Shown one piece after another: positions 1-64,000 of a stretch of 64,000 nt of DNA. This DNA comes from Thiomicrorhabdus xiamenensis (GTDB lineage: Bacteria; Pseudomonadota; Gammaproteobacteria; Thiomicrospirales; Thiomicrospiraceae), in NCBI RefSeq assembly GCF_013282625.1, contig NZ_CP054020.1, forward strand, positions 1,054,001 to 1,118,000. The letters are read 5' to 3'. Both the position numbers and the translations under genes were made by a program. The notes beneath the pieces are model-generated. The model worked only from the letters and a program-made list of their open reading frames with translations. It ran no database searches and was not told where the DNA came from. Positions within the stretch are counted from its first letter, which is position 1; every line of letters begins with the position of its first letter.

Positions 1-201
1 GCATTGGACGACCTGCAACCTTTGTACGGAGTGCCGCGTGAAATACTTGCCATTGCATTGAAGCGCCAGTCGCCGGATCCGTTAATAAATGCCGCCGGTG
101 TATCCGGTATTCGCAAAGGTGTGAAGTACCTGATCGAACTTGGTTACTTCGATAGCAACATTGCTGACGAAGTACTGAACCTCAGTCATCAGCCTGTGTG
201 A
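1..201 (+). CDS. ABC transporter substrate-binding protein, C-terminal fragment
   Basis: The reading frame is open from the window edge to a TGA at 199-201, so only the last 66 residues are visible. The tail (GVPREILAIALK, then GVKYLIELGYFD and DEVLNLS) resembles the C terminus of periplasmic binding proteins of the NitT/TauT (NMT1/THI5-like) class, in which a terminal helix of the type YLIDLGY is common. The family call rests partly on the permease and ATPase genes of the same class downstream (2736-4459). It would bind the imported compound in the periplasm. The next gene starts 31 bases after the stop, which suggests the same operon. The ligand cannot be read from this fragment. Confidence 0.6.
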   Translation, partial: ALDDLQPLYGVPREILAIALKRQSPDPLINAAGVSGIRKGVKYLIELGYFDSNIADEVLNLSHQPV

Positions 202-232
202 TGTTCATGGCAGACGAACAGGGAGCGAGTAA

Positions 233-1486
233 ATGAGTGAAATCAAACGATACGATACGGTGATCGTCGGCGCGCGTGCTGCCGGCGCGTCGCTGGCGAT
301 TGAGCTGCAAAGATTAGGGCAGAAGGTTGCAGTGGTTGACCGCGCAACTTTCCCCTCTGACATTATGTCCACCCATGTGGTGTATCCCAATACTCTGAAG
401 CGCTTCGAGCGCCTCGGGGTTTTACAGGAAATTCTTGATAACGGTCCGCCGCCGTTGTACACCTCATGGATTCATGAAAACCGCATGTTTGTTGCCCCGC
501 ATACGCCGGTGGACGGCCGCGATTGGGCCATCTGCGTGCGTCGTATTACGCTGGATGACATTATGGTTAACAAGGCGCGTGAAGAGGGGGCGGATATTTA
601 CGAAGGCTGGACTGTGACTGAACTGCTCGGTTCTGGTAGCGAAGAGGATCCGGTAAGCGGTTTCATTGCCAAAAATGGTGATGAGGTTATTCAGTTTGAA
701 GCGGACACGGTTGCCGGTGCCGACGGGGTCAATTCAACCGTCGCCAGACTGGTCGGAGCGCAAAAGCGCAAGGTAATGCCTACCGATACCATGTTGTATT
801 TTGCCTATTGGAAAGGCGTTGATACACGTAATACCCAGGACTTCTTCTTTGAACCTCCTTGGGTACATGCCCATTTTCCTGCTGACAACGGTTATCACGT
901 CGTCACTATGAACGGGCCGCTGAGTGAACGTCCGAAAATCAAGAACATGGACGACTTCTATATGGAGCGTCTGAAATCCATGCCTGCACTCTGGTCGCGC
1001 CTGAAAAATGCGGAGAAAGTTACCCGTGTCAAAGGTACGCCGAAGTTGGAAGGTTATTACCGTGATTCCGTCGGTCCTGGTTGGCTGTTGGTCGGCGACG
1101 CGTCGCATTTCAAACATCCCGCTGGTGCGCAGGGGATAGGCGATGCTTTACATGCCAGTGAAGCGGTCGCGCCTATGATCTTGGCGGGCAACTATCGCAG
1201 CGAATATCCAAAATGGCGCGAAAGTGTCTCACGCGAACTGTATGCGTTTTGTAAACACTTGGCCGAAGTCCCTTCGGACGAAGGAATGCGAAAAGTGATG
1301 GATGCGGCGATTGCCGATCCGATTCTGGCACGCAAGCTGGGCGATGTATGGTGTAGAACCTCGAGTCCATGGAAGGATGTTATTCCACGCGCGCCATTCC
1401 TTGCCGAAATTATGGGGGAAAGTGTCGATTCAGTGCTGGAGCCTTTTGAAGAAGAGAGTTCTGTTCCTTTAGCAGTGACGGCTTGA
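233..1486 (+). CDS. FAD-dependent monooxygenase/oxidoreductase (PHBH-like fold)
   Basis: A 417-residue flavoprotein. The N terminus has a Rossmann dinucleotide-binding segment (TVIVGARAAGASLA, about residues 10-23, with the second glycine of GxGxxG replaced). A DG-type motif (AGADGVNSTVARL, about 163-175) and a GD motif (LLVGDASHFKHPAGAQGIGDAL, about 286-307) follow, the three hallmarks of group A flavin monooxygenases and geranylgeranyl-reductase-like enzymes. The ATG has an upstream GGGAGCGAG ribosome site. It sits between the binding-protein and DUF1116 genes of a catabolic-looking ABC operon. The inferred role is oxidation of the imported compound; the substrate is unknown. A reductase rather than a hydroxylase remains possible. 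Confidence 0.75.
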   Translation: MSEIKRYDTVIVGARAAGASLAIELQRLGQKVAVVDRATFPSDIMSTHVVYPNTLKRFERLGVLQEILDNGPPPLYTSWIHENRMFVAPHTPVDGRDWAICVRRITLDDIMVNKAREEGADIYEGWTVTELLGSGSEEDPVSGFIAKNGDEVIQFEADTVAGADGVNSTVARLVGAQKRKVMPTDTMLYFAYWKGVDTRNTQDFFFEPPWVHAHFPADNGYHVVTMNGPLSERPKIKNMDDFYMERLKSMPALWSRLKNAEKVTRVKGTPKLEGYYRDSVGPGWLLVGDASHFKHPAGAQGIGDALHASEAVAPMILAGNYRSEYPKWRESVSRELYAFCKHLAEVPSDEGMRKVMDAAIADPILARKLGDVWCRTSSPWKDVIPRAPFLAEIMGESVDSVLEPFEEESSVPLAVTA

Positions 1487-1497
1487 GGACTGGCGTC

Positions 1498-2739
1498 ATG
1501 GTACAGCAGATAAACAATCTCAGTGCGGCTAACCGCCTTGCCTTAGATCGCATTGCCGCCTGCGATCCGGTACTCGTCGGCATCGAGCCGGCACATGCCG
1601 CACTCGGTTTGCAAGAGAGGGAACTGGGGCATGCCGGTCCGCCTTTCGCCGATGATGAAATTCTGCCGGCAACGGTGCTGAATGCGCTGGCCGGTGCGGC
1701 CGTGATCGAGGGGTGGGCGAAAACCGTTCATGAGGCGCGATCAATGATCGAAAATCGCGAGATCAGATTGCGCAGTAACCATGAATTAGGCACCGTTTCG
1801 CCGATGGCCGGAGTGGTTCGGCCGTCACAACCTTTGATGCGGGTGGAAAACCGCATTGGCGAAGGCGTCTGTTATGCGACCTTTGCCGAAGGTGGACGTC
1901 GTGCACTGCGCTTCGGTGTCTACGACGATCAGGTCGCCGAACAATTGGCATTCGTAGAAAGCCGGGTCGCTCCTGCGATAGCCGCCTGTTTGCCGGAAGA
2001 GGGACTGGCGGTACTGCCATTAATTGCGGAAGGTGTTGCGCTCGGCGACGATGTGCATCAACGCAATATCGGTGGCATGTATGCTTTTATCAAGGCGCTT
2101 TCCGGGCTGGATGCAGACGTGCGCAGCTGGTTACTCGACAATCCGCAGCATTTTCTCAATTACGCCATGGCGTCGGCCAAACTGAGTCTGGATCAGGCTC
2201 GGGGAATCGACGGTTCAAGCATTGTGGTGGCGATTGCCCGTAACGGTAAAAAGTGCGGTATTCAGTTGGCTGGCACCGGTGCGAAATGGTTCTGCGCGCC
2301 GTCCGGAATTCCCGACGGCGGATTTTACCCTCCGTACACTCTTAAGGATGCACAGGCCGATCTCGGTGACAGTGCCATTATGGAAGCCTTTGGCCTTGGC
2401 GGTACCGCGGCGCATTGTGCGCCGCAGCTGGCTGCAGTTTTGAATACGCCTTGGTCGGTTGCGGTAAATGCCGGGCGTTTGCAGCGCAGCTTTTTTATTG
2501 CTGCCCATTCTCAAATACACCCGGTATTAGCCGGTGACGATGGACTCGGTCTGGGATTGGATGCCTACCGCGTCGTCAGCAGTCACAGAGGAGTGCGTAT
2601 TCATACCGGGATCGCTCATCAGAACGGCATGACCGGCTGGATCGGTATCGGTGCCGTGGATGCGCCGCTGGATTGTTTTACTCAGGCCTGTAACTACCTT
2701 GACAGTGTCGCCCCGCAACAATTGGAGAAATGCGTATGA
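1498..2739 (+). CDS. DUF1116 family protein (YlbE/YahG-like)
   Basis: About 413 residues, recognised as a DUF1116 protein from features such as NALAGAAVIEGWA, HQRNIGGMYAFIKAL, the GIQLAGTGAKWFCAPS region and RVVSSHRGVRIHTGIAHQ. DUF1116 includes E. coli YlbE (AllG), which has been linked with YlbF and FdrA to oxamate carbamoyltransferase in purine-nitrogen use, so carbamoyl-group chemistry is a reasonable inference here. No FdrA or YlbF homologue is visible in the window. I prefer the ATG at 1498 over the TTG at 1483 because GAGGA lies just upstream at normal spacing. The TTG start would overlap the preceding gene. The 3' end overlaps the permease gene by four bases, indicating translational coupling. 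Confidence 0.7.
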   Translation: MVQQINNLSAANRLALDRIAACDPVLVGIEPAHAALGLQERELGHAGPPFADDEILPATVLNALAGAAVIEGWAKTVHEARSMIENREIRLRSNHELGTVSPMAGVVRPSQPLMRVENRIGEGVCYATFAEGGRRALRFGVYDDQVAEQLAFVESRVAPAIAACLPEEGLAVLPLIAEGVALGDDVHQRNIGGMYAFIKALSGLDADVRSWLLDNPQHFLNYAMASAKLSLDQARGIDGSSIVVAIARNGKKCGIQLAGTGAKWFCAPSGIPDGGFYPPYTLKDAQADLGDSAIMEAFGLGGTAAHCAPQLAAVLNTPWSVAVNAGRLQRSFFIAAHSQIHPVLAGDDGLGLGLDAYRVVSSHRGVRIHTGIAHQNGMTGWIGIGAVDAPLDCFTQACNYLDSVAPQQLEKCV

Positions 2740-3635
2740 CCGGTAATCGACCCGAGTCTGAAATAGTTGAAAACGCCGTAGCAGAAAATGTCAGTACTTC
2801 TGCGGTTCCGCAAGCTCGTTCATCGCGCAGCATTTCGGTAAAGCCCAGCCGCATGCGACTGGCCTGGAGTGAAGCGGGTTGGTTGCTGTTTGCCTGGCTG
2901 CTGATTGCCGCGCTGTGGGAACTGGGGGCTTATACCGAAGTGCTCAATCCGCGAATATTGCCGCCTCCGAGTGAAACCATACCTTATCTATTGCAGGGGC
3001 CTGCTCCGGCAGGTATCGGAGCACAGCGCACAACATTTCTGGGCGCTATTTTCGATACTTTGAGTCGTGTGGCTATCGGTTATCTTCTGGGGATCTTCGC
3101 GGCATTGCTGGTCGGGGCATTGATCGTCCGTTATAAGCCTTTGCGTCGTGTATGTTTTCCAATTGTTCAGACGCTGGCTCCGGTCTCTCCCGTGGCCTGG
3201 ATTCCGTTTGCCATCGCACTGGTCGGGATCGGTTCGCCGGCTGCCGTGTTTGTGGTGTTTATGGCGATTTTCGGTTCGATGACGGTCTCGGCCGTGGCCG
3301 CTTTCGACAGTGTTCCGGAAGAGATGCTGAAAGTGGGGCGCAGTCTGGGGACGAGCAGCACGCATATGTGGACTCGGGTGATTATCCCGGCAGCCGCGCC
3401 CGATTTAATGGTCATGGCGCGCATGAGTTTCTTCGCTGCGTGGATGGCTGTATTGGCTGGTGAAATGGCCGGTATCAATTCCGGACTTGGGTATCTGATT
3501 ATTCTCGGTCAGCAGATGTACAACATGAAACTGGTGATGGTGGGCATTATCACCATTGGCGTCCTGGGATTTGTTATTGATCGACTGCTGTTGCTGATTC
3601 AGCGTCGTTTGTTGTGGTGGGAGTATCGTCGATGA
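2736..3635 (+). CDS. ABC transporter permease, SsuC/TauC type
   Basis: A 299-residue inner-membrane protein with a hydrophilic N terminus of about 45 residues, then a membrane segment (WLLFAWLLIAALWELGAY) and the binding-protein-dependent permease domain. The coupling-helix region that docks on the ATPase is visible as EEMLKVGRSLGTSSTHMWTRVIIPAAAPDL. This is the pattern of nitrate/sulfonate/bicarbonate (NitT/TauT) permeases. The ATG at 2736 overlaps the previous stop as ATGA and has GGAG eight bases upstream. An ATG at 2730 lies too close to that ribosome site. It pairs with the ATPase that starts inside its stop codon. The substrate is unknown. Confidence 0.85.
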   Translation: MTGNRPESEIVENAVAENVSTSAVPQARSSRSISVKPSRMRLAWSEAGWLLFAWLLIAALWELGAYTEVLNPRILPPPSETIPYLLQGPAPAGIGAQRTTFLGAIFDTLSRVAIGYLLGIFAALLVGALIVRYKPLRRVCFPIVQTLAPVSPVAWIPFAIALVGIGSPAAVFVVFMAIFGSMTVSAVAAFDSVPEEMLKVGRSLGTSSTHMWTRVIIPAAAPDLMVMARMSFFAAWMAVLAGEMAGINSGLGYLIILGQQMYNMKLVMVGIITIGVLGFVIDRLLLLIQRRLLWWEYRR

Positions 3636-4459
3636 GTAATGTGAACGAAAAAAAGCGCCGTCCGACGCAAGTTGTGTTTGAAAACGTCAGTAAACGTTTT
3701 GGCGAAAAACAGGCGACGCAGGATGTCTCGCTCAAGGTGCCCGGCGGTAGTTTTACAGTGATTATCGGTCCCAGCGGCTGCGGGAAAAGCACTATGCTCG
3801 GCCTTGCTGCGGGACTGGATGAACCGAGCGAAGGTTACGTGTTTGTCGGTGGTCGTGAAGTGGCTGGACCGACAGAAAATGTAGCCCTGTTGTTTCAACA
3901 TTACAACCTGTTTCCATGGTTGTCCGCCTGCGATAACGTCGCCTTTGCATTTCGCAATCGCGGCATGCCGCGCAAGGAAGCGAGACAGCGGGCAATGGAA
4001 TTACTGGCAAATGTCGGGCTTGAGGATTATGCGGATAAGGTTCCGGATGAGCTCAGCGGTGGTATGAAGCAAAGGGTGGCGCTGGTACGTGCGTTTGCGA
4101 TGCAACCGGGACTGTTGCTGATGGACGAGCCCTTTGCCGCGCTGGATCACCAGACCCGACGCATAATGCAGAATTATCTGCTGATGACCTGGCAAGCTAC
4201 GGACGCCACGGTGATTATGGTGACGCACGATCTCGACGAGGCACTGCATCTGGCGGATCGCCTAGTGCTGTTTTCAGGTTCACCGGGCACGATCAGTGAA
4301 ATTATCGATATCGATGTCCCACGACCTCGCCGACTCGATGAGGTTTCGCTGGCATCGATTCGACAGCGCTTGGAAGCGCACTTGGAAAAAGAGGTCGCCT
4401 ATGACGAATTCACTGAAGCTGAACTGGCTCAGGTGATGGGCTTTGCCGCTCAATCGTAA
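3632..4459 (+). CDS. ABC transporter ATP-binding protein, SsuB/TauB type
   Basis: A 275-residue ATPase with Walker A GPSGCGKS, Q-loop LLFQHYNLFPW, signature LSGGMKQRVALVRAF, Walker B LLLMDEPFAALD and the switch histidine in MVTHDLDEAL. HYNLFPW after the Q-loop and the short C terminus are typical of the NitT/TauT importer class. It energises uptake with the permease encoded just upstream. The ATG at 3632 overlaps the permease stop as ATGA, so the two are almost certainly translated in a coupled manner. An in-frame GTG at 3614 is a less likely start. The next gene begins 47 bases downstream with its own strong ribosome site. Confidence 0.88.
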   Translation: MSNVNEKKRRPTQVVFENVSKRFGEKQATQDVSLKVPGGSFTVIIGPSGCGKSTMLGLAAGLDEPSEGYVFVGGREVAGPTENVALLFQHYNLFPWLSACDNVAFAFRNRGMPRKEARQRAMELLANVGLEDYADKVPDELSGGMKQRVALVRAFAMQPGLLLMDEPFAALDHQTRRIMQNYLLMTWQATDATVIMVTHDLDEALHLADRLVLFSGSPGTISEIIDIDVPRPRRLDEVSLASIRQRLEAHLEKEVAYDEFTEAELAQVMGFAAQS

Positions 4460-4506
4460 TAGAAGATTGAGGCGAATTTAACTAATTAATCCAATAGGAG
4501 ATATTG

Positions 4507-4827
4507 ATGCAAATTACATTTTTGTCCTTTGACGGTACATCTTACACCGTGGATGCAGACGAAGGCATGACGGCGATGGAAGCGGCGATCAACAACGGCA
4601 TCGACGGTATTGAAGGTGATTGCGGTGGTAACTGTAACTGCGCGACCTGTCATGTGTTCGTTGATCCGAAGTGGAGTGAGCAGGTGGGGGAGGCTTCACC
4701 CATGGAAGAAGCATTACTGGCTTCGCGATCCGATCTTGCGGAAAACAGTCGCTTGGCTTGTCAGATTGATCTGGTGCCTGAGCTTGACGGACTGGTATTG
4801 CAGATGCCGGAATCGCAATTCATTTAA
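4507..4827 (+). CDS. 2Fe-2S ferredoxin, adrenodoxin/putidaredoxin type
   Basis: A 106-residue protein with the vertebrate-type ferredoxin cysteine pattern: GDCGGNCNCATCHVFVD holds three of the four iron ligands and SRLACQI the fourth. It is the usual length for the family. Such ferredoxins pass single electrons from an FAD reductase to a cytochrome P450 or a Rieske-type oxygenase, and a reductase of the matching type is encoded at 5276-6505. No P450 or Rieske oxygenase is in the visible part of the operon, so the terminal acceptor may lie upstream of the window or be encoded elsewhere. The ATG at 4507 has AGGAG at 4496-4500. Confidence 0.88.
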   Translation: MQITFLSFDGTSYTVDADEGMTAMEAAINNGIDGIEGDCGGNCNCATCHVFVDPKWSEQVGEASPMEEALLASRSDLAENSRLACQIDLVPELDGLVLQMPESQFI

Positions 4828-4869
4828 AAATCTATTTTCACTTTAACGGCAGTTTTTAAGGAGCTGATT

Positions 4870-5274
4870 TTGGAAGGTATTACACATCATTACGTTGAAA
4901 CCGCTGCGCCGCCGGCGTCGCCTTATCATCACGCGGTAGAAGCGGCCGGATGGTTGCATGTCACAGGCCAATTGCCAACTGACCCGAAAGATCCGAAGGC
5001 ACCTTTACCGGATGACATCCAGGCGCAGACAAAGCTGGTATTCGAGAATCTGCGACTGATTCTTGAGCATGCGGGCTACACGTTTGATAATGTCATGTTT
5101 CTACGTATTTACATGACGCATTTCAAGCGCGATTTTCACGCCATGAACGAGATTATTGTTGGCCATTTTAAGAAAGAGTATCTTCCGGGGCGCACAACTT
5201 TCGGTGTGGCTGAACTGGGACGGGATGCGCTGGTCGAAATCGATCTTGTCGCCTATAAAAAACCGGTTGATTGA
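4870..5274 (+). CDS. RidA/YjgF-family protein
   Basis: A 134-residue protein of the RidA (YER057c/UK114) family: HHAVEAAGWLHVTGQLPTDP near the start, TKLVFENLRLILEHAGYTFDNVMFLRIYMTHF in the middle and GRTTFGVAELGRDALVEIDLVAY at the end. Family members hydrolyse reactive enamines or imines and often accompany nitrogen catabolic genes (RutC in the pyrimidine pathway is an example). Whether the RidA catalytic arginine is retained needs an alignment, because the usual R-T-T-x-x-V block reads R-T-T-F-G-V. The start is TTG at 4870 with AAGGAG at 4859-4864; no in-frame ATG lies nearby. It is one base from the reductase gene. Confidence 0.82.
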   Translation: MEGITHHYVETAAPPASPYHHAVEAAGWLHVTGQLPTDPKDPKAPLPDDIQAQTKLVFENLRLILEHAGYTFDNVMFLRIYMTHFKRDFHAMNEIIVGHFKKEYLPGRTTFGVAELGRDALVEIDLVAYKKPVD

Positions 5275-5275
5275 T

Positions 5276-6505
5276 ATGAGTGATGCAGGCGTAGTTATTG
5301 TCGGTGCGGGACTGGCCGGTGCAACGGTCGCGACCGGCTTGGCTCAGGCAGGCTATCCGGGCACGATCACGCTGATCGGTGAGGAAGCCTATGCGCCGTA
5401 TCAGCGTCCGCCTCTATCTAAGGGCGTTATCAATGGCGAGATCGGTGTCGATGCGTTGCTGGTCAAACCGGAATCCTATTATGCACAGAAGCAGATACAG
5501 TTAATAAAAGGCTGTCGGGTGCAATCTATTCAGGCGGAAGAGTGTCGTGTGCGCTTGGATGACGGTGAGCAATTAAGTTATAGCTCTCTGGTGTTGAGCA
5601 CCGGTTCACGACCGCGTGACCTGCCGATCAAAGGGGTGGGCTTGAAGCATGTATTTTCCTTGCGTGGCATCGACGATGCGCAGGCGATCAAGGACGCTTT
5701 GCCTGAGAAGGGTCGGCTGGTGATCGTCGGTGCCGGTTATGTGGGGTTGGAACTGGCGGCATCCTGTGTCAAACAAGGACTGGATGTCACCGTACTGGAG
5801 CGCGCCGGGCGGGTAATGGAGCGCAGCGCATCGCCACAGGTATCAGAATACTATCAGAGTATGCATGAAGCGGCTGGTGTGAAGGTAGTGTGCAACGTCA
5901 ATGTGTCTGCATTGCAAGGCGAACACCAGGTGACGGCGGTTGAGGCCGAGGACGGTCTTATCTGGCCAGCAGACGTCGTGGTCATTGGCATAGGTGCCGT
6001 TGCCAATACCGAACTTGCTCAGAAGGCAGGGTTGAAATGCGATGACGGGATTGTGATTGATGATCAGTGTCGCAGCAGTCATGCAAATATCTTTGCGGCA
6101 GGCGATTGTACGCGTCAGATTCATGCTTTATTGCAAACTTCCTTGCGCCTGGAGTCAGTACAGAATGCAACCGCTCAGGCTCGTATGATCGTTGCCCATA
6201 TTATGAATAAACCGGCACCGCGCAGCGAAGTGCCCTGGTTCTGGTCCGATCAGTTCGATGTCCGTTTACAGATTGCCGGTATTGTGCGGCCGGATTATAG
6301 CCCCGTTGTACGCGGTGACCCTGCCAGTGGCAGTTTCACCGTTCTGCATATGATGGGAGGTCGATTGCAGGCTTTGGAAGCGATCAATAGTCCGATGGAC
6401 TTTACGTTGGGGAAAAGGTTGATTGGCGAACAACTTCCGGTAAATCCGGATTCTCTTATCGACGAGAGCATCCCTTTGTACCCTCCACCGGCAATGCCCA
6501 AGTAG
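5276..6505 (+). CDS. FAD-dependent ferredoxin reductase
   Basis: A 409-residue pyridine-nucleotide-disulfide-type oxidoreductase. The FAD Rossmann motif is VVIVGAGLAGATVATGL at the N terminus. YAPYQRPPLSKGVI is the hallmark loop of BphA4/putidaredoxin-reductase-like enzymes, the NAD(P) motif is LVIVGAGYVGLELAASC near residue 150, and the second FAD motif is NIFAAGDCT near 275. The C terminus (VPWFWSDQFDVRLQIAG) matches the reductase C-terminal domain. It would take electrons from NADH to the ferredoxin at 4507-4827. The ATG at 5276 lies one base after the RidA stop; a longer open frame back to 5156 overlaps RidA and lacks family similarity. Confidence 0.88.
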   Translation: MSDAGVVIVGAGLAGATVATGLAQAGYPGTITLIGEEAYAPYQRPPLSKGVINGEIGVDALLVKPESYYAQKQIQLIKGCRVQSIQAEECRVRLDDGEQLSYSSLVLSTGSRPRDLPIKGVGLKHVFSLRGIDDAQAIKDALPEKGRLVIVGAGYVGLELAASCVKQGLDVTVLERAGRVMERSASPQVSEYYQSMHEAAGVKVVCNVNVSALQGEHQVTAVEAEDGLIWPADVVVIGIGAVANTELAQKAGLKCDDGIVIDDQCRSSHANIFAAGDCTRQIHALLQTSLRLESVQNATAQARMIVAHIMNKPAPRSEVPWFWSDQFDVRLQIAGIVRPDYSPVVRGDPASGSFTVLHMMGGRLQALEAINSPMDFTLGKRLIGEQLPVNPDSLIDESIPLYPPPAMPK

Positions 6506-6545
6506 GGTTACAGCGTTTTGATGGCATTCAGTTTGGTCTGATAAT

Positions 6546-6566
6546 AAACCGGCTCAGGCCGGTTTT
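6546..6566 (+). terminator. Intrinsic terminator of the ABC/monooxygenase operon
   Basis: A perfect 8-bp stem (AAACCGGC, loop TCAG, GCCGGTTT) ending in a short T run, 40 bases after the reductase stop. A second palindrome (AAAAACCGGTTTTT) at 6621-6634 and a TTTCTGCC/GGCAGAAA hairpin at 6607-6623 lie between the two converging operons and may serve the minus-strand V-ATPase operon, though they lack a clear U tract. Confidence 0.7.
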
Positions 6567-6657
6567 AAGGGTTCGTTGAATTTAAGATTTAATTTTTGAT
6601 GGGGGATTTCTGCCAGGCAGAAAAACCGGTTTTTGAACAAGATGATTCAAGCAGTAT

Positions 6658-8439
6658 TTAATATGCTTCAATCATCTTGTTGATTTCATTTAAATGCTTG
6701 TTGTACTCACCTGAGGCATAGACCGAGTAGTTCATATTCTTGAAAATACCGGTGATTTTCGTAAAAAATGCGCTGGCGTCCTGTTTCTCATTAAACTCAA
6801 AATCTGTATCGACAATTTTCTTCAACAGGGTGAAGTTTTCTTTCTGGCGATTTAGGTCAACCGAGACATCGACCGGGTCGAAGGCGTCTTGCTGAAGATA
6901 GACCAGATCAAGCATTTTTGCTTTTTGGAAGAGGATGAAGTCATCCTGGGTTATCCCTTCTTCGCCGGTTACCTGCATCATTTGTTCGATACCTTCCGCT
7001 TTGACCAGTATCTCTCGCACTCGTTCTATACTGTCTGTCCAGTCCGGGGCGATATGTTTATCAAAATAGTCCTTTAACTGCAGCCCGTAACGCGACCATG
7101 AGATAAGCGGATCGATGGCAGGGTAGTAGCGTTTATAGGCACGGTCATAGGAAAGACCAAGGAAGGTTTTTACGGTACCTAAGGTTGATTGGGTAACCGG
7201 TTCTTCAAAGTTACCGCCCGCAGGAGAGACGGTACCGATAAGCGTCAGACTGCCTTTTTGACGATCCAGATTTTCAATTACGCCGGCGCGTTCGTAAATG
7301 TTCTTGATAGCCGAGTCGAGATAGGCAGGAAAGGCCTCTTCGCCGGGAATTTCTTCCAGTCGTCCTGATGTTTCACGCATCGCCTGAGCCCAGCGTGAAG
7401 TGGAATCCGCCAGAACCAGGGTGTCGTATCCCATTTGACGATAGTATTCGGCTAAGGTAACGCCCATATAGATTGAGGCTTCACGGGCGGCAACCGGCAT
7501 GGATGAAGTGTTACAGATAACAATGGTGCGTTCCATCAGAGTGCCTTCACCTTTCGGGTCTTTCATCTCGGCAAAGGTTTCGATGGTTTCCACGACTTCA
7601 CCGGCGCGTTCGCCACAGGCGACTACAATAACGATATCTGCGGAGGAATAACGTGATATCAAACTCTGCAGTACCGTCTTGCCCGCGCCGAACGGACCGG
7701 GAATACAGGCGGTACCACCTTTGGCAATCGGGAAGAAGGTGTCGATCAGACGCAGAGTCGTGATAAGGGGTTCATCGGGGAATTTTCGTTCGGCAATACG
7801 TTTTTCGATCAGTTTCTCCGGAATCGGAATACGCACCGGCCATTTTTGTTTCAGGGTAATGACTTCTTCGCGCCCCTGTTGATCACGAATACGCGCAATC
7901 GGTTCATCGACACTGAAGCTGCCGCCTTGAATCCAGGTGATTTCCGCTTCGCCTTTAAGATTGAATGGCGTCATGATTTTGTGCGTAAAGCGGCCTTCCT
8001 GAACGGTGCCGATGGGTTGGCTGGCAATCACTTTTTCCCCCGAACGAACCAGGGGATTGAATGCCCATTTGTGCACATTGTCCAAAGCATTCAAATACTT
8101 ACCGCGAGGAAGAAAGAAACCGTGGGCGCTTGCTACCGAATGCAGCGGGTTCTGCAGGCCGTCATAGACTTTTCCCAGCAGACCGGGACCCAGTTCGGCG
8201 GAAAGCAGCTCTCCAGTCAGTTGAACCTGATCGCCGATTTTGACGCCTGCGGTTTCTTCATACACCTGTAGATCAGCCGTTTTGCCGCGGATTCGCAATA
8301 CTTCGGCTTTGAGTTGCTCGTCGCCGACATGTACGTAGGCCACTTCATTTTTCATCAGATGGCCATGAGGATGTTCAATGGAAACGATATTGCCGTTTAC
8401 TCCGGTGACTTTGGCAAAAGGACTATTTTGTTCAGACAT
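6658..8439 (-). CDS. ntpA: V-type ATP synthase subunit A (catalytic)
   Basis: A 593-residue catalytic A subunit. It has a beta-barrel N domain, the non-homologous insertion region (about 110-190), Walker A GPFGAGKT at residues 248-255, ACGERAGEVVET just after it and the LADSTSRWAQAMRE segment. Length and motifs fit bacterial V/A-type A subunits. With subunit B it forms the A3B3 head that makes or hydrolyses ATP at the cytoplasmic face. It is the last gene of the operon, and its ATG overlaps the DUF2764 stop by eight bases. An F-type enzyme is excluded by the non-homologous region and the partner genes. Confidence 0.96.
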   Translation of the reverse strand: MSEQNSPFAKVTGVNGNIVSIEHPHGHLMKNEVAYVHVGDEQLKAEVLRIRGKTADLQVYEETAGVKIGDQVQLTGELLSAELGPGLLGKVYDGLQNPLHSVASAHGFFLPRGKYLNALDNVHKWAFNPLVRSGEKVIASQPIGTVQEGRFTHKIMTPFNLKGEAEITWIQGGSFSVDEPIARIRDQQGREEVITLKQKWPVRIPIPEKLIEKRIAERKFPDEPLITTLRLIDTFFPIAKGGTACIPGPFGAGKTVLQSLISRYSSADIVIVVACGERAGEVVETIETFAEMKDPKGEGTLMERTIVICNTSSMPVAAREASIYMGVTLAEYYRQMGYDTLVLADSTSRWAQAMRETSGRLEEIPGEEAFPAYLDSAIKNIYERAGVIENLDRQKGSLTLIGTVSPAGGNFEEPVTQSTLGTVKTFLGLSYDRAYKRYYPAIDPLISWSRYGLQLKDYFDKHIAPDWTDSIERVREILVKAEGIEQMMQVTGEEGITQDDFILFQKAKMLDLVYLQQDAFDPVDVSVDLNRQKENFTLLKKIVDTDFEFNEKQDASAFFTKITGIFKNMNYSVYASGEYNKHLNEINKMIEAY

Positions 8440-9097
8440 GATTACCTAAGGCCTCTTCTAAAAGTAAGTTAAATTGGGTTTTGCCCTGTTCGCTGTTCTG
8501 TTTTTGCCAACCGTGAATCAGGTGCCAGCGGGCGTTGTAGATGATTACTGCCTCAAAGCTGAAGGTATAGTTCAAGGACTTGCGCAGCAGATATTGCCAC
8601 AGGATATCGACCGTCTTATGGTGCACGCCTTTTACGTCATTGTCTTCAATCAGACTGTGCAGCTCGTTAACCCATGGATAACGTGCCGACATGCCGAGGT
8701 CGGTTTGATCCCAATGACGTTTTATGTGCCGATGCCACCAGCTGTCGACGGATGGCGGAAATGGCCGTCCTGCCTGGCGCAGGCGTAATGCGGCGTTGAT
8801 AAAGCGCACATTCATCATATGCAGTATGAGACTGCGGGAGAGCGGGTTGTCAATCTCATCAAGAAATTCTTTCAGGACTTCGAGCGTTTCCAGGTCCGTG
8901 TGCTGTTGAGGATGATGCTCCCAGTGGAAGAATTTCTGTAATGCCGCCAGAGTTTTCGCATCTTCTTTTTCCAGTATTTGCAGGCGTTGTTCCAAGCGCA
9001 GCTGGCTAATCGGCTCATAATTGGGCGCGTCAAAGCGTGCGGGTAGATTGGGCAGGCTGGTGATAAGCGTAAAGTACTGGTGGCTTTGCATAGTCAT
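8432..9097 (-). CDS. DUF2764 family V-ATPase operon protein
   Basis: A 221-residue soluble, helix-rich protein matching in length, character and location the DUF2764 proteins encoded between E and A in the V-ATPase operons of chlamydiae, spirochaetes and Bacteroidetes. Its start (YFTLITSLPNLP) resembles the N terminus of V-ATPase C-type subunits. The inferred role is the C-subunit-like link between rotor and stalk, since no other C subunit is encoded here. Two ATG codons (9097 and 9091) are possible starts. It lies 11 bases after the E gene and overlaps the A gene. The family assignment is mainly from context. Confidence 0.65.
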   Translation of the reverse strand: MTMQSHQYFTLITSLPNLPARFDAPNYEPISQLRLEQRLQILEKEDAKTLAALQKFFHWEHHPQQHTDLETLEVLKEFLDEIDNPLSRSLILHMMNVRFINAALRLRQAGRPFPPSVDSWWHRHIKRHWDQTDLGMSARYPWVNELHSLIEDNDVKGVHHKTVDILWQYLLRKSLNYTFSFEAVIIYNARWHLIHGWQKQNSEQGKTQFNLLLEEALGNHV

Positions 9098-9108
9098 CTC
9101 TATTTATG

Positions 9109-9774
9109 CTACTTAATACTGCCTTCGAGCAGGGCGCGGAAGCGGGGTAACAGATGTTCCAAAAACAGCTTTGTTATCGCTTGCGTGCTGAGATCAATTT
9201 CAATATCTTCCTCTATCAGGCGGATACGAATACCATCACCTGTATGGCTGCCGATTGTGACGCCTTCGCGGAGCATTTCCGCCGATACGGAGAGTACAAA
9301 ATGGCTTAAGGTTCCTTCCTGAACGTTTTCAGGGTGCAGGCGTAATTCTTTGAGGCCGACGACGTCGTCCGGCAGCAGTAACTCGAAGGCACCGGTTGTT
9401 TGCGTCGGACGGGCTTTGCCGGCGATTTCCAGAATTACTCTTTGCAGCAGATCCTCATCGCGCAGGTGATGGGATACCAAACCATGCACCTGCTCGCTGA
9501 ACTGGTGAGAGAGGGTTTCTTTGAGTTCCAGAATAGCATCGCGGGCGGCCAGATTCATGGCATCGCGTCCCGCTTTTTCCAATTGTTCCTTTTCGTGACG
9601 CGCCAGACTGATAATCTGTTCGGCTTCCTGTTTGGCGGCACTGATAATGTCATGGGCTTCTTTTTTGGCGTTATTGGTTATTTCTTCTGCTTGGTGACGA
9701 CCTTCTTCGATCCCTTTTTCCCGTAGACGATCTACCAGGTCCTGAACGCCGGAAGAGAGTTGTTCGTTAGACAT
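9109..9774 (-). CDS. ntpE: V-type ATP synthase subunit E (peripheral stalk)
   Basis: A 221-residue protein with a long charged coiled coil over roughly residues 5-110 (EEGRHQAEEITNNAKKEAHD and the following heptads) and a compact C-terminal domain ending in FLEHLLPRFRALLEG. This two-part architecture is that of V/A-ATPase E subunits, which form the peripheral stalk holding A3B3 against rotation. The partner G/H-type stalk subunit is not visible in this operon. The gene lies 19 bases after the proteolipid gene and 11 bases before DUF2764. Confidence 0.88.
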   Translation of the reverse strand: MSNEQLSSGVQDLVDRLREKGIEEGRHQAEEITNNAKKEAHDIISAAKQEAEQIISLARHEKEQLEKAGRDAMNLAARDAILELKETLSHQFSEQVHGLVSHHLRDEDLLQRVILEIAGKARPTQTTGAFELLLPDDVVGLKELRLHPENVQEGTLSHFVLSVSAEMLREGVTIGSHTGDGIRIRLIEEDIEIDLSTQAITKLFLEHLLPRFRALLEGSIK

Positions 9775-9793
9775 AGATTATCTCCTCTGGCGG

Positions 9794-10240
9794 CTAGGCT
9801 GGAATTCCGCCGCTGATAACCAGGGCGAAGATGAAGGCAAATACCGCAAAGCCTTCAACAATGGCAGCCGGTGCAATTGAGAGACCGAATACTTCCGGTT
9901 TGCTTTTACTGACATGAATCGCTGAAGCACAGGCATCCCCCTGACGCATACCGCTCCAGAGCAGAGCAAAACCGGACAGCACGCCTATCGCGAACAGGCC
10001 GGGGGCGTTGTCGATGGTTACCGCGCGTTCCAGAGTGAACATAATGACGATGCCGTAAATGGTCTGTGATGAAGGCATTGCTGATACACCAATAAATCGA
10101 CCATGCCCCGTTTCGGTATCCAGCAAGGCGCCACAGGCTGCCTGACCGGCACGGGCACAGCCGATAATACTGCCGATGGCACCTAAAGCCATCGGTGCAT
10201 AAATTCCAATCCAGCCTAAGGTGGTGATTAGCGCTTCCAT
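9794..10240 (-). CDS. ntpK: V-type ATP synthase subunit K (proteolipid, c ring)
   Basis: A 148-residue proteolipid with four hydrophobic helices, a duplicated hairpin of the NtpK type. Only the second hairpin carries the ion-binding carboxylate, Glu129 in AAIVEGFAVF. Residues that align by motif with Na+ ligands of Enterococcus hirae NtpK are present: Ser58-Gln59 in MPSSQTIYG and Gln100 in GMRQGDA. The ring therefore may couple Na+ rather than H+; this is an inference from motif positions. The 5' end overlaps the subunit I gene by 13 bases, which ties translation of rotor and stator channel together. Confidence 0.92.
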   Translation of the reverse strand: MEALITTLGWIGIYAPMALGAIGSIIGCARAGQAACGALLDTETGHGRFIGVSAMPSSQTIYGIVIMFTLERAVTIDNAPGLFAIGVLSGFALLWSGMRQGDACASAIHVSKSKPEVFGLSIAPAAIVEGFAVFAFIFALVISGGIPA

Positions 10241-11985
10241 TGTTTTACCTCGCGTTTAATAAAAGGTTGAAAAGGGTAGCCTTCGTCTTTCAGCCCCCAG
10301 TTAAAGAATTCGATGACGTTCAGGCGCAGTCCGTGAACCACGCCGCTCATAATGGCAAGAAGCAGGTTTAGGCCGTGCCCGAGAATGTAAATCAAAATGG
10401 CAAAGAATACGCCGATACCGGGCATGCTTTGCATGACATCGGAAGCCAGTTCATTGAAGGTGATCGCCAGCTGGGCACTTGCCAGCCCCAGCGCGAATAA
10501 GCGTAAGTAGCTCAATACGTCAGAAAAGGCTTGCGATACATTGGTTAGAGCCATCAGGCCGCCAAGGAGACGTTTCAAGGCGTTGTCGTTCGGACTGCTG
10601 AACCACAGGATCGTCAATCCGCCCAATCCCATTACAACGAATCCGCTGTTGCTTCCTTGCCAGACAATCAGGCCACCGACAAAAACCGCAATCCAGCCCA
10701 GATTCGCTTTGGCGCTTTCCCGATCGCGGTTCTGCCAAAACTGCATCGCATTAGCGAGAATCAGATGACTGACCCCCAGTAAAATGGAGACGGCCATCAT
10801 CTGGCTGTGGTCGTTCATATTCAATATGTGCAAATGATGCCAGAAGCTCTCTTCGGCCGGCGTGTGCCCGAAATAACTGCCAACCATGACGCCATAGCCG
10901 ATGGTTCCGGCGACGAGCGAAGCAAACAGATACTTAAAACGCGAGAATTTTCCCTTGGATAAAGGACGCCAATAGAGCAGTAGCATCAGGCCGAAAATCA
11001 GGCCGTAACCGGCATCGGCAATAATCATCGAGAAGAACAGGGTGAAGGAGACAAACAATATTCCTGACGGGTCCCATTGGGAATAAGCCGGGGTGGAGTA
11101 GAAGTTCACCATGTCTTCACCCGCCGAGAGTTTCTCGGCGTTTTTCATCAGTGTGGGCGGGCGATCTTTGATATCGGCCTCAATTTGGTGAACGGCCAGG
11201 CCTTTTTCTTTCGCCAACTTTGTCAGCGTTTCATATTGATCCACCGGTGCCCAACCCTGAACGATAAACACCTCGCCATCGACCTGGGTCATTTGCTCCG
11301 CCAGAGCCAGAGACGCTCTGTCGTCTGCGGCATCAATACGCTTGCCAAACAGGTCGATCCAGCGAGTGAGCCCGACTCTTTGCCAGAACTGCTCTTCGAG
11401 TTCGACTTCGCTGGCATCCAGGCGTTCTTGCAGTTCCGATAAGGGGACATTCCCGGTATGCGTTCGAGGTACCGGCATTTTAACGGGTTCGTCATCCGCA
11501 ATGAGGACGACATAGCTAAAGCGGTTGTCTTTAAAAACCACTTGCCAAGGCTCTTCTCTGGTTTCAATCTCGTCCATTTTGTAGTGCGGCACGATATAGA
11601 ACCAGAAACGGCGCTCTTCCAGTTCCTGATAGGGTTGTAAAACAAACTCGCCCCACGGCGACAACTCTTTGATGCGCTTGCGTAAAAATTCCTGCTCGTT
11701 TTCCAGATCATTGATGCGTTTTTTGATATCCAGAGTCAGGATTTGTACCTGATCGAAATCGAAGTTCTTTTCATCATGGTTCTGACGCAGTTTGGACGGA
11801 CAGCTGGTGAGGTAACGATAGGCTTCGCGGGCTTCTTTGGAGATAAACACCGGAATTTCACCCTGCAACTCTGGGTTCAGATCCAGCAGGTGCATACATC
11901 CCAGTTCCTGCAACTCTTCCAGTGCTTCCCGGCGTTGAGCCAAAGGGCCCATAAACGTGACTTTATTGAGGCGTACGATGGACAT
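10228..11985 (-). CDS. ntpI: V-type ATP synthase subunit I (a subunit)
   Basis: A 585-residue two-domain protein. A cytoplasmic N-terminal half with coiled-coil stretches (about 1-290) is followed by a C-terminal half with about seven membrane segments. The conserved channel arginine is visible in VHGLRLNVIEFF (Arg554), and AEKLSAGEDMVNFYSTPAYSQWDP precedes the first membrane helix as in other I/a subunits. It forms the ion half-channels against the K ring. It begins one base after the D stop and overlaps K at its 3' end. Length is close to that of chlamydial and spirochaetal NtpI. Confidence 0.92.
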   Translation of the reverse strand: MSIVRLNKVTFMGPLAQRREALEELQELGCMHLLDLNPELQGEIPVFISKEAREAYRYLTSCPSKLRQNHDEKNFDFDQVQILTLDIKKRINDLENEQEFLRKRIKELSPWGEFVLQPYQELEERRFWFYIVPHYKMDEIETREEPWQVVFKDNRFSYVVLIADDEPVKMPVPRTHTGNVPLSELQERLDASEVELEEQFWQRVGLTRWIDLFGKRIDAADDRASLALAEQMTQVDGEVFIVQGWAPVDQYETLTKLAKEKGLAVHQIEADIKDRPPTLMKNAEKLSAGEDMVNFYSTPAYSQWDPSGILFVSFTLFFSMIIADAGYGLIFGLMLLLYWRPLSKGKFSRFKYLFASLVAGTIGYGVMVGSYFGHTPAEESFWHHLHILNMNDHSQMMAVSILLGVSHLILANAMQFWQNRDRESAKANLGWIAVFVGGLIVWQGSNSGFVVMGLGGLTILWFSSPNDNALKRLLGGLMALTNVSQAFSDVLSYLRLFALGLASAQLAITFNELASDVMQSMPGIGVFFAILIYILGHGLNLLLAIMSGVVHGLRLNVIEFFNWGLKDEGYPFQPFIKREVKQWKR

Positions 11986-11986
11986 C

Positions 11987-12601
11987 TTAAGCGCCTCCAG
12001 TTGTCGAGCTTAAGGTTTTCTTTTTGGCGAACTTGGCGCGAATTACCGAAGCTCGATCCGAATCATCCAGAAAAATTTTGATTTTCCGTATATCGTCATT
12101 GGTCTCGGGAATCAGGCGTTTCTCAAACAAGTTAACCCGCTGCGTTATCTTGCGCACCGCTTCTTCCAGAATAGCCGTTCGCTTATGGCCTACAGCCGCT
12201 TTAGCGCGCAGGGTGGCCACTTCCTTGAGGGCTTCAACCAGAGCGTCCACCCAGTAGGGGTTGGCCAGCATGGAATAGCTTTCCAGTGCAAAGCGGGTGT
12301 CTACATATAACGGAAGGGTGACGCCCAGAAGGTTCTGCTCGGCTTCATCGATACCGGTGACCTTTACCAGACCGTTTACTTTAATGTCGGCATTGGCCAG
12401 TAATCCGATCCAGTCCTGCGCCTGTGTCAGATGCTCTTCAATTGCCTGCAGGTGGGCATCGGTTTCCGCCCGGGCTTTTTGTAATTCAAGCATTAACTGC
12501 TGGCGTTTTAAGTCCAGAGAGGGTAGATAGCGTTTGTACATTCCCAGCTTGTCGCGGGATTGCTTTAGAGCGGTTTTGTTTAAAGCAATTTTGGCCGCCA
12601 T
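11987..12601 (-). CDS. ntpD: V-type ATP synthase subunit D (central rotor)
   Basis: A 204-residue protein made largely of two long helices, with the family start (IALNKTALKQSRDKLGMYKRYLPSLDLKRQQL) and the C-terminal block KITQRVNLFEKRLIPETNDDIRKIKIFLDD that is highly typical of V/A-ATPase D subunits. It forms the central shaft inside the A3B3 hexamer. It is packed between B and I with two-base and one-base gaps. The partner subunit F, which binds D in most V-ATPases, is not encoded in the operon, as is also usual for chlamydial-type operons. Confidence 0.93.
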   Translation of the reverse strand: MAAKIALNKTALKQSRDKLGMYKRYLPSLDLKRQQLMLELQKARAETDAHLQAIEEHLTQAQDWIGLLANADIKVNGLVKVTGIDEAEQNLLGVTLPLYVDTRFALESYSMLANPYWVDALVEALKEVATLRAKAAVGHKRTAILEEAVRKITQRVNLFEKRLIPETNDDIRKIKIFLDDSDRASVIRAKFAKKKTLSSTTGGA

Positions 12602-12603
12602 AA

Positions 12604-13947
12604 TCAGCTCGCCTTGTCTTGTGTCTGCTCGTCATCGTCAGGGAAGTATTTATCGATCAGCGCTTCTTTCATCAGTAATTCGTCTCGAGAGAAGCATTGC
12701 GCCAATAGTTTCCAGCCAAGATCCAATGCGTTGTTTAACGGGAGGGATACGTCGATGTCCATAAAGTTTTCGGTAAACATGTCACCAAATTGCAGACAGC
12801 GTTCGTCAAAATCGGAAAGTTCAAAAGCCATGGCGCGCTTTTTCTCCGCTTCTTTGGCGTTCGAATAAAAGCGGATCATCGTGTTCATCAGCTGCGAGTG
12901 ATCTTCACGGGTTACCTTGCCGATCACCTGTTGCTTTAGGCGCGATAGAGAGCCGAAGGGGTCCAGCATGCCGTCGTGCAGATAAAACTGACCTTCGGTG
13001 ATATAACCGGTATTGTCCGGTACCGGGTGTGTCACGTCATTCCCCGGCATAGTGGTGACGGTCAGAATAGTGACGGAACCGGCCCCCTGATAATCGCAGG
13101 CGCGTTCATAACGCACCGCCAGTTGAGAATACAGATCGCCCAGATAGCCGCGGTTGGAAGGGACATATTCCATTGCAATCCCGATCTCTTTCATGGCATC
13201 GGCATAGGCGGTCATATCCGTCATCAGTACCAGAACCCGTTTACCTTCTTCGACGGCAAAGCGCTCGGCTACCTTCAGTGCCATATCCGGCACCAGCAAG
13301 CGTTCTACGATCGGGTCGGAAGCCAGATTGACAAACATAACGGTACGCGCGAATACGCCTTCGTCTTCAAATGTTTTGCGGAAATAGTGGTAGTCGTCGT
13401 AAATCAGACCCAGACCGCCAAACACTACGATATCCGCTTCTGCCTGAATACCGATACGAGCCAGCAAATGGTTGTAAGGTTCGCCGGCAATGGAAAAAAT
13501 CGGAATCTTCTGACTTTCCACCAAACTGTTGAACATATCAATCATCGGAATGTGGGTATGCACCATTTTGCTGGGAAGGACACGCTTGACCGGGTTTACC
13601 GTCGGGCCGCCAATATCGACTTGAGGATCGGCATCCAGAGAAGGCCCGCTGTCCAAGGAGGTTCCCGAACCGCCAAATACCCGACCAAGAATATTCGGGG
13701 AATAGGTCACCTGCATGGGGTGGCCGAGAAACTGTACCTGAGCCTTGGTCGACAGACCGCGGGCACCGGAGAAAACCTGCATGGAAACGACATCGCCTTC
13801 CAGACGTATCACCTGAGCTAAGGATTGCTCGCCATCGTGGTTCTCCACTATGGCCAAATCACCATAGGCGATATTGTCAGCTTTTACTTTAATGATATCG
13901 CCAATGATTTCGACCACTTGCGTATAGCGAGCCAGTTTGTTCAACAC
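12604..13947 (-). CDS. ntpB: V-type ATP synthase subunit B (regulatory)
   Basis: A roughly 447-residue non-catalytic B subunit. It has an N-terminal barrel (EIIGDIIKVKADNIAYGDLA), the degenerate P-loop region (PIFSIAGEPYNHLLARIG), VLMTDMTAYADAMKEI, and the typical SNRGYLGDLYSQLAVRYERA and GSVTILTVTTMPGNDVTHPVPDNTGYI blocks. I place the start at GTG 13947, or TTG 13944, because AAGGGG lies six to seven bases upstream and the family usually begins with a residue run like NKLARYT. A longer frame from a TTG at 13989 adds 14 non-conserved residues. It is the first gene of the operon. Confidence 0.93.
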   Translation of the reverse strand: MLNKLARYTQVVEIIGDIIKVKADNIAYGDLAIVENHDGEQSLAQVIRLEGDVVSMQVFSGARGLSTKAQVQFLGHPMQVTYSPNILGRVFGGSGTSLDSGPSLDADPQVDIGGPTVNPVKRVLPSKMVHTHIPMIDMFNSLVESQKIPIFSIAGEPYNHLLARIGIQAEADIVVFGGLGLIYDDYHYFRKTFEDEGVFARTVMFVNLASDPIVERLLVPDMALKVAERFAVEEGKRVLVLMTDMTAYADAMKEIGIAMEYVPSNRGYLGDLYSQLAVRYERACDYQGAGSVTILTVTTMPGNDVTHPVPDNTGYITEGQFYLHDGMLDPFGSLSRLKQQVIGKVTREDHSQLMNTMIRFYSNAKEAEKKRAMAFELSDFDERCLQFGDMFTENFMDIDVSLPLNNALDLGWKLLAQCFSRDELLMKEALIDKYFPDDDEQTQDKAS

Positions 13948-14285
13948 AGGTTTTCCCCTTTGAAAAACTAAGGAATTTATAGTTAACAATTTTTTTTATA
14001 TGGTGGCAAGACTTTTAATTGACTAAGTAGTTTTTCGAGTGAAAAAGGCAGGAAGGGGCTCTAAAAAGGATGTGAAAATTGTTATTGTTTGCTTAGCTCA
14101 AGGTGGGCAAGATTCCGCTTATGTTTGGTGTTTTTCCTAAAAGTTAGGCGTTGCGAAGCTAAGGGAGTCTAAAAATTGTTACGTAATGCCATTGCAGACA
14201 GTTTTTTTCAATTGTCTGAATGCGAGCGGATCAGAGCAGAGTGTATGGAATTACAGATTTATCGGTTAGAAGCAGGAAGGAAATA
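13948..14285. other. Noncoding region upstream of the V-ATPase operon
   Basis: About 340 bases without a convincing gene. It should hold the V-ATPase promoter, reading leftward. A TATAAA preceded by GTCAAT at 17 bases is present on the minus strand near 14000-14030 but is a weak match, so no promoter is claimed. A partial inverted repeat (CAGACA with TGTCTG) lies near 14193-14218. Confidence 0.4.
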
Positions 14286-14327
14286 AAAAAGCCCGAACGA
14301 TTCCTAATCAATCGTTCGGGCTTCAGA
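14286..14327 (-). terminator. Strong intrinsic terminator, apparently the displaced ssrA terminator
   Basis: Read on the minus strand, an approximately 14-bp stem (AAGCCCGAACGATT and its complement) closes a seven-base loop and is followed by TTTTTTATTT. It sits immediately beyond the left att repeat, exactly where the terminator of ssrA would have been before the island inserted. No minus-strand gene now ends close by except the island cargo gene at 14516. Confidence 0.85.
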
Positions 14328-14328
14328 A

Positions 14329-14343
14329 TTGGTGGAGCTGGGG
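14329..14343. repeat. Left attachment-site repeat (att core)
   Basis: TTGGTGGAGCTGGGG, identical over 15 bases to 26692-26706, where it is the 3' end of ssrA. After this the two sequences diverge. It marks the far end of the integrated element, next to the displaced terminator. Confidence 0.85.
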
Positions 14344-14392
14344 AAGGTACGGTATTACCTTTTTATGACGGATGTGGATTCTTGTTTTATTT

Positions 14393-14413
14393 TTACCCCT
14401 GAATTTACCCCTT
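14393..14413. repeat. Left integrase arm-type repeats
   Basis: Two tandem copies of the TTACCCCT motif, spaced 12 bases apart (14393 and 14405). The 17 bases at 14396-14412 are identical to 26551-26567 beside the integrase gene. Matching short repeats inside both ends of an element are typical arm-type binding sites of tyrosine integrases. Position and identity are observed; the binding role is inferred. Confidence 0.6.
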
Positions 14414-14515
14414 TTTTATTCATGTGTATTTCAATATGTCCTCATTTAAGCTGTTGCGTATAAGTACAGTATTTTTTCTTGATTTTATGCGGTTAATTAG
14501 AAAACTTATCTTGTT

Positions 14516-17500
14516 TCAGCCTGTTACATCAATCATTACAGTTTTCAATCTATGATTGTCAGTAGAGCTTTGTATCTTGGTTAACTCTTCCTCTAGTAAT
14601 TCTGCACTAGTTATAACAATGTCTTTTTGAGGGGGTTTGGGAATTCTGTATTTATTGGTATCTCCAAACCAGAACACCAAATAAATTCCATGTCCTTGTG
14701 ATTCAGGATGAATTGTATAGAGTCGATCTAGTTGGTTGTAGCAAGCAGTCCATAAGTCATTATGCTGCTGACGTTTTATTTCGATTGGTAGCTTCATGTC
14801 ACTACTTAGAATATTTATATCCGCTCTTTTATCATTGTGCATATGACCTTCGGGTTCTACACGAAGATTATGTGGGGTGTAGTAAGGCGTCATTAAGTCA
14901 ATAAGCCTATCTCGACAGCTTTCCTCAGCCTTAGGGCTAGTAATTCTTGAATAACGGTCTTCGTTCCAAAATGCTTTATATGTATCTGTACTTCCCCCCT
15001 TTAATTCAGCTTTAAGATTAATGAAAACATCAATTGTGAAAGCTAATAAATCTTGAATATTTTGAGGGCTTTTATTCTCAAGTACATTAATAGTTTCAGG
15101 AAGGGAGGGTTGTTTGAACTTGCTTTCAACTACATAAGATAAATGTTGAGTTAATGAATATTTAAGATAGTCTCCATAGCTCATGAGTTTTGATGCTTCA
15201 ATTAGTTGATTAAAAATATTTTCAATATTGGGATCAGTGTCGGACGCTAACTCTGAAATAACATCTCTACAGAATGAGCTTGCATCCCATGGGTTTTTGT
15301 CACCTGACCACCCACCTGTTGGGTGACTGACATTATCAAAAGATTCACCAACCAGATAGATAGCATATTTTTGTAGTTCAGAATTTTTTATTAATGATGG
15401 TATTTTGCTTCGTATATTTTTATATAGCTCTATGAATGCCCAGACATAAGCTTTACTTTTTCTAATATGTTTTCGAACACATGAAGGGGGTGATGGAAAA
15501 TCGAGAAAAATAAGCAATGAATACCATACTGGTCTTACATTTATATTTGCACTAAAGCTAACAAGAGAAGATAGTGCTAAATTAATTAAATCTTTTTTAG
15601 GTTCATAGTATTTAATGAGAAGTACAAGAATAGTGTTGATATCATGGATCGATAATTGGTTTTGATATTTTGATAAAAGACGAAAAATAGAGTGGATATT
15701 TTGGGAGATCAGGTTTTCCAGTGTTAAAAGTTCGCTAATGTAGAAAGTTTGAGGCTTATTATTTTGAAGCTGAGCCGTAATAATGTCATTGTAAACTTGA
15801 AATGTTAAATCTGGATTTTTCTCTAAAATGGCGTTATGCCAATCTTTTGGATGAAAACGAGATTCTGGATTCCCTCTGTATAGAATCGCAAGTGCTAAGA
15901 TGGTTTTAAGTTGCTCTTCTGGATAATCTGAAAAAGATTTTTTACTTTCCCAGTCTATATTTATGCTAGCCATAAAGCCATAAAACTGACTATGGAATCT
16001 ATTATTTCCAACTTCAGTAATTAGTTGGTTGTATACATAAACTGAATATTCTTTGAATAAGTTTGAAAAGCCTGTTATGGCTATATTTTGGTCAAATTGA
16101 CCATTTAAGTATGTCCTAAAAAAGAAATCTAAATCCGTAATGTCAGTGACCATTCCTCCATAAATTCGGCCTAAATAATTTAACCATTCTGAATGTCTTC
16201 CCAATCTAATTTCGTTCTGATGTAATTCAAAACTTTTAATATTTTCTTGTTTAGTTTCAAATTTTTTAGCTTCTGAATTAATTCTTCTTAAACTGTCTTT
16301 AAGTCTGTATTTAATTGAATCGAAAGTATATTTAATTCTAAGCTCTTCAATTCTTCTATTAGTGGTCGCTAGATCGCATAATGTTTCAAATTCTGCAAGA
16401 TAACATTTGTCACTGGTTGAAATTCCTAAAGCAGCTCGGTAATAAAATTCAAACACTGAAGAGTATGGATTCAAGTGCCCATGACGAAGCTTTGATAAAT
16501 AGTAGTCAAGTTTTAATACAGGTGGGAGGGAGTAATTAAAGTAGCCATCAAATGAATAATCAAATTCAACAAGAATGTCTCCGTTTTGTTTCCCCTCTAA
16601 TGAATTCATCCCTTTTGAGTATGTTGAGAAGAGCAAATCCACTTTGTCTTTTAAAAGGTTTAATAATGGTGAGTCATCATTTTCTCTTACATAAGCTCCC
16701 CCCCTAAGCTTAGCTAAAGCTCTAAACCAATATAAAAATTGTATTTCATTGAGGGGAGCAACTTTTTCTAGTCTTCTAGCTAAAAGCCTACTGTAAAACC
16801 TGTGCACCTCAAAATACTGGTGTCTATCGTAATCGTCTTTGATAGTAAATGGTAAGGATGAAATTAAGTTTAGGATTATATTCAGCTCATCATCTGAAAC
16901 TACCTCGTCCAAACAATAAAAATAACCGATTGTTTCATCATTGCAATGTTCAATATAGTCATTAACAGCGCCCACCAAGTCTTTTGGTTTAAATCCATAG
17001 TGGTAGTAGCGATTTAAGAATTCAATTCTTAATGTAATTGACGATGAATTTAGTCTGTTTTTTGAGAGTATTTGATAAATTTCTTGAGCTTTTTGGTAAT
17101 TACTTAAAGAAAGATGCATCGCGTTTATGGCAGACATTCTTTCAGGTGAGTTAACATTCGATATTACATTTCTTAAAGTTGGCTCAAGTTCAGGAAAAAA
17201 AGCACCTTCTTTTAAAACATCGTAAACGACTGATCTTAGGTGATGATTTTCTGAACTTTGTAAAATTTTTTCGAAGTCAACAACCAATTCTTGAGTTGAC
17301 AAGCCCTTTAAATAGGATGTCGACCAGTTATTCGCGCGAAAGTAGGGATTTTGTTTACTCAGCCCAGTTAACCCATTTAAAATTTCGCGTTTGGAATCGG
17401 TGTTTAGGCTTTTAGGGTCCCCATACATCAGAACACCCAAAGGGTCTGATTTTATAAGTTCTCTGTTATCAACAATAAATGTAGTTAGCCAAGCTACCAG

Positions 17501-18541
17501 TCCTCTGAGTTCAGTAGGAGTCTGTCCGTCTACTAAAATTAGCGATAAAACTCGGTTACGGGAAAGTTCTTTTTTATTTAATTTATCTGCTAACCATTTT
17601 CCAGCCAAAAATTCGGCAACTGTTCTATGAAAATATGTAAATAGATTAGGTAAAACTGATTTGAAGAGTTTTGTAGTGATTAAAGCTTGAAGAATACCCG
17701 TATCAAGTTCTCCAAGTTCAGTTAATGATGGGATATTTGGAACTGTGTTACCTTCTTGTATTTCAGCGTTTCCAGAAATAAGCATTAAAGCACACGCGTG
17801 CCCAGCTGCTTCAGTAAGAATATCAAAGGAAGGAAGAGAAACTGTATGTAATTTGTGGTGTTCACTATGCTCGTTTAATAGTTGTTGTGTGAACATAGAA
17901 TAGAGTTGGGTTTTACTTTCAGGCCAGCATCCTTTATCGGCTACAACGCTGTATAAAGTAATTAAACCTAGAGGGGTCTTTATGAATTCTTCAGAATCAT
18001 TCTCTTTACATTCATATGTGAACTCGGCAGCTTGAGTTGAGTTGATATTGAACTTATTAGTTAAAATTTCTACACATTCCTCTTCATTTAAATCCTGTAA
18101 GGAGGCAACAATGTAACTTCCTTTCTTTTCAAAGAAGCGCTTGAACTTTATTAAATCAGTATCCCCAAACCAATCTGCTGAACGACAAGAAATCCGAAAA
18201 CTGTTCAAATCTAGTGGAAGCACTTGAGATATCAAATTATGAAGTGCGCTTTGGTCCTTGTTCAGTCGGCTTCTGGTTTCATCCAAAGCATCTATATAGA
18301 GAATGCCTTCCTTAGGTAAGGTTGATGAGTATATTTGAAATTCAGATGCGGTAATTAATGATGCGCTTTCCTGTTTGGATAAGGATTCAAATGTATGGCT
18401 TTTGCCGGAGCCTGGTTCTCCTAGTAGTACGATACTTTCATATTTTAGGATTGACGAAATTGGAACAAACTTACCTTCATCATCTGTTACGGAAGAATTT
18501 TCAATTTTTACTAATCGGTTGATTTTTTTTGTTTGGTTCAT
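14516..18541 (-). CDS. NACHT-like STAND NTPase with C-terminal PD-(D/E)XK nuclease-like domain
   Basis: A 1341-residue protein. Residues 41-48 are Walker A (GEPGSGKS) and 80-88 Walker B (ILYIDALDE, with the paired acidic residues of NACHT proteins). SCRSADW follows at 118-124, and a TPLGLITLY motif near 189-197. FHRTVAEFLAGKWLADKL then matches the end of the NACHT helical region. A long helix-rich stretch (about 350-1180) without recognised repeats could be the sensor. The C terminus has RADI (Asp1241), 12 residues, then EIK (Glu1254, Lys1256) and NQL (Gln1270), the D...ExK arrangement of PD-(D/E)XK nucleases. The inferred role is a defence protein that senses infection and cuts DNA. It starts 11 bases after the DUF3293 stop, so the two are co-transcribed. 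Base composition is strongly A+T rich. A non-nuclease ExK fold cannot be excluded. Confidence 0.75.
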   Translation of the reverse strand: MNQTKKINRLVKIENSSVTDDEGKFVPISSILKYESIVLLGEPGSGKSHTFESLSKQESASLITASEFQIYSSTLPKEGILYIDALDETRSRLNKDQSALHNLISQVLPLDLNSFRISCRSADWFGDTDLIKFKRFFEKKGSYIVASLQDLNEEECVEILTNKFNINSTQAAEFTYECKENDSEEFIKTPLGLITLYSVVADKGCWPESKTQLYSMFTQQLLNEHSEHHKLHTVSLPSFDILTEAAGHACALMLISGNAEIQEGNTVPNIPSLTELGELDTGILQALITTKLFKSVLPNLFTYFHRTVAEFLAGKWLADKLNKKELSRNRVLSLILVDGQTPTELRGLVAWLTTFIVDNRELIKSDPLGVLMYGDPKSLNTDSKREILNGLTGLSKQNPYFRANNWSTSYLKGLSTQELVVDFEKILQSSENHHLRSVVYDVLKEGAFFPELEPTLRNVISNVNSPERMSAINAMHLSLSNYQKAQEIYQILSKNRLNSSSITLRIEFLNRYYHYGFKPKDLVGAVNDYIEHCNDETIGYFYCLDEVVSDDELNIILNLISSLPFTIKDDYDRHQYFEVHRFYSRLLARRLEKVAPLNEIQFLYWFRALAKLRGGAYVRENDDSPLLNLLKDKVDLLFSTYSKGMNSLEGKQNGDILVEFDYSFDGYFNYSLPPVLKLDYYLSKLRHGHLNPYSSVFEFYYRAALGISTSDKCYLAEFETLCDLATTNRRIEELRIKYTFDSIKYRLKDSLRRINSEAKKFETKQENIKSFELHQNEIRLGRHSEWLNYLGRIYGGMVTDITDLDFFFRTYLNGQFDQNIAITGFSNLFKEYSVYVYNQLITEVGNNRFHSQFYGFMASINIDWESKKSFSDYPEEQLKTILALAILYRGNPESRFHPKDWHNAILEKNPDLTFQVYNDIITAQLQNNKPQTFYISELLTLENLISQNIHSIFRLLSKYQNQLSIHDINTILVLLIKYYEPKKDLINLALSSLVSFSANINVRPVWYSLLIFLDFPSPPSCVRKHIRKSKAYVWAFIELYKNIRSKIPSLIKNSELQKYAIYLVGESFDNVSHPTGGWSGDKNPWDASSFCRDVISELASDTDPNIENIFNQLIEASKLMSYGDYLKYSLTQHLSYVVESKFKQPSLPETINVLENKSPQNIQDLLAFTIDVFINLKAELKGGSTDTYKAFWNEDRYSRITSPKAEESCRDRLIDLMTPYYTPHNLRVEPEGHMHNDKRADINILSSDMKLPIEIKRQQHNDLWTACYNQLDRLYTIHPESQGHGIYLVFWFGDTNKYRIPKPPQKDIVITSAELLEEELTKIQSSTDNHRLKTVMIDVTG

Positions 18542-18552
18542 TGCTTTTCAAT

Positions 18553-18945
18553 TTATGGATTGGATAATCGATCAAAGAAATTACTGACATAGACAAGCTC
18601 TTGATGTTCATCACAATAGGTTACGAATAGGTCTTCACCAGAAACAAAATAAATTGCATCCTGTTTGAACTCTAGACCAATATCACATGCTCGCTGCCAA
18701 TCCAGTTTTGCAACGAATCCTGCTTCGGAATGTCCAGTGTCAGGATCAAACCCATCTATTGCACCGACTAACACCCCCAAATCGGTCAATTCCGTTTTGA
18801 GTTTTGCATTCGCATTGATATTTTCTTGCTCTGTCCAAGTCTCACCAGTCGTCGCATAAGCTGTGATGATCGAAAAGCTTTCAGGAAAATCTGATTTTTT
18901 CAGCTCAGAGCGAAAATGGGTTTTTAAATAGATTTTGTTCATCAT
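18553..18945 (-). CDS. DUF3293 family protein
   Basis: A 130-residue soluble protein that fits DUF3293: SIITAYATTGETWTEQENINANAKL near the start, a GAIDGFDPDTGHSEAGF block in the middle and IGLEFKQDAIYFVSGEDLFVTYC at the end. No biochemical role is established for this family as far as I know. It is the first gene of a two-gene unit with the NACHT-like nuclease; the 11-base gap implies linked expression and possibly a shared function (regulator, adaptor or immunity). Two adjacent ATG codons (18945, 18942) are both possible starts and no strong ribosome site is evident. Confidence 0.7.
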   Translation of the reverse strand: MMNKIYLKTHFRSELKKSDFPESFSIITAYATTGETWTEQENINANAKLKTELTDLGVLVGAIDGFDPDTGHSEAGFVAKLDWQRACDIGLEFKQDAIYFVSGEDLFVTYCDEHQELVYVSNFFDRLSNP

Positions 18946-19092
18946 TCGAATATAATACGTTCTAACACACCGCTGGATTTAATTTTTTCAACTTGCCGGG
19001 CGGTATATAAATGTAGGCTAAAGCGACACAATCCTATAATTCCCAGATTGCTGCCTGCTTCACTTATCACTTGGGAATGATAGGAGTCAGCC

Positions 19093-19311
19093 ATGACTAT
19101 TCAAATCAAACAATCTCCAACCAATCTACCAGCACCTGAGTGCGATACCGTTCAGACGGCCTGTCGCTTTGATCCTGACTTCTACACCGAAGAAGGTCGA
19201 GCTAACTACATCAAGTACCACGGTAATGATCTAACTCCGCTAATGAAGCCAAGAATCGAAATGCAACTCGATGGTGCTGTGTTGAGTGTTTTTGTCGGTA
19301 AGGGATCGTAA
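19093..19311 (+). CDS. Small hypothetical protein of the island
   Basis: A 72-residue protein not recognised. It is acidic to neutral, has two cysteines (CDTVQTAC) and no membrane segment or signal peptide. An AGGAG ribosome site precedes the ATG at good spacing, and the next gene starts two bases after its stop. The pair therefore forms an operon diverging from the DUF3293/NACHT operon across a 147-base promoter region, which may allow joint control. Confidence 0.6.
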   Translation: MTIQIKQSPTNLPAPECDTVQTACRFDPDFYTEEGRANYIKYHGNDLTPLMKPRIEMQLDGAVLSVFVGKGS

Positions 19312-19313
19312 CA

Positions 19314-19892
19314 ATGTTCGATCTTATAAAATCTGAAAACATACTATACGATCAACTTATCATCTCGTATCAAGTTCATAACATCGTTGATTCGTTTCAA
19401 CACCAGCTATGGATTGTAAAAGATGATGGTATTACTGAAATTGAACTAATCAGCGAACTTCAAGAGCCAAGTCATGTCATGACGATCGATAAGGTTGCTA
19501 CGTTTGATTATGAAGGCTTTGCGAAGGATTTTATCAGTCGAGAAGATTTACGCGGCTGTTATGCTGATATTAGCGGAGTAGTGAGTGCTGAGCGTTGGAA
19601 TGAACTTGTAAAAGCACATACCGATGCTTTCAATAAACAGAGTGAAGCTTATGTCCAACGACAAGAAGCTAACCCATCTGAAATATATACGGTGGTGAAA
19701 GAGTTGGGGCTTCAACCATTCAACCCCGGATATAACGAATATTCTTGGTATGCGAACTGTCCTAGTGGCAAGCAACACAACATGATGTTCAGTACCAAAA
19801 GTAATGGCTGGGGGTGCGGTTACTGCAAAGTGAAAGGCGGGCCTGAAGAGTTAACTGGCTTTTATCATTACATGAATGAAGCCATACGTTGA
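19314..19892 (+). CDS. Hypothetical protein with CHC2-like zinc finger
   Basis: A 192-residue protein. The first 120 residues are not recognised. Near the C terminus, NCPSGKQHNMMF followed by GWGCGYCKVKGG places Cys, His, Cys, Cys in an order and spacing reminiscent of the zinc ribbon of bacterial DNA primases (CHC2 type), which reads CP-x-H-x-F-x-C-x-x-C-x-G. No primase catalytic domain is attached. A DNA- or RNA-binding role is a reasonable inference. It is coupled to the 72-residue gene upstream by a two-base gap. Confidence 0.6.
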   Translation: MFDLIKSENILYDQLIISYQVHNIVDSFQHQLWIVKDDGITEIELISELQEPSHVMTIDKVATFDYEGFAKDFISREDLRGCYADISGVVSAERWNELVKAHTDAFNKQSEAYVQRQEANPSEIYTVVKELGLQPFNPGYNEYSWYANCPSGKQHNMMFSTKSNGWGCGYCKVKGGPEELTGFYHYMNEAIR

Positions 19893-19948
19893 AAGACTCC
19901 TTGCATTTAGATACTAAATAATAGTCTTTTTTAAAAAGTGGGGTAATT

Positions 19949-20896
19949 ATGCGATATTTCATGATAAAAGTTTTTTTTGTGCTTTCTTCGTTCATTCTTG
20001 TGCCGGTTGCGGTATATGCAGACTATTCAGAAAGTTCATTTGTAGCCTTAGCACCAGATGAGGAATTATGCAAAGGAAGTAAGGGGCATTTCTTGCCTCT
20101 ACCCAGTATGGATAGCATAGAAGCGTCTTCTAAATACCTTCTTTCCGTGATTGATAAAAAGTTTGGAAGCAATTGCAAGTTTGACGGGCTTCTTTTAAAG
20201 GGGGAGATCACAGAAAATACGCTGTCCCAGTTAAAATTAGGCCTGCAAATACTTGAAAAACGTAAAAATGTAACCTCTATTCTCGGCGCTAATACATTGT
20301 GGCTAGACAGCCAAGGAGGAATTCTACTCGAAGCTATGAAAATAGGAGATCTTGTAGCTGAAAAAGGCATGAAGGCTATCGTTAAGATTAGGGGGAGTTG
20401 CTATAGCTCTTGTGTTTTTATCTACGCTGCTGCGAAAACACGTTCATCCCTTGGGGAAGTTGGAATACATAGACCATTCGCGGGCGAATTATCAACAGAA
20501 AACCTTACTTACGCAGAATACTTAAAGAAATATGAGTCACTGACTCCGATACTAAAACAGTATTTTTCAAAGTATGGCGTTTCTCCGATGCTTGTTGACT
20601 CAATGAATGTAGTATCCTCTGATGATATAAAAATACTATCTAATGATGAGCTCGAATCCTTTGGTCTTGGGTTTAAAAATGTCGCCGCAAAAGAATATGA
20701 GAAAGCAAGAACCATTCAGGTATGTGGCCAAGATTATTACGATATGCACCTTCGTTTTCATGGTTTAATCGAATCATGCAGAAAGCGTTTTGGTATAGGG
20801 GTATTAGATGAGAAAGATGAAGAGTGCTGGGGACTCGCACGTCAGGCATACCCAGATTATTCGGATAAGTTTAAAGAATGCAAAGCTAAACAATAG
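19949..20896 (+). CDS. Exported ClpP/crotonase-like serine protease homologue (COG3904-like)
   Basis: A 315-residue protein with a signal peptide (hydrophobic 6-22, cleavage predicted after AVYA, residue 24). The mature part carries the pattern of small periplasmic ClpP-fold proteins: LWLDSQGGILLEAMKIGDLV (about 117-136), the nucleophile block GSCYSSC (Ser153 or Ser154, between Cys151 and Cys155) and VGIHRP with His174. The C terminus is cysteine-containing and not recognised. Homologues are usually annotated as predicted periplasmic proteins without known substrates. It carries its own GGGG ribosome site and lies 56 bases after the zinc-finger gene. Its reason for being cargo on the island is unknown. 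Confidence 0.65.
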   Translation: MRYFMIKVFFVLSSFILVPVAVYADYSESSFVALAPDEELCKGSKGHFLPLPSMDSIEASSKYLLSVIDKKFGSNCKFDGLLLKGEITENTLSQLKLGLQILEKRKNVTSILGANTLWLDSQGGILLEAMKIGDLVAEKGMKAIVKIRGSCYSSCVFIYAAAKTRSSLGEVGIHRPFAGELSTENLTYAEYLKKYESLTPILKQYFSKYGVSPMLVDSMNVVSSDDIKILSNDELESFGLGFKNVAAKEYEKARTIQVCGQDYYDMHLRFHGLIESCRKRFGIGVLDEKDEECWGLARQAYPDYSDKFKECKAKQ

Positions 20897-20970
20897 CTCT
20901 GGCGTATAGTAAAAATATCACTATATACGGAGGTCCTTTCTCAAGGAAAGGACAAAATGCTTCAGGTTAT

Positions 20971-21294
20971 TCATAAAAAACTAATCTCGCTTTCGTGATC
21001 GAGTGCAGACTCATGCTCGATTACAAGGCCCTTCTTAGCCAATCTGTCGCGACCACGGTTGATGCGTTCGGACCACTCTTTGGCTGCAACAGTGTCAGTC
21101 ACCTCCATGCTAACGTGCTTCTGCTTAGGGTACATATAGGGCATGAGGAACTTGCTGATGGATTCTACCGTCAGATCGTCACCGCGTGCTTTAGCTTCGA
21201 CAGTGAGACGCGCCAGTTCTTCGAGTGGGTTGAGGTTGAACTGCTCCATAATCTCAACTGCTGATTTCACTGATTTTGGATTATCTAATTTCAT
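20971..21294 (-). CDS. Phage-like hypothetical protein
   Basis: A 107-residue soluble protein. The block NPLEELARLTVEAKARGDD followed by SKFLMPYMYPKQKHVSMEV resembles a motif (NPxEEL ... LxxYxYPKRKAV) often seen in small phage proteins annotated as terminase-small-subunit-like or of unknown function. This is a resemblance only. A GGAG site precedes the ATG. It lies just downstream of the repeat-rich stretch and the replication gene, on the same strand, and could be the last gene of the replication operon. Confidence 0.55.
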   Translation of the reverse strand: MKLDNPKSVKSAVEIMEQFNLNPLEELARLTVEAKARGDDLTVESISKFLMPYMYPKQKHVSMEVTDTVAAKEWSERINRGRDRLAKKGLVIEHESALDHESEISFL

Positions 21295-21344
21295 GTATAA
21301 ATCTCCGCTGTGTGCCTAAAATAATCATTAACCAACCTTGGGTT

Positions 21345-21540
21345 ATTAATTGAAAAACCGGCTGTTTCTATTTTGGTTTTTCAGTAAGGGGGTATCCCTC
21401 TCAGAATTAATAAACCTATAAAACCTAAAAGTAATAAGAAACCTGAAAAACCTCTCAAACCCAGTATCCATGGGCATCGATACCCCCAAGAATGGCTAAT
21501 GTCACCATTTTTGCAAATCCGGTTTTTCAGGTTTATCAAT
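21345..21540. repeat. Repeat-rich noncoding stretch, candidate replication origin
   Basis: Four copies of a TGAAAAACC motif occur in alternating orientation: 21351-21359 (+), 21375-21383 (-), 21444-21452 (+) and 21521-21529 (-). The last pair extends to a 14-bp inverted repeat (AAACCTGAAAAACC at 21439-21452 and its complement at 21521-21534). A second inverted pair, GGGGGTATC at 21388-21396 and GATACCCCC at 21479-21487, is nested within. The stretch lies directly beside the 3' end of the primase/ATPase gene. Repeats next to the replication gene suggest an iteron-type origin or an operator; neither is shown. Confidence 0.55.
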
Positions 21541-21558
21541 TTTCAGAGGGGGGAGTTG

Positions 21559-23730
21559 TCAAAGAAAGCTCACCTCTTCTACCGGTAGCAAAGAATAAAC
21601 ACTTGCATTGTCATCACTAGGAACAGACATCCACTGGTGCTTTTTGTTTCGATCAAACCCATCGTAGCGTTCCAATACTTCAATAACCTTTTTCTTTGAA
21701 GCATTGCAGTCTGCGGATTCCATACAGTTTTTATGAGCCATATTGATCAACTCAGTTTTTTTCATCTTCTTACCATTCCACAAGAGTTGGCTAATGACCA
21801 TCACTACATCTCGATCTTGTTCAAACTGTTCTTCAACCTTCGCTTTCCGTTTAACCTTATTCGCGGTTTCATCATCTAAACACTGAATCGAGTTAAAGAT
21901 ATCCATCCAGTCATCACCATCCTGTTTCGTATAGGTGTAACTCACTCGATCGGCAACGTCACCACGACTCTTGATGTTAATAAACTCAACTGTCTTAACC
22001 CCAGATTGGTTAGAGATTTCGCCCAGCACATAAACACAATCCACATCATCAACAACATCACTTGTGCCTTGGGGAATTAACTGTCCATCTGCTCCAAGAT
22101 GCTTGTTAGTATGAGCTAAGGCAATAAAGGTTCCGCCTGCACCAACGAACTCACGAATCAAGCTGGTGAAATTACTGGCTAACTTCTTATCCATCAAATC
22201 AACGGACTTCTTCAAGGTATCCAAAATAATCACTTGTCCTTTAGCATCGCAATCAGTAATTAGTCCTTGGATAATCGGTATTAAATCCTTGATCGTGAAG
22301 TTGTTCTCATTCGGTATCAGCATATGGAAACCATGCTTCTCCGCTAACTCAAGCTTGGTTGTTGCACCCTTGAAGGTGTCATCAGCGTTAATGTAGAAAA
22401 CATTCTCTCCATCGACTCTTCCATCCTCTATTGCATCGACGATGAAGCGTATCGCCGTTACTGTCTTACCTAAATTAGGTTTTGCATAGATGACAGTTGC
22501 TTGCCCTAGTATGGCTATACGATTGAATACATAAACATCATTCAACATCTGTTTTCTTCGCTGTTCTGACTTTCCTCTTGCTGACATCATCTTTAAACGC
22601 TCTTTTGCACTTAATGACGTATTGCCTGTTGTCTGTGCTGCCACATCACCGAACATAGCCTTTACATCAGGCTTATTCTGCTGTGCATACAGCTGCTGAT
22701 TATGTTGGTTAAGAGTTATTTCAACACCATCGCCCCCGAGAACGGTTAAGTTATCACCAGCAGCCTTTAACGCAGCTATACGGTCATCTTTATGTTCGTA
22801 GTGCACATACAGGTCAAACGCATCACCATAGACAACACCGTTCGTAGGCTCACTGCCAATACCAACATCGCTCTCATGACTCGATAGCCACTTTAGTCCA
22901 TCGTCATTGATTGTGACACCCGGAGTACCGCTTTCACTGTTAGGGCTGAGCCAGCGATTGCCTTTCTGCTTGTAACCATACTTATCAAGCAGATCTTCTA
23001 GGTCATAAGATTGGTTAAAGAAGTCCATAACATCCACTGCACCATTGGCAGCCTGTGCAATTCTCTCAATACGCTTGGCTTCACGCCGTTGCTTTGCTTC
23101 AGCTTTTCGTGCAGCTTCTACTTCCTTGATCTGAGTCACTTCGGCATCAAACACTGAAGCATTGAACAGTGGGCCATCAAGGATTTCATGATCGTAATAC
23201 TGCCCTCTGTTAGGCAGGTAGCAGATTTGATTCGCAGTCTCACTTTTACGATCCGGTATGATACCTACTGCTTCAAATCGATCATTGATTACTTGCTGGC
23301 AAAGCTCGAATTGTTCACCCCCAACCGGTACGGCTAATGGAACGATGGCACGCCACTTCTGCTTATCAGGTGTTGCGCTGGACGTAGTGTAGATAATAGC
23401 TTTGCATCCCAAAGACGTGATGGCGTTAAGTATCTGCTGTTTGGGAGTGTGTTCATCAATATCGACCCACAATGCACCGAAGTGTCCATGCTGACGTTGA
23501 TAATTAGCCGATCTTGCATGTTCATTGCATACGTTAGAGAAGATGGTCCACCGAGCATCAGATTTATTAACACTAGGAGGGTTAATAGTCATGGCTTCAA
23601 TATGCTGCCAAGTAACCGCTTCATATGGTCTTCTGGTTACCTTATCAGGGCTGTTGGTGTGATACTGACCATGCCCACTACAAAATGATTGCTGGGCAAA
23701 TGAATTATTGTTAGCACTTACCAACTCCAT
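21559..23730 (-). CDS. Primase-like and RecA/RepA-like replication protein
   Basis: A 723-residue protein. The N-terminal third looks like an archaeo-eukaryotic-type primase-polymerase: GALWVDIDEH with Asp90 and Asp92 as the metal-binding DxD, then IIYTTSSATPDKQKWRAIVPL (about 112-132). A charged helix (about 200-225) separates it from a RecA-like ATPase with Walker A AKPNLGKT (416-423) and Walker B VIILDTL (Asp504). ALAHTNK follows, then a winged-helix-like tail. This primase-ATPase combination is typical of replication proteins of satellites and plasmids. It would start replication of the excised element, perhaps at the repeats just downstream. Its 5' end overlaps the preceding gene by 13 bases. 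Confidence 0.75.
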   Translation of the reverse strand: MELVSANNNSFAQQSFCSGHGQYHTNSPDKVTRRPYEAVTWQHIEAMTINPPSVNKSDARWTIFSNVCNEHARSANYQRQHGHFGALWVDIDEHTPKQQILNAITSLGCKAIIYTTSSATPDKQKWRAIVPLAVPVGGEQFELCQQVINDRFEAVGIIPDRKSETANQICYLPNRGQYYDHEILDGPLFNASVFDAEVTQIKEVEAARKAEAKQRREAKRIERIAQAANGAVDVMDFFNQSYDLEDLLDKYGYKQKGNRWLSPNSESGTPGVTINDDGLKWLSSHESDVGIGSEPTNGVVYGDAFDLYVHYEHKDDRIAALKAAGDNLTVLGGDGVEITLNQHNQQLYAQQNKPDVKAMFGDVAAQTTGNTSLSAKERLKMMSARGKSEQRRKQMLNDVYVFNRIAILGQATVIYAKPNLGKTVTAIRFIVDAIEDGRVDGENVFYINADDTFKGATTKLELAEKHGFHMLIPNENNFTIKDLIPIIQGLITDCDAKGQVIILDTLKKSVDLMDKKLASNFTSLIREFVGAGGTFIALAHTNKHLGADGQLIPQGTSDVVDDVDCVYVLGEISNQSGVKTVEFINIKSRGDVADRVSYTYTKQDGDDWMDIFNSIQCLDDETANKVKRKAKVEEQFEQDRDVVMVISQLLWNGKKMKKTELINMAHKNCMESADCNASKKKVIEVLERYDGFDRNKKHQWMSVPSDDNASVYSLLPVEEVSFL

Positions 23731-24206
23731 TGAAATTTCCCTTTTGGAACCATCTCAACACCATGCTTAACGAGCAATGCACTCAATCTTGCTTCATATT
23801 CAAGTAAGTTCTGTCTATTGCGGTAAGGTGGACAACCATCGTTGTATAGATAGTAAGATGATCCATGTAGACCATTTCTGAAGCCTTGATGTCTAAAATC
23901 AGCATTTTCATAACTGATCTCGTTCAGTTTTAACCACGAATCGTGGAAATTGTCATAATCGACGCGCAAAGAATAATCACGAATACCGAGTGGTTTATAT
24001 TCGCGATTAACAACCAGAACAATGTCACCATGAATTGATAAACGATAAGGAAAAGTTCTTAGGTATTCACGTAAGACGGTTTTCATGCCATTACTGTAAT
24101 TCAGTTTTTTCTTATCAATACGTCTTAATGTCATAACATTATCAAGTAGCATTAAAAGTGCACTGCTTGCATTGGCTGGTCTGTTGTATTCCATTAGGCT
24201 GCTCAT
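23718..24206 (-). CDS. Hypothetical protein between AlpA and the replication gene
   Basis: A 162-residue basic protein rich in Tyr, Arg and Asn, not confidently recognised. The central part (DYDNFHDSWLKL, GLHGSSYYLYN) and position resemble inovirus- or satellite-type Gp2-like replication-associated proteins, but this is weak. It overlaps the AlpA-like gene as ATGA at the 5' end and the primase/ATPase gene by 13 bases at the 3' end, so all three are translationally coupled and probably act in the same step of element replication. Confidence 0.55.
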   Translation of the reverse strand: MSSLMEYNRPANASSALLMLLDNVMTLRRIDKKKLNYSNGMKTVLREYLRTFPYRLSIHGDIVLVVNREYKPLGIRDYSLRVDYDNFHDSWLKLNEISYENADFRHQGFRNGLHGSSYYLYNDGCPPYRNRQNLLEYEARLSALLVKHGVEMVPKGKFQWSW

Positions 24207-24424
24207 ACCGACATCTCCTTACGAGCATCGATCCAAGCTTGGACTTCTGCGATATTCCAGACGCTACACGACGGGCTTAATTTAATTGGTTTAGGGAAGC
24301 CTTCTGTCTTGATCCATCTATAGATCGTAGAATTATTGACACCGCCTAACATGGTCTTGCACATTGGACGGATTCGGATTAATTGGTTTTCAGGGGGCGT
24401 GAGTTTGTTAGAACGATTTATCAT
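24203..24424 (-). CDS. AlpA-family excisionase/regulator
   Basis: A 73-residue MerR-like winged-helix protein of the AlpA type: IRIRPMCKTMLGGVNNSTIYRWIKTEGFPKPIKLS followed by SVWNIAEVQAWIDAR, the pattern of prophage CP4-57 AlpA and P4 Vis. Such proteins bind next to att sites and promoters to promote excision and regulate element genes. I choose the ATG at 24424, with GAGG upstream, over a GTG at 24433. It heads the coupled replication operon, 104 bases after the preceding gene. Confidence 0.85.
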   Translation of the reverse strand: MINRSNKLTPPENQLIRIRPMCKTMLGGVNNSTIYRWIKTEGFPKPIKLSPSCSVWNIAEVQAWIDARKEMSV

Positions 24425-24528
24425 TTCTTGCACCTCATTGCTTTTGGGTTAAACAATCCGCATCGATTGCGGTTAAGTGCGAGATTACTGGAGGTGAAGG
24501 AGAGTGCTGGGGTGGAGGTTTTTCGTAA

Positions 24529-25239
24529 TTAATCGCCTGAACGTGGATGCCAGCGGTTAGTGGATCTTAGAGTTTGAGCGTCATCACCGATGCTTCTGAG
24601 GTATGTGATTTCATTACATAACTCTTGTGCTAACTGTTTGAAGTAGTTCTCATGTAGTAACAATCCTGAAACTTCTAATATGTTCGGTAGTTCTGTTTCA
24701 ATCTCGTTATCAAGGCAGGCTGCTGATAGTTCAGCACAGAAATTGTAGACGCTGTCTGGTGAATCTTCGTCTTTGCTGAGAATGCGACCGTTACTGCGTA
24801 AGATGTAATAGGTGCCATAGCTGCGGTAGCTACACCTGCATTGTTCAATAAATTGTGTGATGAAACCGTCCAGCTGCCATGATTGACCGCCATAGACTTT
24901 AGTTGTCCGTCTGCCGAATACACCGGAGGCATTATGCTTACCTGTGAGATAGGCGTTAAGAGACTTAATTAACCGGTTGGTTAGTTTGGGCAGTTTTCCC
25001 TTCATCATCCAGTGAGTTGCTTCGATAAATTCATCTATGGTGTAGTCAGTTGCAGATGCCTTCGCGTAATTCCTGAGACCTTTTAATTGATCGGTTGCAC
25101 TGTCTTGGTAATTCCAAGCAAGAGCCTCTAATGCCACCAAGTCGTCCACCGTTGGTATCTGCTCATGTTGAAGTGCATCACGAACGCGGGTGAACAGATC
25201 GTTGATCCGTTGCTTGTCTGCTACTGAATGATTAGCCAT
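24529..25239 (-). CDS. Hypothetical protein coupled to the integrase
   Basis: A 236-residue soluble protein not recognised. It is helix-rich, with no membrane segment, and contains a YRSYGTYYILRSNGR stretch that may form a beta hairpin. It begins two bases after the integrase stop, so it is almost certainly co-translated with it. A role in recombination or in control of the integrase is possible from position only. Confidence 0.6.
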   Translation of the reverse strand: MANHSVADKQRINDLFTRVRDALQHEQIPTVDDLVALEALAWNYQDSATDQLKGLRNYAKASATDYTIDEFIEATHWMMKGKLPKLTNRLIKSLNAYLTGKHNASGVFGRRTTKVYGGQSWQLDGFITQFIEQCRCSYRSYGTYYILRSNGRILSKDEDSPDSVYNFCAELSAACLDNEIETELPNILEVSGLLLHENYFKQLAQELCNEITYLRSIGDDAQTLRSTNRWHPRSGD

Positions 25240-25241
25240 GA

Positions 25242-26477
25242 TTATGCACCAGACCGGTTAATAGGTACTACATCAGCACCAGCCTTGATACCGTCGAGAT
25301 AGTCAGACCATGCCTGCATCATGGTGGTTCTACCAGATAGATACTCTGCCTTATTGTAGGTACCACGTACTGAGTCACCGCTGGCATGAGCGAGCTGCAT
25401 TTCGATCCAGTCACGGTTAAAGCCTTGCTCATTGAGTAGGGTTGATGCGGTATGTCTAAAGCCATGTGCAGTCTGCTTGCCACCAAACCCAAGACGTTTT
25501 AATCCGGCATTAATGGACTGCTCGTTAATCGGTCTGACTTGGCTGCGTGGTGATACGAAGACATACTCACTGCTACCGCTGATAGGCTGCATAGATTGAA
25601 TCAGTTCTTTAGCCTGTCTTGATAGCGGTACTACATGGGGGCGTTTCATCTTCATACGATTTGCTTCAATGGTGATTAGGCCGTTGTTTAGATCAACTTC
25701 ACTCCAACGCAGACCGGCTAATTCAGCAGGACGTAGGAAGACATGTGGGGCCAGTTTCAATGCAGTAGCGGTGCTGATGTCACCAAGATAGGTATCAATG
25801 GCATTGAGAAGCTGATACAGGTCTGCTGGCTTGGTGAGATGATGCAGGTTTTGTTTAGTCTGCTTCTTGAAGATGTCACCGGCTGGAATATCTCGTACAG
25901 GGTCAACCGAGCATAGACCTAGGCCGACACCATAACGGAACATTCTACTGGTGTACTGCTGCACCTTTCTGATTGAGTCGCCTAAGCCTTTTGCTTCCAT
26001 CTGCTTGAGTGCGAAGATGACTTGCTGCGGGGTTATCTCGTCAATAAACTGATCACCAAGAACAGGTAGTAGATGAATGGTAATTCGGTTGCGGACATCG
26101 GTTGCGTATTTGTAGTTCCAGCCACCTTCGTTATGGTCATGCCATTGTTCAAAGAGTTGGGTAAGCGTTAACCGATTCTGCTGTGTTTGTTCGATCGCTT
26201 GCTGTTCTGCTTTGGCTTGCTGCTTCTGCTGGATAGGGTTAATTCCTTGGCGAACTGCCGCTTTGACTTCATCACGTTTAATACGGGCTTCAGCGAGGCT
26301 AAGAGCGGGATAAGCACCAAGAGTGATGTTGCTGTCCTTACCGTTGACTTGATAGCGGTATTTGAATGACTTGGTGCCAGCCTTGCTGATCTCTAGACGC
26401 AGACCGTCGCCATCATTCAGCTTTTGAACCTTACCGTTTGATTTAGCCTTTCTTATTTGAGTATCTGTTAGTGCCAT
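25242..26477 (-). CDS. int: Tyrosine integrase, P4 type
   Basis: A 411-residue integrase. The N terminus is the DUF4102 arm-binding domain (LTDTQIRKAKSNGKVQKLNDGDGLRLEI, NITLGAYPALSLAEAR). A SAM-like core-binding domain and the catalytic domain follow. The catalytic set is complete: Arg249 in FLRPAELAGLRW, His338-x-x-Arg341 in HGFRHT, His364 in LAHAS and Tyr374 in GTYNKAEYL. It would recombine the ssrA 3' end with the element att site. The gene lies beside the intact ssrA end, reading away from it. I use the ATG at 26477, with GAGG eight bases upstream; a GTG at 26486 is the alternative. Confidence 0.95.
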   Translation of the reverse strand: MALTDTQIRKAKSNGKVQKLNDGDGLRLEISKAGTKSFKYRYQVNGKDSNITLGAYPALSLAEARIKRDEVKAAVRQGINPIQQKQQAKAEQQAIEQTQQNRLTLTQLFEQWHDHNEGGWNYKYATDVRNRITIHLLPVLGDQFIDEITPQQVIFALKQMEAKGLGDSIRKVQQYTSRMFRYGVGLGLCSVDPVRDIPAGDIFKKQTKQNLHHLTKPADLYQLLNAIDTYLGDISTATALKLAPHVFLRPAELAGLRWSEVDLNNGLITIEANRMKMKRPHVVPLSRQAKELIQSMQPISGSSEYVFVSPRSQVRPINEQSINAGLKRLGFGGKQTAHGFRHTASTLLNEQGFNRDWIEMQLAHASGDSVRGTYNKAEYLSGRTTMMQAWSDYLDGIKAGADVVPINRSGA

Positions 26478-26490
26478 AGCCGCCACCTCA

Positions 26491-26568
26491 TCAGGGGTAA
26501 TTACAAATCAGGGGTAAATGAGAGTGTTGTATCAGGGGTAATTTGTTTTGCCCCTGAATTTACCCCTG
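26491..26568. repeat. Right integrase arm-type repeats
   Basis: Three direct copies of TCAGGGGTAA (26491-26500, 26508-26517, 26532-26541) are followed by the opposite-strand pair CCCCTGAATTTACCCCT at 26551-26567. That last block is identical to 14396-14412 at the other end of the element. The cluster overlaps the upstream region of int and could both bind integrase and regulate its promoter. Confidence 0.65.
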
Positions 26569-26655
26569 TTAATTATGCAATTAGATGATATTGGATGCAA
26601 CTAGGTAAAACAGGTGTGGTCGCTGTAAGGCTTGTTAATACGTTGTTTCAGGCAT

Positions 26656-26679
26656 AAAAAAAGCCCGTATGGAACGAGC
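26656..26679 (-). terminator. Replacement terminator downstream of ssrA
   Basis: On the minus strand GCTCGT, loop TCCAT, ACGGGC followed by a run of seven T forms a hairpin just inside the right end of the island, about 15 bases beyond the ssrA 3' end. It would replace the original terminator now at 14286-14327. Confidence 0.7.
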
Positions 26680-26691
26680 TGATATTGAATG

Positions 26692-26706
26692 TTGGTGGAG
26701 CTGGGG
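26692..26706. repeat. Right attachment-site repeat within the ssrA 3' end
   Basis: The second copy of the 15-base repeat TTGGTGGAGCTGGGG. Here it forms the acceptor stem and CCA end of the functional tmRNA, so integration leaves ssrA intact. Confidence 0.85.
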
Positions 26707-27049
26707 GGAGTCGAACCCCCGTCCGCAAAGCCGCCATCTAAAAATCTACATGTTTATTTGGTCTATTCATTTAACTTAAATGCTGCCCGACCAGCAGGGA
26801 TCACACCAAGCGAGTTTGTTAAGTTTAGTGGTACGTACCCAAACACGCACGCAACACGATCCTTTGTAAGTCGATACAGGCTAGGGGCCAAAGGCAACGG
26901 GTCTAGCCTGCACTAGCGGGATTAAGCCGCTAGAGCGTAGTTATCGTCGTTTGCAACTATAACAAAAGTGAAATAAAGATTTACGTGCATCATTCAGGCA
27001 CGACATGCATTTTAAACTTTGAACTCCCCGTCGAAACCAGTGCAGCCCC
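26693..27049 (-). ncRNA. ssrA: Transfer-messenger RNA (tmRNA)
   Basis: On the minus strand the 5' end reads GGGGCTGCACTGGTTTCGAC and the 3' end carries a T-loop (GGGGGTTCGACTCCCCCC equivalent), an acceptor stem and an encoded CCA, giving about 357 nt. The tag frame at 26922-26954 encodes ANDDNYALAA and stops, a typical gammaproteobacterial degradation tag entered at GCA. A TATAAT at 27083-27088 (minus strand) fits a promoter with a short precursor leader. tmRNA rescues stalled ribosomes with SmpB, encoded nearby at 28739-29218. Its 3' end is the integration site of the island. Confidence 0.96.
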
Positions 27050-27295
27050 AATAGAAAGATCGGTGTTTATCTAAAGATGGGTATTATAGTGAAATTTTCA
27101 AGGGATTACAGCGACACTTTTGGGATTTATTCGGATATCTGTCGCTTTCCGAGAAAGGAATAGACATTTATCAGTGCTTAAATTATCTTTACCTCATATA
27201 TATTATGTTTTGAATGAAGCTCGCCGAGCGTTTGGATGTCCTAAGAGACGATTGAATGGCGCTACGGGTTTCTCGATATCAAATGGTACAAGGGA

Positions 27296-28666
27296 ATGAT
27301 GCCGAAATTGTTACAGCAGGGCGTTTTAAGTTATCAGCAACGGTTGGCCGCGAGAATTCGCTGGTTTGTTTTAATTCTGTTTATGCCGGTGTTGATGTTG
27401 CTGATTTTTCATTTCCTGATTAAGGAAAACTGGGCAATGGTGACGGCTTTTTCGATTTCTCTGTTTGGTTTTCTCGCCAGTTATCATTTTCATCAGAAGC
27501 ATTCCGATGCGCTTTCCTCTCTGATTTTGCTCAGTTCACTGTATATTCTTTATCTGCTGAGCCTGTTTGCCGTTTCCGAGGGGCAGCAGCAGATCTACTA
27601 CTGGGTACTGGTTCTGCCGATACTTAATATTTTTATCAACCGTTTAATCCATCAGCTGGTGTGGTTGGTGATTCTATTGATTCCGCTGTTGCTGCCGAGC
27701 TGGTTTGCCGAGGGGGGGGAGTTTGAAGGCAGTTATACCAATATTGCCGTGGCGCTGATTGTTATCAGTGTCATGTTGTATTTCGTAAAGGAGTTCTTTT
27801 TACGATCCGAGCAGAATATTCATCACCTTAACCGCGAACTGGAATACCAGCAAAAGATTGTCGACAGCAGCGTTCCAATGCTGAAGATGGATCTTAACGG
27901 TGAAATTACCTATGCGAGTCTGGCAATATCGCGCATTCTCGGCCGCAGTGTCAGTAATATCGTCGGCAAGAATTATACGGATTTGAAATTAATTTCCCTG
28001 AGCAATGATCCCCAGGTTTGGTTGTCGGAACGCAAATTCTGGGGAGGGATTCTGTATTCGGAAGTCGGGCCGAAAAGCTATTGGCTGGATGCGATGATTC
28101 GCCCGGAATACGATGCGTTTTCCAATAAAACCGGTTATCTGCTGATTGCGGAAAACATCACCCGTCAACAGTCTCTGGAAAAACAGGCTAACCATGATCA
28201 GTTGACCGGAGCGCTTAACCGTCGTGTTTTTGATGAGTTTATTTTTCAGACAATCGAGGAGTTCAACCGTCATAAGGATCCGGTCTGTTTGGTGTTGTGC
28301 GATATCGACCATTTTAAAGAGGTGAATGACACTTTCGGTCATTTGACTGGGGACGATATCCTTAAAGAGTTCTATAAGATAATGGATGAGAGTTTGCGTC
28401 AGACGGACTCTCTGGCGCGGTGGGGCGGTGAGGAGTTTGCCATTCTTCTGCCTATGACCAATGTGGATCAGGCGCTCACTGTGATCGAGAAATTACGCGA
28501 AAAAGTCGAAGAGCATGTCTGGCCGAAAAATATCTCGCTAACCTCCAGTTTCGGGATCTGTCAGCTGCAGCAGGGATGGTCGTCAAAAGAGTGGTTTGAA
28601 CAAACGGACAATGCGCTCTATCAGGCAAAAGATCAAGGACGCAACCGGGTTATTGTCTGTTCATAA
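27296..28666 (+). CDS. Membrane PAS-GGDEF diguanylate cyclase
   Basis: A 456-residue protein. About five hydrophobic segments lie in residues 20-165, followed by a short coil, a PAS-like domain (about 190-295, VDSSVPMLKMDLNGEITYAS) and a GGDEF domain. The active site reads WGGEEF, so cyclic di-GMP synthesis is expected. The inhibitory RxxD site (RQTD) lies five residues before it, so product inhibition is likely. DHFKEVNDTFGH is the conserved metal/nucleotide region. The start is one of two adjacent ATG codons (27296 or 27299) behind AAGGGA. It stands alone and ends at a bidirectional terminator. Confidence 0.9.
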   Translation: MMPKLLQQGVLSYQQRLAARIRWFVLILFMPVLMLLIFHFLIKENWAMVTAFSISLFGFLASYHFHQKHSDALSSLILLSSLYILYLLSLFAVSEGQQQIYYWVLVLPILNIFINRLIHQLVWLVILLIPLLLPSWFAEGGEFEGSYTNIAVALIVISVMLYFVKEFFLRSEQNIHHLNRELEYQQKIVDSSVPMLKMDLNGEITYASLAISRILGRSVSNIVGKNYTDLKLISLSNDPQVWLSERKFWGGILYSEVGPKSYWLDAMIRPEYDAFSNKTGYLLIAENITRQQSLEKQANHDQLTGALNRRVFDEFIFQTIEEFNRHKDPVCLVLCDIDHFKEVNDTFGHLTGDDILKEFYKIMDESLRQTDSLARWGGEEFAILLPMTNVDQALTVIEKLREKVEEHVWPKNISLTSSFGICQLQQGWSSKEWFEQTDNALYQAKDQGRNRVIVCS

Positions 28667-28687
28667 TCAACAGCGCTTGTTGGCCAC

Positions 28688-28722
28688 AAATAAAAAACCA
28701 CCGTTTCGGTGGTTTTTTATTT
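28688..28722. terminator. Bidirectional terminator between the cyclase gene and smpB
   Basis: AAATAAAAAACCACCG and its complement surround a TTT loop, with A and T runs on both sides, so it can end transcription from both converging genes. Confidence 0.88.
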
Positions 28723-28738
28723 GTGCAGTAGGGTGAGG

Positions 28739-29218
28739 TCAACGGGTCATTTTCATTAAACGCTGTTTATCACGGTTCCATTCACGCTCTTTTTCGGTAG
28801 CGCGTTTGTCATGCATTTTCTTACCTTTAGCCAGACCGAGGCTGAGTTTCACCTTGCCGCGGGACCAGTGCAGGTTTAAAGGCACCAGTGTAAAGCCTTT
28901 CTGATCAACGGCGCCGATCAGGCGGTCAATTTCGCGGCGGTGCATCAGCAGTTTACGCAATCGTAGCGGATCTTGCTTGGTGTGGCTTGAGGCGGTGATC
29001 AGAGGTGTGATTAAAGCACCGAAAAGCCAGGCTTCGTTGTTTTTGAGCAGGATATAGCTTTCATTGATTTGCACTTTACCCTGGCGCAGACTTTTGACTT
29101 CCCAGCCTTCAAGTGTCAGGCCGGCTTCAAACTCCTGTTCAATAAAGTAGTCGAAACGGGCTTTTTTATTCTGCGCGATGACATTTGCAGGCGTTTTCTT
29201 TTTCGATTTTTTTGCCAT
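28739..29218 (-). CDS. smpB: SsrA-binding protein SmpB
   Basis: A 159-residue protein with the SmpB core ([39 protein letters not shown]) and the basic C-terminal tail ([26 protein letters not shown]) that enters the decoding site. It binds tmRNA and brings it to stalled ribosomes. Length is typical. It lies about 1.7 kb from ssrA, on the same strand, with the GGDEF gene between in opposite orientation. Confidence 0.97.
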
Positions 29219-29353
29219 GCTTTACCTATCTCTAAATCGTTTGCTGAGGATTTCCGATAAGTCGGATATTCCACAAGCGTCAAGTTCCAAATGGGAGACG
29301 ATTATAACACCGCCTCGTTGGGTTTTTGCTCAGTTTATTGAGGCTGTTGCCGT

Positions 29354-30100
29354 CTAATCGTCACGCAAAGTTCTACTGAGTAGACAGAAATCCAGAACTT
29401 CAGGTGGTGCAAAATTTTTCAGACGTTGTACATCCAGAGAGTATTTTTGCTGTATGCCGTTTGGCATGTCCAATTGAAAATGCATCGGTGTAGAGTTCTC
29501 GATAGCCGTTTTGAATGCCTTGAACAGTTCACGGCTCAAGTCGGTATTTTTGGTACTGGTAAATGAAGGGATTTCCTGAAAGACCATCGAGGTGTGCCAG
29601 CTGACACTGACTTTGTCTTTATTTGCCGCTTTGAAACTGTCGGCAAGGGGAAACCAGTTGCTCAGCGCTCGAATCTGGCCGCCGACGGAAACGTCTTCAC
29701 TGAAAGAGCGGCCTGCAACTTTAACCTTAAGATCTTGCTTTTGATCATAGATAAAACCGTGTTTGGCGTATTTGGAAGAGTCGTTATGCAGTTTGCCGTT
29801 TTCCATCAGGTTGTTTTTCTCTTCGAGAAAAGCGGTGCTGAAGTTGGTATAGAAAGGTTGGCAACGGATAAGAAACGCTTTTTGCGTGGCGAAATCCTGC
29901 GGGGCGTAAGTCAGTTTGGCGTGATGAATTTTTTCGCTGAAATCATCGTATTCATATTCCAGCTGCCACGAATCATTCGGCCAACTGGTATTTTCGGTCA
30001 ACAGTTCTTCGGCAGCCCAAGCCGGGCCGATGTTCAGGATCGGTAATATAAAAAATGCCCAAAGAGAGAAGAAGCCTTGCCGTTTGCTCAAGTGTTTCAT
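29354..30100 (-). CDS. Exported protein of unknown function
   Basis: A 248-residue protein with a clear signal peptide (MKHLSKRQG, hydrophobic 10-30, cleavage predicted after AWA). The mature part has no recognised motif. Its beta-rich pattern and the segments WQLEYEYDDFSEKIHHAKLTY and PNGIQQKYSLDVQRLKNF are reminiscent of DUF3108-like outer-membrane-associated proteins, a weak resemblance. I use the ATG at 30100 with GGAG upstream; a GTG at 30112 would add four residues. It is a single gene on the minus strand. Confidence 0.65.
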   Translation of the reverse strand: MKHLSKRQGFFSLWAFFILPILNIGPAWAAEELLTENTSWPNDSWQLEYEYDDFSEKIHHAKLTYAPQDFATQKAFLIRCQPFYTNFSTAFLEEKNNLMENGKLHNDSSKYAKHGFIYDQKQDLKVKVAGRSFSEDVSVGGQIRALSNWFPLADSFKAANKDKVSVSWHTSMVFQEIPSFTSTKNTDLSRELFKAFKTAIENSTPMHFQLDMPNGIQQKYSLDVQRLKNFAPPEVLDFCLLSRTLRDD

Positions 30101-30326
30101 GGGGGTCTCCACTAAAATATTTTTTCTTTATGCTAAGTTGTATAAATAGGCGGCGCTGCAGCGCGTCCCTTGATCGGTCAGCGAAGGAATTTGTTATACT
30201 ATTGTGCCTTGAATTTTAATGCTGTGCGGCCGAACATTTACTTAGTCTAAGTAGTTAGGCATGCTTAAGCAAATATAGGCTCTTGAGGTTTTCCTGAAAG
30301 CCGTTGAAGGAAGGACGCTTTAGTGA

Positions 30327-30770
30327 ATGAAAAAAATTACCCGTAGTGCCTTATTGCCGTATTCGGCCAAAAAAATGTATGACCTGGTCAATGATGTCGA
30401 GGCTTATCCTGAGTTTCTTCCGTGGTGCGGAGCCGCGGAAGTTAAATCCCGCGACGGTTCCAGTATGTCCGCTTCGGTAACCATTGCCAAGGCGGGGATC
30501 AAGCAGACGTTTACCACGAAAAACCATCTTGTTGACGGCAAGCGCATTGAAATGCAATTACTCGACGGCCCCTTCAAGTCATTGAGAGGAGAATGGGAAT
30601 TTAAAGTGCTGGATGAAGATGCCTGTAAAATTCTGTTCGAAGTGGAATTTGAAGTCAGCAGTGGTCTGTTGAATATGGCCATCGGACCGATTTTCGAACA
30701 GATCGCCAGTACGCTGGTGGACTCTTTCTGTGAAAGAGCGAAAGCGGTTTATCCGAATCCTTTTGCTTAA
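30327..30770 (+). CDS. ratA: RatA-like START-domain protein (type II toxin-antitoxin RatA family)
   Basis: A 147-residue SRPBCC/Coq10-type protein (ALLPYSAKKMYDLVNDVEAYPEFLPWCGAAEV, VEFEVSSGLLNMAIGPIFEQIASTLVDSFCERA). E. coli RatA was reported to block 70S ribosome association, while Coq10 homologues bind ubiquinone, so either function is possible. It is followed 46 bases later by rnfH, the usual ratAB pair, opposite bamE as in many gammaproteobacteria. Length is standard. Confidence 0.9.
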   Translation: MKKITRSALLPYSAKKMYDLVNDVEAYPEFLPWCGAAEVKSRDGSSMSASVTIAKAGIKQTFTTKNHLVDGKRIEMQLLDGPFKSLRGEWEFKVLDEDACKILFEVEFEVSSGLLNMAIGPIFEQIASTLVDSFCERAKAVYPNPFA

Positions 30771-30816
30771 GAGTGCGTTTGCAGCCGATACAAAAAGATG
30801 AATTAAGGTGAATACC

Positions 30817-31098
30817 GTGAAAATTGAAATAGCCTACGCCTTACCGGAAGAGCAGTTTTTATATGAGCAGGACGTCGCCGACGGGAGTACGGTCTCTGAG
30901 GCGTTGCAAGCTTCCGAACTGTTGCGACGTTTCCCAGAGTTGGATATCGAAAAAGTCGGAATCTTCGGCAAACCGGTTAAACATGATCAGGTTCTGCGCG
31001 AAGGCGATCGGATCGAAGTATATCGTCCTTTGAAAGCGGATCCGCGCGAGCGCCGGCGTGAAAAGGTCACTAAAGAGCGTGACGGGAAGCTGAAATAA
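30817..31098 (+). CDS. rnfH: RnfH family ubiquitin-like protein (RatB)
   Basis: A 93-residue beta-grasp protein (KIEIAYALPEEQFLYEQDVADGSTVSEAL, VGIFGKPVKHDQVLREGDRIEVYRPLKADPRE). I prefer the GTG at 30817, because AAGGTG lies six bases upstream and family members begin with a short strand of this kind. A GTG at 30808 overlaps the ribosome site. It is the usual second gene after ratA. Its function is not well established. Confidence 0.9.
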   Translation: MKIEIAYALPEEQFLYEQDVADGSTVSEALQASELLRRFPELDIEKVGIFGKPVKHDQVLREGDRIEVYRPLKADPRERRREKVTKERDGKLK

Positions 31099-31108
31099 TC
31101 TTCTCTTG

Positions 31109-31146
31109 AAATAAAAAATGCAGCTTAAAAGCTGCATTTTTTATTT
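31109..31146. terminator. Bidirectional terminator between rnfH and bamE
   Basis: An approximately 18-bp perfect stem (AAATAAAAAATGCAGCTT and complement) with an AA centre and A/T runs on both flanks serves the convergent genes. Confidence 0.88.
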
Positions 31147-31182
31147 AGGATAGCTTCGCTAAAAGACGCTTTACCAAAAACG

Positions 31183-31614
31183 TCAGAACCAGCCCAGTCC
31201 CAAAAAGCTATCGTCTTTTTTCATTTGCACCTTGATCGGATGCGACTCCCATTTGGTTAAATAGAAGTTCTTATCGAACTGCAATACAAGGTGTTTTTTC
31301 ACCGTCAGCTCGGATTTCGGGTCCGTTGTGTAGAACAGATATTCCCAGTGGTAAGGGTTAAAGGTGTTTTGCCCGATCGGTGGCCCCAACAACTTTCTTA
31401 CCTGAATCTGATTTAAGCCTTCCTGAATCAGGTCTAACGACTCTTCGGTCATAACATTTCCTTGAGTAATCGGAGCTTCATAAGGTTTAAAGGCAGAGCA
31501 GCCGTTCAAGGCACCAATCGTGCTGAACAGTAATCCGGTCAGGATAAGTTTCTTAATGCGGGACGGTTTGTTTGCGGGGACCTGGGCTTGTGAAAGCATG
31601 GGTGTGATTCTCAT
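31183..31614 (-). CDS. bamE: Outer-membrane assembly lipoprotein BamE
   Basis: A 143-residue lipoprotein. The signal peptide ends in a lipobox (LNGC, Cys at about 39). The SmpA/OmlA domain follows (PITQGNVMTEESLDLIQEGLNQIQVRKLLGPPIGQNTF, WEYLFYT). It is a subunit of the BAM complex that inserts beta-barrel proteins. The signal region is a little longer than usual, and a shorter start at the second ATG (MLSQ, 31599) is possible. It diverges from fur, as in many gammaproteobacteria. Confidence 0.92.
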   Translation of the reverse strand: MRITPMLSQAQVPANKPSRIKKLILTGLLFSTIGALNGCSAFKPYEAPITQGNVMTEESLDLIQEGLNQIQVRKLLGPPIGQNTFNPYHWEYLFYTTDPKSELTVKKHLVLQFDKNFYLTKWESHPIKVQMKKDDSFLGLGWF

Positions 31615-31803
31615 TTAGATTCTTGTTTTGAACGCTTTTTTCGACATAAAAAAATCGGAATTGGGTTATTATACACACATAATGAGTTTTTCAATCTTGT
31701 TAAGCGGATTTTACTAGGATTGTATGTTTGCTTAGACGTTTAATGTTTGAATTCGATATCCCGCGTATTGTCGGGGCGTAAGTGTATCAATATAGAGGTT
31801 TTG

Positions 31804-32214
31804 ATGAGCGGTGCAGAATTAAAAAAAGTGGGCTTGAAAGTCACTTTGCCTAGACTGAAAATATTGGAAATTTTGGAAAGCGCTGGCGAAGATCATCATC
31901 TGTCGGCTGAAGATGTTTTCAAGATTTTGTTAGAGCAGGGCGAAGAGGTCGGATTGGCGACCGTTTACCGCGTCTTGACCCAGTTTGAACAGGCGGGAAT
32001 TGTTCGCCGTTTGAACTTCGAAAACAATGTCTCTATTTTTGAATTGGATACTGGTGACAATCACGATCATATTGTCTGCATGAAGACCGGTCGCGTACGT
32101 GAATTCGTCGATCCGACCATTGAAGAGCGTATTAAAGAGATTGCCAAAGAGCTGGGCTATGAATTATCCGGCCATAATCTGGTGATTTACGGCGCTTATA
32201 AAGAAGAGCAATAA
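31804..32214 (+). CDS. fur: Ferric uptake regulator Fur
   Basis: A 136-residue Fur protein with the winged-helix domain (LKKVGLKVTLPRLKILEILE, GLATVYRVLTQFEQAGIVRRLNFE) and the metal-binding region (NHDHIVCMKTGRVREFVD). The first CxxC zinc pair seen in E. coli Fur is reduced to a single Cys, as in Pseudomonas Fur, so the structural zinc site is probably absent. The ATG at 31804 has AGAGG upstream and begins at the family's usual position; a longer frame from 31747 lacks support. It represses iron-uptake genes when Fe2+ is bound. Confidence 0.94.
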   Translation: MSGAELKKVGLKVTLPRLKILEILESAGEDHHLSAEDVFKILLEQGEEVGLATVYRVLTQFEQAGIVRRLNFENNVSIFELDTGDNHDHIVCMKTGRVREFVDPTIEERIKEIAKELGYELSGHNLVIYGAYKEEQ

Positions 32215-32268
32215 AACCTGGATTAAAGTTATTGCCTTCTTCTTTAGACGCGGGCAATAAATCATGCG

Positions 32269-32305
32269 AAAAAGCGGTTGACCTTAGAAGGCAGCCGCTT
32301 TTTTT
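32269..32305. terminator. Terminator between fur and recN
   Basis: AAAAAGCGG and CCGCTTTTT form a stem around a 17-base loop, ending in a T run on the plus strand and an A run that can act for the minus strand. Confidence 0.7.
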
Positions 32306-32313
32306 GTATGTAA

Positions 32314-33978
32314 CTATTTTTCCTGTGCTTGAGAGAGCATTTCTTGAGCCATCTTCTGAGTCTGTTCGGTGATTTTCATGCCGCCGAGCATACGCGCCAG
32401 TTCTTCGATTCGTTGTGATGGATCCAGATGGTTCACTTCGGTATGAGTCATTTCGGCACGTGTGCTTTTAGCGATTTTAAAATGGTGATTGCCGTGAGCC
32501 GCGACTTGTGCCAGGTGGGTGATCGACAAAATCTGTTTGTGTTGGCCCAGTTGACGCATCTTCTCTCCAACCACTTCGGCGATGCCGCCGCCGATTCCAA
32601 CATCGACTTCGTCAAAAATGAGAGTTGGCAATTGCGCGACTTCAGCGGTCGCTACCTGAATCGCCAGACTGATGCGCGATAATTCACCGCCGGAGGCGAC
32701 TTTTGCCAGCGGCTGGATAGGTTGTCCTTTGTTAGCGGATACTTTGAAGTCGATCTGGTCGACTCCTGTCTGAGCCGGTGTTTTACTTGCATCGAGCATC
32801 ACTTCGAAAACGCCGTTTGCCATGCCGAGCTCCTGCATGCCTTCGGTAATCTGTCGGCTTAACTTCTTGGCGGCTTTCTGACGCGAAGCCCGTAGCTTAT
32901 GTGCTTTTTCGTAAAAGTCCGCTTCCTGTTGCTTGATTTCGTGGCGCAGTTGTTCCAGCGATTCTCCCGAATGCTGCAGGGTATTGAGCGCCTCTTCGAT
33001 CTGCTGTTGCTTTTGCGGCAGCTGAGAAGGTTCAATCATATATTTCTTAGCGATGGAAAACAGGGCGGACAGACGCTCTTCAACGGCTTCGAGCTGATTT
33101 GGATCCAGCTCGATATTTTCTGCAGTCGTCTGGATTTCCGCGGCGGCTTCCTGAATTTCGATTAATGCACTGTTGAGCTGCGCTAAAGGTGCTTCAAATT
33201 GCGGGCAGAAAGCCACCACTTCTTCCAGCTGGTGAATCGCATGATTGATTTGATCGCTGGCACCTTGTTCGACTTCGAGGTGGTCATAGGCGCTTAAACC
33301 GCGACGTTTGATCTCGCTGGCATGCGAAAGTTGATTCTGTTGCAGTTCCAGTTCTTCAAATTCGTCGTCGAGCGGGGATAGTTCGGCAAATTCCTGCTGC
33401 TGGAAGCTCAGGAGTTCCAATCGGCTTTGAAAGTCCTGTTGCTGCTGTTCCAGTGCGCTCAGCTGTTGTTGCAGGCTTTTCCACTGCTTGAAGCTGTCGC
33501 GAGTTTGCTCAAACAGTTCCGTATGGGCGGCGAAGGCATCCAGAAGTGCCAGTTGTTTGCCGCTGTGCAGTAGCGACTGGTGTTCGTGCTGGCCGTGAAT
33601 ATCAATCAGCTGATTACTGAGTGTCTTAAGCTGGGCAACCGCGACCGGAATGCCGTTGATGTAAGCTTTGGAGCGACCTTCGGCGGTAACGGTGCGGCGC
33701 AGCAGGCAGGAGGTTTCATCGTCCAGTTCATTTTCCTGCAGCCAGAGTTGAACATGCGGGAGCTGACTTAAATCGAATGCCGCGCTGATGTCGGCTCTTT
33801 TGCTGCCGTGGCGTACCAGAGAACTGTCGGCGCGTTCTCCGAGTGTCAGGCCGAGGGCATCAAGCAGAATGGATTTTCCGGCTCCGGTTTCTCCCGTCAG
33901 GGAGCTGAAGCCGTTACTGAAGTTTAAATTCAGCTTTTCAATTAAAGCCAGATTTTGAATTGACAACTCGCTTAACAT
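32314..33978 (-). CDS. recN: DNA repair protein RecN
   Basis: A 554-residue SMC-like ATPase. Walker A is GETGAGKS (residues about 30-37), long coiled coils occupy about 150-375 and the C-terminal ATPase half has the signature VASGGELSRISLAIQ and Walker B PTLIFDEVDVGIGG. It acts in recombinational repair of double-strand breaks. It lies 118 bases after nadK on the same strand, a common gammaproteobacterial pair. The length matches the family. Confidence 0.96.
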   Translation of the reverse strand: MLSELSIQNLALIEKLNLNFSNGFSSLTGETGAGKSILLDALGLTLGERADSSLVRHGSKRADISAAFDLSQLPHVQLWLQENELDDETSCLLRRTVTAEGRSKAYINGIPVAVAQLKTLSNQLIDIHGQHEHQSLLHSGKQLALLDAFAAHTELFEQTRDSFKQWKSLQQQLSALEQQQQDFQSRLELLSFQQQEFAELSPLDDEFEELELQQNQLSHASEIKRRGLSAYDHLEVEQGASDQINHAIHQLEEVVAFCPQFEAPLAQLNSALIEIQEAAAEIQTTAENIELDPNQLEAVEERLSALFSIAKKYMIEPSQLPQKQQQIEEALNTLQHSGESLEQLRHEIKQQEADFYEKAHKLRASRQKAAKKLSRQITEGMQELGMANGVFEVMLDASKTPAQTGVDQIDFKVSANKGQPIQPLAKVASGGELSRISLAIQVATAEVAQLPTLIFDEVDVGIGGGIAEVVGEKMRQLGQHKQILSITHLAQVAAHGNHHFKIAKSTRAEMTHTEVNHLDPSQRIEELARMLGGMKITEQTQKMAQEMLSQAQEK

Positions 33979-34096
33979 GCGTCTATTTCCAGATCAAAAA
34001 AGTGCGTTGCAGGAGGTTTTTTCAGCTGAAAAAACCGAGAGAATTTTCATTCCGGCTTTAGATTACTTGAAAACGGTTACAAAATCCAAAGGTTTT

Positions 34097-34972
34097 TTAC
34101 AGCTTATCTCCCCAGCGCAATTTTGCTCTGAGAAGTTCAAAATGATCGTGCCCTTTAGGGTGGATCATCTGAATGAATTTTTTGTGTCGGCTGATTGTTG
34201 TTTCGTGTCCCTGACCGATGTTGTGAGTCAGCTGGCCGTCACAGATAATATGTGCCATGCCGTTACAGTTTTTATGCGGGTAGATGCGCACTACGCTGCT
34301 GCCCGGAATAACATAAGGGCGCGTGCTCATGGTGTGCGGGTTGACCGAAACCAGACTGAGCACATCCAGACGCGGGTCGAGAATCGGCCCGCCCGCAGAC
34401 AGGGCGTAGGCGGTAGAACCGGTCGGGGTGGCGATAATCATTCCATCGGAACGCTGGGTATTCAGAAAACGGCCGTCCACCTCGGTTTCGAATTCAATCA
34501 TTCGCGGCGAGTCGGTTTTGTGAATCACGACGTCGTTGAGCGCCAGCTGATCGAATTCGAGTTTGCCGTCCTTTCGTATCTGAACATGGATCAGATTGCG
34601 TTGCTCGTATTCACACTCGCCGACCATGACTTCATCCAGTGTGTTGAGCATCTCGTTAGGCGAGATGTCCGTCAAAAATCCGAGACGTCCCAAGTTGATG
34701 CCGAGAATTGGAATGTCGTGATCGACCACGGAGCGGGCTACATCGAGAAAGGTGCCGTCTCCGCCGACAACGATGGCGATATCGATATGTTTGACCAGTT
34801 CCAGTCGGTCAATGACTTCGACGCCGTATCTCTGATGCGGGAAGTCGGCGCAGGAAGCCGAGTCCAGCAGGACCGTTTTGTCATGGCTAAGCAAATGCTG
34901 CAGCAGGCGATTGATCGTATCCCAGCAGGCAATGCCGTCGTATTTGCCAAAAATGCCGATTCGCTTAAACAT
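34097..34972 (-). CDS. nadK: NAD kinase
   Basis: A 291-residue NAD kinase with the GGDGTFL motif, LGINLGRLGFLTDI, and the TPTGSTAYALSAGGPI block of the substrate pocket. It phosphorylates NAD to NADP. I use the ATG at 34972 (MFKRIGIFGKYD) with GAAGGAA upstream; a longer frame adds nine residues (34999) with no homology. It diverges from hrcA across a promoter region of about 180 bases. Confidence 0.96.
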   Translation of the reverse strand: MFKRIGIFGKYDGIACWDTINRLLQHLLSHDKTVLLDSASCADFPHQRYGVEVIDRLELVKHIDIAIVVGGDGTFLDVARSVVDHDIPILGINLGRLGFLTDISPNEMLNTLDEVMVGECEYEQRNLIHVQIRKDGKLEFDQLALNDVVIHKTDSPRMIEFETEVDGRFLNTQRSDGMIIATPTGSTAYALSAGGPILDPRLDVLSLVSVNPHTMSTRPYVIPGSSVVRIYPHKNCNGMAHIICDGQLTHNIGQGHETTISRHKKFIQMIHPKGHDHFELLRAKLRWGDKL

Positions 34973-35002
34973 GATTTTCTTTTCCTTCACTTCCCTCAAG
35001 GC

Positions 35003-35030
35003 TTGAATAAGAGGGGGATAAATTTATAAT
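35003..35030 (+). promoter_or_regulatory. Promoter of hrcA
   Basis: TTGAAT at 35003-35008 and TATAAT at 35025-35030 are separated by 16 bases, a good housekeeping-type promoter that leads directly into the CIRCE-like element. Confidence 0.65.
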
Positions 35031-35058
35031 TTAGCACTCGTGCCAGGGGGAGTGCCAG
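35031..35058 (+). promoter_or_regulatory. CIRCE-like HrcA operator
   Basis: The left arm TTAGCACTC matches the CIRCE consensus exactly. The right arm GAGTGCCAG matches in its first six bases and the spacer is 10 rather than 9. It overlaps the start region of the promoter just upstream, as expected for autorepression of hrcA. The imperfect right arm could weaken binding. Confidence 0.65.
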
Positions 35059-35153
35059 ACACTCTCGGAGTTTGCTGTTTGCAATTATATGAGAATAGCA
35101 AAATTCAATTTGTCCATCTCAAGGCTTTGCTTTCAATTTAAGTTGGTTTACGT

Positions 35154-36179
35154 ATGTTAAATGATCGTTATCAAATGTTGTTTAAAAACTTGATGGGATT
35201 ATACCTTAGCGACGGCAAGCCGGTAGGTTCGAACACCTTGAGCAAGCTGCCGGAAGTCGCCTTGAGTTCTGCGACCGTGCGGAATGTGCTGGCGGATCTG
35301 GAAAAGATGGGATTTCTGCACTCGCCGCACACCTCCGCCGGAAGGGTGCCTACCGATAAGGGATATCGACTGTTTGTCGATACTCTGCTGACCTATCAGG
35401 AACCGAGCAAGGTACATGAGCAGGATCTGCGTCAAAGGTTGTCGGTCGATCTCAATCAGGATCGTCTTTTGCAAGAAGCATCCAAACTGCTTTCCGGTCT
35501 GACCGGTATGGCGAGTCTGGTAATGCTGCCGCCGAAAACTCAGGAAAAACTGCAACAGGTCGATTTTCTGATGTTGTCGGCAAGACGCATTCTGGTGGTT
35601 TTGGTCTTCGGTGATCAGGATGTCCAGAATCGCATAGTGGAACTGGATCGGGATATTCAGTCCGATCAGCTGCAAAAACTGGCTAATTTCCTGAATCAGC
35701 AGTGTCTGGGGCTAAGCCTGCTTAAAGCACGGGAAAAACTTGCTTTGGCGGTCGAACAGAATCAGCTGCAGGAAGATTTCCCGTACAGTTCGTTGTTGCA
35801 ATCGACCGACGATCTTTTGAATCAGCAGCTCAACGATCGAAAACCTCTGGTCGTGTCCGGCAAAACCAATCTTCTGGATTACCAGGAATTTGCGGATTCG
35901 CAGAAACTTAAACGTATTTATCACGCCTTTAACCAGCAGCAGGGATTGTTGGAACTGTTCGATAAAAGCCTGCAGGCGCCTGGGTTGAAAGTGTTTATCG
36001 GCAGCGAGTGCGGTAATGAGGTGTATCAGGGATGCAGCTTGATTACCCGGCCGTATGCGGTTGAAGATGAAGTGCTCGGCGTACTCGGTGTGATCGGACC
36101 GAGCAGAATGAACTACCAGAAAGTGGTGCCTCAGGTCGATTTGACCGGGAAAATTTTAAGTTCCCTCTTGAAAAAATAG
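35154..36179 (+). CDS. hrcA: Heat-inducible transcription repressor HrcA
   Basis: A 341-residue repressor with an N-terminal winged helix (GLYLSDGKPVGSNTLSKLPEVALSSATVRNVLADLEKMGFLHSPHTSAGRVPTDKGYRLFVD), a GAF-like middle and the conserved C-terminal block (IGSECGNEVYQGCSLITRPYAVEDEVLGVLGVIGPSRMNY). It binds CIRCE and represses chaperone genes, with GroE as the usual folding partner. It heads hrcA-grpE-dnaK-dnaJ. No strong ribosome site is evident before the ATG. Confidence 0.96.
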   Translation: MLNDRYQMLFKNLMGLYLSDGKPVGSNTLSKLPEVALSSATVRNVLADLEKMGFLHSPHTSAGRVPTDKGYRLFVDTLLTYQEPSKVHEQDLRQRLSVDLNQDRLLQEASKLLSGLTGMASLVMLPPKTQEKLQQVDFLMLSARRILVVLVFGDQDVQNRIVELDRDIQSDQLQKLANFLNQQCLGLSLLKAREKLALAVEQNQLQEDFPYSSLLQSTDDLLNQQLNDRKPLVVSGKTNLLDYQEFADSQKLKRIYHAFNQQQGLLELFDKSLQAPGLKVFIGSECGNEVYQGCSLITRPYAVEDEVLGVLGVIGPSRMNYQKVVPQVDLTGKILSSLLKK

Positions 36180-36295
36180 CGGATGCCCCTTATGTCAAAC
36201 CCTAGTCAAATACAGAAATAACTATTCGGCCGATGCGTTAAGCGTCGTCTGAAAGTGCAACAGAGATTTTAAACATTAAAAAATAGGAATACATC

Positions 36296-36877
36296 GTGGC
36301 TGAACAAAACCAGAAAGAGATGAATCAACAGGAAGTGGAAGAGAAGGTTGCAACGGCAGAAGAGGCGATGCAACAGAGCGAAGAGCAGCTGGAAGAGGCT
36401 CAGAAGGCAGTTGATAACGATATCGAGTCGATGCTGGCGGAAGCTAAAGACGAAGCGGCCAAGCATAAGGATATGGCGCTGCGTCTGCAGGCGGATATGG
36501 AAAACCTGCGTCGACGTACGCGTTTGGATTTGGAAGAAGCGCATAAGTACGCCCTGAAAAAATTTGTTGATGCATTGATTCCGGCAATGGATTCAATGGA
36601 AATGGGGATTGAAGCCGCGTCCAAAGAGGAAGCAACCAAAGAAAGCATTAAGGAAGGGGTCGAGATGACCTTTAAGCAGATGCTGGATGTGCTTGCCGAA
36701 TTCAGTGTTGAGCGTATTGACCCGAAAGGGGAGAAATTCAACCCGCAGGATCATGAAGCGATGACGATGATTCCGTCTCCGGATCACGAATCGCAAACAG
36801 TCGTCGATGTTATCCAGAAGGGGTACAAGCTTAATGACCGTCTGGTTCGTCCAGCGCGAGTTATTGTCGCTCAATAA
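36296..36877 (+). CDS. grpE: Nucleotide exchange factor GrpE
   Basis: A 193-residue protein with an acidic, Gln/Glu-rich coiled N terminus (about 1-45), the paired long helix and the C-terminal beta domain (PQDHEAMTMIPSPDHESQTVVDVIQKGYKLNDRLVRPARVIVA). It releases ADP from DnaK. The start is GTG at 36296 with AGGA upstream. It lies 116 bases after hrcA and 197 bases before dnaK. Confidence 0.95.
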   Translation: MAEQNQKEMNQQEVEEKVATAEEAMQQSEEQLEEAQKAVDNDIESMLAEAKDEAAKHKDMALRLQADMENLRRRTRLDLEEAHKYALKKFVDALIPAMDSMEMGIEAASKEEATKESIKEGVEMTFKQMLDVLAEFSVERIDPKGEKFNPQDHEAMTMIPSPDHESQTVVDVIQKGYKLNDRLVRPARVIVAQ

Positions 36878-36935
36878 GGTTTTTGCCGAAGCTGAAGGGA
36901 AACGGTGAAAAAATGATAAAAAAATGCATTTTTCC

Positions 36936-36962
36936 CTTGAATCCTGAAAGAGCACCCCTATA
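36936..36962 (+). promoter_or_regulatory. Sigma-32 type heat-shock promoter of dnaK
   Basis: CTTGAA at 36936-36941, a 13-base spacer and CCCCTATA at 36955-36962 match the RpoH consensus (CTTGAA, 11-15 bases, CCCCATnT). It lies about 110 bases before the dnaK ATG. Confidence 0.75.
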
Positions 36963-37074
36963 AACAGTTCAAACGTAATTTTTAAACGAATTGAGTTCAT
37001 AAAGAATTGTCAAAATTTGCCAACGGCTTAAACACGGTTTCGTGTTTATACCTATCAAACTGGAGAGAAATCAG

Positions 37075-38991
37075 ATGGCTAAAATCATTGGTATCGACTT
37101 GGGTACAACCAACTCTTGTGTATCGGTAATGGAAGGGAAAGAAGTTAAGGTTATCCCGAATGCGGAAGGTGCGCGTACTACGCCTTCGATCGTTGCTTAC
37201 ACAGATGACGAGATTTTGGTTGGTGATCCGGCAAAACGCCAGGCGGTAACTAACCCGGAAAACACGCTTTTTGCAATTAAACGTCTGATCGGTCGTCGTG
37301 CCGACGATGCGGTTGTTGCCAAAGACAAAGACATGGTTCCTTACGCGATCGTTGCCGCCGATAACGGTGATGCTTGGGTACAGGTAAAAGATAAAAAATT
37401 GTCTCCGCAGGAAGTTTCAGCTCGTACTCTGATGAAAATGAAGAAAACGGCTGAAGACTATCTGGGTGAAGAAGTTAAAGAAGCGGTTATTACCGTTCCG
37501 GCTTACTTCAACGATGCACAGCGTCAGGCGACAAAAGATGCCGGTAAGATCGCTGGTCTGGATGTTAAGCGTATTATCAACGAACCGACTGCGGCGGCAC
37601 TTGCTTATGGTATGGATAAAGTAACCAACGACAGCAAAATCGCAGTTTACGACTTGGGTGGTGGTACTTTCGATATCTCGATCATCGAAGTTGCAGACCT
37701 TGATGGTGAGAAGCAGGTCGAAGTACTGTCTACCAATGGTGATACTTTCCTGGGTGGTGAAGACTTCGATAACGTCATCGTTGATTACATTGCTGAAGAG
37801 TTCAAGAAAGATCAGAATGTTGACCTGAAATTGGACAAGTTGGCACTACAACGTGTTCGTGAAGCGGCGGAAAAGGCGAAAATCGAGCTTTCTTCACGCG
37901 AGCAGACTGACATCAACCTGCCATACGTAACGGCGGATGCGACCGGTCCTAAGCACTTGAACATGAAAATCACGCGTGCCAAGTTCGAATCTCTGATTGA
38001 AGACTTGGTTAAGCGTTCAATCGAACCTTGCCGTATCGCTCTTAAAGATGCAGGTCTGTCTGCTTCTGAAATCGACGACGTCATTCTGGTTGGTGGTTCG
38101 ACTCGTGTTCCGATGGTACAAGCTGCGGTTAAAGAGTTCTTCGGTAAAGAGCCTCGTAAGGATGTTAACCCGGATGAAGCGGTTGCGATGGGTGCGGCGA
38201 TTCAGGGTGGTGTTCTATCCGGTGATGTAAACGACGTTCTTCTTCTTGATGTAACGCCTCTGTCTCTTGGTATCGAAACCATGGGTGGCGTAATGACCAA
38301 GCTGATCGAGAAAAACACCACCATTCCGACGCGTAAGTCGCAAGTGTTCTCAACGGCGGAAGATAATCAGTCTGCGGTAACTATCCACGTGTTGCAAGGT
38401 GAGCGTGAAATGGCTTCCGGTAACAAATCTCTGGGTCAGTTTAACTTGGACGAAATTCCGGCGGCTCCTCGTGGTATGCCTCAGATCGAAGTAACTTTCG
38501 ACATCGATGCCAACGGTATTCTGAACGTTTCTGCTAAAGACAAGAACACCGGTAAAGAACAGCACATCACTATCCAGGCTTCATCCGGTCTTTCTGAAGA
38601 CGAAATCGAAGCAATGGTTAAAGATGCCGAAGCGCACGCTGAAGAAGATGCGAAACTGAAAGAACTTGTTGAAGCGCGCAACCAGGCTGATGCGATGGTG
38701 CATGCGACCAATAAGATGATTAAAGATGCTGGTGATTCTGTGACTGCCGAAGAGAAAGCTCCGGTTGAAGAAGCGATCAAAGCGGTTGAAGAAGCGATTA
38801 AAGGCGACGATAAAGCGGCGATTGACGAGTCGGTTCAGAAACTGATGGAAGCGAGCCAGGGCATCGCTCAGAAAGCGCAAGCGCAACAGCAAGCCGGTGG
38901 CGAGCAGGCTCAGCAGCAAGGTTCGGACAAAGCGGATGACGATGATATCGTTGATGCGGAATTTGAAGAAGTAAATGACGACAAAAAGTAA
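37075..38991 (+). CDS. dnaK: Chaperone DnaK (Hsp70)
   Basis: A 638-residue Hsp70. The ATPase domain starts [13 protein letters not shown] and contains [13 protein letters not shown] and [13 protein letters not shown]; the linker is [20 protein letters not shown]. The substrate domain and helical lid end in a Gln-rich tail and [15 protein letters not shown]. It folds and protects proteins with DnaJ and GrpE. The ATG at 37075 has GGAGAG upstream; a longer frame from 37042 is not conserved. Expression is probably driven by the sigma-32 promoter just upstream as well as by read-through from hrcA. Confidence 0.98.
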
Positions 38992-39140
38992 TCATTTTAC
39001 GCGCTAGCTCTGCTGGCACTGTGTTGGGAAATGGTCTCGTATGAGTTATACACTCACATTTCCCGCCTTGTTCCAGCAGGCTTGCGCAAAAAATGAAAGA
39101 CTTCTTGAATCTTGCGAAAGATTAAGTCGATTTAGCAAAG

Positions 39141-39198
39141 GCACGGAGTGACGAAGGTTTAAACTTCGGTTTGGAATTTTCACGATCTCCGTGCTTTT
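39141..39198 (+). terminator. Hairpin with T run between dnaK and dnaJ
   Basis: GCACGGAG at 39141-39148 pairs with CTCCGTGC at 39187-39194, followed by TTTTGTG. An inner CGAAG/CTTCG hairpin lies in the loop. It sits in a 327-base spacer that otherwise holds nothing recognisable, and would give partial termination, lowering dnaJ relative to dnaK. Confidence 0.6.
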
Positions 39199-39318
39199 GT
39201 GTTTAAATACCGCGAAATTTATAACTTGGCTAAGTGAATAAACGAAAGCACATAATACAAGTGTGTTTTGGTTTATTAATTTTGTTGTTTAACGAAACAA
39301 AGAAAGTTTAAGAAAACT

Positions 39319-40482
39319 ATGTCGAAAAGAGATTATTACGAAGTTCTTGGGGTTTCCAAGAGCGCTTCCGAAGGTGAAATCAAAAAAGCCTACCGTAAAC
39401 TGGCGATGAAATACCATCCGGATCGTAACCCGGATAATAAAGAAGCCGAAGATAAGTTTAAGGAGGCGTCCGAAGCTTATGAAGTGCTTTCCGATGCGCA
39501 GAAACGGGCTACTTATGATCAATTCGGTCATGCCGGACTGGATGGACAAGGGGGTGGTCACGGTGGCTTCGGCGGTGGCGGCTTCGGCGGTTTTGGTGAT
39601 ATCTTCGAAGATCTTTTTGGCGGCGGCTTTGGTGGAGGGCATCGCGGCCCGAGACCGGGTGCGGATATGCAGTATGAGCTGGATATCACTCTTGAGCAGG
39701 CGGTCAGCGGAACGAAAATCGATATTAAGATCCCGACCAAAGACGTTTGTGATGTTTGTGATGGCAGTGGAGCAGAATCCAGTAGCGACGTAGAGGTTTG
39801 TTCGACTTGCGGCGGTGCCGGCCAGGTTCGTATGCAGCAAGGTTTCTTTGCCGTGAATACCACCTGTCCGACTTGTCACGGTACCGGTAAAATCATCAAA
39901 AATCCTTGTAAGAAATGTCACGGCGAAGGTTATGTGCATGACACCAAAACGCTTTCGGTCTCCATTCCGGCAGGCGTGGATACCGGCGACCGCATTCGTC
40001 TGCAAGGCGAAGGGGAAGCCGGAGAACCGGGGGCTCCGAAAGGTGATCTGTATGTACGCATCCATGTTAAGAAACATTCCGTTTTTGATCGTGACGGTAA
40101 CAACCTGTTCTGTCAGATCCCATTGAGCTTTGCAACGGCTGCGTTGGGCGGTTCTTTGGATGTTCCGACCCTGGGCGGCAAAGCCAACTTGAAAATCCCG
40201 GCCGGTACGCAATCCGGTCAACGCTTCAAATTGACCGGGAAAGGGGTTAAATCGGTGCGTTCTTCGCTGGTTGGTGATTTGATCGTTCAAGTACATATCG
40301 AGACGCCGGTGAAATTGACTGCGCGTCAGAAAGAGTTGCTGGAAGAGTTTGACGCCAGTCTGAAAGGCAAGCACCATAAGCAGCACTCGCCTAAAGAGCA
40401 TAGCTGGCTGGATTCGGTGAAGAATTTCTTTACCGGAGACGATACCGATAAGGGCGACAAGAATGACGGTCCTTGGAATTAA
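39319..40482 (+). CDS. dnaJ: Chaperone DnaJ (Hsp40)
   Basis: A 387-residue class A Hsp40: J domain with the HPD tripeptide (YHPDRNPDN), a Gly/Phe region ([15 protein letters not shown]), four zinc-binding CxxCxGxG-type repeats ([32 protein letters not shown]) and the substrate-binding C-terminal domains. It stimulates the DnaK ATPase. The C-terminal tail ([24 protein letters not shown]) is typical of the gammaproteobacterial form. It is followed 15 bases later by dapB. Confidence 0.97.
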
Positions 40483-40494
40483 CGGAGAGATTGA

Positions 40495-41298
<804 letters not shown>

Positions 41299-41326
41299 TA
41301 TTTATTCTGATTCAGTACCTTGTTAT

Positions 41327-41364
41327 AAAAAGGAGTCTAAACATTTGGTTTAGGCTCCTTTTTT
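41327..41364 (+). terminator. Intrinsic terminator after dapB
   Basis: AAAAAGGAGTCTAAAC pairs with GTTTAGGCTCCTTTTT (one mismatch) around a five-base loop and is followed by further T residues. Confidence 0.88.
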
Positions 41365-41470
41365 GCTTTGAGGGAGTAAAGGCTTTAACGCAACGGATAT
41401 TTTGTTTAATATCAATAGAGTTAACCTTGAAATCATATACGTACAGGAATATTGACGGGCGGAAATACGG

Positions 41471-42247
41471 GTGCTGAAAACGAAAGTGGAACAGGTCAAA
41501 CGGCAAGAATTTGCTTGTGAGCGCAGTGGTAGAAAACAAATTTCCTTCGCTGTCGGCTTGTCAGCGGTTCTGATATTTTCTGTCTCGGTTATTTCCGGTT
41601 GTTCTTCTACAGGGAAAACCTACGCGGTAGGTGAAGCGGCGTCAGATGATTCAGTGTCCGCTACGCTTGATTCGCCCAGCAAAGCTGGCGATTATTCTGC
41701 ACAGCGTTCTGTGCATGGAGAGGTGGTCGATTTACACCTCTCAGCGGCCAAAAAGGCAACGCAAGGCGCGGATAGAGTTGGCAAACAGGCACAGGATAAA
41801 CTGGATCGTTTGGCACAAAGTTTCTACCCGCAGTCCTCGTCCCATTTAAAACGCTCTCCCGTTGAGAGTATCAGTGAATCAGTTCCGACCCGTTTATGGC
41901 AGCATTACCGTCAATGGGAGAGTGTTCCGTATCGTTACGGCGGTGTCAGTAAAAGCGGAGTGGATTGTTCGGCTTTTGTGCAGATCGCTTTTAATCAGAA
42001 ATTTGGTGTATCGGTGCCGCGAACTACCAGAGATCAAATGCGGGCCGGAGCCAAGGTATCGATTTCCAGACTGAAAGTCGGGGATATGATTTTTTTCAAA
42101 ACCGGTCACCGAACCTTTCATAACGGTATCTACCTCGGAAAGCAGCAGTTTATGCACGCCTCCAGCAGTCGCGGTGTGATGATTTCTTCGATTGATCAGA
42201 ATTACTGGGCGAAACGGTTTTATATGGCGCGAAGAGTATTGGAGTGA
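41471..42247 (+). CDS. NlpC/P60 family lipoprotein, peptidoglycan endopeptidase
   Basis: A 258-residue protein. The N terminus has a hydrophobic segment (FAVGLSAVLIFSVSVI) ending in a lipobox (VISGC, Cys44), so it is probably a lipoprotein. A linker of about 75 residues precedes the NlpC/P60 domain: YRYGGVSKSGVDCSAFVQ with the catalytic Cys, HNGIYLG with the catalytic His and HASSSRG following. Homologues (Spr, NlpC) cleave peptide cross-links in murein. The start is GTG at 41471; the 26 residues before the signal segment are longer than usual. It lies between dapB and carA, an insertion relative to the usual order. Confidence 0.85.
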   Translation: MLKTKVEQVKRQEFACERSGRKQISFAVGLSAVLIFSVSVISGCSSTGKTYAVGEAASDDSVSATLDSPSKAGDYSAQRSVHGEVVDLHLSAAKKATQGADRVGKQAQDKLDRLAQSFYPQSSSHLKRSPVESISESVPTRLWQHYRQWESVPYRYGGVSKSGVDCSAFVQIAFNQKFGVSVPRTTRDQMRAGAKVSISRLKVGDMIFFKTGHRTFHNGIYLGKQQFMHASSSRGVMISSIDQNYWAKRFYMARRVLE

Positions 42248-42464
42248 AATTACCGATTTCGGCTCTGATCGTCAAGGTAAAAGTGGTGTCGAATTTACAG
42301 ACGGACAAACTTATACGGAAGTGGGTGAATTGTCGGGATTTATTATAGACATGAAACCGCAAATCGAGTAAAATCCGCCTAACTTTTAAATGACTAAAAT
42401 TTAAGCCTTAAGGCGATTTATATGGGGTATTTAGCGGAGATGGCATTTAGTCATTCAGCATTCT

Positions 42465-42505
42465 AAAAACGGAGTGAGTTCCTGTGGGACTGGCTCCGTT
42501 TTTTT
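42465..42505 (+). terminator. Terminator within the carA leader, possible attenuator
   Basis: AAAAACGGAG at 42465-42474 pairs with CTCCGTTTTT at 42494-42503 and continues into more T residues. It lies 77 bases before the carA ATG, inside a 334-base gap. It may end the NlpC/P60 transcript or act as an attenuator of carAB; no leader peptide is obvious. Nothing else is recognised in the gap. Confidence 0.75.
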
Positions 42506-42581
42506 ATATGTGCTGCACGCTACCCTGTATAGAGGCTGCTTAAACGTTGCTCACTTTGTTATTTCTCGGATGGACATATTA

Positions 42582-43715
42582 ATGAAACAGGCTTTACTCG
42601 CGTTGGAAGACGGTACCCTTTTTTGGGGAACTTCGTTGGGTGCAGAGGGCGAAACTGTCGGTGAGGTTGTTTTCAACACTTCATTGACCGGTTATCAAGA
42701 AATTCTGACAGACCCTTCTTACTTTAAACAGATTGTCACTTTGACCTACCCGCATATCGGTAATGTCGGCGTGAATGAAGAAGATGAAGAGTCATCGCGT
42801 ATTATGGCTCAAGGTTTGATTGTTAAAGACTGTCCTCCGCGCATGAGTAATTTCCGTGCCCAGAAGAGCCTGCCGGATTACCTGCAGGAGCAGGGTGTGG
42901 TTGCAATTGCCGATATTGATACGCGTAAGTTGACTCGTCTGCTTCGCGATAAAGGTGCTCAGTCCGGAGTGATTGTTGCCGGTGATGATATTGATGCCGA
43001 TGCGGCAATTGCCAAGGCGAAAGCATTTAGCGGCTTGAAAGGCCTTGATCTGGCAAAAGAAGTAACGACTCCGGAAACCTACAGCTGGACTGAAGGAACC
43101 TGGCAACTTGGCGCAGGCCATAAAGATTGTTCATCCAACCAGGAATTCCATGTCGTTGCTTTCGATTACGGCGTAAAACGCAATATCCTGCGCATGCTTG
43201 CCGATCGCGGCTGTAAGCTGACGGTGGTTCCGGCAAAAACGACTGCAGCAGAAGTATTGGCTATGAACCCGGACGGAGTCTTCCTGTCCAATGGTCCGGG
43301 TGATCCGGAGCCTTGCGACTACGCGATTGAAGCGATTCAGGAAATTCTGAAAACCGACGTTCCGGTATTCGGTATCTGTTTGGGGCATCAGCTTCTGGCT
43401 TTGGCGTCCGGTGCGCAAACCGTAAAAATGAAATTCGGTCACCACGGCGGTAACCACCCGGTGCAGGATATGGATTCAAGCAAAGTAATGATCACCGCTC
43501 AGAACCACGGTTTTGCGGTTGATGAAAACAGCCTGCCGTCTAATCTGAAAGCGACGCATAAATCACTGTTCGACGGGACCCTGCAGGGGATTTCCCGTAC
43601 CGATAAATTGGCATTCAGTTTCCAGGGGCACCCTGAAGCGAGTCCGGGACCTCATGATGTCGCACCTTTGTTCGACCAGTTTATTGACAATATCAAAACC
43701 GCTAAGAACGCTTAA
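42582..43715 (+). CDS. carA: Carbamoyl-phosphate synthase small subunit
   Basis: A 377-residue glutaminase subunit. The N-terminal CPSase domain ([38 protein letters not shown]) is followed by a class I glutamine amidotransferase domain with the nucleophile in [14 protein letters not shown] and the His/Glu of [15 protein letters not shown]. It supplies ammonia to CarB for arginine and pyrimidine synthesis. I use the ATG at 42582, which begins at the family's usual position; a longer frame from 42474 runs through the terminator hairpin. carB follows 24 bases later. Confidence 0.97.
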
Positions 43716-43739
43716 CGGATAACAATAGGATTAAAATCG

Positions 43740-46700
43740 ATGCCAAAAAGAAGTGACATACAAAGCATTATGATCATTGGTGCTGGGCCTATTATTATCG
43801 GTCAAGCCTGTGAATTCGACTACTCTGGGGTGCAAGCCTGTAAAGCGCTGAAAGAAGAGGGTTACCGAGTCATTCTTGTGAACTCTAACCCGGCGACCAT
43901 TATGACCGATCCGGGTCTGGCGGATGCAACCTATATCGAACCGATCGAGTGGAAAACGGTTGAAAGCATTATCGCTAAAGAAAAACCGGATGCGATTCTG
44001 CCGACTATGGGTGGGCAGACGGCACTTAACTGTGCCTTGGAACTGCATGACAAAGGAATTCTGGAAAAATACGGCGTTGAGTTGATCGGTGCCGATGCCG
44101 ATGCGATCGACAAGGCTGAAAACCGCGACCGTTTCCGTCAGGCGATGACTAAAATCGGTCTGGATATGCCGATCTCCGATGTTGCGCATAACATGGAAGA
44201 GGCGTGGGCGATTCAGGAACGCGTTGGTTTCCCGACCATTATCCGTCCGTCATTCACCCTGGGTGGTTCCGGTGGTGGTATCGCTTATAACAAAGCGGAA
44301 TTTGAACAGATTTGTAAGTTCGGTCTTGATCTATCTCCGACCAAAGAGCTATTGATCGAAGAGTCGATCATCGGTTGGAAAGAGTACGAAATGGAAGTGG
44401 TTCGTGACAAAAACGACAACGCCATTATCGTTTGTTCGATCGAGAACCTTGACCCGATGGGTGTGCATACCGGTGACTCGATCACTGTCGCACCGGCGCA
44501 GACACTGACCGATAAAGAGTATCAGATCATGCGTAACGCTTCTTTGGCGGTACTGCGCGAGATCGGTGTCGAAACCGGTGGGTCGAACGTTCAGTTCTCG
44601 ATCAACCCGGATACCGGGCGCATGATCATTATCGAAATGAACCCGCGTGTTTCGCGCTCGTCGGCGCTGGCATCCAAGGCGACAGGTTTCCCGATTGCCA
44701 AGGTGGCTGCCAAGCTGGCAGTGGGTTACACGCTGGATGAGTTGCAGAACGATATTACCAACGGTGCTACCCCGGCGTCTTTCGAACCGACTATCGACTA
44801 TGTGGTCACGAAGATTCCTCGTTTCACCTTTGAAAAATTCCCGCAAGCGGAGCAGCGTCTGTCTACGCAGATGAAATCGGTCGGTGAGGTTATGGCTTTG
44901 GGTCGTAACTTCCAGGAATCGCTACAGAAAGCGTTGCGAGGACTGGAAACCGATAAGAGCGGTTTCGACGAAATTCTTGATCTGGCCAATATGGATGAGC
45001 GTGTTGTTAAAGATACGCTGCGCCAAGAGTTGCGCAACCCGGGACCAGAGCGTCTTTGGTATGTTGCCGACGCGTTCCGTGCCGGCTGGAGTTTCGAAGA
45101 AATTTTCGATACCTGTCAGATCGATCCATGGTTCCTGGCGCAGATTGAAGAGATTATCAATCTTGAAGATGATCTGAAACAGCGCGGTCTGGACGCTTTG
45201 GATGAAGCGAACCTGCGTAAGCTGAAACAGAAAGGTTTCTCCGATAACCGTATTGCTCAGCTTTTGGATACGGATGCTGCCTTTATCCGTAAGTTCCGTC
45301 ATACGTTGAATGTTCGTCCGGTCTTCAAGCGTGTCGATACCTGTGCGGCGGAGTTTGAGACTTCAACGGCGTATATGTATTCGACCTACGACGAAGAGTG
45401 CGAAGCCAAGCCGAGCGATAAAGATAAAATCATGGTTCTGGGCGGTGGTCCGAACCGTATCGGTCAGGGGATCGAGTTTGACTACTGCTGCGTGCACGCG
45501 GTCATGGCAATGCGCGAAGACGGTTACGAAACCATTATGGTTAACTGTAACCCGGAAACGGTTTCAACCGACTACGATACCTCGGATCGCCTGTATTTCG
45601 AACCTTTGACACTGGAAGACGTGTTGGAAATCGTTGAAGTCGAGCAGCCGAAAGGCGTTATCGTTCAGTACGGCGGTCAAACGCCTTTGAAATTGGCTGA
45701 AGATCTTGAAGAAGCCGGTGTTCCGATTATCGGTACTTCTCCAGAGTCAATCGACCTTGCTGAAGACCGTGAGCGCTTCCAGAAGATTCTGAATGATCTG
45801 GATCTTCTGCAACCGCCAAACCGTACCGCGACTTCAACCGAGCAGGCGGTTATTCTGGCGAATGAAATCGGCTATCCACTGGTGGTACGTCCGTCTTACG
45901 TTTTGGGCGGTCGCGGTATGGAAATCGTTTACGATGAAAGCAATTTGCGTCGTTACATGACCGAAGCGGTCAAGGTTTCCAACGACTCACCGGTTCTTCT
46001 GGATCGTTTCCTTGACGATGCGGTTGAGTTGGATGTGGATGCGGTTTGCGACGGCGAGCAGGTCGTAATCGGCGGAATTATGGAGCACATCGAACAGGCG
46101 GGTATCCACTCCGGTGACTCGGCGTGTTCGATTCCTCCGTACAGTATTTCCGACGAAATTCAGGATCGTATCCGTGATCAGGTTGAGAAGATGGCCAAAG
46201 CATTGGGCGTTGTCGGTCTGATGAATACGCAGTTTGCGGTTAAAGGCGATGACATTTATGTGCTTGAAGTAAACCCTCGTGCTTCGCGTACCGTACCGTT
46301 TGTTTCCAAAGCGATCGGCCACCCGCTGGCGAAAATTGCAGCCCGCTGCATGGTCGGTCAGAAACTTCAGGATCAGAACTTTACAACCGAAGTGAAGCCT
46401 TCTAACTACTCGGTTAAAGAAGCGGTCTTCCCATTCATCAAGTTCTTGGGTGTGGATCCGATTCTTGGGCCTGAGATGAAGTCGACCGGTGAGGTTATGG
46501 GAATCGGCGATAATTTTGCCCAAGCGTATTCCAAAGCACAGTTAGCTGCGGGTACCGTTCTTCCTCGTTCCGGAACCGCTTTCTTGAGTGTGCGTAAAGC
46601 GGATCGCGTCCGTGTTGTGGATCTAGCCAAGCAGCTGATCGACCGCGGCTTCAAGATCGTTGCAACTCGCGGAACGGCGGCATCCTTGCAGGAAGCCGGA

Positions 46701-46955
46701 ATCGATTGTGAAGCGGTAAACAAAGTAACTGAAGGTCGCCCGAATATCGTCGACTCGATCGTCAATGAAGAAATCGATCTGATCGTTAATACTTCCGACG
46801 GTTCGGTCAGTATTCAGGATTCGTCGAGCATCCGCCGCGAAGCACTGATGCATAAAACCTGTTACACCACGACGATTGCCGGTGCTTTTGCAATGGTTGC
46901 GGCAATGGCGTACCTGGATGATCAGCCGGTAACCCGATTGCAAGATATGCACTAA
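43740..46955 (+). CDS. carB: Carbamoyl-phosphate synthase large subunit
   Basis: A 1071-residue protein with two homologous ATP-grasp halves ([22 protein letters not shown] at the start of the first, [19 protein letters not shown] at the second). The two carboxyphosphate and carbamate kinase sites follow, and the C-terminal allosteric domain (about 940-1071) is where UMP and ornithine usually act. It makes carbamoyl phosphate from bicarbonate, ammonia and two ATP. Length is standard. It ends at a terminator before greA. Confidence 0.98.
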
Positions 46956-47035
46956 CTTTATTTGGTTAACACCCACGGGAGGACTTCCATAGGATTTAGA
47001 AAAACGACTGAATTTGATGGAAGTATGCAACCCGG

Positions 47036-47062
47036 ACGCCAAAGCAGATGCTTTGGCGTTTG
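47036..47062 (+). terminator. Terminator between carB and greA
   Basis: ACGCCAAAGCA and its complement form an 11-bp stem with a very short loop, followed by TTTGTGTTT. Partial read-through into greA is likely. Confidence 0.75.
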
Positions 47063-47106
47063 TGTTTATGGCAAAATGAAAACAGACTGCCGTTAAAGGA
47101 GAGAAA

Positions 47107-47583
47107 ATGAATAAACATCCGATGACCAAAGAAGGCGCTGATGCGCTTAAAGAAGAATTAAACCGTTTGAAAAAAGATGAGCGTCCCCGTATTACCGAGG
47201 CGATTGCCGAAGCGCGAGAGCACGGTGACCTGAAAGAAAATGCGGAATACCATGCCGCACGCGAACAGCAAGGGCTGGTGGAAGCGCGTATCAAGCAAAT
47301 AGAAGGCATTCTTTCGCATTCTCAGGTTATTGACGTCACCAAGCTGCCGGATAATGGCAAGGTGGTTTTTGGGGCGACCGTTACTTTGCTTAATCTGGAT
47401 ACTGAAGATGAGGTGACCTACAAGATTGTCGGAAACGAAGAGGCGGATATCAAGCATAACAAAGTCTCTGTCAGTTCCCCGATGGCGCGCGCCTTGATCG
47501 GTAAAGAAGAGGGCGATGAGGTGCAGGTTCAGGCGCCGGGCGGTAACATCGACTATGAAATCGTTGAGGTGCAATATATCTAA
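47107..47583 (+). CDS. greA: Transcription elongation factor GreA
   Basis: A 158-residue GreA with the N-terminal coiled-coil domain ([50 protein letters not shown], including the Asp-Leu-Lys-Glu-Asn tip) and the C-terminal FKBP-like domain (ISSP-type [19 protein letters not shown]). It stimulates transcript cleavage by backtracked RNA polymerase. AAAGGAG precedes the ATG. It follows carB as in many gammaproteobacteria. Confidence 0.97.
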
Positions 47584-47834
47584 AGGCACGCTTTTGTGTC
47601 TGATAGAGATACGCTGTTTCCGTAGCTTGTGTTGATAAGTGACGCTTTTTATCACAGCAAATATGAACTAATACACTTACGTTTTTTAGATGATAGATTA
47701 GCTGTTCGTTGGATAAATAATGTTTATAAGCATTTCATTATTTTCTAACATCAAGCGGGTTGCAATTTGGGGTGAAAAGAGTCAGAATTGACGCGTTTAA
47801 GCGAAAACGATTAAAACCTCGGAGTTTACATTAA

Positions 47835-48188
47835 ATGAAAAAGATGACTTTGAAAGCTCTATTCATCTCAGCAGCGGTAGCTATGTCAGCTAACGTACAA
47901 GCTGAAGATGTATACAGTCAGTGTCTGGCGGATGCGGAAACCGTAATCGCAACCGCAAAGAAAGATGGTAGTACAGCAGCAAAAGCAGTAGAACAAAAAA
48001 CTACTGTTGAGCAATGCTATGCTGAAGTTGATAAAATCGAAGCAAAATACGGTGACAAAACTGTTGCTGTTAACCCTTCTTCGGTTATGACTCCAGAAGA
48101 TCGCCTTAAGTGGTCTAAATTGATGGATGCTATCGACGCTAAGAAGTATAAAGGTACTCGTTACCTGATGGCAGCCTACTACCGTTAA
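47835..48188 (+). CDS. Small exported protein of unknown function
   Basis: A 117-residue protein with a signal peptide (MKKMTLKALFISAAVAMSANVQA, cleavage after about residue 23) and two cysteines in the mature part (SQCLAD, EQCYAEV) that could form a disulfide or bind a ligand. The rest is Ala/Lys-rich helix, with no recognised family. GGAG precedes the ATG, and a terminator lies just downstream, so it is a single-gene transcript. About 250 bases upstream hold only the promoter region; I see no clear motif there. Confidence 0.7.
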   Translation: MKKMTLKALFISAAVAMSANVQAEDVYSQCLADAETVIATAKKDGSTAAKAVEQKTTVEQCYAEVDKIEAKYGDKTVAVNPSSVMTPEDRLKWSKLMDAIDAKKYKGTRYLMAAYYR

Positions 48189-48218
48189 TTAAAACGGAAA
48201 GAATACAGTTATTGCGCT

Positions 48219-48245
48219 AAAAGCCGGTCTTTTGACCGGCTTTTT
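48219..48245 (+). terminator. Intrinsic terminator after the small exported protein
   Basis: AAAGCCGGTC, loop TTTT, GACCGGCTTT followed by a T run, a strong intrinsic terminator. Confidence 0.9.
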
Positions 48246-48307
48246 GTTTTTCATTTATCGTAAAATTCGTCAGTTTAAAATAATTTGGAAATCCGAGAAA
48301 ATCCCAA

Positions 48308-49105
48308 ATGAGCAAAAATCTTTTCAGTACCGTTTTAACTTGCCTGCAAGAGGCGGATCTCAACCGTAAAGTGAAGCAGTTAGATCAGCTTCTACAGGAC
48401 TGGACCGAAGACCGTTTCGATATAACGCCAACCGAAGAGATTATCCGTATTCCTGATCCAGGCCGTCCGTCCAAGCCGGAACTGGTTTCGCCCAAAAAAT
48501 TGCCGCGCCGTGGATTGGGCACAACAGAAGGGCATGCAGCTCTAATGCACTCCATAGCCCATATTGAATTTAACGCCGTTAATCTCGCACTGGATGCGAT
48601 TTACCGCTTTCAGGAGATGCCGCGACAATACTACGGTGATTGGTTGGGTGTGGCCGGGGAGGAGTCTTATCATTTCCAGATGGTGCGCGAGCATCTTTTT
48701 CATCTGGGGTATGAGTACGGGGATTTCCCGGCGCATGACGGTCTGTGGATGACGACTTACCAGACAGATCATAATCCCTTGGTGCGGATGGCGCTAGTGC
48801 CAAGAACGCTGGAGGCCAGGGGGCTGGATGTGACACCGGCGATGATACAGAAGTTACGTGCCATCGGTGATAAGCGCGGCGTGGAAATTCTCAAAATACT
48901 GTTGCGCGACGAGATCGGTCATGTCGAGGTCGGTACACGCTGGTTCCGTTACCTTTGCGAGCAGAGAGGAGTCAATCCATTCAAGACCTTTCAGGAGATT
49001 ATCGAGCAGTACTTTCATGGTGATTTGCGCGGACCCTTCAATATCGAAGCGCGCCGTGAGGCGGGCTTTAGCGAGCAGGAGATTCAATGGCTGGAGTCTT
49101 TATGA
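48308..49105 (+). CDS. DUF455 family ferritin-like protein
   Basis: A 265-residue protein with the DUF455 pattern: PDPGRPSKPELVSPKKLPRRGLGTTEGHAALMHSIAHIEFNAVNLALDAIYRF, then GEESYHFQMVREHL, and DEIGHVEVGTRWF near 205-217. The paired Glu and His residues on successive helices are those of a ferritin-like di-metal site. It could be an oxygenase or oxidase, or a metal-storage-related protein; the family has no firm assignment. The gene is single, between a terminator and the ROK kinase gene. Confidence 0.85.
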   Translation: MSKNLFSTVLTCLQEADLNRKVKQLDQLLQDWTEDRFDITPTEEIIRIPDPGRPSKPELVSPKKLPRRGLGTTEGHAALMHSIAHIEFNAVNLALDAIYRFQEMPRQYYGDWLGVAGEESYHFQMVREHLFHLGYEYGDFPAHDGLWMTTYQTDHNPLVRMALVPRTLEARGLDVTPAMIQKLRAIGDKRGVEILKILLRDEIGHVEVGTRWFRYLCEQRGVNPFKTFQEIIEQYFHGDLRGPFNIEARREAGFSEQEIQWLESL

Positions 49106-49218
49106 TCTCTGGCAGTTCGCCGTTTTATTATAATTGACGGTAATAAAACCAATTGATTACTAAGTAGGTCGTGGTAGCCGTTGATGTTTTTTTATTCTTT
49201 GGTGTGTAAAGGATTGGT

Positions 49219-50130
49219 ATGCGGCTTGGAATTGATTTAGGCGGAACCAAGATTGAGATTATTGCCTTGGATCACTCCGGCAATGAAGTTTATCGGCAGA
49301 GGATTGCGACGCCACAGGGAGATTATGCTGCAACTCTGGATGCGGTGGTTCAATTAGTCGAGAAGTGCGAAACCAACTTAGGAAGAAAAGGTTCGCTTGG
49401 TGTTGGTATTCCCGGTGCTTTGTCGAATACGACAGGGTTGGTCAAAAACGCCAATTCGATCTGTCTGATCGGCCAGGATTTGAAAGGGGATCTTCAAAGA
49501 CGTCTTCACAGGGAGGTGTTTGTCGCGAATGACGCCAACTGTTTTGCGCTTTCCGAGGCGGTAGACGGCAGTGCAAAAGGCGCTAAGGTTGTTTTTGGCG
49601 TCATTATCGGCACCGGCTGCGGCGGTAGTGTCGTTGTGGATGGTCAAACTCTGAATGGTGTTAATCTGGTGGCCGGAGAGTGGGGGCACAATCCTTTGCC
49701 CTGGTCATGCGCAGAACAGCATTTTTCCTGTTATTGTGGCCACAAAGGCTGTATTGAGACGTTTCTTTCCGGTAGTGCGTTCGAAAAACATTTTCAGCTG
49801 CGTAGCGGGCAAAGTCTTAATGCCGAGCAGATTGTTGCCTTAGCTGAACAGGGGAATCCTCTGGCTGAAGCGATGTTGCAGGATTATGTGGTCTGGATGG
49901 CGAAAGCTTTGGCGTCGGTGATTAATCTGGTCGATCCGGATGTTATTGTTCTCGGCGGTGGTATGTCGAATATACATCGCTTGTACGAAGAAGTACCGAA
50001 AATCTGGGAGCAGTGGGTTTTTACTGATGAACCCGTGTTAACTCAACTTTTGCCGCCTGCTTTCGGTGATTCAAGCGGGGTGCGTGGTGCGGCGTGGTTG
50101 GCAAATACCGTTTTAGCGGATAATAAGTAA
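49219..50130 (+). CDS. ROK family sugar kinase (fructokinase/N-acetylglucosamine kinase-like)
   Basis: A 303-residue ROK protein. The ATP-binding start is RLGIDLGGTKIEIIALD, the catalytic Asp lies in the FVANDANCFALSEA region (about 100-113), and the zinc motif is EWGHNPLP followed by FSCYCGHKGCIETFLSG. These fit N-acetyl-D-glucosamine kinase (NagK) and Mak-type fructokinase; the sugar cannot be fixed from sequence alone. No sugar transporter lies nearby. The next gene follows 11 bases later, so the two are probably co-transcribed. Confidence 0.88.
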   Translation: MRLGIDLGGTKIEIIALDHSGNEVYRQRIATPQGDYAATLDAVVQLVEKCETNLGRKGSLGVGIPGALSNTTGLVKNANSICLIGQDLKGDLQRRLHREVFVANDANCFALSEAVDGSAKGAKVVFGVIIGTGCGGSVVVDGQTLNGVNLVAGEWGHNPLPWSCAEQHFSCYCGHKGCIETFLSGSAFEKHFQLRSGQSLNAEQIVALAEQGNPLAEAMLQDYVVWMAKALASVINLVDPDVIVLGGGMSNIHRLYEEVPKIWEQWVFTDEPVLTQLLPPAFGDSSGVRGAAWLANTVLADNK

Positions 50131-50141
50131 GAAGGAAAAAT

Positions 50142-50477
50142 ATGCTGAATATCGAGACGTGTGAAGAATTGCAGAACTTAAAGCAGCAGAGTGAGGCTTT
50201 GCTGGTTCTGTACGGCGGTAGCGAGTGTAATGTCTGTCATGCGATTAAACCGATGTTGATCGACCAGATTTCCGAGCATTATCCAAAAATGCAGATGGCC
50301 TATATCGATTGTCACAAAACGACCGAAGTCTGTTCGCAGGAAGGTATTTTTTCATTGCCAGTGGTACAGGTGTATTTTACCGGGCAGAAATTTATCGAAG
50401 AGGTGCGCAGCTTTAGTTTGCAGAAGCTGCGCGATGATATACAACGACCGTATCAGATGCTGTTCAGCGAGGCTTGA
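50142..50477 (+). CDS. Thioredoxin-like protein
   Basis: A 111-residue thioredoxin-fold protein with an active-site-like CNVC in LYGGSECNVCHAIKPML, and the cis-proline strand SLPVVQVYF. The CxxC is atypical compared with the CGPC of thioredoxin, and three further cysteines follow. It may act in thiol redox control or in an unfamiliar partner reaction. It is coupled to the ROK kinase gene by an 11-base gap. Confidence 0.8.
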   Translation: MLNIETCEELQNLKQQSEALLVLYGGSECNVCHAIKPMLIDQISEHYPKMQMAYIDCHKTTEVCSQEGIFSLPVVQVYFTGQKFIEEVRSFSLQKLRDDIQRPYQMLFSEA

Positions 50478-50498
50478 TTTCGGGAATTTGCAAACCGG

Positions 50499-51359
50499 TT
50501 AGCGTTTGCCGTCACCGCCCGCTTTGCTTAAGAGCTTATCAAGAGTCCGGTTGGGAAGCAGCCGTTTCAAAATGGCAAATGCTTTGGTCGGCACTGTCAC
50601 TCTATAACGGATCCGAGCCCGTTTGCTTTGCAAAGAATGAATAAGGGCTTTGTAGACGGCCTCAGGCCCTAAAGTGAAAGGCGCGCTCGGCCCGACGGTT
50701 TCCAAACGGTTTATCATTGCCTGATATTGCTCTTGATGTGCGCTGGTGTCCGGATTAATCCATTTTTTAAACTGTTCAAAAGCATTCTTTCTGAAGTCTG
50801 ACAGAATCGGTCCCGGTTCGATCAGACTGACTTGGATATTGTCTTTTCTAACCTCCAGCCGCAAAGTATCGGCAAACCCCTCGATAGCGAATTTGCTGGC
50901 ATTGTAGGCACCGCGATATTGCATCGCAGCGAATCCCAGAATTGAACTGTTGTAGATGATTCTCCCTTGTCCCTGCTGACGCATGATCGGCACGATTCTA
51001 TTGGTCAGCTCCTGCGTTCCGAAGACATTGGTTTCAAACTGGTGGCGCATGGCGTCGCGACTTAAGTCTTCAACCGCGCCGGGAAGTCCGAAAGCACCAT
51101 TATTGAATAAGGCATCAATCTTACCGCCACTTAATTGCAGCGCCTGTTCAAGCGCCGTTTTAATCGAATCGCTGTCCGCCAGATCAAGTTGGATTGCGGT
51201 GAATCCCTCTTTCTGCAAGCGTTCAACATCCTGCGGATTACGGGCAGAGGCGATGACGCTGTAGCCAGCTTGATCAAGCTGTTTCGCACAGTAATATCCG
51301 ATGCCGCTGGAACAGCCGGTGACTAAAATCGTACTTGGGGGTAAAAGGCGTTGGTTCAT
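50499..51359 (-). CDS. Short-chain dehydrogenase/reductase
   Basis: A 286-residue classical SDR. The nucleotide motif is TGCSSGIGYYCAKQL, NNGAFG forms the NNAG equivalent, and the catalytic set is Ser in YNSSILG and Tyr-x-x-x-Lys in AYNASK. The following LIEPGP matches NAD(P) binding. The C-terminal region (VPTKAFAILKRLLPNRTLDKLL) is like that of YbbO-type SDRs. The substrate is unknown. It converges with the thioredoxin-like gene, with only 21 bases between their ends. Confidence 0.88.
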   Translation of the reverse strand: MNQRLLPPSTILVTGCSSGIGYYCAKQLDQAGYSVIASARNPQDVERLQKEGFTAIQLDLADSDSIKTALEQALQLSGGKIDALFNNGAFGLPGAVEDLSRDAMRHQFETNVFGTQELTNRIVPIMRQQGQGRIIYNSSILGFAAMQYRGAYNASKFAIEGFADTLRLEVRKDNIQVSLIEPGPILSDFRKNAFEQFKKWINPDTSAHQEQYQAMINRLETVGPSAPFTLGPEAVYKALIHSLQSKRARIRYRVTVPTKAFAILKRLLPNRTLDKLLSKAGGDGKR

Positions 51360-51463
51360 GAAGGGGTCTGGTTTGTCTCTAATAAGCTGTATTTTATACT
51401 ACAACTAAGTGGAATTGATTAAGCGAGAGGGTGATTTGCTGTGAACGCTCAACGCAGATATAA

Positions 51464-51487
51464 AAAAAGCCGCAATTGCGGCTTTTT
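51464..51487. terminator. Terminator after trxA
   Basis: A perfect 24-bp palindrome (AAAAAGCCGCAA and complement) with A and T runs at the ends. It lies 15 bases after the trxA stop and can work for the minus strand; no plus-strand gene ends here. Confidence 0.88.
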
Positions 51488-51501
51488 CGGCGAAAAATCG
51501 C

Positions 51502-51876
51502 TTATTGTTGTTGCTCTTGCTGGGCTGCAGCGACATCTTTGCGAACTTGTTCCATATCCAGTTCACGCAGTTGTTTGATACCTTCTTCAAGTGCATTCCC
51601 AGGAATGGCGCCTGGATTTGAGAAAACAACGATTTTTTCGCGCATAAAGACCAAAGTTGGAATTGAACGAACCTGGAACATCGCCGCCAGTTGCTCTTCT
51701 TCTTCAACATTAACTTTGCAGAATTTAATGTCTGGGTGCTTTTCCGCTACTTCCGAAAATACCGGAGCAAACTGTTTACAAGGACCACACCATTCAGCCC
51801 AGAAATCAAAAATAACGATATCGTTATTGCTAATTGTGTCTTCAAATTGCTCGGTTTTTAGATCGATAACGGCCAT
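51502..51876 (-). CDS. trxA: Thioredoxin
   Basis: A 124-residue thioredoxin with the active site DFWAEWCGPCKQFAPV and the conserved cis-proline loop (VRSIPTLVFM). It carries a C-terminal helix and a Gln-rich tail (AAQQEQQQ) beyond the usual 108 residues. It reduces protein disulfides in the cytoplasm. I use the ATG at 51876 with AGGA upstream; a longer frame from 51915 is not conserved. It lies 90 bases after fumC on the same strand. Confidence 0.93.
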   Translation of the reverse strand: MAVIDLKTEQFEDTISNNDIVIFDFWAEWCGPCKQFAPVFSEVAEKHPDIKFCKVNVEEEEQLAAMFQVRSIPTLVFMREKIVVFSNPGAIPGNALEEGIKQLRELDMEQVRKDVAAAQQEQQQ

Positions 51877-51966
51877 AGTGGTTCCTTTTAAAGTTTTAAA
51901 AATTTCAGGCAACATTGTAACAACTCAAATATTGCCTGTAAGCATAAATTGGCTGCGTTTCCGCCT

Positions 51967-53367
51967 TTAATCTACCTTAGGATTTCCGCCTTCGGTCAAT
52001 AGGGCAGGATTGAGATACTGCTTAAGCGTCGCTTCATCCAGTTCCGTCATTTCGAGAGCGACTTCCAGAACAGGACGACCAGAAGCATAGGCTTCTTTTG
52101 CGATGGCTGCACCTTTTTCATAACCCACCAGTGTGTTCAGAGCGGTGACAAGAATCGGGTTAACCTCCAGAGCCTGATTGATGTTTTGCTGATTGACAGT
52201 GAAACCTTTAATGGCCAGATCTGCCAGTTGAATACTGGCATTAGAGGCAATCTCGATGCTTTGCAGCAGGTTGAGCGCAATCATCGGTAACATGACATTC
52301 AGCTGGAAGTTACCCGCTTGAGCACCGACCGTGATGGCCGTATGGTTACCCATAATCTGAGCGGCAACCATGCACACTGCTTCCGGAATGACCGGGTTGA
52401 CCTTGCCAGGCATAATGGAGCTTCCCGGCTGCAGTGCCGGCAATTGAATTTCGCCAAGTCCGGCTAATGGCCCGGAATTCATCCAGCGCAGGTCGTTAGC
52501 GATTTTCATTAGGCTGGCGGCAAGCACATTCAACTGACCGCTGAGTTCCAGAGCGCTGTCCTGCGAGCTCAATCCGATAAACAGGTTGTCCATCGGTTCG
52601 AAATGAATGGCGGTAATCGTTGCCAGATTGGCGCAGACCAGTCGGCTGAACTGCGGATCGGCATTCACTCCGGTACCGACCGCCGTACCGCCTTGAGGCA
52701 GTTTCTCAATGCGTTTCTGAGTGTCTTTGAGGCGGGCGATATTATCTTCGATTTGTGCACGCCAAGCGGAAAGTTCCTGGCTAAGCCGAACTGGCATGGC
52801 ATCCATCAGATGCGTTCTTCCGGTTTTGACCACGGCATCCAGTTCCTGTTCACGATCCTTGATGACATCGCAAAGATGACGTAAAGCCGGTAGCAGCTGT
52901 TCTTCCAAAGAAATCGCTGCGGCTACGTGAATACTGGTTGGGATAACATCGTTGGAACTTTGGCTCATATTGATGTCGTCGTTCGGGTGAACTTCGGTTC
53001 CGGTTAGCTTTTGTGCCAGAGAGGACAAGACTTCATTGACGTTCATATTGGTGCTGGTTCCAGAGCCGGTCTGGAATACATCGATCGGGAATTGATCCAG
53101 ATAGCCGCCTTTGATCACGGCATCCGCAGCTGCTTGAATGGCTTCCGCTTTTTCCTCGCTTAATAGACCCAGTTCGCGGTTGGCATCAGAACAGGCGAAT
53201 TTAACAAAGCAAGCCGCTTTGATAAAACTGGTTGGCAATGGGGTTCCACTGATTGGGAAATTATTGATCGCGCGTTGCGTCTGGGCTCCGTAAAGGGCGT
53301 TTTCAGGAACTTCCAGGGTTCCCATGCTGTCTTTGACTGTGCGGGTTTTAGCTGAGGAATGTGTCAT
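51967..53367 (-). CDS. fumC: Class II fumarate hydratase
   Basis: A 466-residue fumarase of the aspartase/fumarase superfamily. The signature GSSIMPGKVNPVIPE, TGSGTSTNMNVNEV near residue 100-113 and VKTGRTHLMDAMPVR are present. It converts fumarate and malate in the citric acid cycle and needs no iron-sulfur cluster. The length is that of E. coli FumC. Immediately upstream lies a long noncoding region. Confidence 0.95.
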   Translation of the reverse strand: MTHSSAKTRTVKDSMGTLEVPENALYGAQTQRAINNFPISGTPLPTSFIKAACFVKFACSDANRELGLLSEEKAEAIQAAADAVIKGGYLDQFPIDVFQTGSGTSTNMNVNEVLSSLAQKLTGTEVHPNDDINMSQSSNDVIPTSIHVAAAISLEEQLLPALRHLCDVIKDREQELDAVVKTGRTHLMDAMPVRLSQELSAWRAQIEDNIARLKDTQKRIEKLPQGGTAVGTGVNADPQFSRLVCANLATITAIHFEPMDNLFIGLSSQDSALELSGQLNVLAASLMKIANDLRWMNSGPLAGLGEIQLPALQPGSSIMPGKVNPVIPEAVCMVAAQIMGNHTAITVGAQAGNFQLNVMLPMIALNLLQSIEIASNASIQLADLAIKGFTVNQQNINQALEVNPILVTALNTLVGYEKGAAIAKEAYASGRPVLEVALEMTELDEATLKQYLNPALLTEGGNPKVD

Positions 53368-54169
53368 GGTATTTCGTCTTTTAAATGTTAAGCGTTGTCG
53401 TTTAGATTAAAAATCGGGTTTAGCTCGGGTATTTCAAAGGTCTGACAAATCAGAGGCGAGTAAATGCGCATATTTTACGCAGTCTCAGTGTAAAAACCTA
53501 GTGAGATTTGCTACGAATCAGGTTATTCAAGCCGTATTGAGCGGTAAATTCAGAAATAAATTGATTTGAGTAAATTATGGTAAAAGAAATGGACTCTTTA
53601 CTTATAAAGTCCGTTACATTGGGCGCATAAAGTTGCAGAGGTTGGGGACGGATGCCAAGCGGAGATGCCGGATAGACCGCATTGCGTAAGGTTCAGATTG
53701 CTTGGGCCGCTGTTCGGAACGCCGTCGAAGTCCAAGAAGATCGCTTCGGCCTGTAGTGAAAATCCGCAGAATTTCTTGGTAAAAATGATTCGTTTGAGTT
53801 GATTGTATATTATTGAAAATAATAATAAAACTGATCTTTTTACGTACCCTGGTGGTATAATTTTATCAGTAGTTTTTGATTTTCTCCCGGCCGCGATGGC
53901 GGAAGCTTGGCGAGTGTTTAATTGTTTGCCCATTCTTGAAAATCGGCTCCTTAAGCGTCTATTTTCTGAGTAATCGCATTCGGCAAGCGTGAGTAAAGTT
54001 TACTGAGATCATAAAAACGGCTTAAATCCGCTTTATCTGCTCGAAAATTCCTTGAGGATTTAGCTTCTCTTGGGAATAATTCAATTAATAGTAACTTCTA
54101 CGTATTTGGTTTGCGCGGTGTTCTTTGAACCGCTATCAGATAGTGAAATAGTTTAAAAAGAGTATTTTC
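53368..54169. other. 802-base noncoding region, structured, candidate small RNA and long leader
   Basis: No protein gene is convincing here. Bases 53617-53760 can form an extended fold: GACGG pairs with CCGTC and GCCAAGC with GCTTGGGC, with an inner GCGG/CCGC hairpin. The same stretch carries about five GGA trinucleotides. An extended -10 promoter (TGGTATAAT at 53853-53861) then leads into a roughly 300-base leader before the response regulator. A minus-strand frame at 53598-53933 crosses this and looks spurious. The RNA is a hypothesis only. Confidence 0.4.
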
Positions 54170-54817
54170 ATGTCAGAAAAAATTACAATTGTATTGGCTG
54201 AAGACCATTCATTAGTTCGCGCAGGCTTTAAATCGATTCTTGAAGCACATGATGATCTGGAAGTTATCGGTGAAGCGGAAGATGGCTTGGAGTGTCTGGA
54301 ACTGGTTCGCAGCAAATCTCCGGACGTTCTGCTATTGGATCTGTCTATGCCCAAGCTAAGCGGAATGAATGTTATTAACCACATCAAAAAACGCTATGCA
54401 GATACCAAAGTGATCGTGTTGACCGCAGCCGAAACGCTGAGTGTATGGCGCGATGTTCTGGATCTTGGGGTTTCCGGGTTGTCGATGAAATCCGTCTCTC
54501 CCAAAGAGTTAACCAACGGCATCCGTGATGTTTACCATGGCGGCACCTTTATCCATTCCGAAATTCAGCCATCGCTTGAAGCGGCGGAGGGTTTGAAAAA
54601 TCGCCGTTTATCGGTACGTGAAAAACAGGTGGTTAAATTGGTCGCCGAAGGCTACAAGACCAAAGAAATTGCCGAAATTCTGGAGATCTCCGACCGAACG
54701 GTTTCCAAACACCGTGAAAACCTGATGTCAAAATTGGGAATCGATTCAACCGCGGAACTGACTAAGTACGCCAATGAAGCAGGCTTGACTCGAGTCGGAC
54801 TTGAAGAGATCGAATAA
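54170..54817 (+). CDS. NarL/FixJ family response regulator
   Basis: A 215-residue two-component regulator. The receiver domain has the acidic pocket (LAEDHSLVRAG), phosphoacceptor Asp in DVLLLDLSMP and Lys in LSMKSVSP. A LuxR-type HTH follows at about 143-205 (RLSVREKQVVKLVAEGYKTKEIAEILEISDRTVSKHRENLMSKLGI). No histidine kinase gene is adjacent. The HTH is the class found in NarL, UvrY/GacA and LuxR-like regulators, but the target is unknown. A terminator follows at 54844. Confidence 0.9.
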   Translation: MSEKITIVLAEDHSLVRAGFKSILEAHDDLEVIGEAEDGLECLELVRSKSPDVLLLDLSMPKLSGMNVINHIKKRYADTKVIVLTAAETLSVWRDVLDLGVSGLSMKSVSPKELTNGIRDVYHGGTFIHSEIQPSLEAAEGLKNRRLSVREKQVVKLVAEGYKTKEIAEILEISDRTVSKHRENLMSKLGIDSTAELTKYANEAGLTRVGLEEIE

Positions 54818-54843
54818 GTAAGATGTTTCCAGCGCCGTAAAAA

Positions 54844-54870
54844 AGAAAAGCTCCGTAAAGGGGCTTTTCT
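54844..54870 (+). terminator. Terminator after the response regulator gene
   Basis: AGAAAAGCTCC pairs with GGGGCTTTTCT around a GTAAA loop, then GATTTTG. It lies about 27 bases after the response-regulator stop. Confidence 0.75.
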
Positions 54871-54897
54871 GATTTTGTGCACTAGAGCGTCCAGATT

Positions 54898-55584
54898 TCA
54901 AGAATTGTTGCTGGAGGAGGTTTCAGTACTCTCTTCTACAGTCTCTGGACTGGTTTCGATACCGAGATAATCATTACGGAAATTTTCCAGGCCGCTTTGT
55001 ACCAGTTCATAGGTCTGGTTGATTGTTCCTTCGATTTCATCGTTGATTACGTTAAGGTCACCGAGAAAGCTTTTAGCTTGTTCAAAACCGGTGCTGATAC
55101 CGTTGCCGATCACTTCCATAAAGCGGTTAATTAATTCTTCCCCTTCGAGTTCGGGGTGGGCATTTTGAAAACCTCCAAGGAAAGCGGTTGTTCCCTGGAC
55201 AATCCGCTGCGCAGTGTTTTCCGGACTCCAATAATCCATACCGCCTTGCTGTTGCATAGCTTCTGCACTGATCGGGTCCGTAGCGTCTTCGTCCAGTCCA
55301 AGGTCGATGCGCAGCTGTTTGTTAATTTCTTCAATGGCACTTTGAAAACTGATTTTCAGAGCCGATTGAGGGGCTTGTGTTTTATCGCCGAAAAGCGTGG
55401 CTACAAGGTTAGCCTGCTGTTCGAATTTTGCGGCGGCGGGGTTGGTGGCAACACGCTCTTTGGCCTGTTCGGATGCCTGTTCCGGCAAAACCAGTGTTTT
55501 ATCGATACCGCGGCCACGGTTATCCTGAGCGGCATCGTTACTTTTTTGATAGGCTTGCAGCGCGCCAAATGCTTTGATATCCAT
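54898..55584 (-). CDS. DUF5610 domain protein
   Basis: A 228-residue soluble, acidic protein with a flexible N terminus and a helical central domain (MDYWSPENTAQRIVQGTTAFLGGFQNAHPELEGEELINRFMEVIGNGISTGFEQAKSFLG), characteristic of DUF5610 proteins. It ends in a low-complexity Glu/Ser/Thr tail. No signal peptide is seen. Family function is unknown. The ATG at 55584 has GAGG upstream; a longer frame from 55656 is less likely. It is a single gene between converging and diverging neighbours. Confidence 0.7.
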   Translation of the reverse strand: MDIKAFGALQAYQKSNDAAQDNRGRGIDKTLVLPEQASEQAKERVATNPAAAKFEQQANLVATLFGDKTQAPQSALKISFQSAIEEINKQLRIDLGLDEDATDPISAEAMQQQGGMDYWSPENTAQRIVQGTTAFLGGFQNAHPELEGEELINRFMEVIGNGISTGFEQAKSFLGDLNVINDEIEGTINQTYELVQSGLENFRNDYLGIETSPETVEESTETSSSNNS

Positions 55585-55896
55585 TGCGATGACCTCGTTT
55601 TTAAATGTTACTTTTAGTGTACTCTTTTGCCGAGCGTCTGAATTGACAGTTGTCAATCGCGGCGCGCAGTGGCGAATTTCTATTTTGTTTTATTCGCAAC
55701 TTTATTATCGGCAATTGTTTGAAATACTTGAGAAAAATTCATGATTATTTGTCGCTTGCGGATCGGAATTAGCAGAGAAATTTTTCCTGAAAACTGGTAT
55801 GATTCGCGCATTTTAAAAAATACGGTATTACAGCGGTTCTCAGTAGCGTAGAACACTGCTTGAACCGGTATCTGTCGTAAAACTAAGGTTGAATTT
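55585..55896. other. Noncoding region between the DUF5610 gene and prfB
   Basis: About 310 bases. An inverted repeat ATTGACA-GT-TGTCAAT lies at 55642-55657, upstream of the DUF5610 gene, and could be an operator. An extended -10 sequence (TGGTATGAT, 55795-55803) about 95 bases before prfB is a plausible prfB promoter. No gene is seen. Confidence 0.45.
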
Positions 55897-56992
55897 ATGG
55901 AATTGAATCCTGTCTATAATCGCATTAAGGACTACCAAGAGCGTACTTCTGTGCTTAGGGGGTATCTTTGACTTCGACGTAAAAGCGGAACGTCTTGAAG
56001 AAGTCAATATGGAACTGGAAGACCCGAATGTCTGGAATGACCCGGAAAAGGCTCAGGCGCTTGGACGTGAAAAGTCTCAGTTGGAAAATATCGTCAGCAC
56101 CATTAATGAGCTGGAAGAAGGCTGCTCGGGAGCTAAGGAATTGCTTGAGCTGGCCGAGATGGAAGAAGATCAGGAAATGGTCGATGATGTGATTGAAGAG
56201 TGCGACCGTCTGGGCGAGCTGATCGACAAGCTTGAGTTCCAGCGTATGTTCAGCGGTGAATTGGATGCCAATAACTGTTATCTGGAAATTCAGGCCGGCT
56301 CCGGCGGTACCGAAGCGCAGGATTGGTCGAACATGATTTTGAGAATGTATCTGCGTTGGGCCGATTCACACGGTTTTAAAGCGGAGATCGTGGAAATTAC
56401 CGATGGCGATGTCGCCGGCATTAAAGGCGCGACGATTCATGTTCAGGGGGATTACGCTTATGGTTGGCTACGCACGGAAACCGGTGTGCATCGCTTGGTA
56501 CGTAAATCGCCGTTTGACTCTTCAAACCGCCGTCATACGTCATTCTCGTCGGTATTCGTTTCACCGGAAATTGATGACAGTTTTGAAATCGACATTAATC
56601 CGGCGGACTTGCGAATCGATGTCTATCGCGCTTCCGGTGCCGGTGGGCAGCACGTAAACAAAACCGAATCGGCGGTTCGTATTACGCACTTGCCGACCAA
56701 TACGGTTACCCAGTGTCAGAATGGGCGTTCTCAACATCAGAACAAGGCCGAGGCTATGAAACAGCTGCGCGCCAAGTTATATGAATTGGAGATGCTTGAG
56801 CGTAATGCCGAGAAGCAGGCTTTGGAAGATTCCAAAGCGGATATCGGCTGGGGAAGCCAGATTCGGTCTTATGTTCTGGATTCAGGACGCATTAAGGATT
56901 TGCGCACGAATGTCGAAACCGGTAACACCACGGCTGTTCTTGATGGTTCACTGGATCAGTTTATCGAAGCCAGTCTGAAAGCCGGATTATAA
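55897..56992 (+). CDS. prfB: Peptide chain release factor 2, with programmed +1 frameshift
   Basis: The first 24 codons from ATG 55897 run to an in-frame TGA at 55969-55971. The sequence AGGGGGTATCTTTGAC is the classical RF2 frameshift site: an internal Shine-Dalgarno, the CTT slippery codon and TGA-C. Skipping T 55969 resumes at GAC 55970 and reads 340 more residues to 56992, for 364 in total, the usual size. GGQ is in [15 protein letters not shown] and SPFDS in [16 protein letters not shown]2 ends translation at UGA and UAA; the frameshift gives autoregulation. lysS follows, as in E. coli. Confidence 0.97.
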
Positions 56993-57159
56993 AAACCGAA
57001 AGCAATCTCTTGAGAATTCTTGCCTGGTCTTGCAGGGCTTCTCTAGAGATTCAGGCGTAAAAGCCGTAAAATAGCGACAATTTTTAAAACCTTTTTGAAT
57101 CTGAAACGACTGCAAAGCAGAGAAGCTTAGCGGTCTTTATTTTTTAAGCGAGATAGTGA

Positions 57160-58671
57160 ATGTCTGATAACCAAAATACTGCGCCAGAAGTCGATGAAAA
57201 TAAAATCATTGCCGAGCGTCGTGCGAAACTAGCAGCTTTGCGCGAAGAGGGTCACTCTTATCCAAATCATTTCCGTCGTGAACACGATGCCGCCGACCTT
57301 CAAGCCAAGTACGGTGAAATCGAAAAAGAGGCCATGGCGGAAGCGGAACCGGTACGCGTTAAGGTGGCTGGTCGTATGATGCTGCGCCGTATTATGGGGA
57401 AAGCGAGCTTTGCAACCCTTCAGGATCATTCCGGCCGTATCCAGATTTACGTGACGCGTGACGAGTTGCCGGAAGGTTTCTACAACACTCAGTTCAAAAA
57501 GTGGGATCTTGGGGATATTGTCGGTGCCGAAGGTTACCTGTTCAAAACCAATACCGGTGAGTTGTCGATTCACGTCGAGCATATTGAGTTGATCACTAAA
57601 TCGCTGCGTCCGTTGCCGGACAAGTTTCACGGTTTGCAGGATCAGGAAGTTCGCTACCGTCAGCGTTATATCGATCTGATCGTGAATCAGGAAAGCCGTG
57701 ACACCTTTATGTTGCGTTCAAAAATTGTGCAGCATGTCCGCGATTTCCTGATCCGTAAGAACTTTATGGAAGTGGAAACGCCGATGATGCACGTTATTCC
57801 GGGCGGCGCTACGGCAAAACCTTTCGCAACGCATCATAATGCGCTGGACATGCCTTTGTTCCTGCGTATTGCACCGGAACTTTACCTGAAACGTCTGGTT
57901 GTCGGTGGCTTTGAGCGCGTTTTCGAAATCAACCGTTCATTCCGTAATGAAGGGCTGTCAACGCGGCACAATCCGGAATTCACAATGGTTGAATTCTATG
58001 CGGCTTATACCGATTATCATCAGCTGATGGATTACACCGAAGAATTGTTGAAAGAACTGGCTGAATTGGCTGTTGGCTCAACCGTCGTACCTTATCAGGG
58101 ACAGGAATTCGACTTCGGTAAGCCGTTTGCGCGTTTGACCATGAAGCAGGCAATTCTGGATTACAATCCGGGGGTTAAGCCTGAGCAGCTGGAGGATTAC
58201 GATTCAGCGAAAGCGCTTGCCGAGTCTCTACACATTAAAGTCGAAGACGGCTATGGCCTCGGTAAGATTCTGACTGAAATCTTTGAAGAAACCGCCGAGC
58301 ACCGTCTGATGGATCCGACTTTCATCACCGAATATCCGGCTGAAGTTTCTCCTCTGGCACGACGTAACGACGAAGATCCGTTTATTACCGACCGTTTCGA
58401 GTTGTTTATCGGTGGGCGTGAGCTGGCCAACGGTTTCAACGAGTTGAATGATGCTGAAGATCAGGCCGAGCGCTTCAAGGCTCAAGTGGAAGCGAAAGAC
58501 GCCGGTGATGATGAAGCGATGCATTTCGATGAAGATTATATTACCGCTCTGGAGCATGGGATGCCGCCGACGGCGGGAGAAGGGATCGGAATCGATCGTC
58601 TGGTCATGCTGTTTACCGATTCAGCCTCTATACGCGACGTATTGCTGTTCCCGCATATGCGTCAAAGCTAA
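57160..58671 (+). CDS. lysS: Lysyl-tRNA synthetase, class II
   Basis: A 503-residue class II synthetase. An N-terminal OB-fold anticodon-binding domain (about 65-150) is followed by the catalytic domain with motif 2 ([20 protein letters not shown]) and motif 3 ([27 protein letters not shown]). It charges tRNA-Lys. It lies 167 bases after prfB, the usual order, and ends at a strong terminator. Confidence 0.97.
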
Positions 58672-58694
58672 GTTAGCTGACTCGTACAGATCTT

Positions 58695-58718
58695 AACCCC
58701 GCAATAGCGGGGTTTTTT
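58695..58718 (+). terminator. Intrinsic terminator after lysS
   Basis: AACCCCGC, loop AATA, GCGGGGTT and a run of T: a strong plus-strand terminator 24 bases after the lysS stop. Confidence 0.92.
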
Positions 58719-58736
58719 ATGCCTGCGTGGAATATA

Positions 58737-58773
58737 AAAAAGCCTGCTTGGATGAAGCAGGCTTTTGTTTTTA
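58737..58773. terminator. Second, bidirectional terminator between lysS and ygfZ
   Basis: AAAAAAGCCTGCTT and AAGCAGGCTTTTGTTTTT surround a GGATG loop; A and T runs on both sides suit ygfZ read-out on the minus strand and back up the lysS terminator. Confidence 0.82.
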
Positions 58774-58811
58774 AGCGTGTTTTTCATACCGCGCAAAGCG
58801 ATATTTTCGCC

Positions 58812-59897
58812 TTATTCTTCTTCGGTGATCAGATACGGAAGCGGTTCGATGGTCGCTGGTTTTCCATTTTCCGTGCTCAGCTCGCCTTCGACCGATTCCA
58901 ATGATTTCAGCGTTCCGACCGCATTACAAAGGTAACCTGAGAAAATGTCCGGCTTGCAGTTGATGACCGTCAGCTTATGGGTTTTTCCGTTCGGATCTTG
59001 AAGGTTTAAGCTATCACCGGGTTGTAGGTCCAGATCGTCTTCCAGACGGATGCGCAGCATGCGTTTGGTGATTTTTCCGCGGTAATGGATTCGAGCAATG
59101 ATTTCCTGTCCCGGGAAACAGCCTTTTTTAAAGTTAATGGCATCGAATTTGTCCAGGTTCAGGAATTGTGCAGTGAACTGACCACTGGTTTTGTCGGTGA
59201 CTTCCGGAACGGCAGCCGCGATATTGAGCAGTTGCCAATCGAAGTTGTTGGTCAGGTCGCAGTTAACGCGCAGGTTGTTCCAGGCGGTGACCATCTGTTC
59301 GGCAGGGCCGAAGATTTCGTATTTATGGTAAGGTCCCGGTACCTTGATAATGAGAATGTCTTTAGTTTCTTCATCCTGCGACAGGTTGGCTTCGAAGACC
59401 TCTTTGACCTTGGTGTCCAGACGACGCTGAACGTCAAGGTCGGCAAATTCTCCGGCGAAGCCGATATGGATAAGATTCTGCGAAACTTCTTCGATTTTAA
59501 CGTCTGAGCGCAGAACAAACATCTGCAGACGTTTGTGGATGCTATCCCGTAGCGAACCGTCAAAACTCAGATAGAAGGCATCCTGATATTTGAAAACCAG
59601 AAAAATGGCCAGTACGTTTCCTTGCGGGTCACAGTAAGCGGAAAGCTGCGCTTGCGTTTCCGTAACCTGATTAATGTCGCTGGTCAATTGCGCCTGCAGA
59701 AACTGCTGCGCTTCCGAGCCGGATACTTTCAACAATGCCTGATGGGTTAAGCTGGTGACCACCGGTCCGTTTTTAATCAGGAAGTGTTCCAGTTCAGCCT
59801 GTCCGAAAGTCGTAATCCTGCCGGACTCGTCGAATTGCGCATTTTGTTGCTGTAAAAAATCCAGCCAGGTTGCATCTAGAGAAGCGGTCGCTTGCAT
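58812..59897 (-). CDS. ygfZ: Folate-binding Fe-S cluster repair protein YgfZ
   Basis: A 361-residue tetrahydrofolate-binding protein of the GcvT-like superfamily. The hallmark KKGCFPGQEIIARIHYRGKITKR contains the conserved Cys in the KGCxxGQE motif. It assists maintenance or repair of iron-sulfur clusters in enzymes. The length is a little above E. coli YgfZ. It is a single gene on the minus strand, converging with lysS across two terminators. Confidence 0.93.
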   Translation of the reverse strand: MQATASLDATWLDFLQQQNAQFDESGRITTFGQAELEHFLIKNGPVVTSLTHQALLKVSGSEAQQFLQAQLTSDINQVTETQAQLSAYCDPQGNVLAIFLVFKYQDAFYLSFDGSLRDSIHKRLQMFVLRSDVKIEEVSQNLIHIGFAGEFADLDVQRRLDTKVKEVFEANLSQDEETKDILIIKVPGPYHKYEIFGPAEQMVTAWNNLRVNCDLTNNFDWQLLNIAAAVPEVTDKTSGQFTAQFLNLDKFDAINFKKGCFPGQEIIARIHYRGKITKRMLRIRLEDDLDLQPGDSLNLQDPNGKTHKLTVINCKPDIFSGYLCNAVGTLKSLESVEGELSTENGKPATIEPLPYLITEEE

Positions 59898-60168
59898 AGT
59901 GAATCCTTTAGTTTTTCAAATTTTCTTTATTTGGATGTTGCGCAAATGATACCGGAATCGGCGTCAACGCAAAACTAAATGAGGTCGGTTTGCTGTATTT
60001 CAAGCAGTAAACAGTTGATTTAAGCGAATTTGTTACGCACAAATCGTTAAAAGGCTTTTGCGAGAGTGTTGTTGAAAGCGAAATTGAGCTAAGATTAACC
60101 GATATTTTTATACGGAAATTGCTGCGGCGAAATTTCGATCATCAGACGGTTTTTCAGGGAGGCCATCA

Positions 60169-60702
60169 GTGGCGAACAACAAAGAGTTTTTAACGTTTAA
60201 AATCGGACGCGAACAGTTTGCGGTGGATATTCTGCGTGTGCAGGAAATCCGTGGCTGGGAAAAGCCAAATCCTTTGCCAAGCGTACCGCCTTTTGTGAAA
60301 GGGGTTGTAGATCTGCGTGGCTCGGTAGTGCCGATTGTCGATTTACGCGAACGTTTTAAACTGCAGGCCAGGTACGATGCGACTACGGTTGTTATTGTTG
60401 TTCATGTTCTCACATCACAGGGCGAGCGCGTTGTCGGTATCGTGGTGGATGAAGTCAGTGATGTACAGTCTTTCGATATGGATTCACTACAGCCGGCCCC
60501 GGATATTTCCACTGAAATCAGTTCGCAATTCATCCTTGGACTGGCAACGGTAGGGGATGCTCAGAGAACGGGGGAGATGGAGGATAGCCGTAAAGCGTCA
60601 AGCAACAATATGGTGATTCTGGTGGATCTTGATCGTCTGATTTCCGAGGGCATCATCGACGAGATCAGTCAGAACGGACATATGCCGTTCGGAAACGGCT
60701 AA
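60169..60702 (+). CDS. cheW: Chemotaxis coupling protein CheW
   Basis: A 177-residue CheW-like protein (FLTFKIGREQFAVDILRVQEIRGWEKPNPLPSVPPFVKGVVDLRGSVVPIVDLRERFKL, VVGIVVDEVSDVQSFD), which bridges chemoreceptors and CheA. No other chemotaxis gene is nearby, so it is an orphan copy, perhaps serving a separate array. The start is GTG at 60169 with GGGAGG upstream. Its stop lies six bases from the nadB stop on the opposite strand. Confidence 0.92.
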   Translation: MANNKEFLTFKIGREQFAVDILRVQEIRGWEKPNPLPSVPPFVKGVVDLRGSVVPIVDLRERFKLQARYDATTVVIVVHVLTSQGERVVGIVVDEVSDVQSFDMDSLQPAPDISTEISSQFILGLATVGDAQRTGEMEDSRKASSNNMVILVDLDRLISEGIIDEISQNGHMPFGNG

Positions 60703-60708
60703 ACTTAA

Positions 60709-62349
60709 TTAAGATTTGTACCGGCTGGTCGGGTTTTTTCCCGGCTGAGGTTTTAATACAGTCGGTTTAGCGGCCTTGAACGTTTTGGGGTAGTCCAGAT
60801 TGTAGTGCAGGCCGCGACTTTCCTTGCGCTTCTGCGCGCTGAGCACCATCAGTTCGGCCACCATGGTCAGGTTACGCAATTCGAGCAGGTCACTGCTCAG
60901 AGTGTGCTGGCTGTAATATTCATTGATTTCCGCTTGTAGATTACGGATACGTTTTAAAGCGCGTTTTAGACGTTTGTTGGTCCGTACGATTCCGACGTAA
61001 TCCCACATGACACGACGCAATTCATCCCAGTCGTGGCTGACAAGTACTTTTTCTTTCGGGTCGGTAATACCCCGGGTATCCCAGGGCTTGGCATTGAACT
61101 CGTGTTCTCCCAGCGCAGTAAAGGATTTTTCGATGCTTTGGTGAGCCAGTTTGGCGAAGACCAGACCTTCGGCCAGAGAGTTGCTGGCCAGTCGGTTGGC
61201 GCCATGCAGACCGGTATAAGCGGTCTCGCCGATCGCGTACAGCCCTTCAAGATCGGTTTTCCCTTCCAGATTAGTCATTACGCCACCGCAGGTGTAGTGT
61301 GCTGCCGGAACAACCGGAATCTGTTCTTTGGTAATATCGATGCCGTCTTCCTTGCATCGTTGATAGATGGTCGGGAAGTGCTGTTTGATAAATTTGGCCG
61401 GTTTATGAGTGATGTCCAGATAGACGCAATCGATACCGTGTTTTTTCATTTCCTGGTCGATGGCTCGGGCGACGATGTCACGCGGTGCCAGATCGGCGCG
61501 CGGATCGTATTCTTGCATAAAAGCGGTTCCGTCCGGCAATCTTAAAATACCGCCTTCACCACGAACCGCTTCGCTGATCAGAAAGGAACGGTCTTTGGGG
61601 TGAAACAGACAGGTTGGATGGAACTGATTGAACTCCATGTTGGCCACGCGGCATCCTGCACGCCATGCCATGGCGACACCGTCACCGGTGGAGGTGTCCG
61701 GGTTGCTGGTATACAGATAAGCTTTGGAAGCTCCGCCGGTTGCCAGAACTGTGAAAGGCGCTGTAATGGAATACACCTGTTTTTCGTTTTTGTTGAGAAC
61801 ATAGGCTCCCATGCAACGATTGCGCTTGCGGTTCAGGATTAAGTCAATTGAGATATGTTCCGGCAGCAGTTCGATATTCGGATGTTTCTTAACTTGGTTG
61901 ATAAGTGTGTCCGCGACTGATTGACCGGTATGATCCGCGACATGGATGACGCGTCTGTGGCTGTGGCCGCCTTCCTTGGTTAGATGATATGGGAAGTTCT
62001 TGGCGTTGGCGCCTTCTGTGGTGAAGTTTACACCGTACTCAATCAGTTCCAGAATCGTTTCCGCGGCATGGGTTGCGACCACGGCGACCGCTTTGTCGTC
62101 GCATAAACCGGCACCGGCGATCTTGGTGTCTTTAATGTGCGCATCGATGCTGTCGAAAGGATCGAGCACGCCGGCTATTCCGCCCTGAGCGTAGCTGGTA
62201 CTGCCTTCTTCGAGCGATGCCTTGGCAAGCACGATCACCTTGTGCTTCTGTGCCAGTTTGAGAGCGATTGACAGCCCGGCAATACCACTGCCGATAATCA
62301 ATACTTCAGTCGATTTTGCGTACTCTTGGTTGGCTTTCGATTGTTGCAT
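60709..62349 (-). CDS. nadB: L-aspartate oxidase
   Basis: A 546-residue flavoprotein. The FAD motif is VLIIGSGIAGLSIALKLA, followed by STSYAQGGIAGVLDP and GGHSHRRVIHVADHTGQSV, which hold the active-site residues. It oxidises aspartate to iminoaspartate in de novo NAD synthesis, feeding NadA. Length is standard. It diverges from rseC, with only about 200 bases between them. Confidence 0.96.
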   Translation of the reverse strand: MQQSKANQEYAKSTEVLIIGSGIAGLSIALKLAQKHKVIVLAKASLEEGSTSYAQGGIAGVLDPFDSIDAHIKDTKIAGAGLCDDKAVAVVATHAAETILELIEYGVNFTTEGANAKNFPYHLTKEGGHSHRRVIHVADHTGQSVADTLINQVKKHPNIELLPEHISIDLILNRKRNRCMGAYVLNKNEKQVYSITAPFTVLATGGASKAYLYTSNPDTSTGDGVAMAWRAGCRVANMEFNQFHPTCLFHPKDRSFLISEAVRGEGGILRLPDGTAFMQEYDPRADLAPRDIVARAIDQEMKKHGIDCVYLDITHKPAKFIKQHFPTIYQRCKEDGIDITKEQIPVVPAAHYTCGGVMTNLEGKTDLEGLYAIGETAYTGLHGANRLASNSLAEGLVFAKLAHQSIEKSFTALGEHEFNAKPWDTRGITDPKEKVLVSHDWDELRRVMWDYVGIVRTNKRLKRALKRIRNLQAEINEYYSQHTLSSDLLELRNLTMVAELMVLSAQKRKESRGLHYNLDYPKTFKAAKPTVLKPQPGKNPTSRYKS

Positions 62350-62550
62350 TGCCGGGTCGCCTCAAAGCTAATGAATGGGATTTTGACGATTAAAGTCGTA
62401 AGGTGGCGCTTACTATAGGTAGCCGACGCCAGATTGCAAGTGAATATTTTATCTGTGAAGCGCTTTACGATGGGCGGTTTTTGACATTTTCATGCGCTTT
62501 AACTTGAAAAAAAAACAGCGCAAACCTAAATTGAATACCTGAGGAATTAT

Positions 62551-63123
62551 ATGAGCAGTCCAATGGAAAGAAATAATGACCCCGGCTTTGACGACGACCG
62601 GGATTCGCTTGTCGGCGTTTCCGCCAAAAGTAGTCTGACCGAAAGCGGAACGGTCGTGGCGATTCAAGGAGAGTTTGCTCTGGTTGAGGTGGCCCCGAAA
62701 AACGGTTGCAGCGGTTGCGCCCAAAGTGGTGGGTGCGGAACTTCCGCTTTATCGACGCTGTTTGTTGCCCGGCACAATAAGCCGATCCGGGTAGAAAATC
62801 CTCTTGGGGTTGAAGTCGGAAATCTTGTCGATCTGTCCATGGATGAGTCACGATTGGTTAAACATTCTTTTATGGCTTATGGCTTACCATTAATTGGACT
62901 TTTGGTGTTTTCGGTTCTGGCCCAGAAACTCCTGTTTATCTCGGGAATACCTGTCTCGGCGGCAGAAAAATTCGCTGATGTCAGTGCTATCTTTGGAGGC
63001 CTTTTCGGGCTTTTTGCCGGCTGGTGGGTAACGAAACGTTTTTACCGACCGGTCTTGCCGGAAATCACTCGGATTCATAACGCATCGCAAACGTTGGATG
63101 ACGCGCAGATGCGGGATGTCTAG
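62551..63123 (+). CDS. rseC: RseC-family protein
   Basis: A 190-residue inner-membrane protein with a Cys-rich N-terminal domain (ALVEVAPKNGCSGCAQSGGCGTSALSTLF) and two membrane segments (about 110-131, 140-160). In E. coli RseC is linked to the sigma-E response and to the reduction of SoxR. GAGG precedes the ATG. The usual partners rpoE, rseA and rseB are not next to it; nadB lies directly upstream on the other strand and a DegP-type protease follows. Confidence 0.92.
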   Translation: MSSPMERNNDPGFDDDRDSLVGVSAKSSLTESGTVVAIQGEFALVEVAPKNGCSGCAQSGGCGTSALSTLFVARHNKPIRVENPLGVEVGNLVDLSMDESRLVKHSFMAYGLPLIGLLVFSVLAQKLLFISGIPVSAAEKFADVSAIFGGLFGLFAGWWVTKRFYRPVLPEITRIHNASQTLDDAQMRDV

Positions 63124-63171
63124 TCTTTCATTGGTTGTGATTTTTACTAAACAAGAGGAAGGGTGTATCGA

Positions 63172-64000
63172 ATGAAACGGTGTTTAACCTTTAATGGATT
63201 GTTTTTGAACTCTCTGCTGCTGGCGGCTGCTTTACTGTTGCAGCCGATGGTAACCCAAGCGGCTGAAAAATATGGTTTGCCGGATTTCACGGAACTGGCA
63301 GAGCACAATAACAAGGTTGTGGTTAATATCTCTACAACGAAAACCGTCTCCAAACAGGATAATCAAATACCGCCGCAATTCCGGGGGATGCCGGAAGAAC
63401 TGTTGCGACATTTTTTCGGAATTCCGCCGGAAATGTTTCAGCAACCACCGCAGCAGGATACTCCGAAAAAACAGGCACATTCGCTGGGATCTGGCTTCAT
63501 TATCAGTGAAGACGGTTATATTCTGACCAATAACCATGTTGTGGAAGATGCCGACGAAATTATCGTGCGCATGCGCAACCGCAAAGAGTTAAAAGCCGAA
63601 TTAATCGGAACCGATCCTCGTACCGATGTGGCGTTGTTGAAGATCAAGGCGGATAACCTGCCTTATGCCAAAATCGGAAAAAGCAAGGATTTGAAGGTCG
63701 GGCAGTGGGTTCTGGCGATCGGTGAACCATTCGGATTGGATTATACGGTGACGCACGGGATTGTTTCCGCTCTGGGAAGATCGCTGCCGGAAGATACCTA
63801 TGTGCCTTTCATTCAGACTGATGTGCCGATTAATCCGGGGAATTCTGGCGGACCTTTGTTTAATCTGGATGGCGAAGTCGTCGGGATTAACTCGCAGATC
63901 TACTCCAATAGTGGCGGTTCAATGGGACTCTCTTTTTCGATCCCGATCGATATTGCAATGAATGTCGCCGAACAGCTGAAAGCGAACGGTAAAGTTGTAC
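63172..64000 (+). CDS. DegP/DegQ-type periplasmic serine protease, 5' part
   Basis: About 276 residues are visible before the window ends. The signal peptide is hydrophobic (about 10-28, cleavage after VTQA). The trypsin-like domain shows the catalytic triad: His in LTNNHVV, Asp in RTDVALL and Ser in NPGNSGGPLFN. The PDZ domains would lie beyond the edge. It degrades misfolded periplasmic proteins, usually under sigma-E control. It follows rseC by 48 bases and is probably in the same operon. The frame is open at 64000, so the 3' end is missing. Confidence 0.92.
   Translation, partial: MKRCLTFNGLFLNSLLLAAALLLQPMVTQAAEKYGLPDFTELAEHNNKVVVNISTTKTVSKQDNQIPPQFRGMPEELLRHFFGIPPEMFQQPPQQDTPKKQAHSLGSGFIISEDGYILTNNHVVEDADEIIVRMRNRKELKAELIGTDPRTDVALLKIKADNLPYAKIGKSKDLKVGQWVLAIGEPFGLDYTVTHGIVSALGRSLPEDTYVPFIQTDVPINPGNSGGPLFNLDGEVVGINSQIYSNSGGSMGLSFSIPIDIAMNVAEQLKANGKVV

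Follow-up and report, generated by a model that had tools for sequence, protein, structure and literature searches.

The locus described here, which lies in a 64,000-nucleotide stretch of the Thiomicrorhabdus xiamenensis genome (the window), is a real, intact and mobile EruA-like defence candidate. Its family has already been named and the operon is not a new one. With a probability of about 75%, the large protein encoded by the locus is a diverged EruA homologue which acts alone, as an NLR-like switch with a C-terminal effector. What was observed comprises homology, active residues retained among relatives, an N-terminal fold of NLR type in a predicted model and carriage by a mobile element. 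Judged from its sequence, the protein is a putative antiviral factor.

The large protein and the EruA family

An open reading frame check of the window revealed two frames on the minus strand. The larger one at 14516-18541 (-) codes for a protein of 1341 amino acids, which was annotated as an EruA-like NACHT NTPase with a C-terminal nuclease-type domain on the basis of profile, conservation and predicted model. The DUF3293 gene at 18553-18945 (-) codes for 130 amino acids and is located upstream of the EruA-like gene, with a gap of 11 bp. Thus, the two minus-strand genes 11 bases apart of the original prediction are both present, and the Walker A, Walker B, FHRTVAEFLA and D-x12-ExK motifs occupy the positions which it gave for them in the large protein. 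The G+C content is 32-38% in the five 1-kb intervals from 14000 to 18999, the stretch with both genes, 40-48% in the remainder of the island, 50-52% in the left flank (8000-13999) and 43-51% in the right flank (27000-33999). The chromosome left of the island, at 6658-13989 (-), resembles by its sequence what we take to be a V/A-type ATPase operon.

The system had been predicted to be undescribed. This does not hold, because the large protein is an almost full-length homologue of a named antiphage protein. In a scan of NCBIfam its residues 25-1340 matched positions 14-1318 of the 1318 positions of the profile NF058535, "NACHT domain-containing antiphage protein EruA", with 860.4 bits and an E-value of 3.4e-258. 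An undescribed protein family is ruled out by this match. The score is below the equivalog cut-off of the profile, which is 1000 bits. Therefore, we name the protein a diverged EruA-like homologue and not an EruA equivalog. The second NCBIfam match was HyoA (NF058534) with 110 bits versus a cut-off of 1200. In a tree of 40 rows the large protein was placed within 29 EruA-like rows (SH-aLRT 99). The remaining 11 are HyoA-like or outer rows, among which the HyoA scan covered L014 alone. The neighbours of the large protein (SH-aLRT 96) were homologues from a Bradyrhizobium plasmid (L040), which passes the NF058535 cut-off with 1035 bits, and from a Pantoea plasmid (L041), which stays below it with 776 bits. 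The exact placement is unsure because the tree was built by a quick method with a midpoint root and contains long branches. The rows above the EruA cut-off do not form one clade (6 label changes), so that the cut-off does not divide this tree cleanly.

The large protein is like EruA in its near end-to-end profile match, its length, its motifs at both ends and its grouping on the tree with a member above the cut-off. It differs in its score and in its distance from known sequences: overall identity to the compared homologues was at most 31%, the nearest relative found being that of a Methylobacter MAG (L179). Comparison with PADLOC gave three weak P-loop matches for the large protein, none of them to Avs and none assigning it to another PADLOC system. 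No publication on antiphage EruA or HyoA was found among the matches listed in a literature search. The EruA of PMC12839154 is, according to the accessible part of that article, a SlyA-family regulator and a different protein.

NACHT module, helical middle and C-terminal domain

The NACHT module comprises residues 1-470 (17132-18541, -) and contains the Walker A motif GEPGSGKS (residues 41-48), the Walker B motif ILYIDALDE (80-88) and FHRTVAEFLA (304-313). The conservation of these residues was followed in two alignments. The first consisted of 26 EruA-like rows including the window protein; L056 was left out for an internal stop, and L050, L054 and L058 lost N-terminal residues to the choice of start. 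Here G46 and K47 were kept in 24 of 26 rows, the other two showing gaps from start choice, and D84 and D87 in 25 of 26 with one gap. The second alignment contained 25 full-length loci, after 6 of 31 without an open frame of 1150-1600 amino acids had been dropped. G46, K47, D84, R120 and H305 were kept in all 25 of these homologues, which do not include the window protein and may overlap in species with the first alignment. Thus, the predicted NACHT-type Walker A and Walker B motifs with paired acidic residues are retained across homologues in both alignments and are no chance occurrence.

The large protein scored 15.5 bits with the Pfam NACHT profile, for which 26.7 are required, and other P-loop family profiles of Pfam likewise remained below their cut-offs. 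An AF2 model of residues 1-700, calculated from a four-row alignment (pLDDT 69.7, pTM 0.66; confidence better up to about residue 530), had NLRC4, NLRP-type proteins, NOD2 and NLRP3 as its best matches in the PDB (Foldseek best E 9.6e-7). The query-normalised TM-scores of the whole model to NLRs in Foldseek were low, 0.19-0.41 among the matches listed, with large rmsd values. VIA-align gave Z-scores of 20.6 for NLRC4 (residues 112-647; 371 residues aligned, rmsd 4.4), 18.9 for the NLRP3 NACHT domain and 18.7 for ADP-bound NOD2, with good agreement limited to residues 1 to about 470 of the model. Lower-ranked structural matches to helical-repeat proteins (Z about 9-10) were uninformative. Hence the NACHT-like NTPase expected at the N terminus is recovered as an NLR-type fold in the predicted model. 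Residue 1 of the model aligns opposite residue 112 of NLRC4, and the open frame has two residues only before the first Met. An N-terminal effector would have no space here because the alignment starts at residue 1, the Walker lysine is K47 and the frame is not extendable upstream.

The helix-rich region, the presumed sensor, spans residues 471-1190 (14972-17131, -). Its helical character, proposed from the sequence, agrees with a model of residues 600-1341, which is of low confidence (mean pLDDT 46.7). Modelling of the two ends, suggested earlier as a check, had a mixed outcome: the predicted model of the N-terminal part (1-700) resembled NLRs, whereas the model containing the C-terminal part (600-1341) was of low confidence.

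The C-terminal PD-(D/E)XK-type domain comprises residues 1191-1341 (14519-14971, -). In the first alignment, window protein included, D1241, E1254, K1256 and Q1270 were kept in 26 of 26 rows, and E1206, E1231, D1241, E1254, K1256, Q1270 and Y1275 were invariant in the 23 full-length rows. Among the 25 homologues of the second search, window protein not counted, six of these seven residues were kept throughout and E1231 in 22. The D-x12-ExK pattern (D1241, E1254, K1256) noticed in the single sequence is thus a property of all homologues in both alignments. The predicted elements of this domain, at a pLDDT below 60, are a helix (E1206), a strand, a second strand (D1241), a third strand (E1254), a helix (Q1270, Y1275) and a strand, and K1256 is located just after the end of the third strand. 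The PD-(D/E)XK core has the order alpha-beta-beta-beta-alpha-beta, which the predicted order of elements fits. A Pfam sequence scan detected no nuclease family in the domain (three unrelated weak matches), and of two PDB searches by sequence one yielded nothing and the other, with this domain, a single chance match to haemoglobin (E 0.87). We call the domain a putative nuclease because of the conservation of its residues and the predicted order of its elements.

The C-terminal position of the effector had been regarded as unusual. It is common to the EruA-like rows; as a novelty it does not stand, since the HyoA member L014 (1602 bits to HyoA), which the tree separates from the EruA-like rows, also carries N-terminal Walker motifs and a C-terminal D...ExK. 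Consequently, a C-terminal effector is not new among the named NACHT antiphage proteins. The accessible part of PMC12169576 describes bNACHT25 and bNACHT32, which share with the window protein a NACHT switch and a PD-(D/E)XK-type nuclease. Their nuclease is N-terminal and their C terminus is the sensor, whereas this order is reversed in the window protein. The DefensePredictor study (PMC13092281), as far as accessible, states that NACHT systems typically activate an N-terminal effector and reports 42 validated systems, named by number, some of which have NACHT or PD-(D/E)XK domains. The reversed order is a family trait and not specific for this locus, as it is common to the compared EruA-like rows and to L014 of HyoA. 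With Avs/AVAST proteins the window protein has in common that it is a large single-chain STAND NTPase, and its predicted structure weakly matches Avs4 (E 4.4e-4) and AVAST5 (Z 9.2). Avs effectors are N-terminal, whereas the window protein lacks the room for one. Animal NLRs (NLRC4, NOD2, NLRP3) are alike in the predicted fold of residues 1-470, with 13-16% identity in the best rows; the window protein differs from them in that an N-terminal death-fold domain would not fit and the nuclease-type site is C-terminal. The EruA-like architecture is constant, an inflammasome-like NACHT without room for an N-terminal effector being combined with an invariant C-terminal nuclease-type site.

The ssrA island and the distribution of EruA-like genes

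The locus is part of an integrated island at 14329-26691 in the 3' end of ssrA. The distal att repeat TTGGTGGAGCTGGGG is located at 14329-14343 and the proximal one, at the 3' end of ssrA, at 26692-26706; both were defined by the 15-bp repeat and by comparison with an empty site. The tmRNA gene at 26693-27049 is adjoined by the tyrosine integrase gene of the island at 25242-26486 (-) (PF00589, E 4.4e-27; PF13356, E 3.8e-25). Another genome of the genus (G192) has a 99% identical ssrA with an uninterrupted site, in which the left flank (to 14343) directly adjoins the right flank (from 26692), with an overlap of 15 bp. Since the flanks join there with an overlap at the repeat, the element has a size of 12,363 bp. 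The predicted mobile island is thus confirmed by an integrase beside ssrA, a 15-bp repeat at both ends and an empty site. Just inside both ends, at 14391-14415 and 26546-26570, there are two 92% identical copies of a 25-nt repeat built around CCCCTGAATTTACCCCT, which may represent the arm-binding sites of the integrase. DNA similar to the integrase end (67-72%) was found beside ssrA or an ssrA-like end in two further genomes of the genus (L122 in G388 and L133 in G381). As these carry such DNA there and the site in G192 (L105) is empty, ssrA seems to be used repeatedly for integration within the genus.

A primase/helicase-like protein is encoded at 21559-23730 (-) (phrog_9765, E 7.6e-9; phrog_256, E 2e-8). 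It consists of a primase-like N-terminal part and an AAA_25-like ATPase (E 6.2e-5, below the cut-off), which suggests that the element is self-replicating and satellite-like. Of the traits by which a phage satellite would be recognised, the island has an integrase, an att site and a primase-like gene; no packaging or hijack function was identified among the nine proteins scanned. The protein encoded at 19949-20896 (+) is weakly ClpP-like (CLP_protease 18.3 bits, below the cut-off of 20.2) and has by eye a signal-peptide-like N terminus. In a 192-amino-acid protein encoded at 19314-19892 (+), which had no Pfam match, cysteines and histidines cluster by eye close to the C terminus.

Counted at 800 bits or more, EruA-like matches occurred in 17 of 397 other genomes of a phylum sample, in 3 of 368 of a class sample and in 1 of 31 congeners (G385). 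The G385 copy (L035/L177) lies directly before tig-clpP-clpX-lon, in no evident island, and its position on a different EruA branch suggests separate acquisitions in the genus. By record title, relatives come from Methylobacter (nearest, 31%), Bosea, Pseudomonas, Methylomonas and Mesorhizobium, and MAG relatives are labelled Chloroflexi, Gemmatimonadota, Bacteroidota and Acidimicrobiales. Matches were found in 26 plasmid records, mostly partial by tblastn with 2 over 80% of the query, and also in one phage record and five IMG/VR contigs. A search of E. coli genomes with the DNA of L006 gave no match. On the Klebsiella pneumoniae plasmid NZ_CP098157.1 (L146) a partial, apparently interrupted EruA homologue is annotated as separate small genes. 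Thus, the named antiphage family EruA extends to about 20-30% identity and over chromosomes, plasmids, IMG/VR contigs and an ssrA island.

A copy on a Pantoea plasmid is located near genes annotated as anti-phage Ppl and Abi. For 10 of 20 loci the neighbouring proteins were compared by PADLOC with those of control regions taken from these genomes. At 1e-10, 92 families were matched among 80 neighbour proteins versus 16 among 80 control proteins, the counts being families and not distinct proteins. The best E-values among the neighbours were 3.8e-283 for HerA, 1.1e-170 for SIR2 and 4.6e-161 for PDC-S01, followed by a type II methyltransferase (7.7e-142) and PD-T7-4 (2e-78); the best control protein reached 8.8e-40. 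For these 10 loci the annotations are suggestive of defence neighbourhoods around EruA-like genes. The PADLOC counts, from 10 loci, speak for the enrichment in defence islands that had been proposed as a check; the G385 copy, which lies in no evident island, speaks against it.

The DUF3293 neighbour, proposed mechanism and alternatives

The product of 18553-18945 (-) is a DUF3293 protein (PF11697, E 6.5e-10, 39.9 bits versus a cut-off of 25). Of 41 other genomes or records in which an EruA-type match was found, none had DUF3293 beside it; fragments as well as HyoA-like or outer members are counted among these matches, and some of the contigs end near the gene (G525 less than 400 bases upstream). 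Where DUF3293 was present in these records, in 1 of 13 other genomes and 2 of 28 genomes or plasmid records, it was always on a different contig. Conversely, 32 of 339 class-sample genomes (31 besides the source genome) contain DUF3293, and the window's own is the single one of these 32 loci with an EruA homologue nearby (up to 1.5 kb on each side). The nearest relatives of the DUF3293 protein (L170 and L171) are 36% identical, and in G293 (L171) the gene is chromosomal and adjoins thioredoxin and SUF genes. No match to DUF3293 was found in plasmids and phages. A tblastn test with one DUF3293 sequence in the second search also spoke against a conserved operon but is insensitive, as the same sequence clearly recovered no more than 2 among the 31 further DUF3293 loci. 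A literature search found no function of DUF3293 in print.

Neighbour families within 4 kb recurred in at most 2 of 33 EruA loci, and most recurring pairs came from L085 and L102, which have near-identical neighbours; this survey used simple longest-frame gene calls, the sequence of several loci stops less than 4 kb from the gene, and L096 (wrong frame taken as EruA) and L087 (interrupted) are among the 33. At 26 of them no same-strand gene was found within 100 bp upstream. Without recurring neighbours and mostly without a close upstream gene, EruA-like genes behave as single-gene units. The operon with DUF3293 proposed for this locus is accordingly not upheld, the pairing being seen nowhere else from either side. 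A conserved two-gene operon is rejected for the lack of linkage in the relatives examined. The DUF3293 gene looks incidental, as a passenger or a local addition.

For the large protein we infer autoinhibition, a trigger, oligomerisation, nuclease activity on a substrate and an antiphage effect, which might be combined as follows. At rest, the ADP-bound NACHT module (1-470) would be autoinhibited and folded against the helical region (about 471-1190). The latter would sense a product of the phage or a disturbance which the phage causes, ADP would be exchanged for ATP in the NACHT module, and the modules would oligomerise. The C-terminal PD-(D/E)XK-type domains with D1241, E1254 and K1256 would thereby be brought together and cut DNA, and phage growth would be stopped or the infected cell killed. 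The EruA-like family is well suited to the clear structural question of how the signal of an NLR switch reaches an effector which lies at the opposite end of a chain longer than 1300 residues.

Alternatively, the protein could be an NTP-driven nuclease that recognises foreign DNA itself, in a restriction-like manner or as plasmid interference, and does not contain a protein-triggered NLR switch. This reading agrees with the combination of an NTPase and PD-(D/E)XK-type residues in a single chain, and also with the matches found in plasmids and IMG/VR contigs, for which keeping out rivals would be of advantage. We consider it unlikely, however, as the best structural matches of the N-terminal part are autoinhibited or ADP-bound NLRs. 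Somewhat more doubtful is a two-gene system in which DUF3293 serves the EruA-like protein as a local co-sensor, trigger adaptor or nuclease restrainer. Same strand, a gap of 11 bp, one island and a common AT-rich stretch would suit such a partnership, but the three of 41 EruA-type records that have DUF3293 carry it on different contigs, the window's locus is alone among the 32 DUF3293 loci in having an EruA homologue, and one of the nearest DUF3293 relatives lies beside thioredoxin and SUF genes. The gene might also be silent, decayed or differently used cargo without a role in defence in this host, in line with the score below the equivalog cut-off and with the fact that no compared homologue is more than 31% identical overall; the intact frame of 1341 amino acids and the retained conserved residues make this improbable. 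A more elaborate version of the partnership, to which we give an equally small chance, is that the satellite-like island assembled a two-gene EruA by recruiting a chromosomal DUF3293, which would restrain an NLR of reverse polarity, with its nuclease at the C terminus, or serve as its trigger adaptor. If true, the two-gene reading would give DUF3293 a function. The diverged EruA homologue acting alone is the reading we prefer over these alternatives.

Elsewhere in the same genome (L002; G000:C1:1554154-1554576) there is an open frame of 1336 amino acids whose match to NACHT is weak (20.3 bits versus a cut-off of 26.7).
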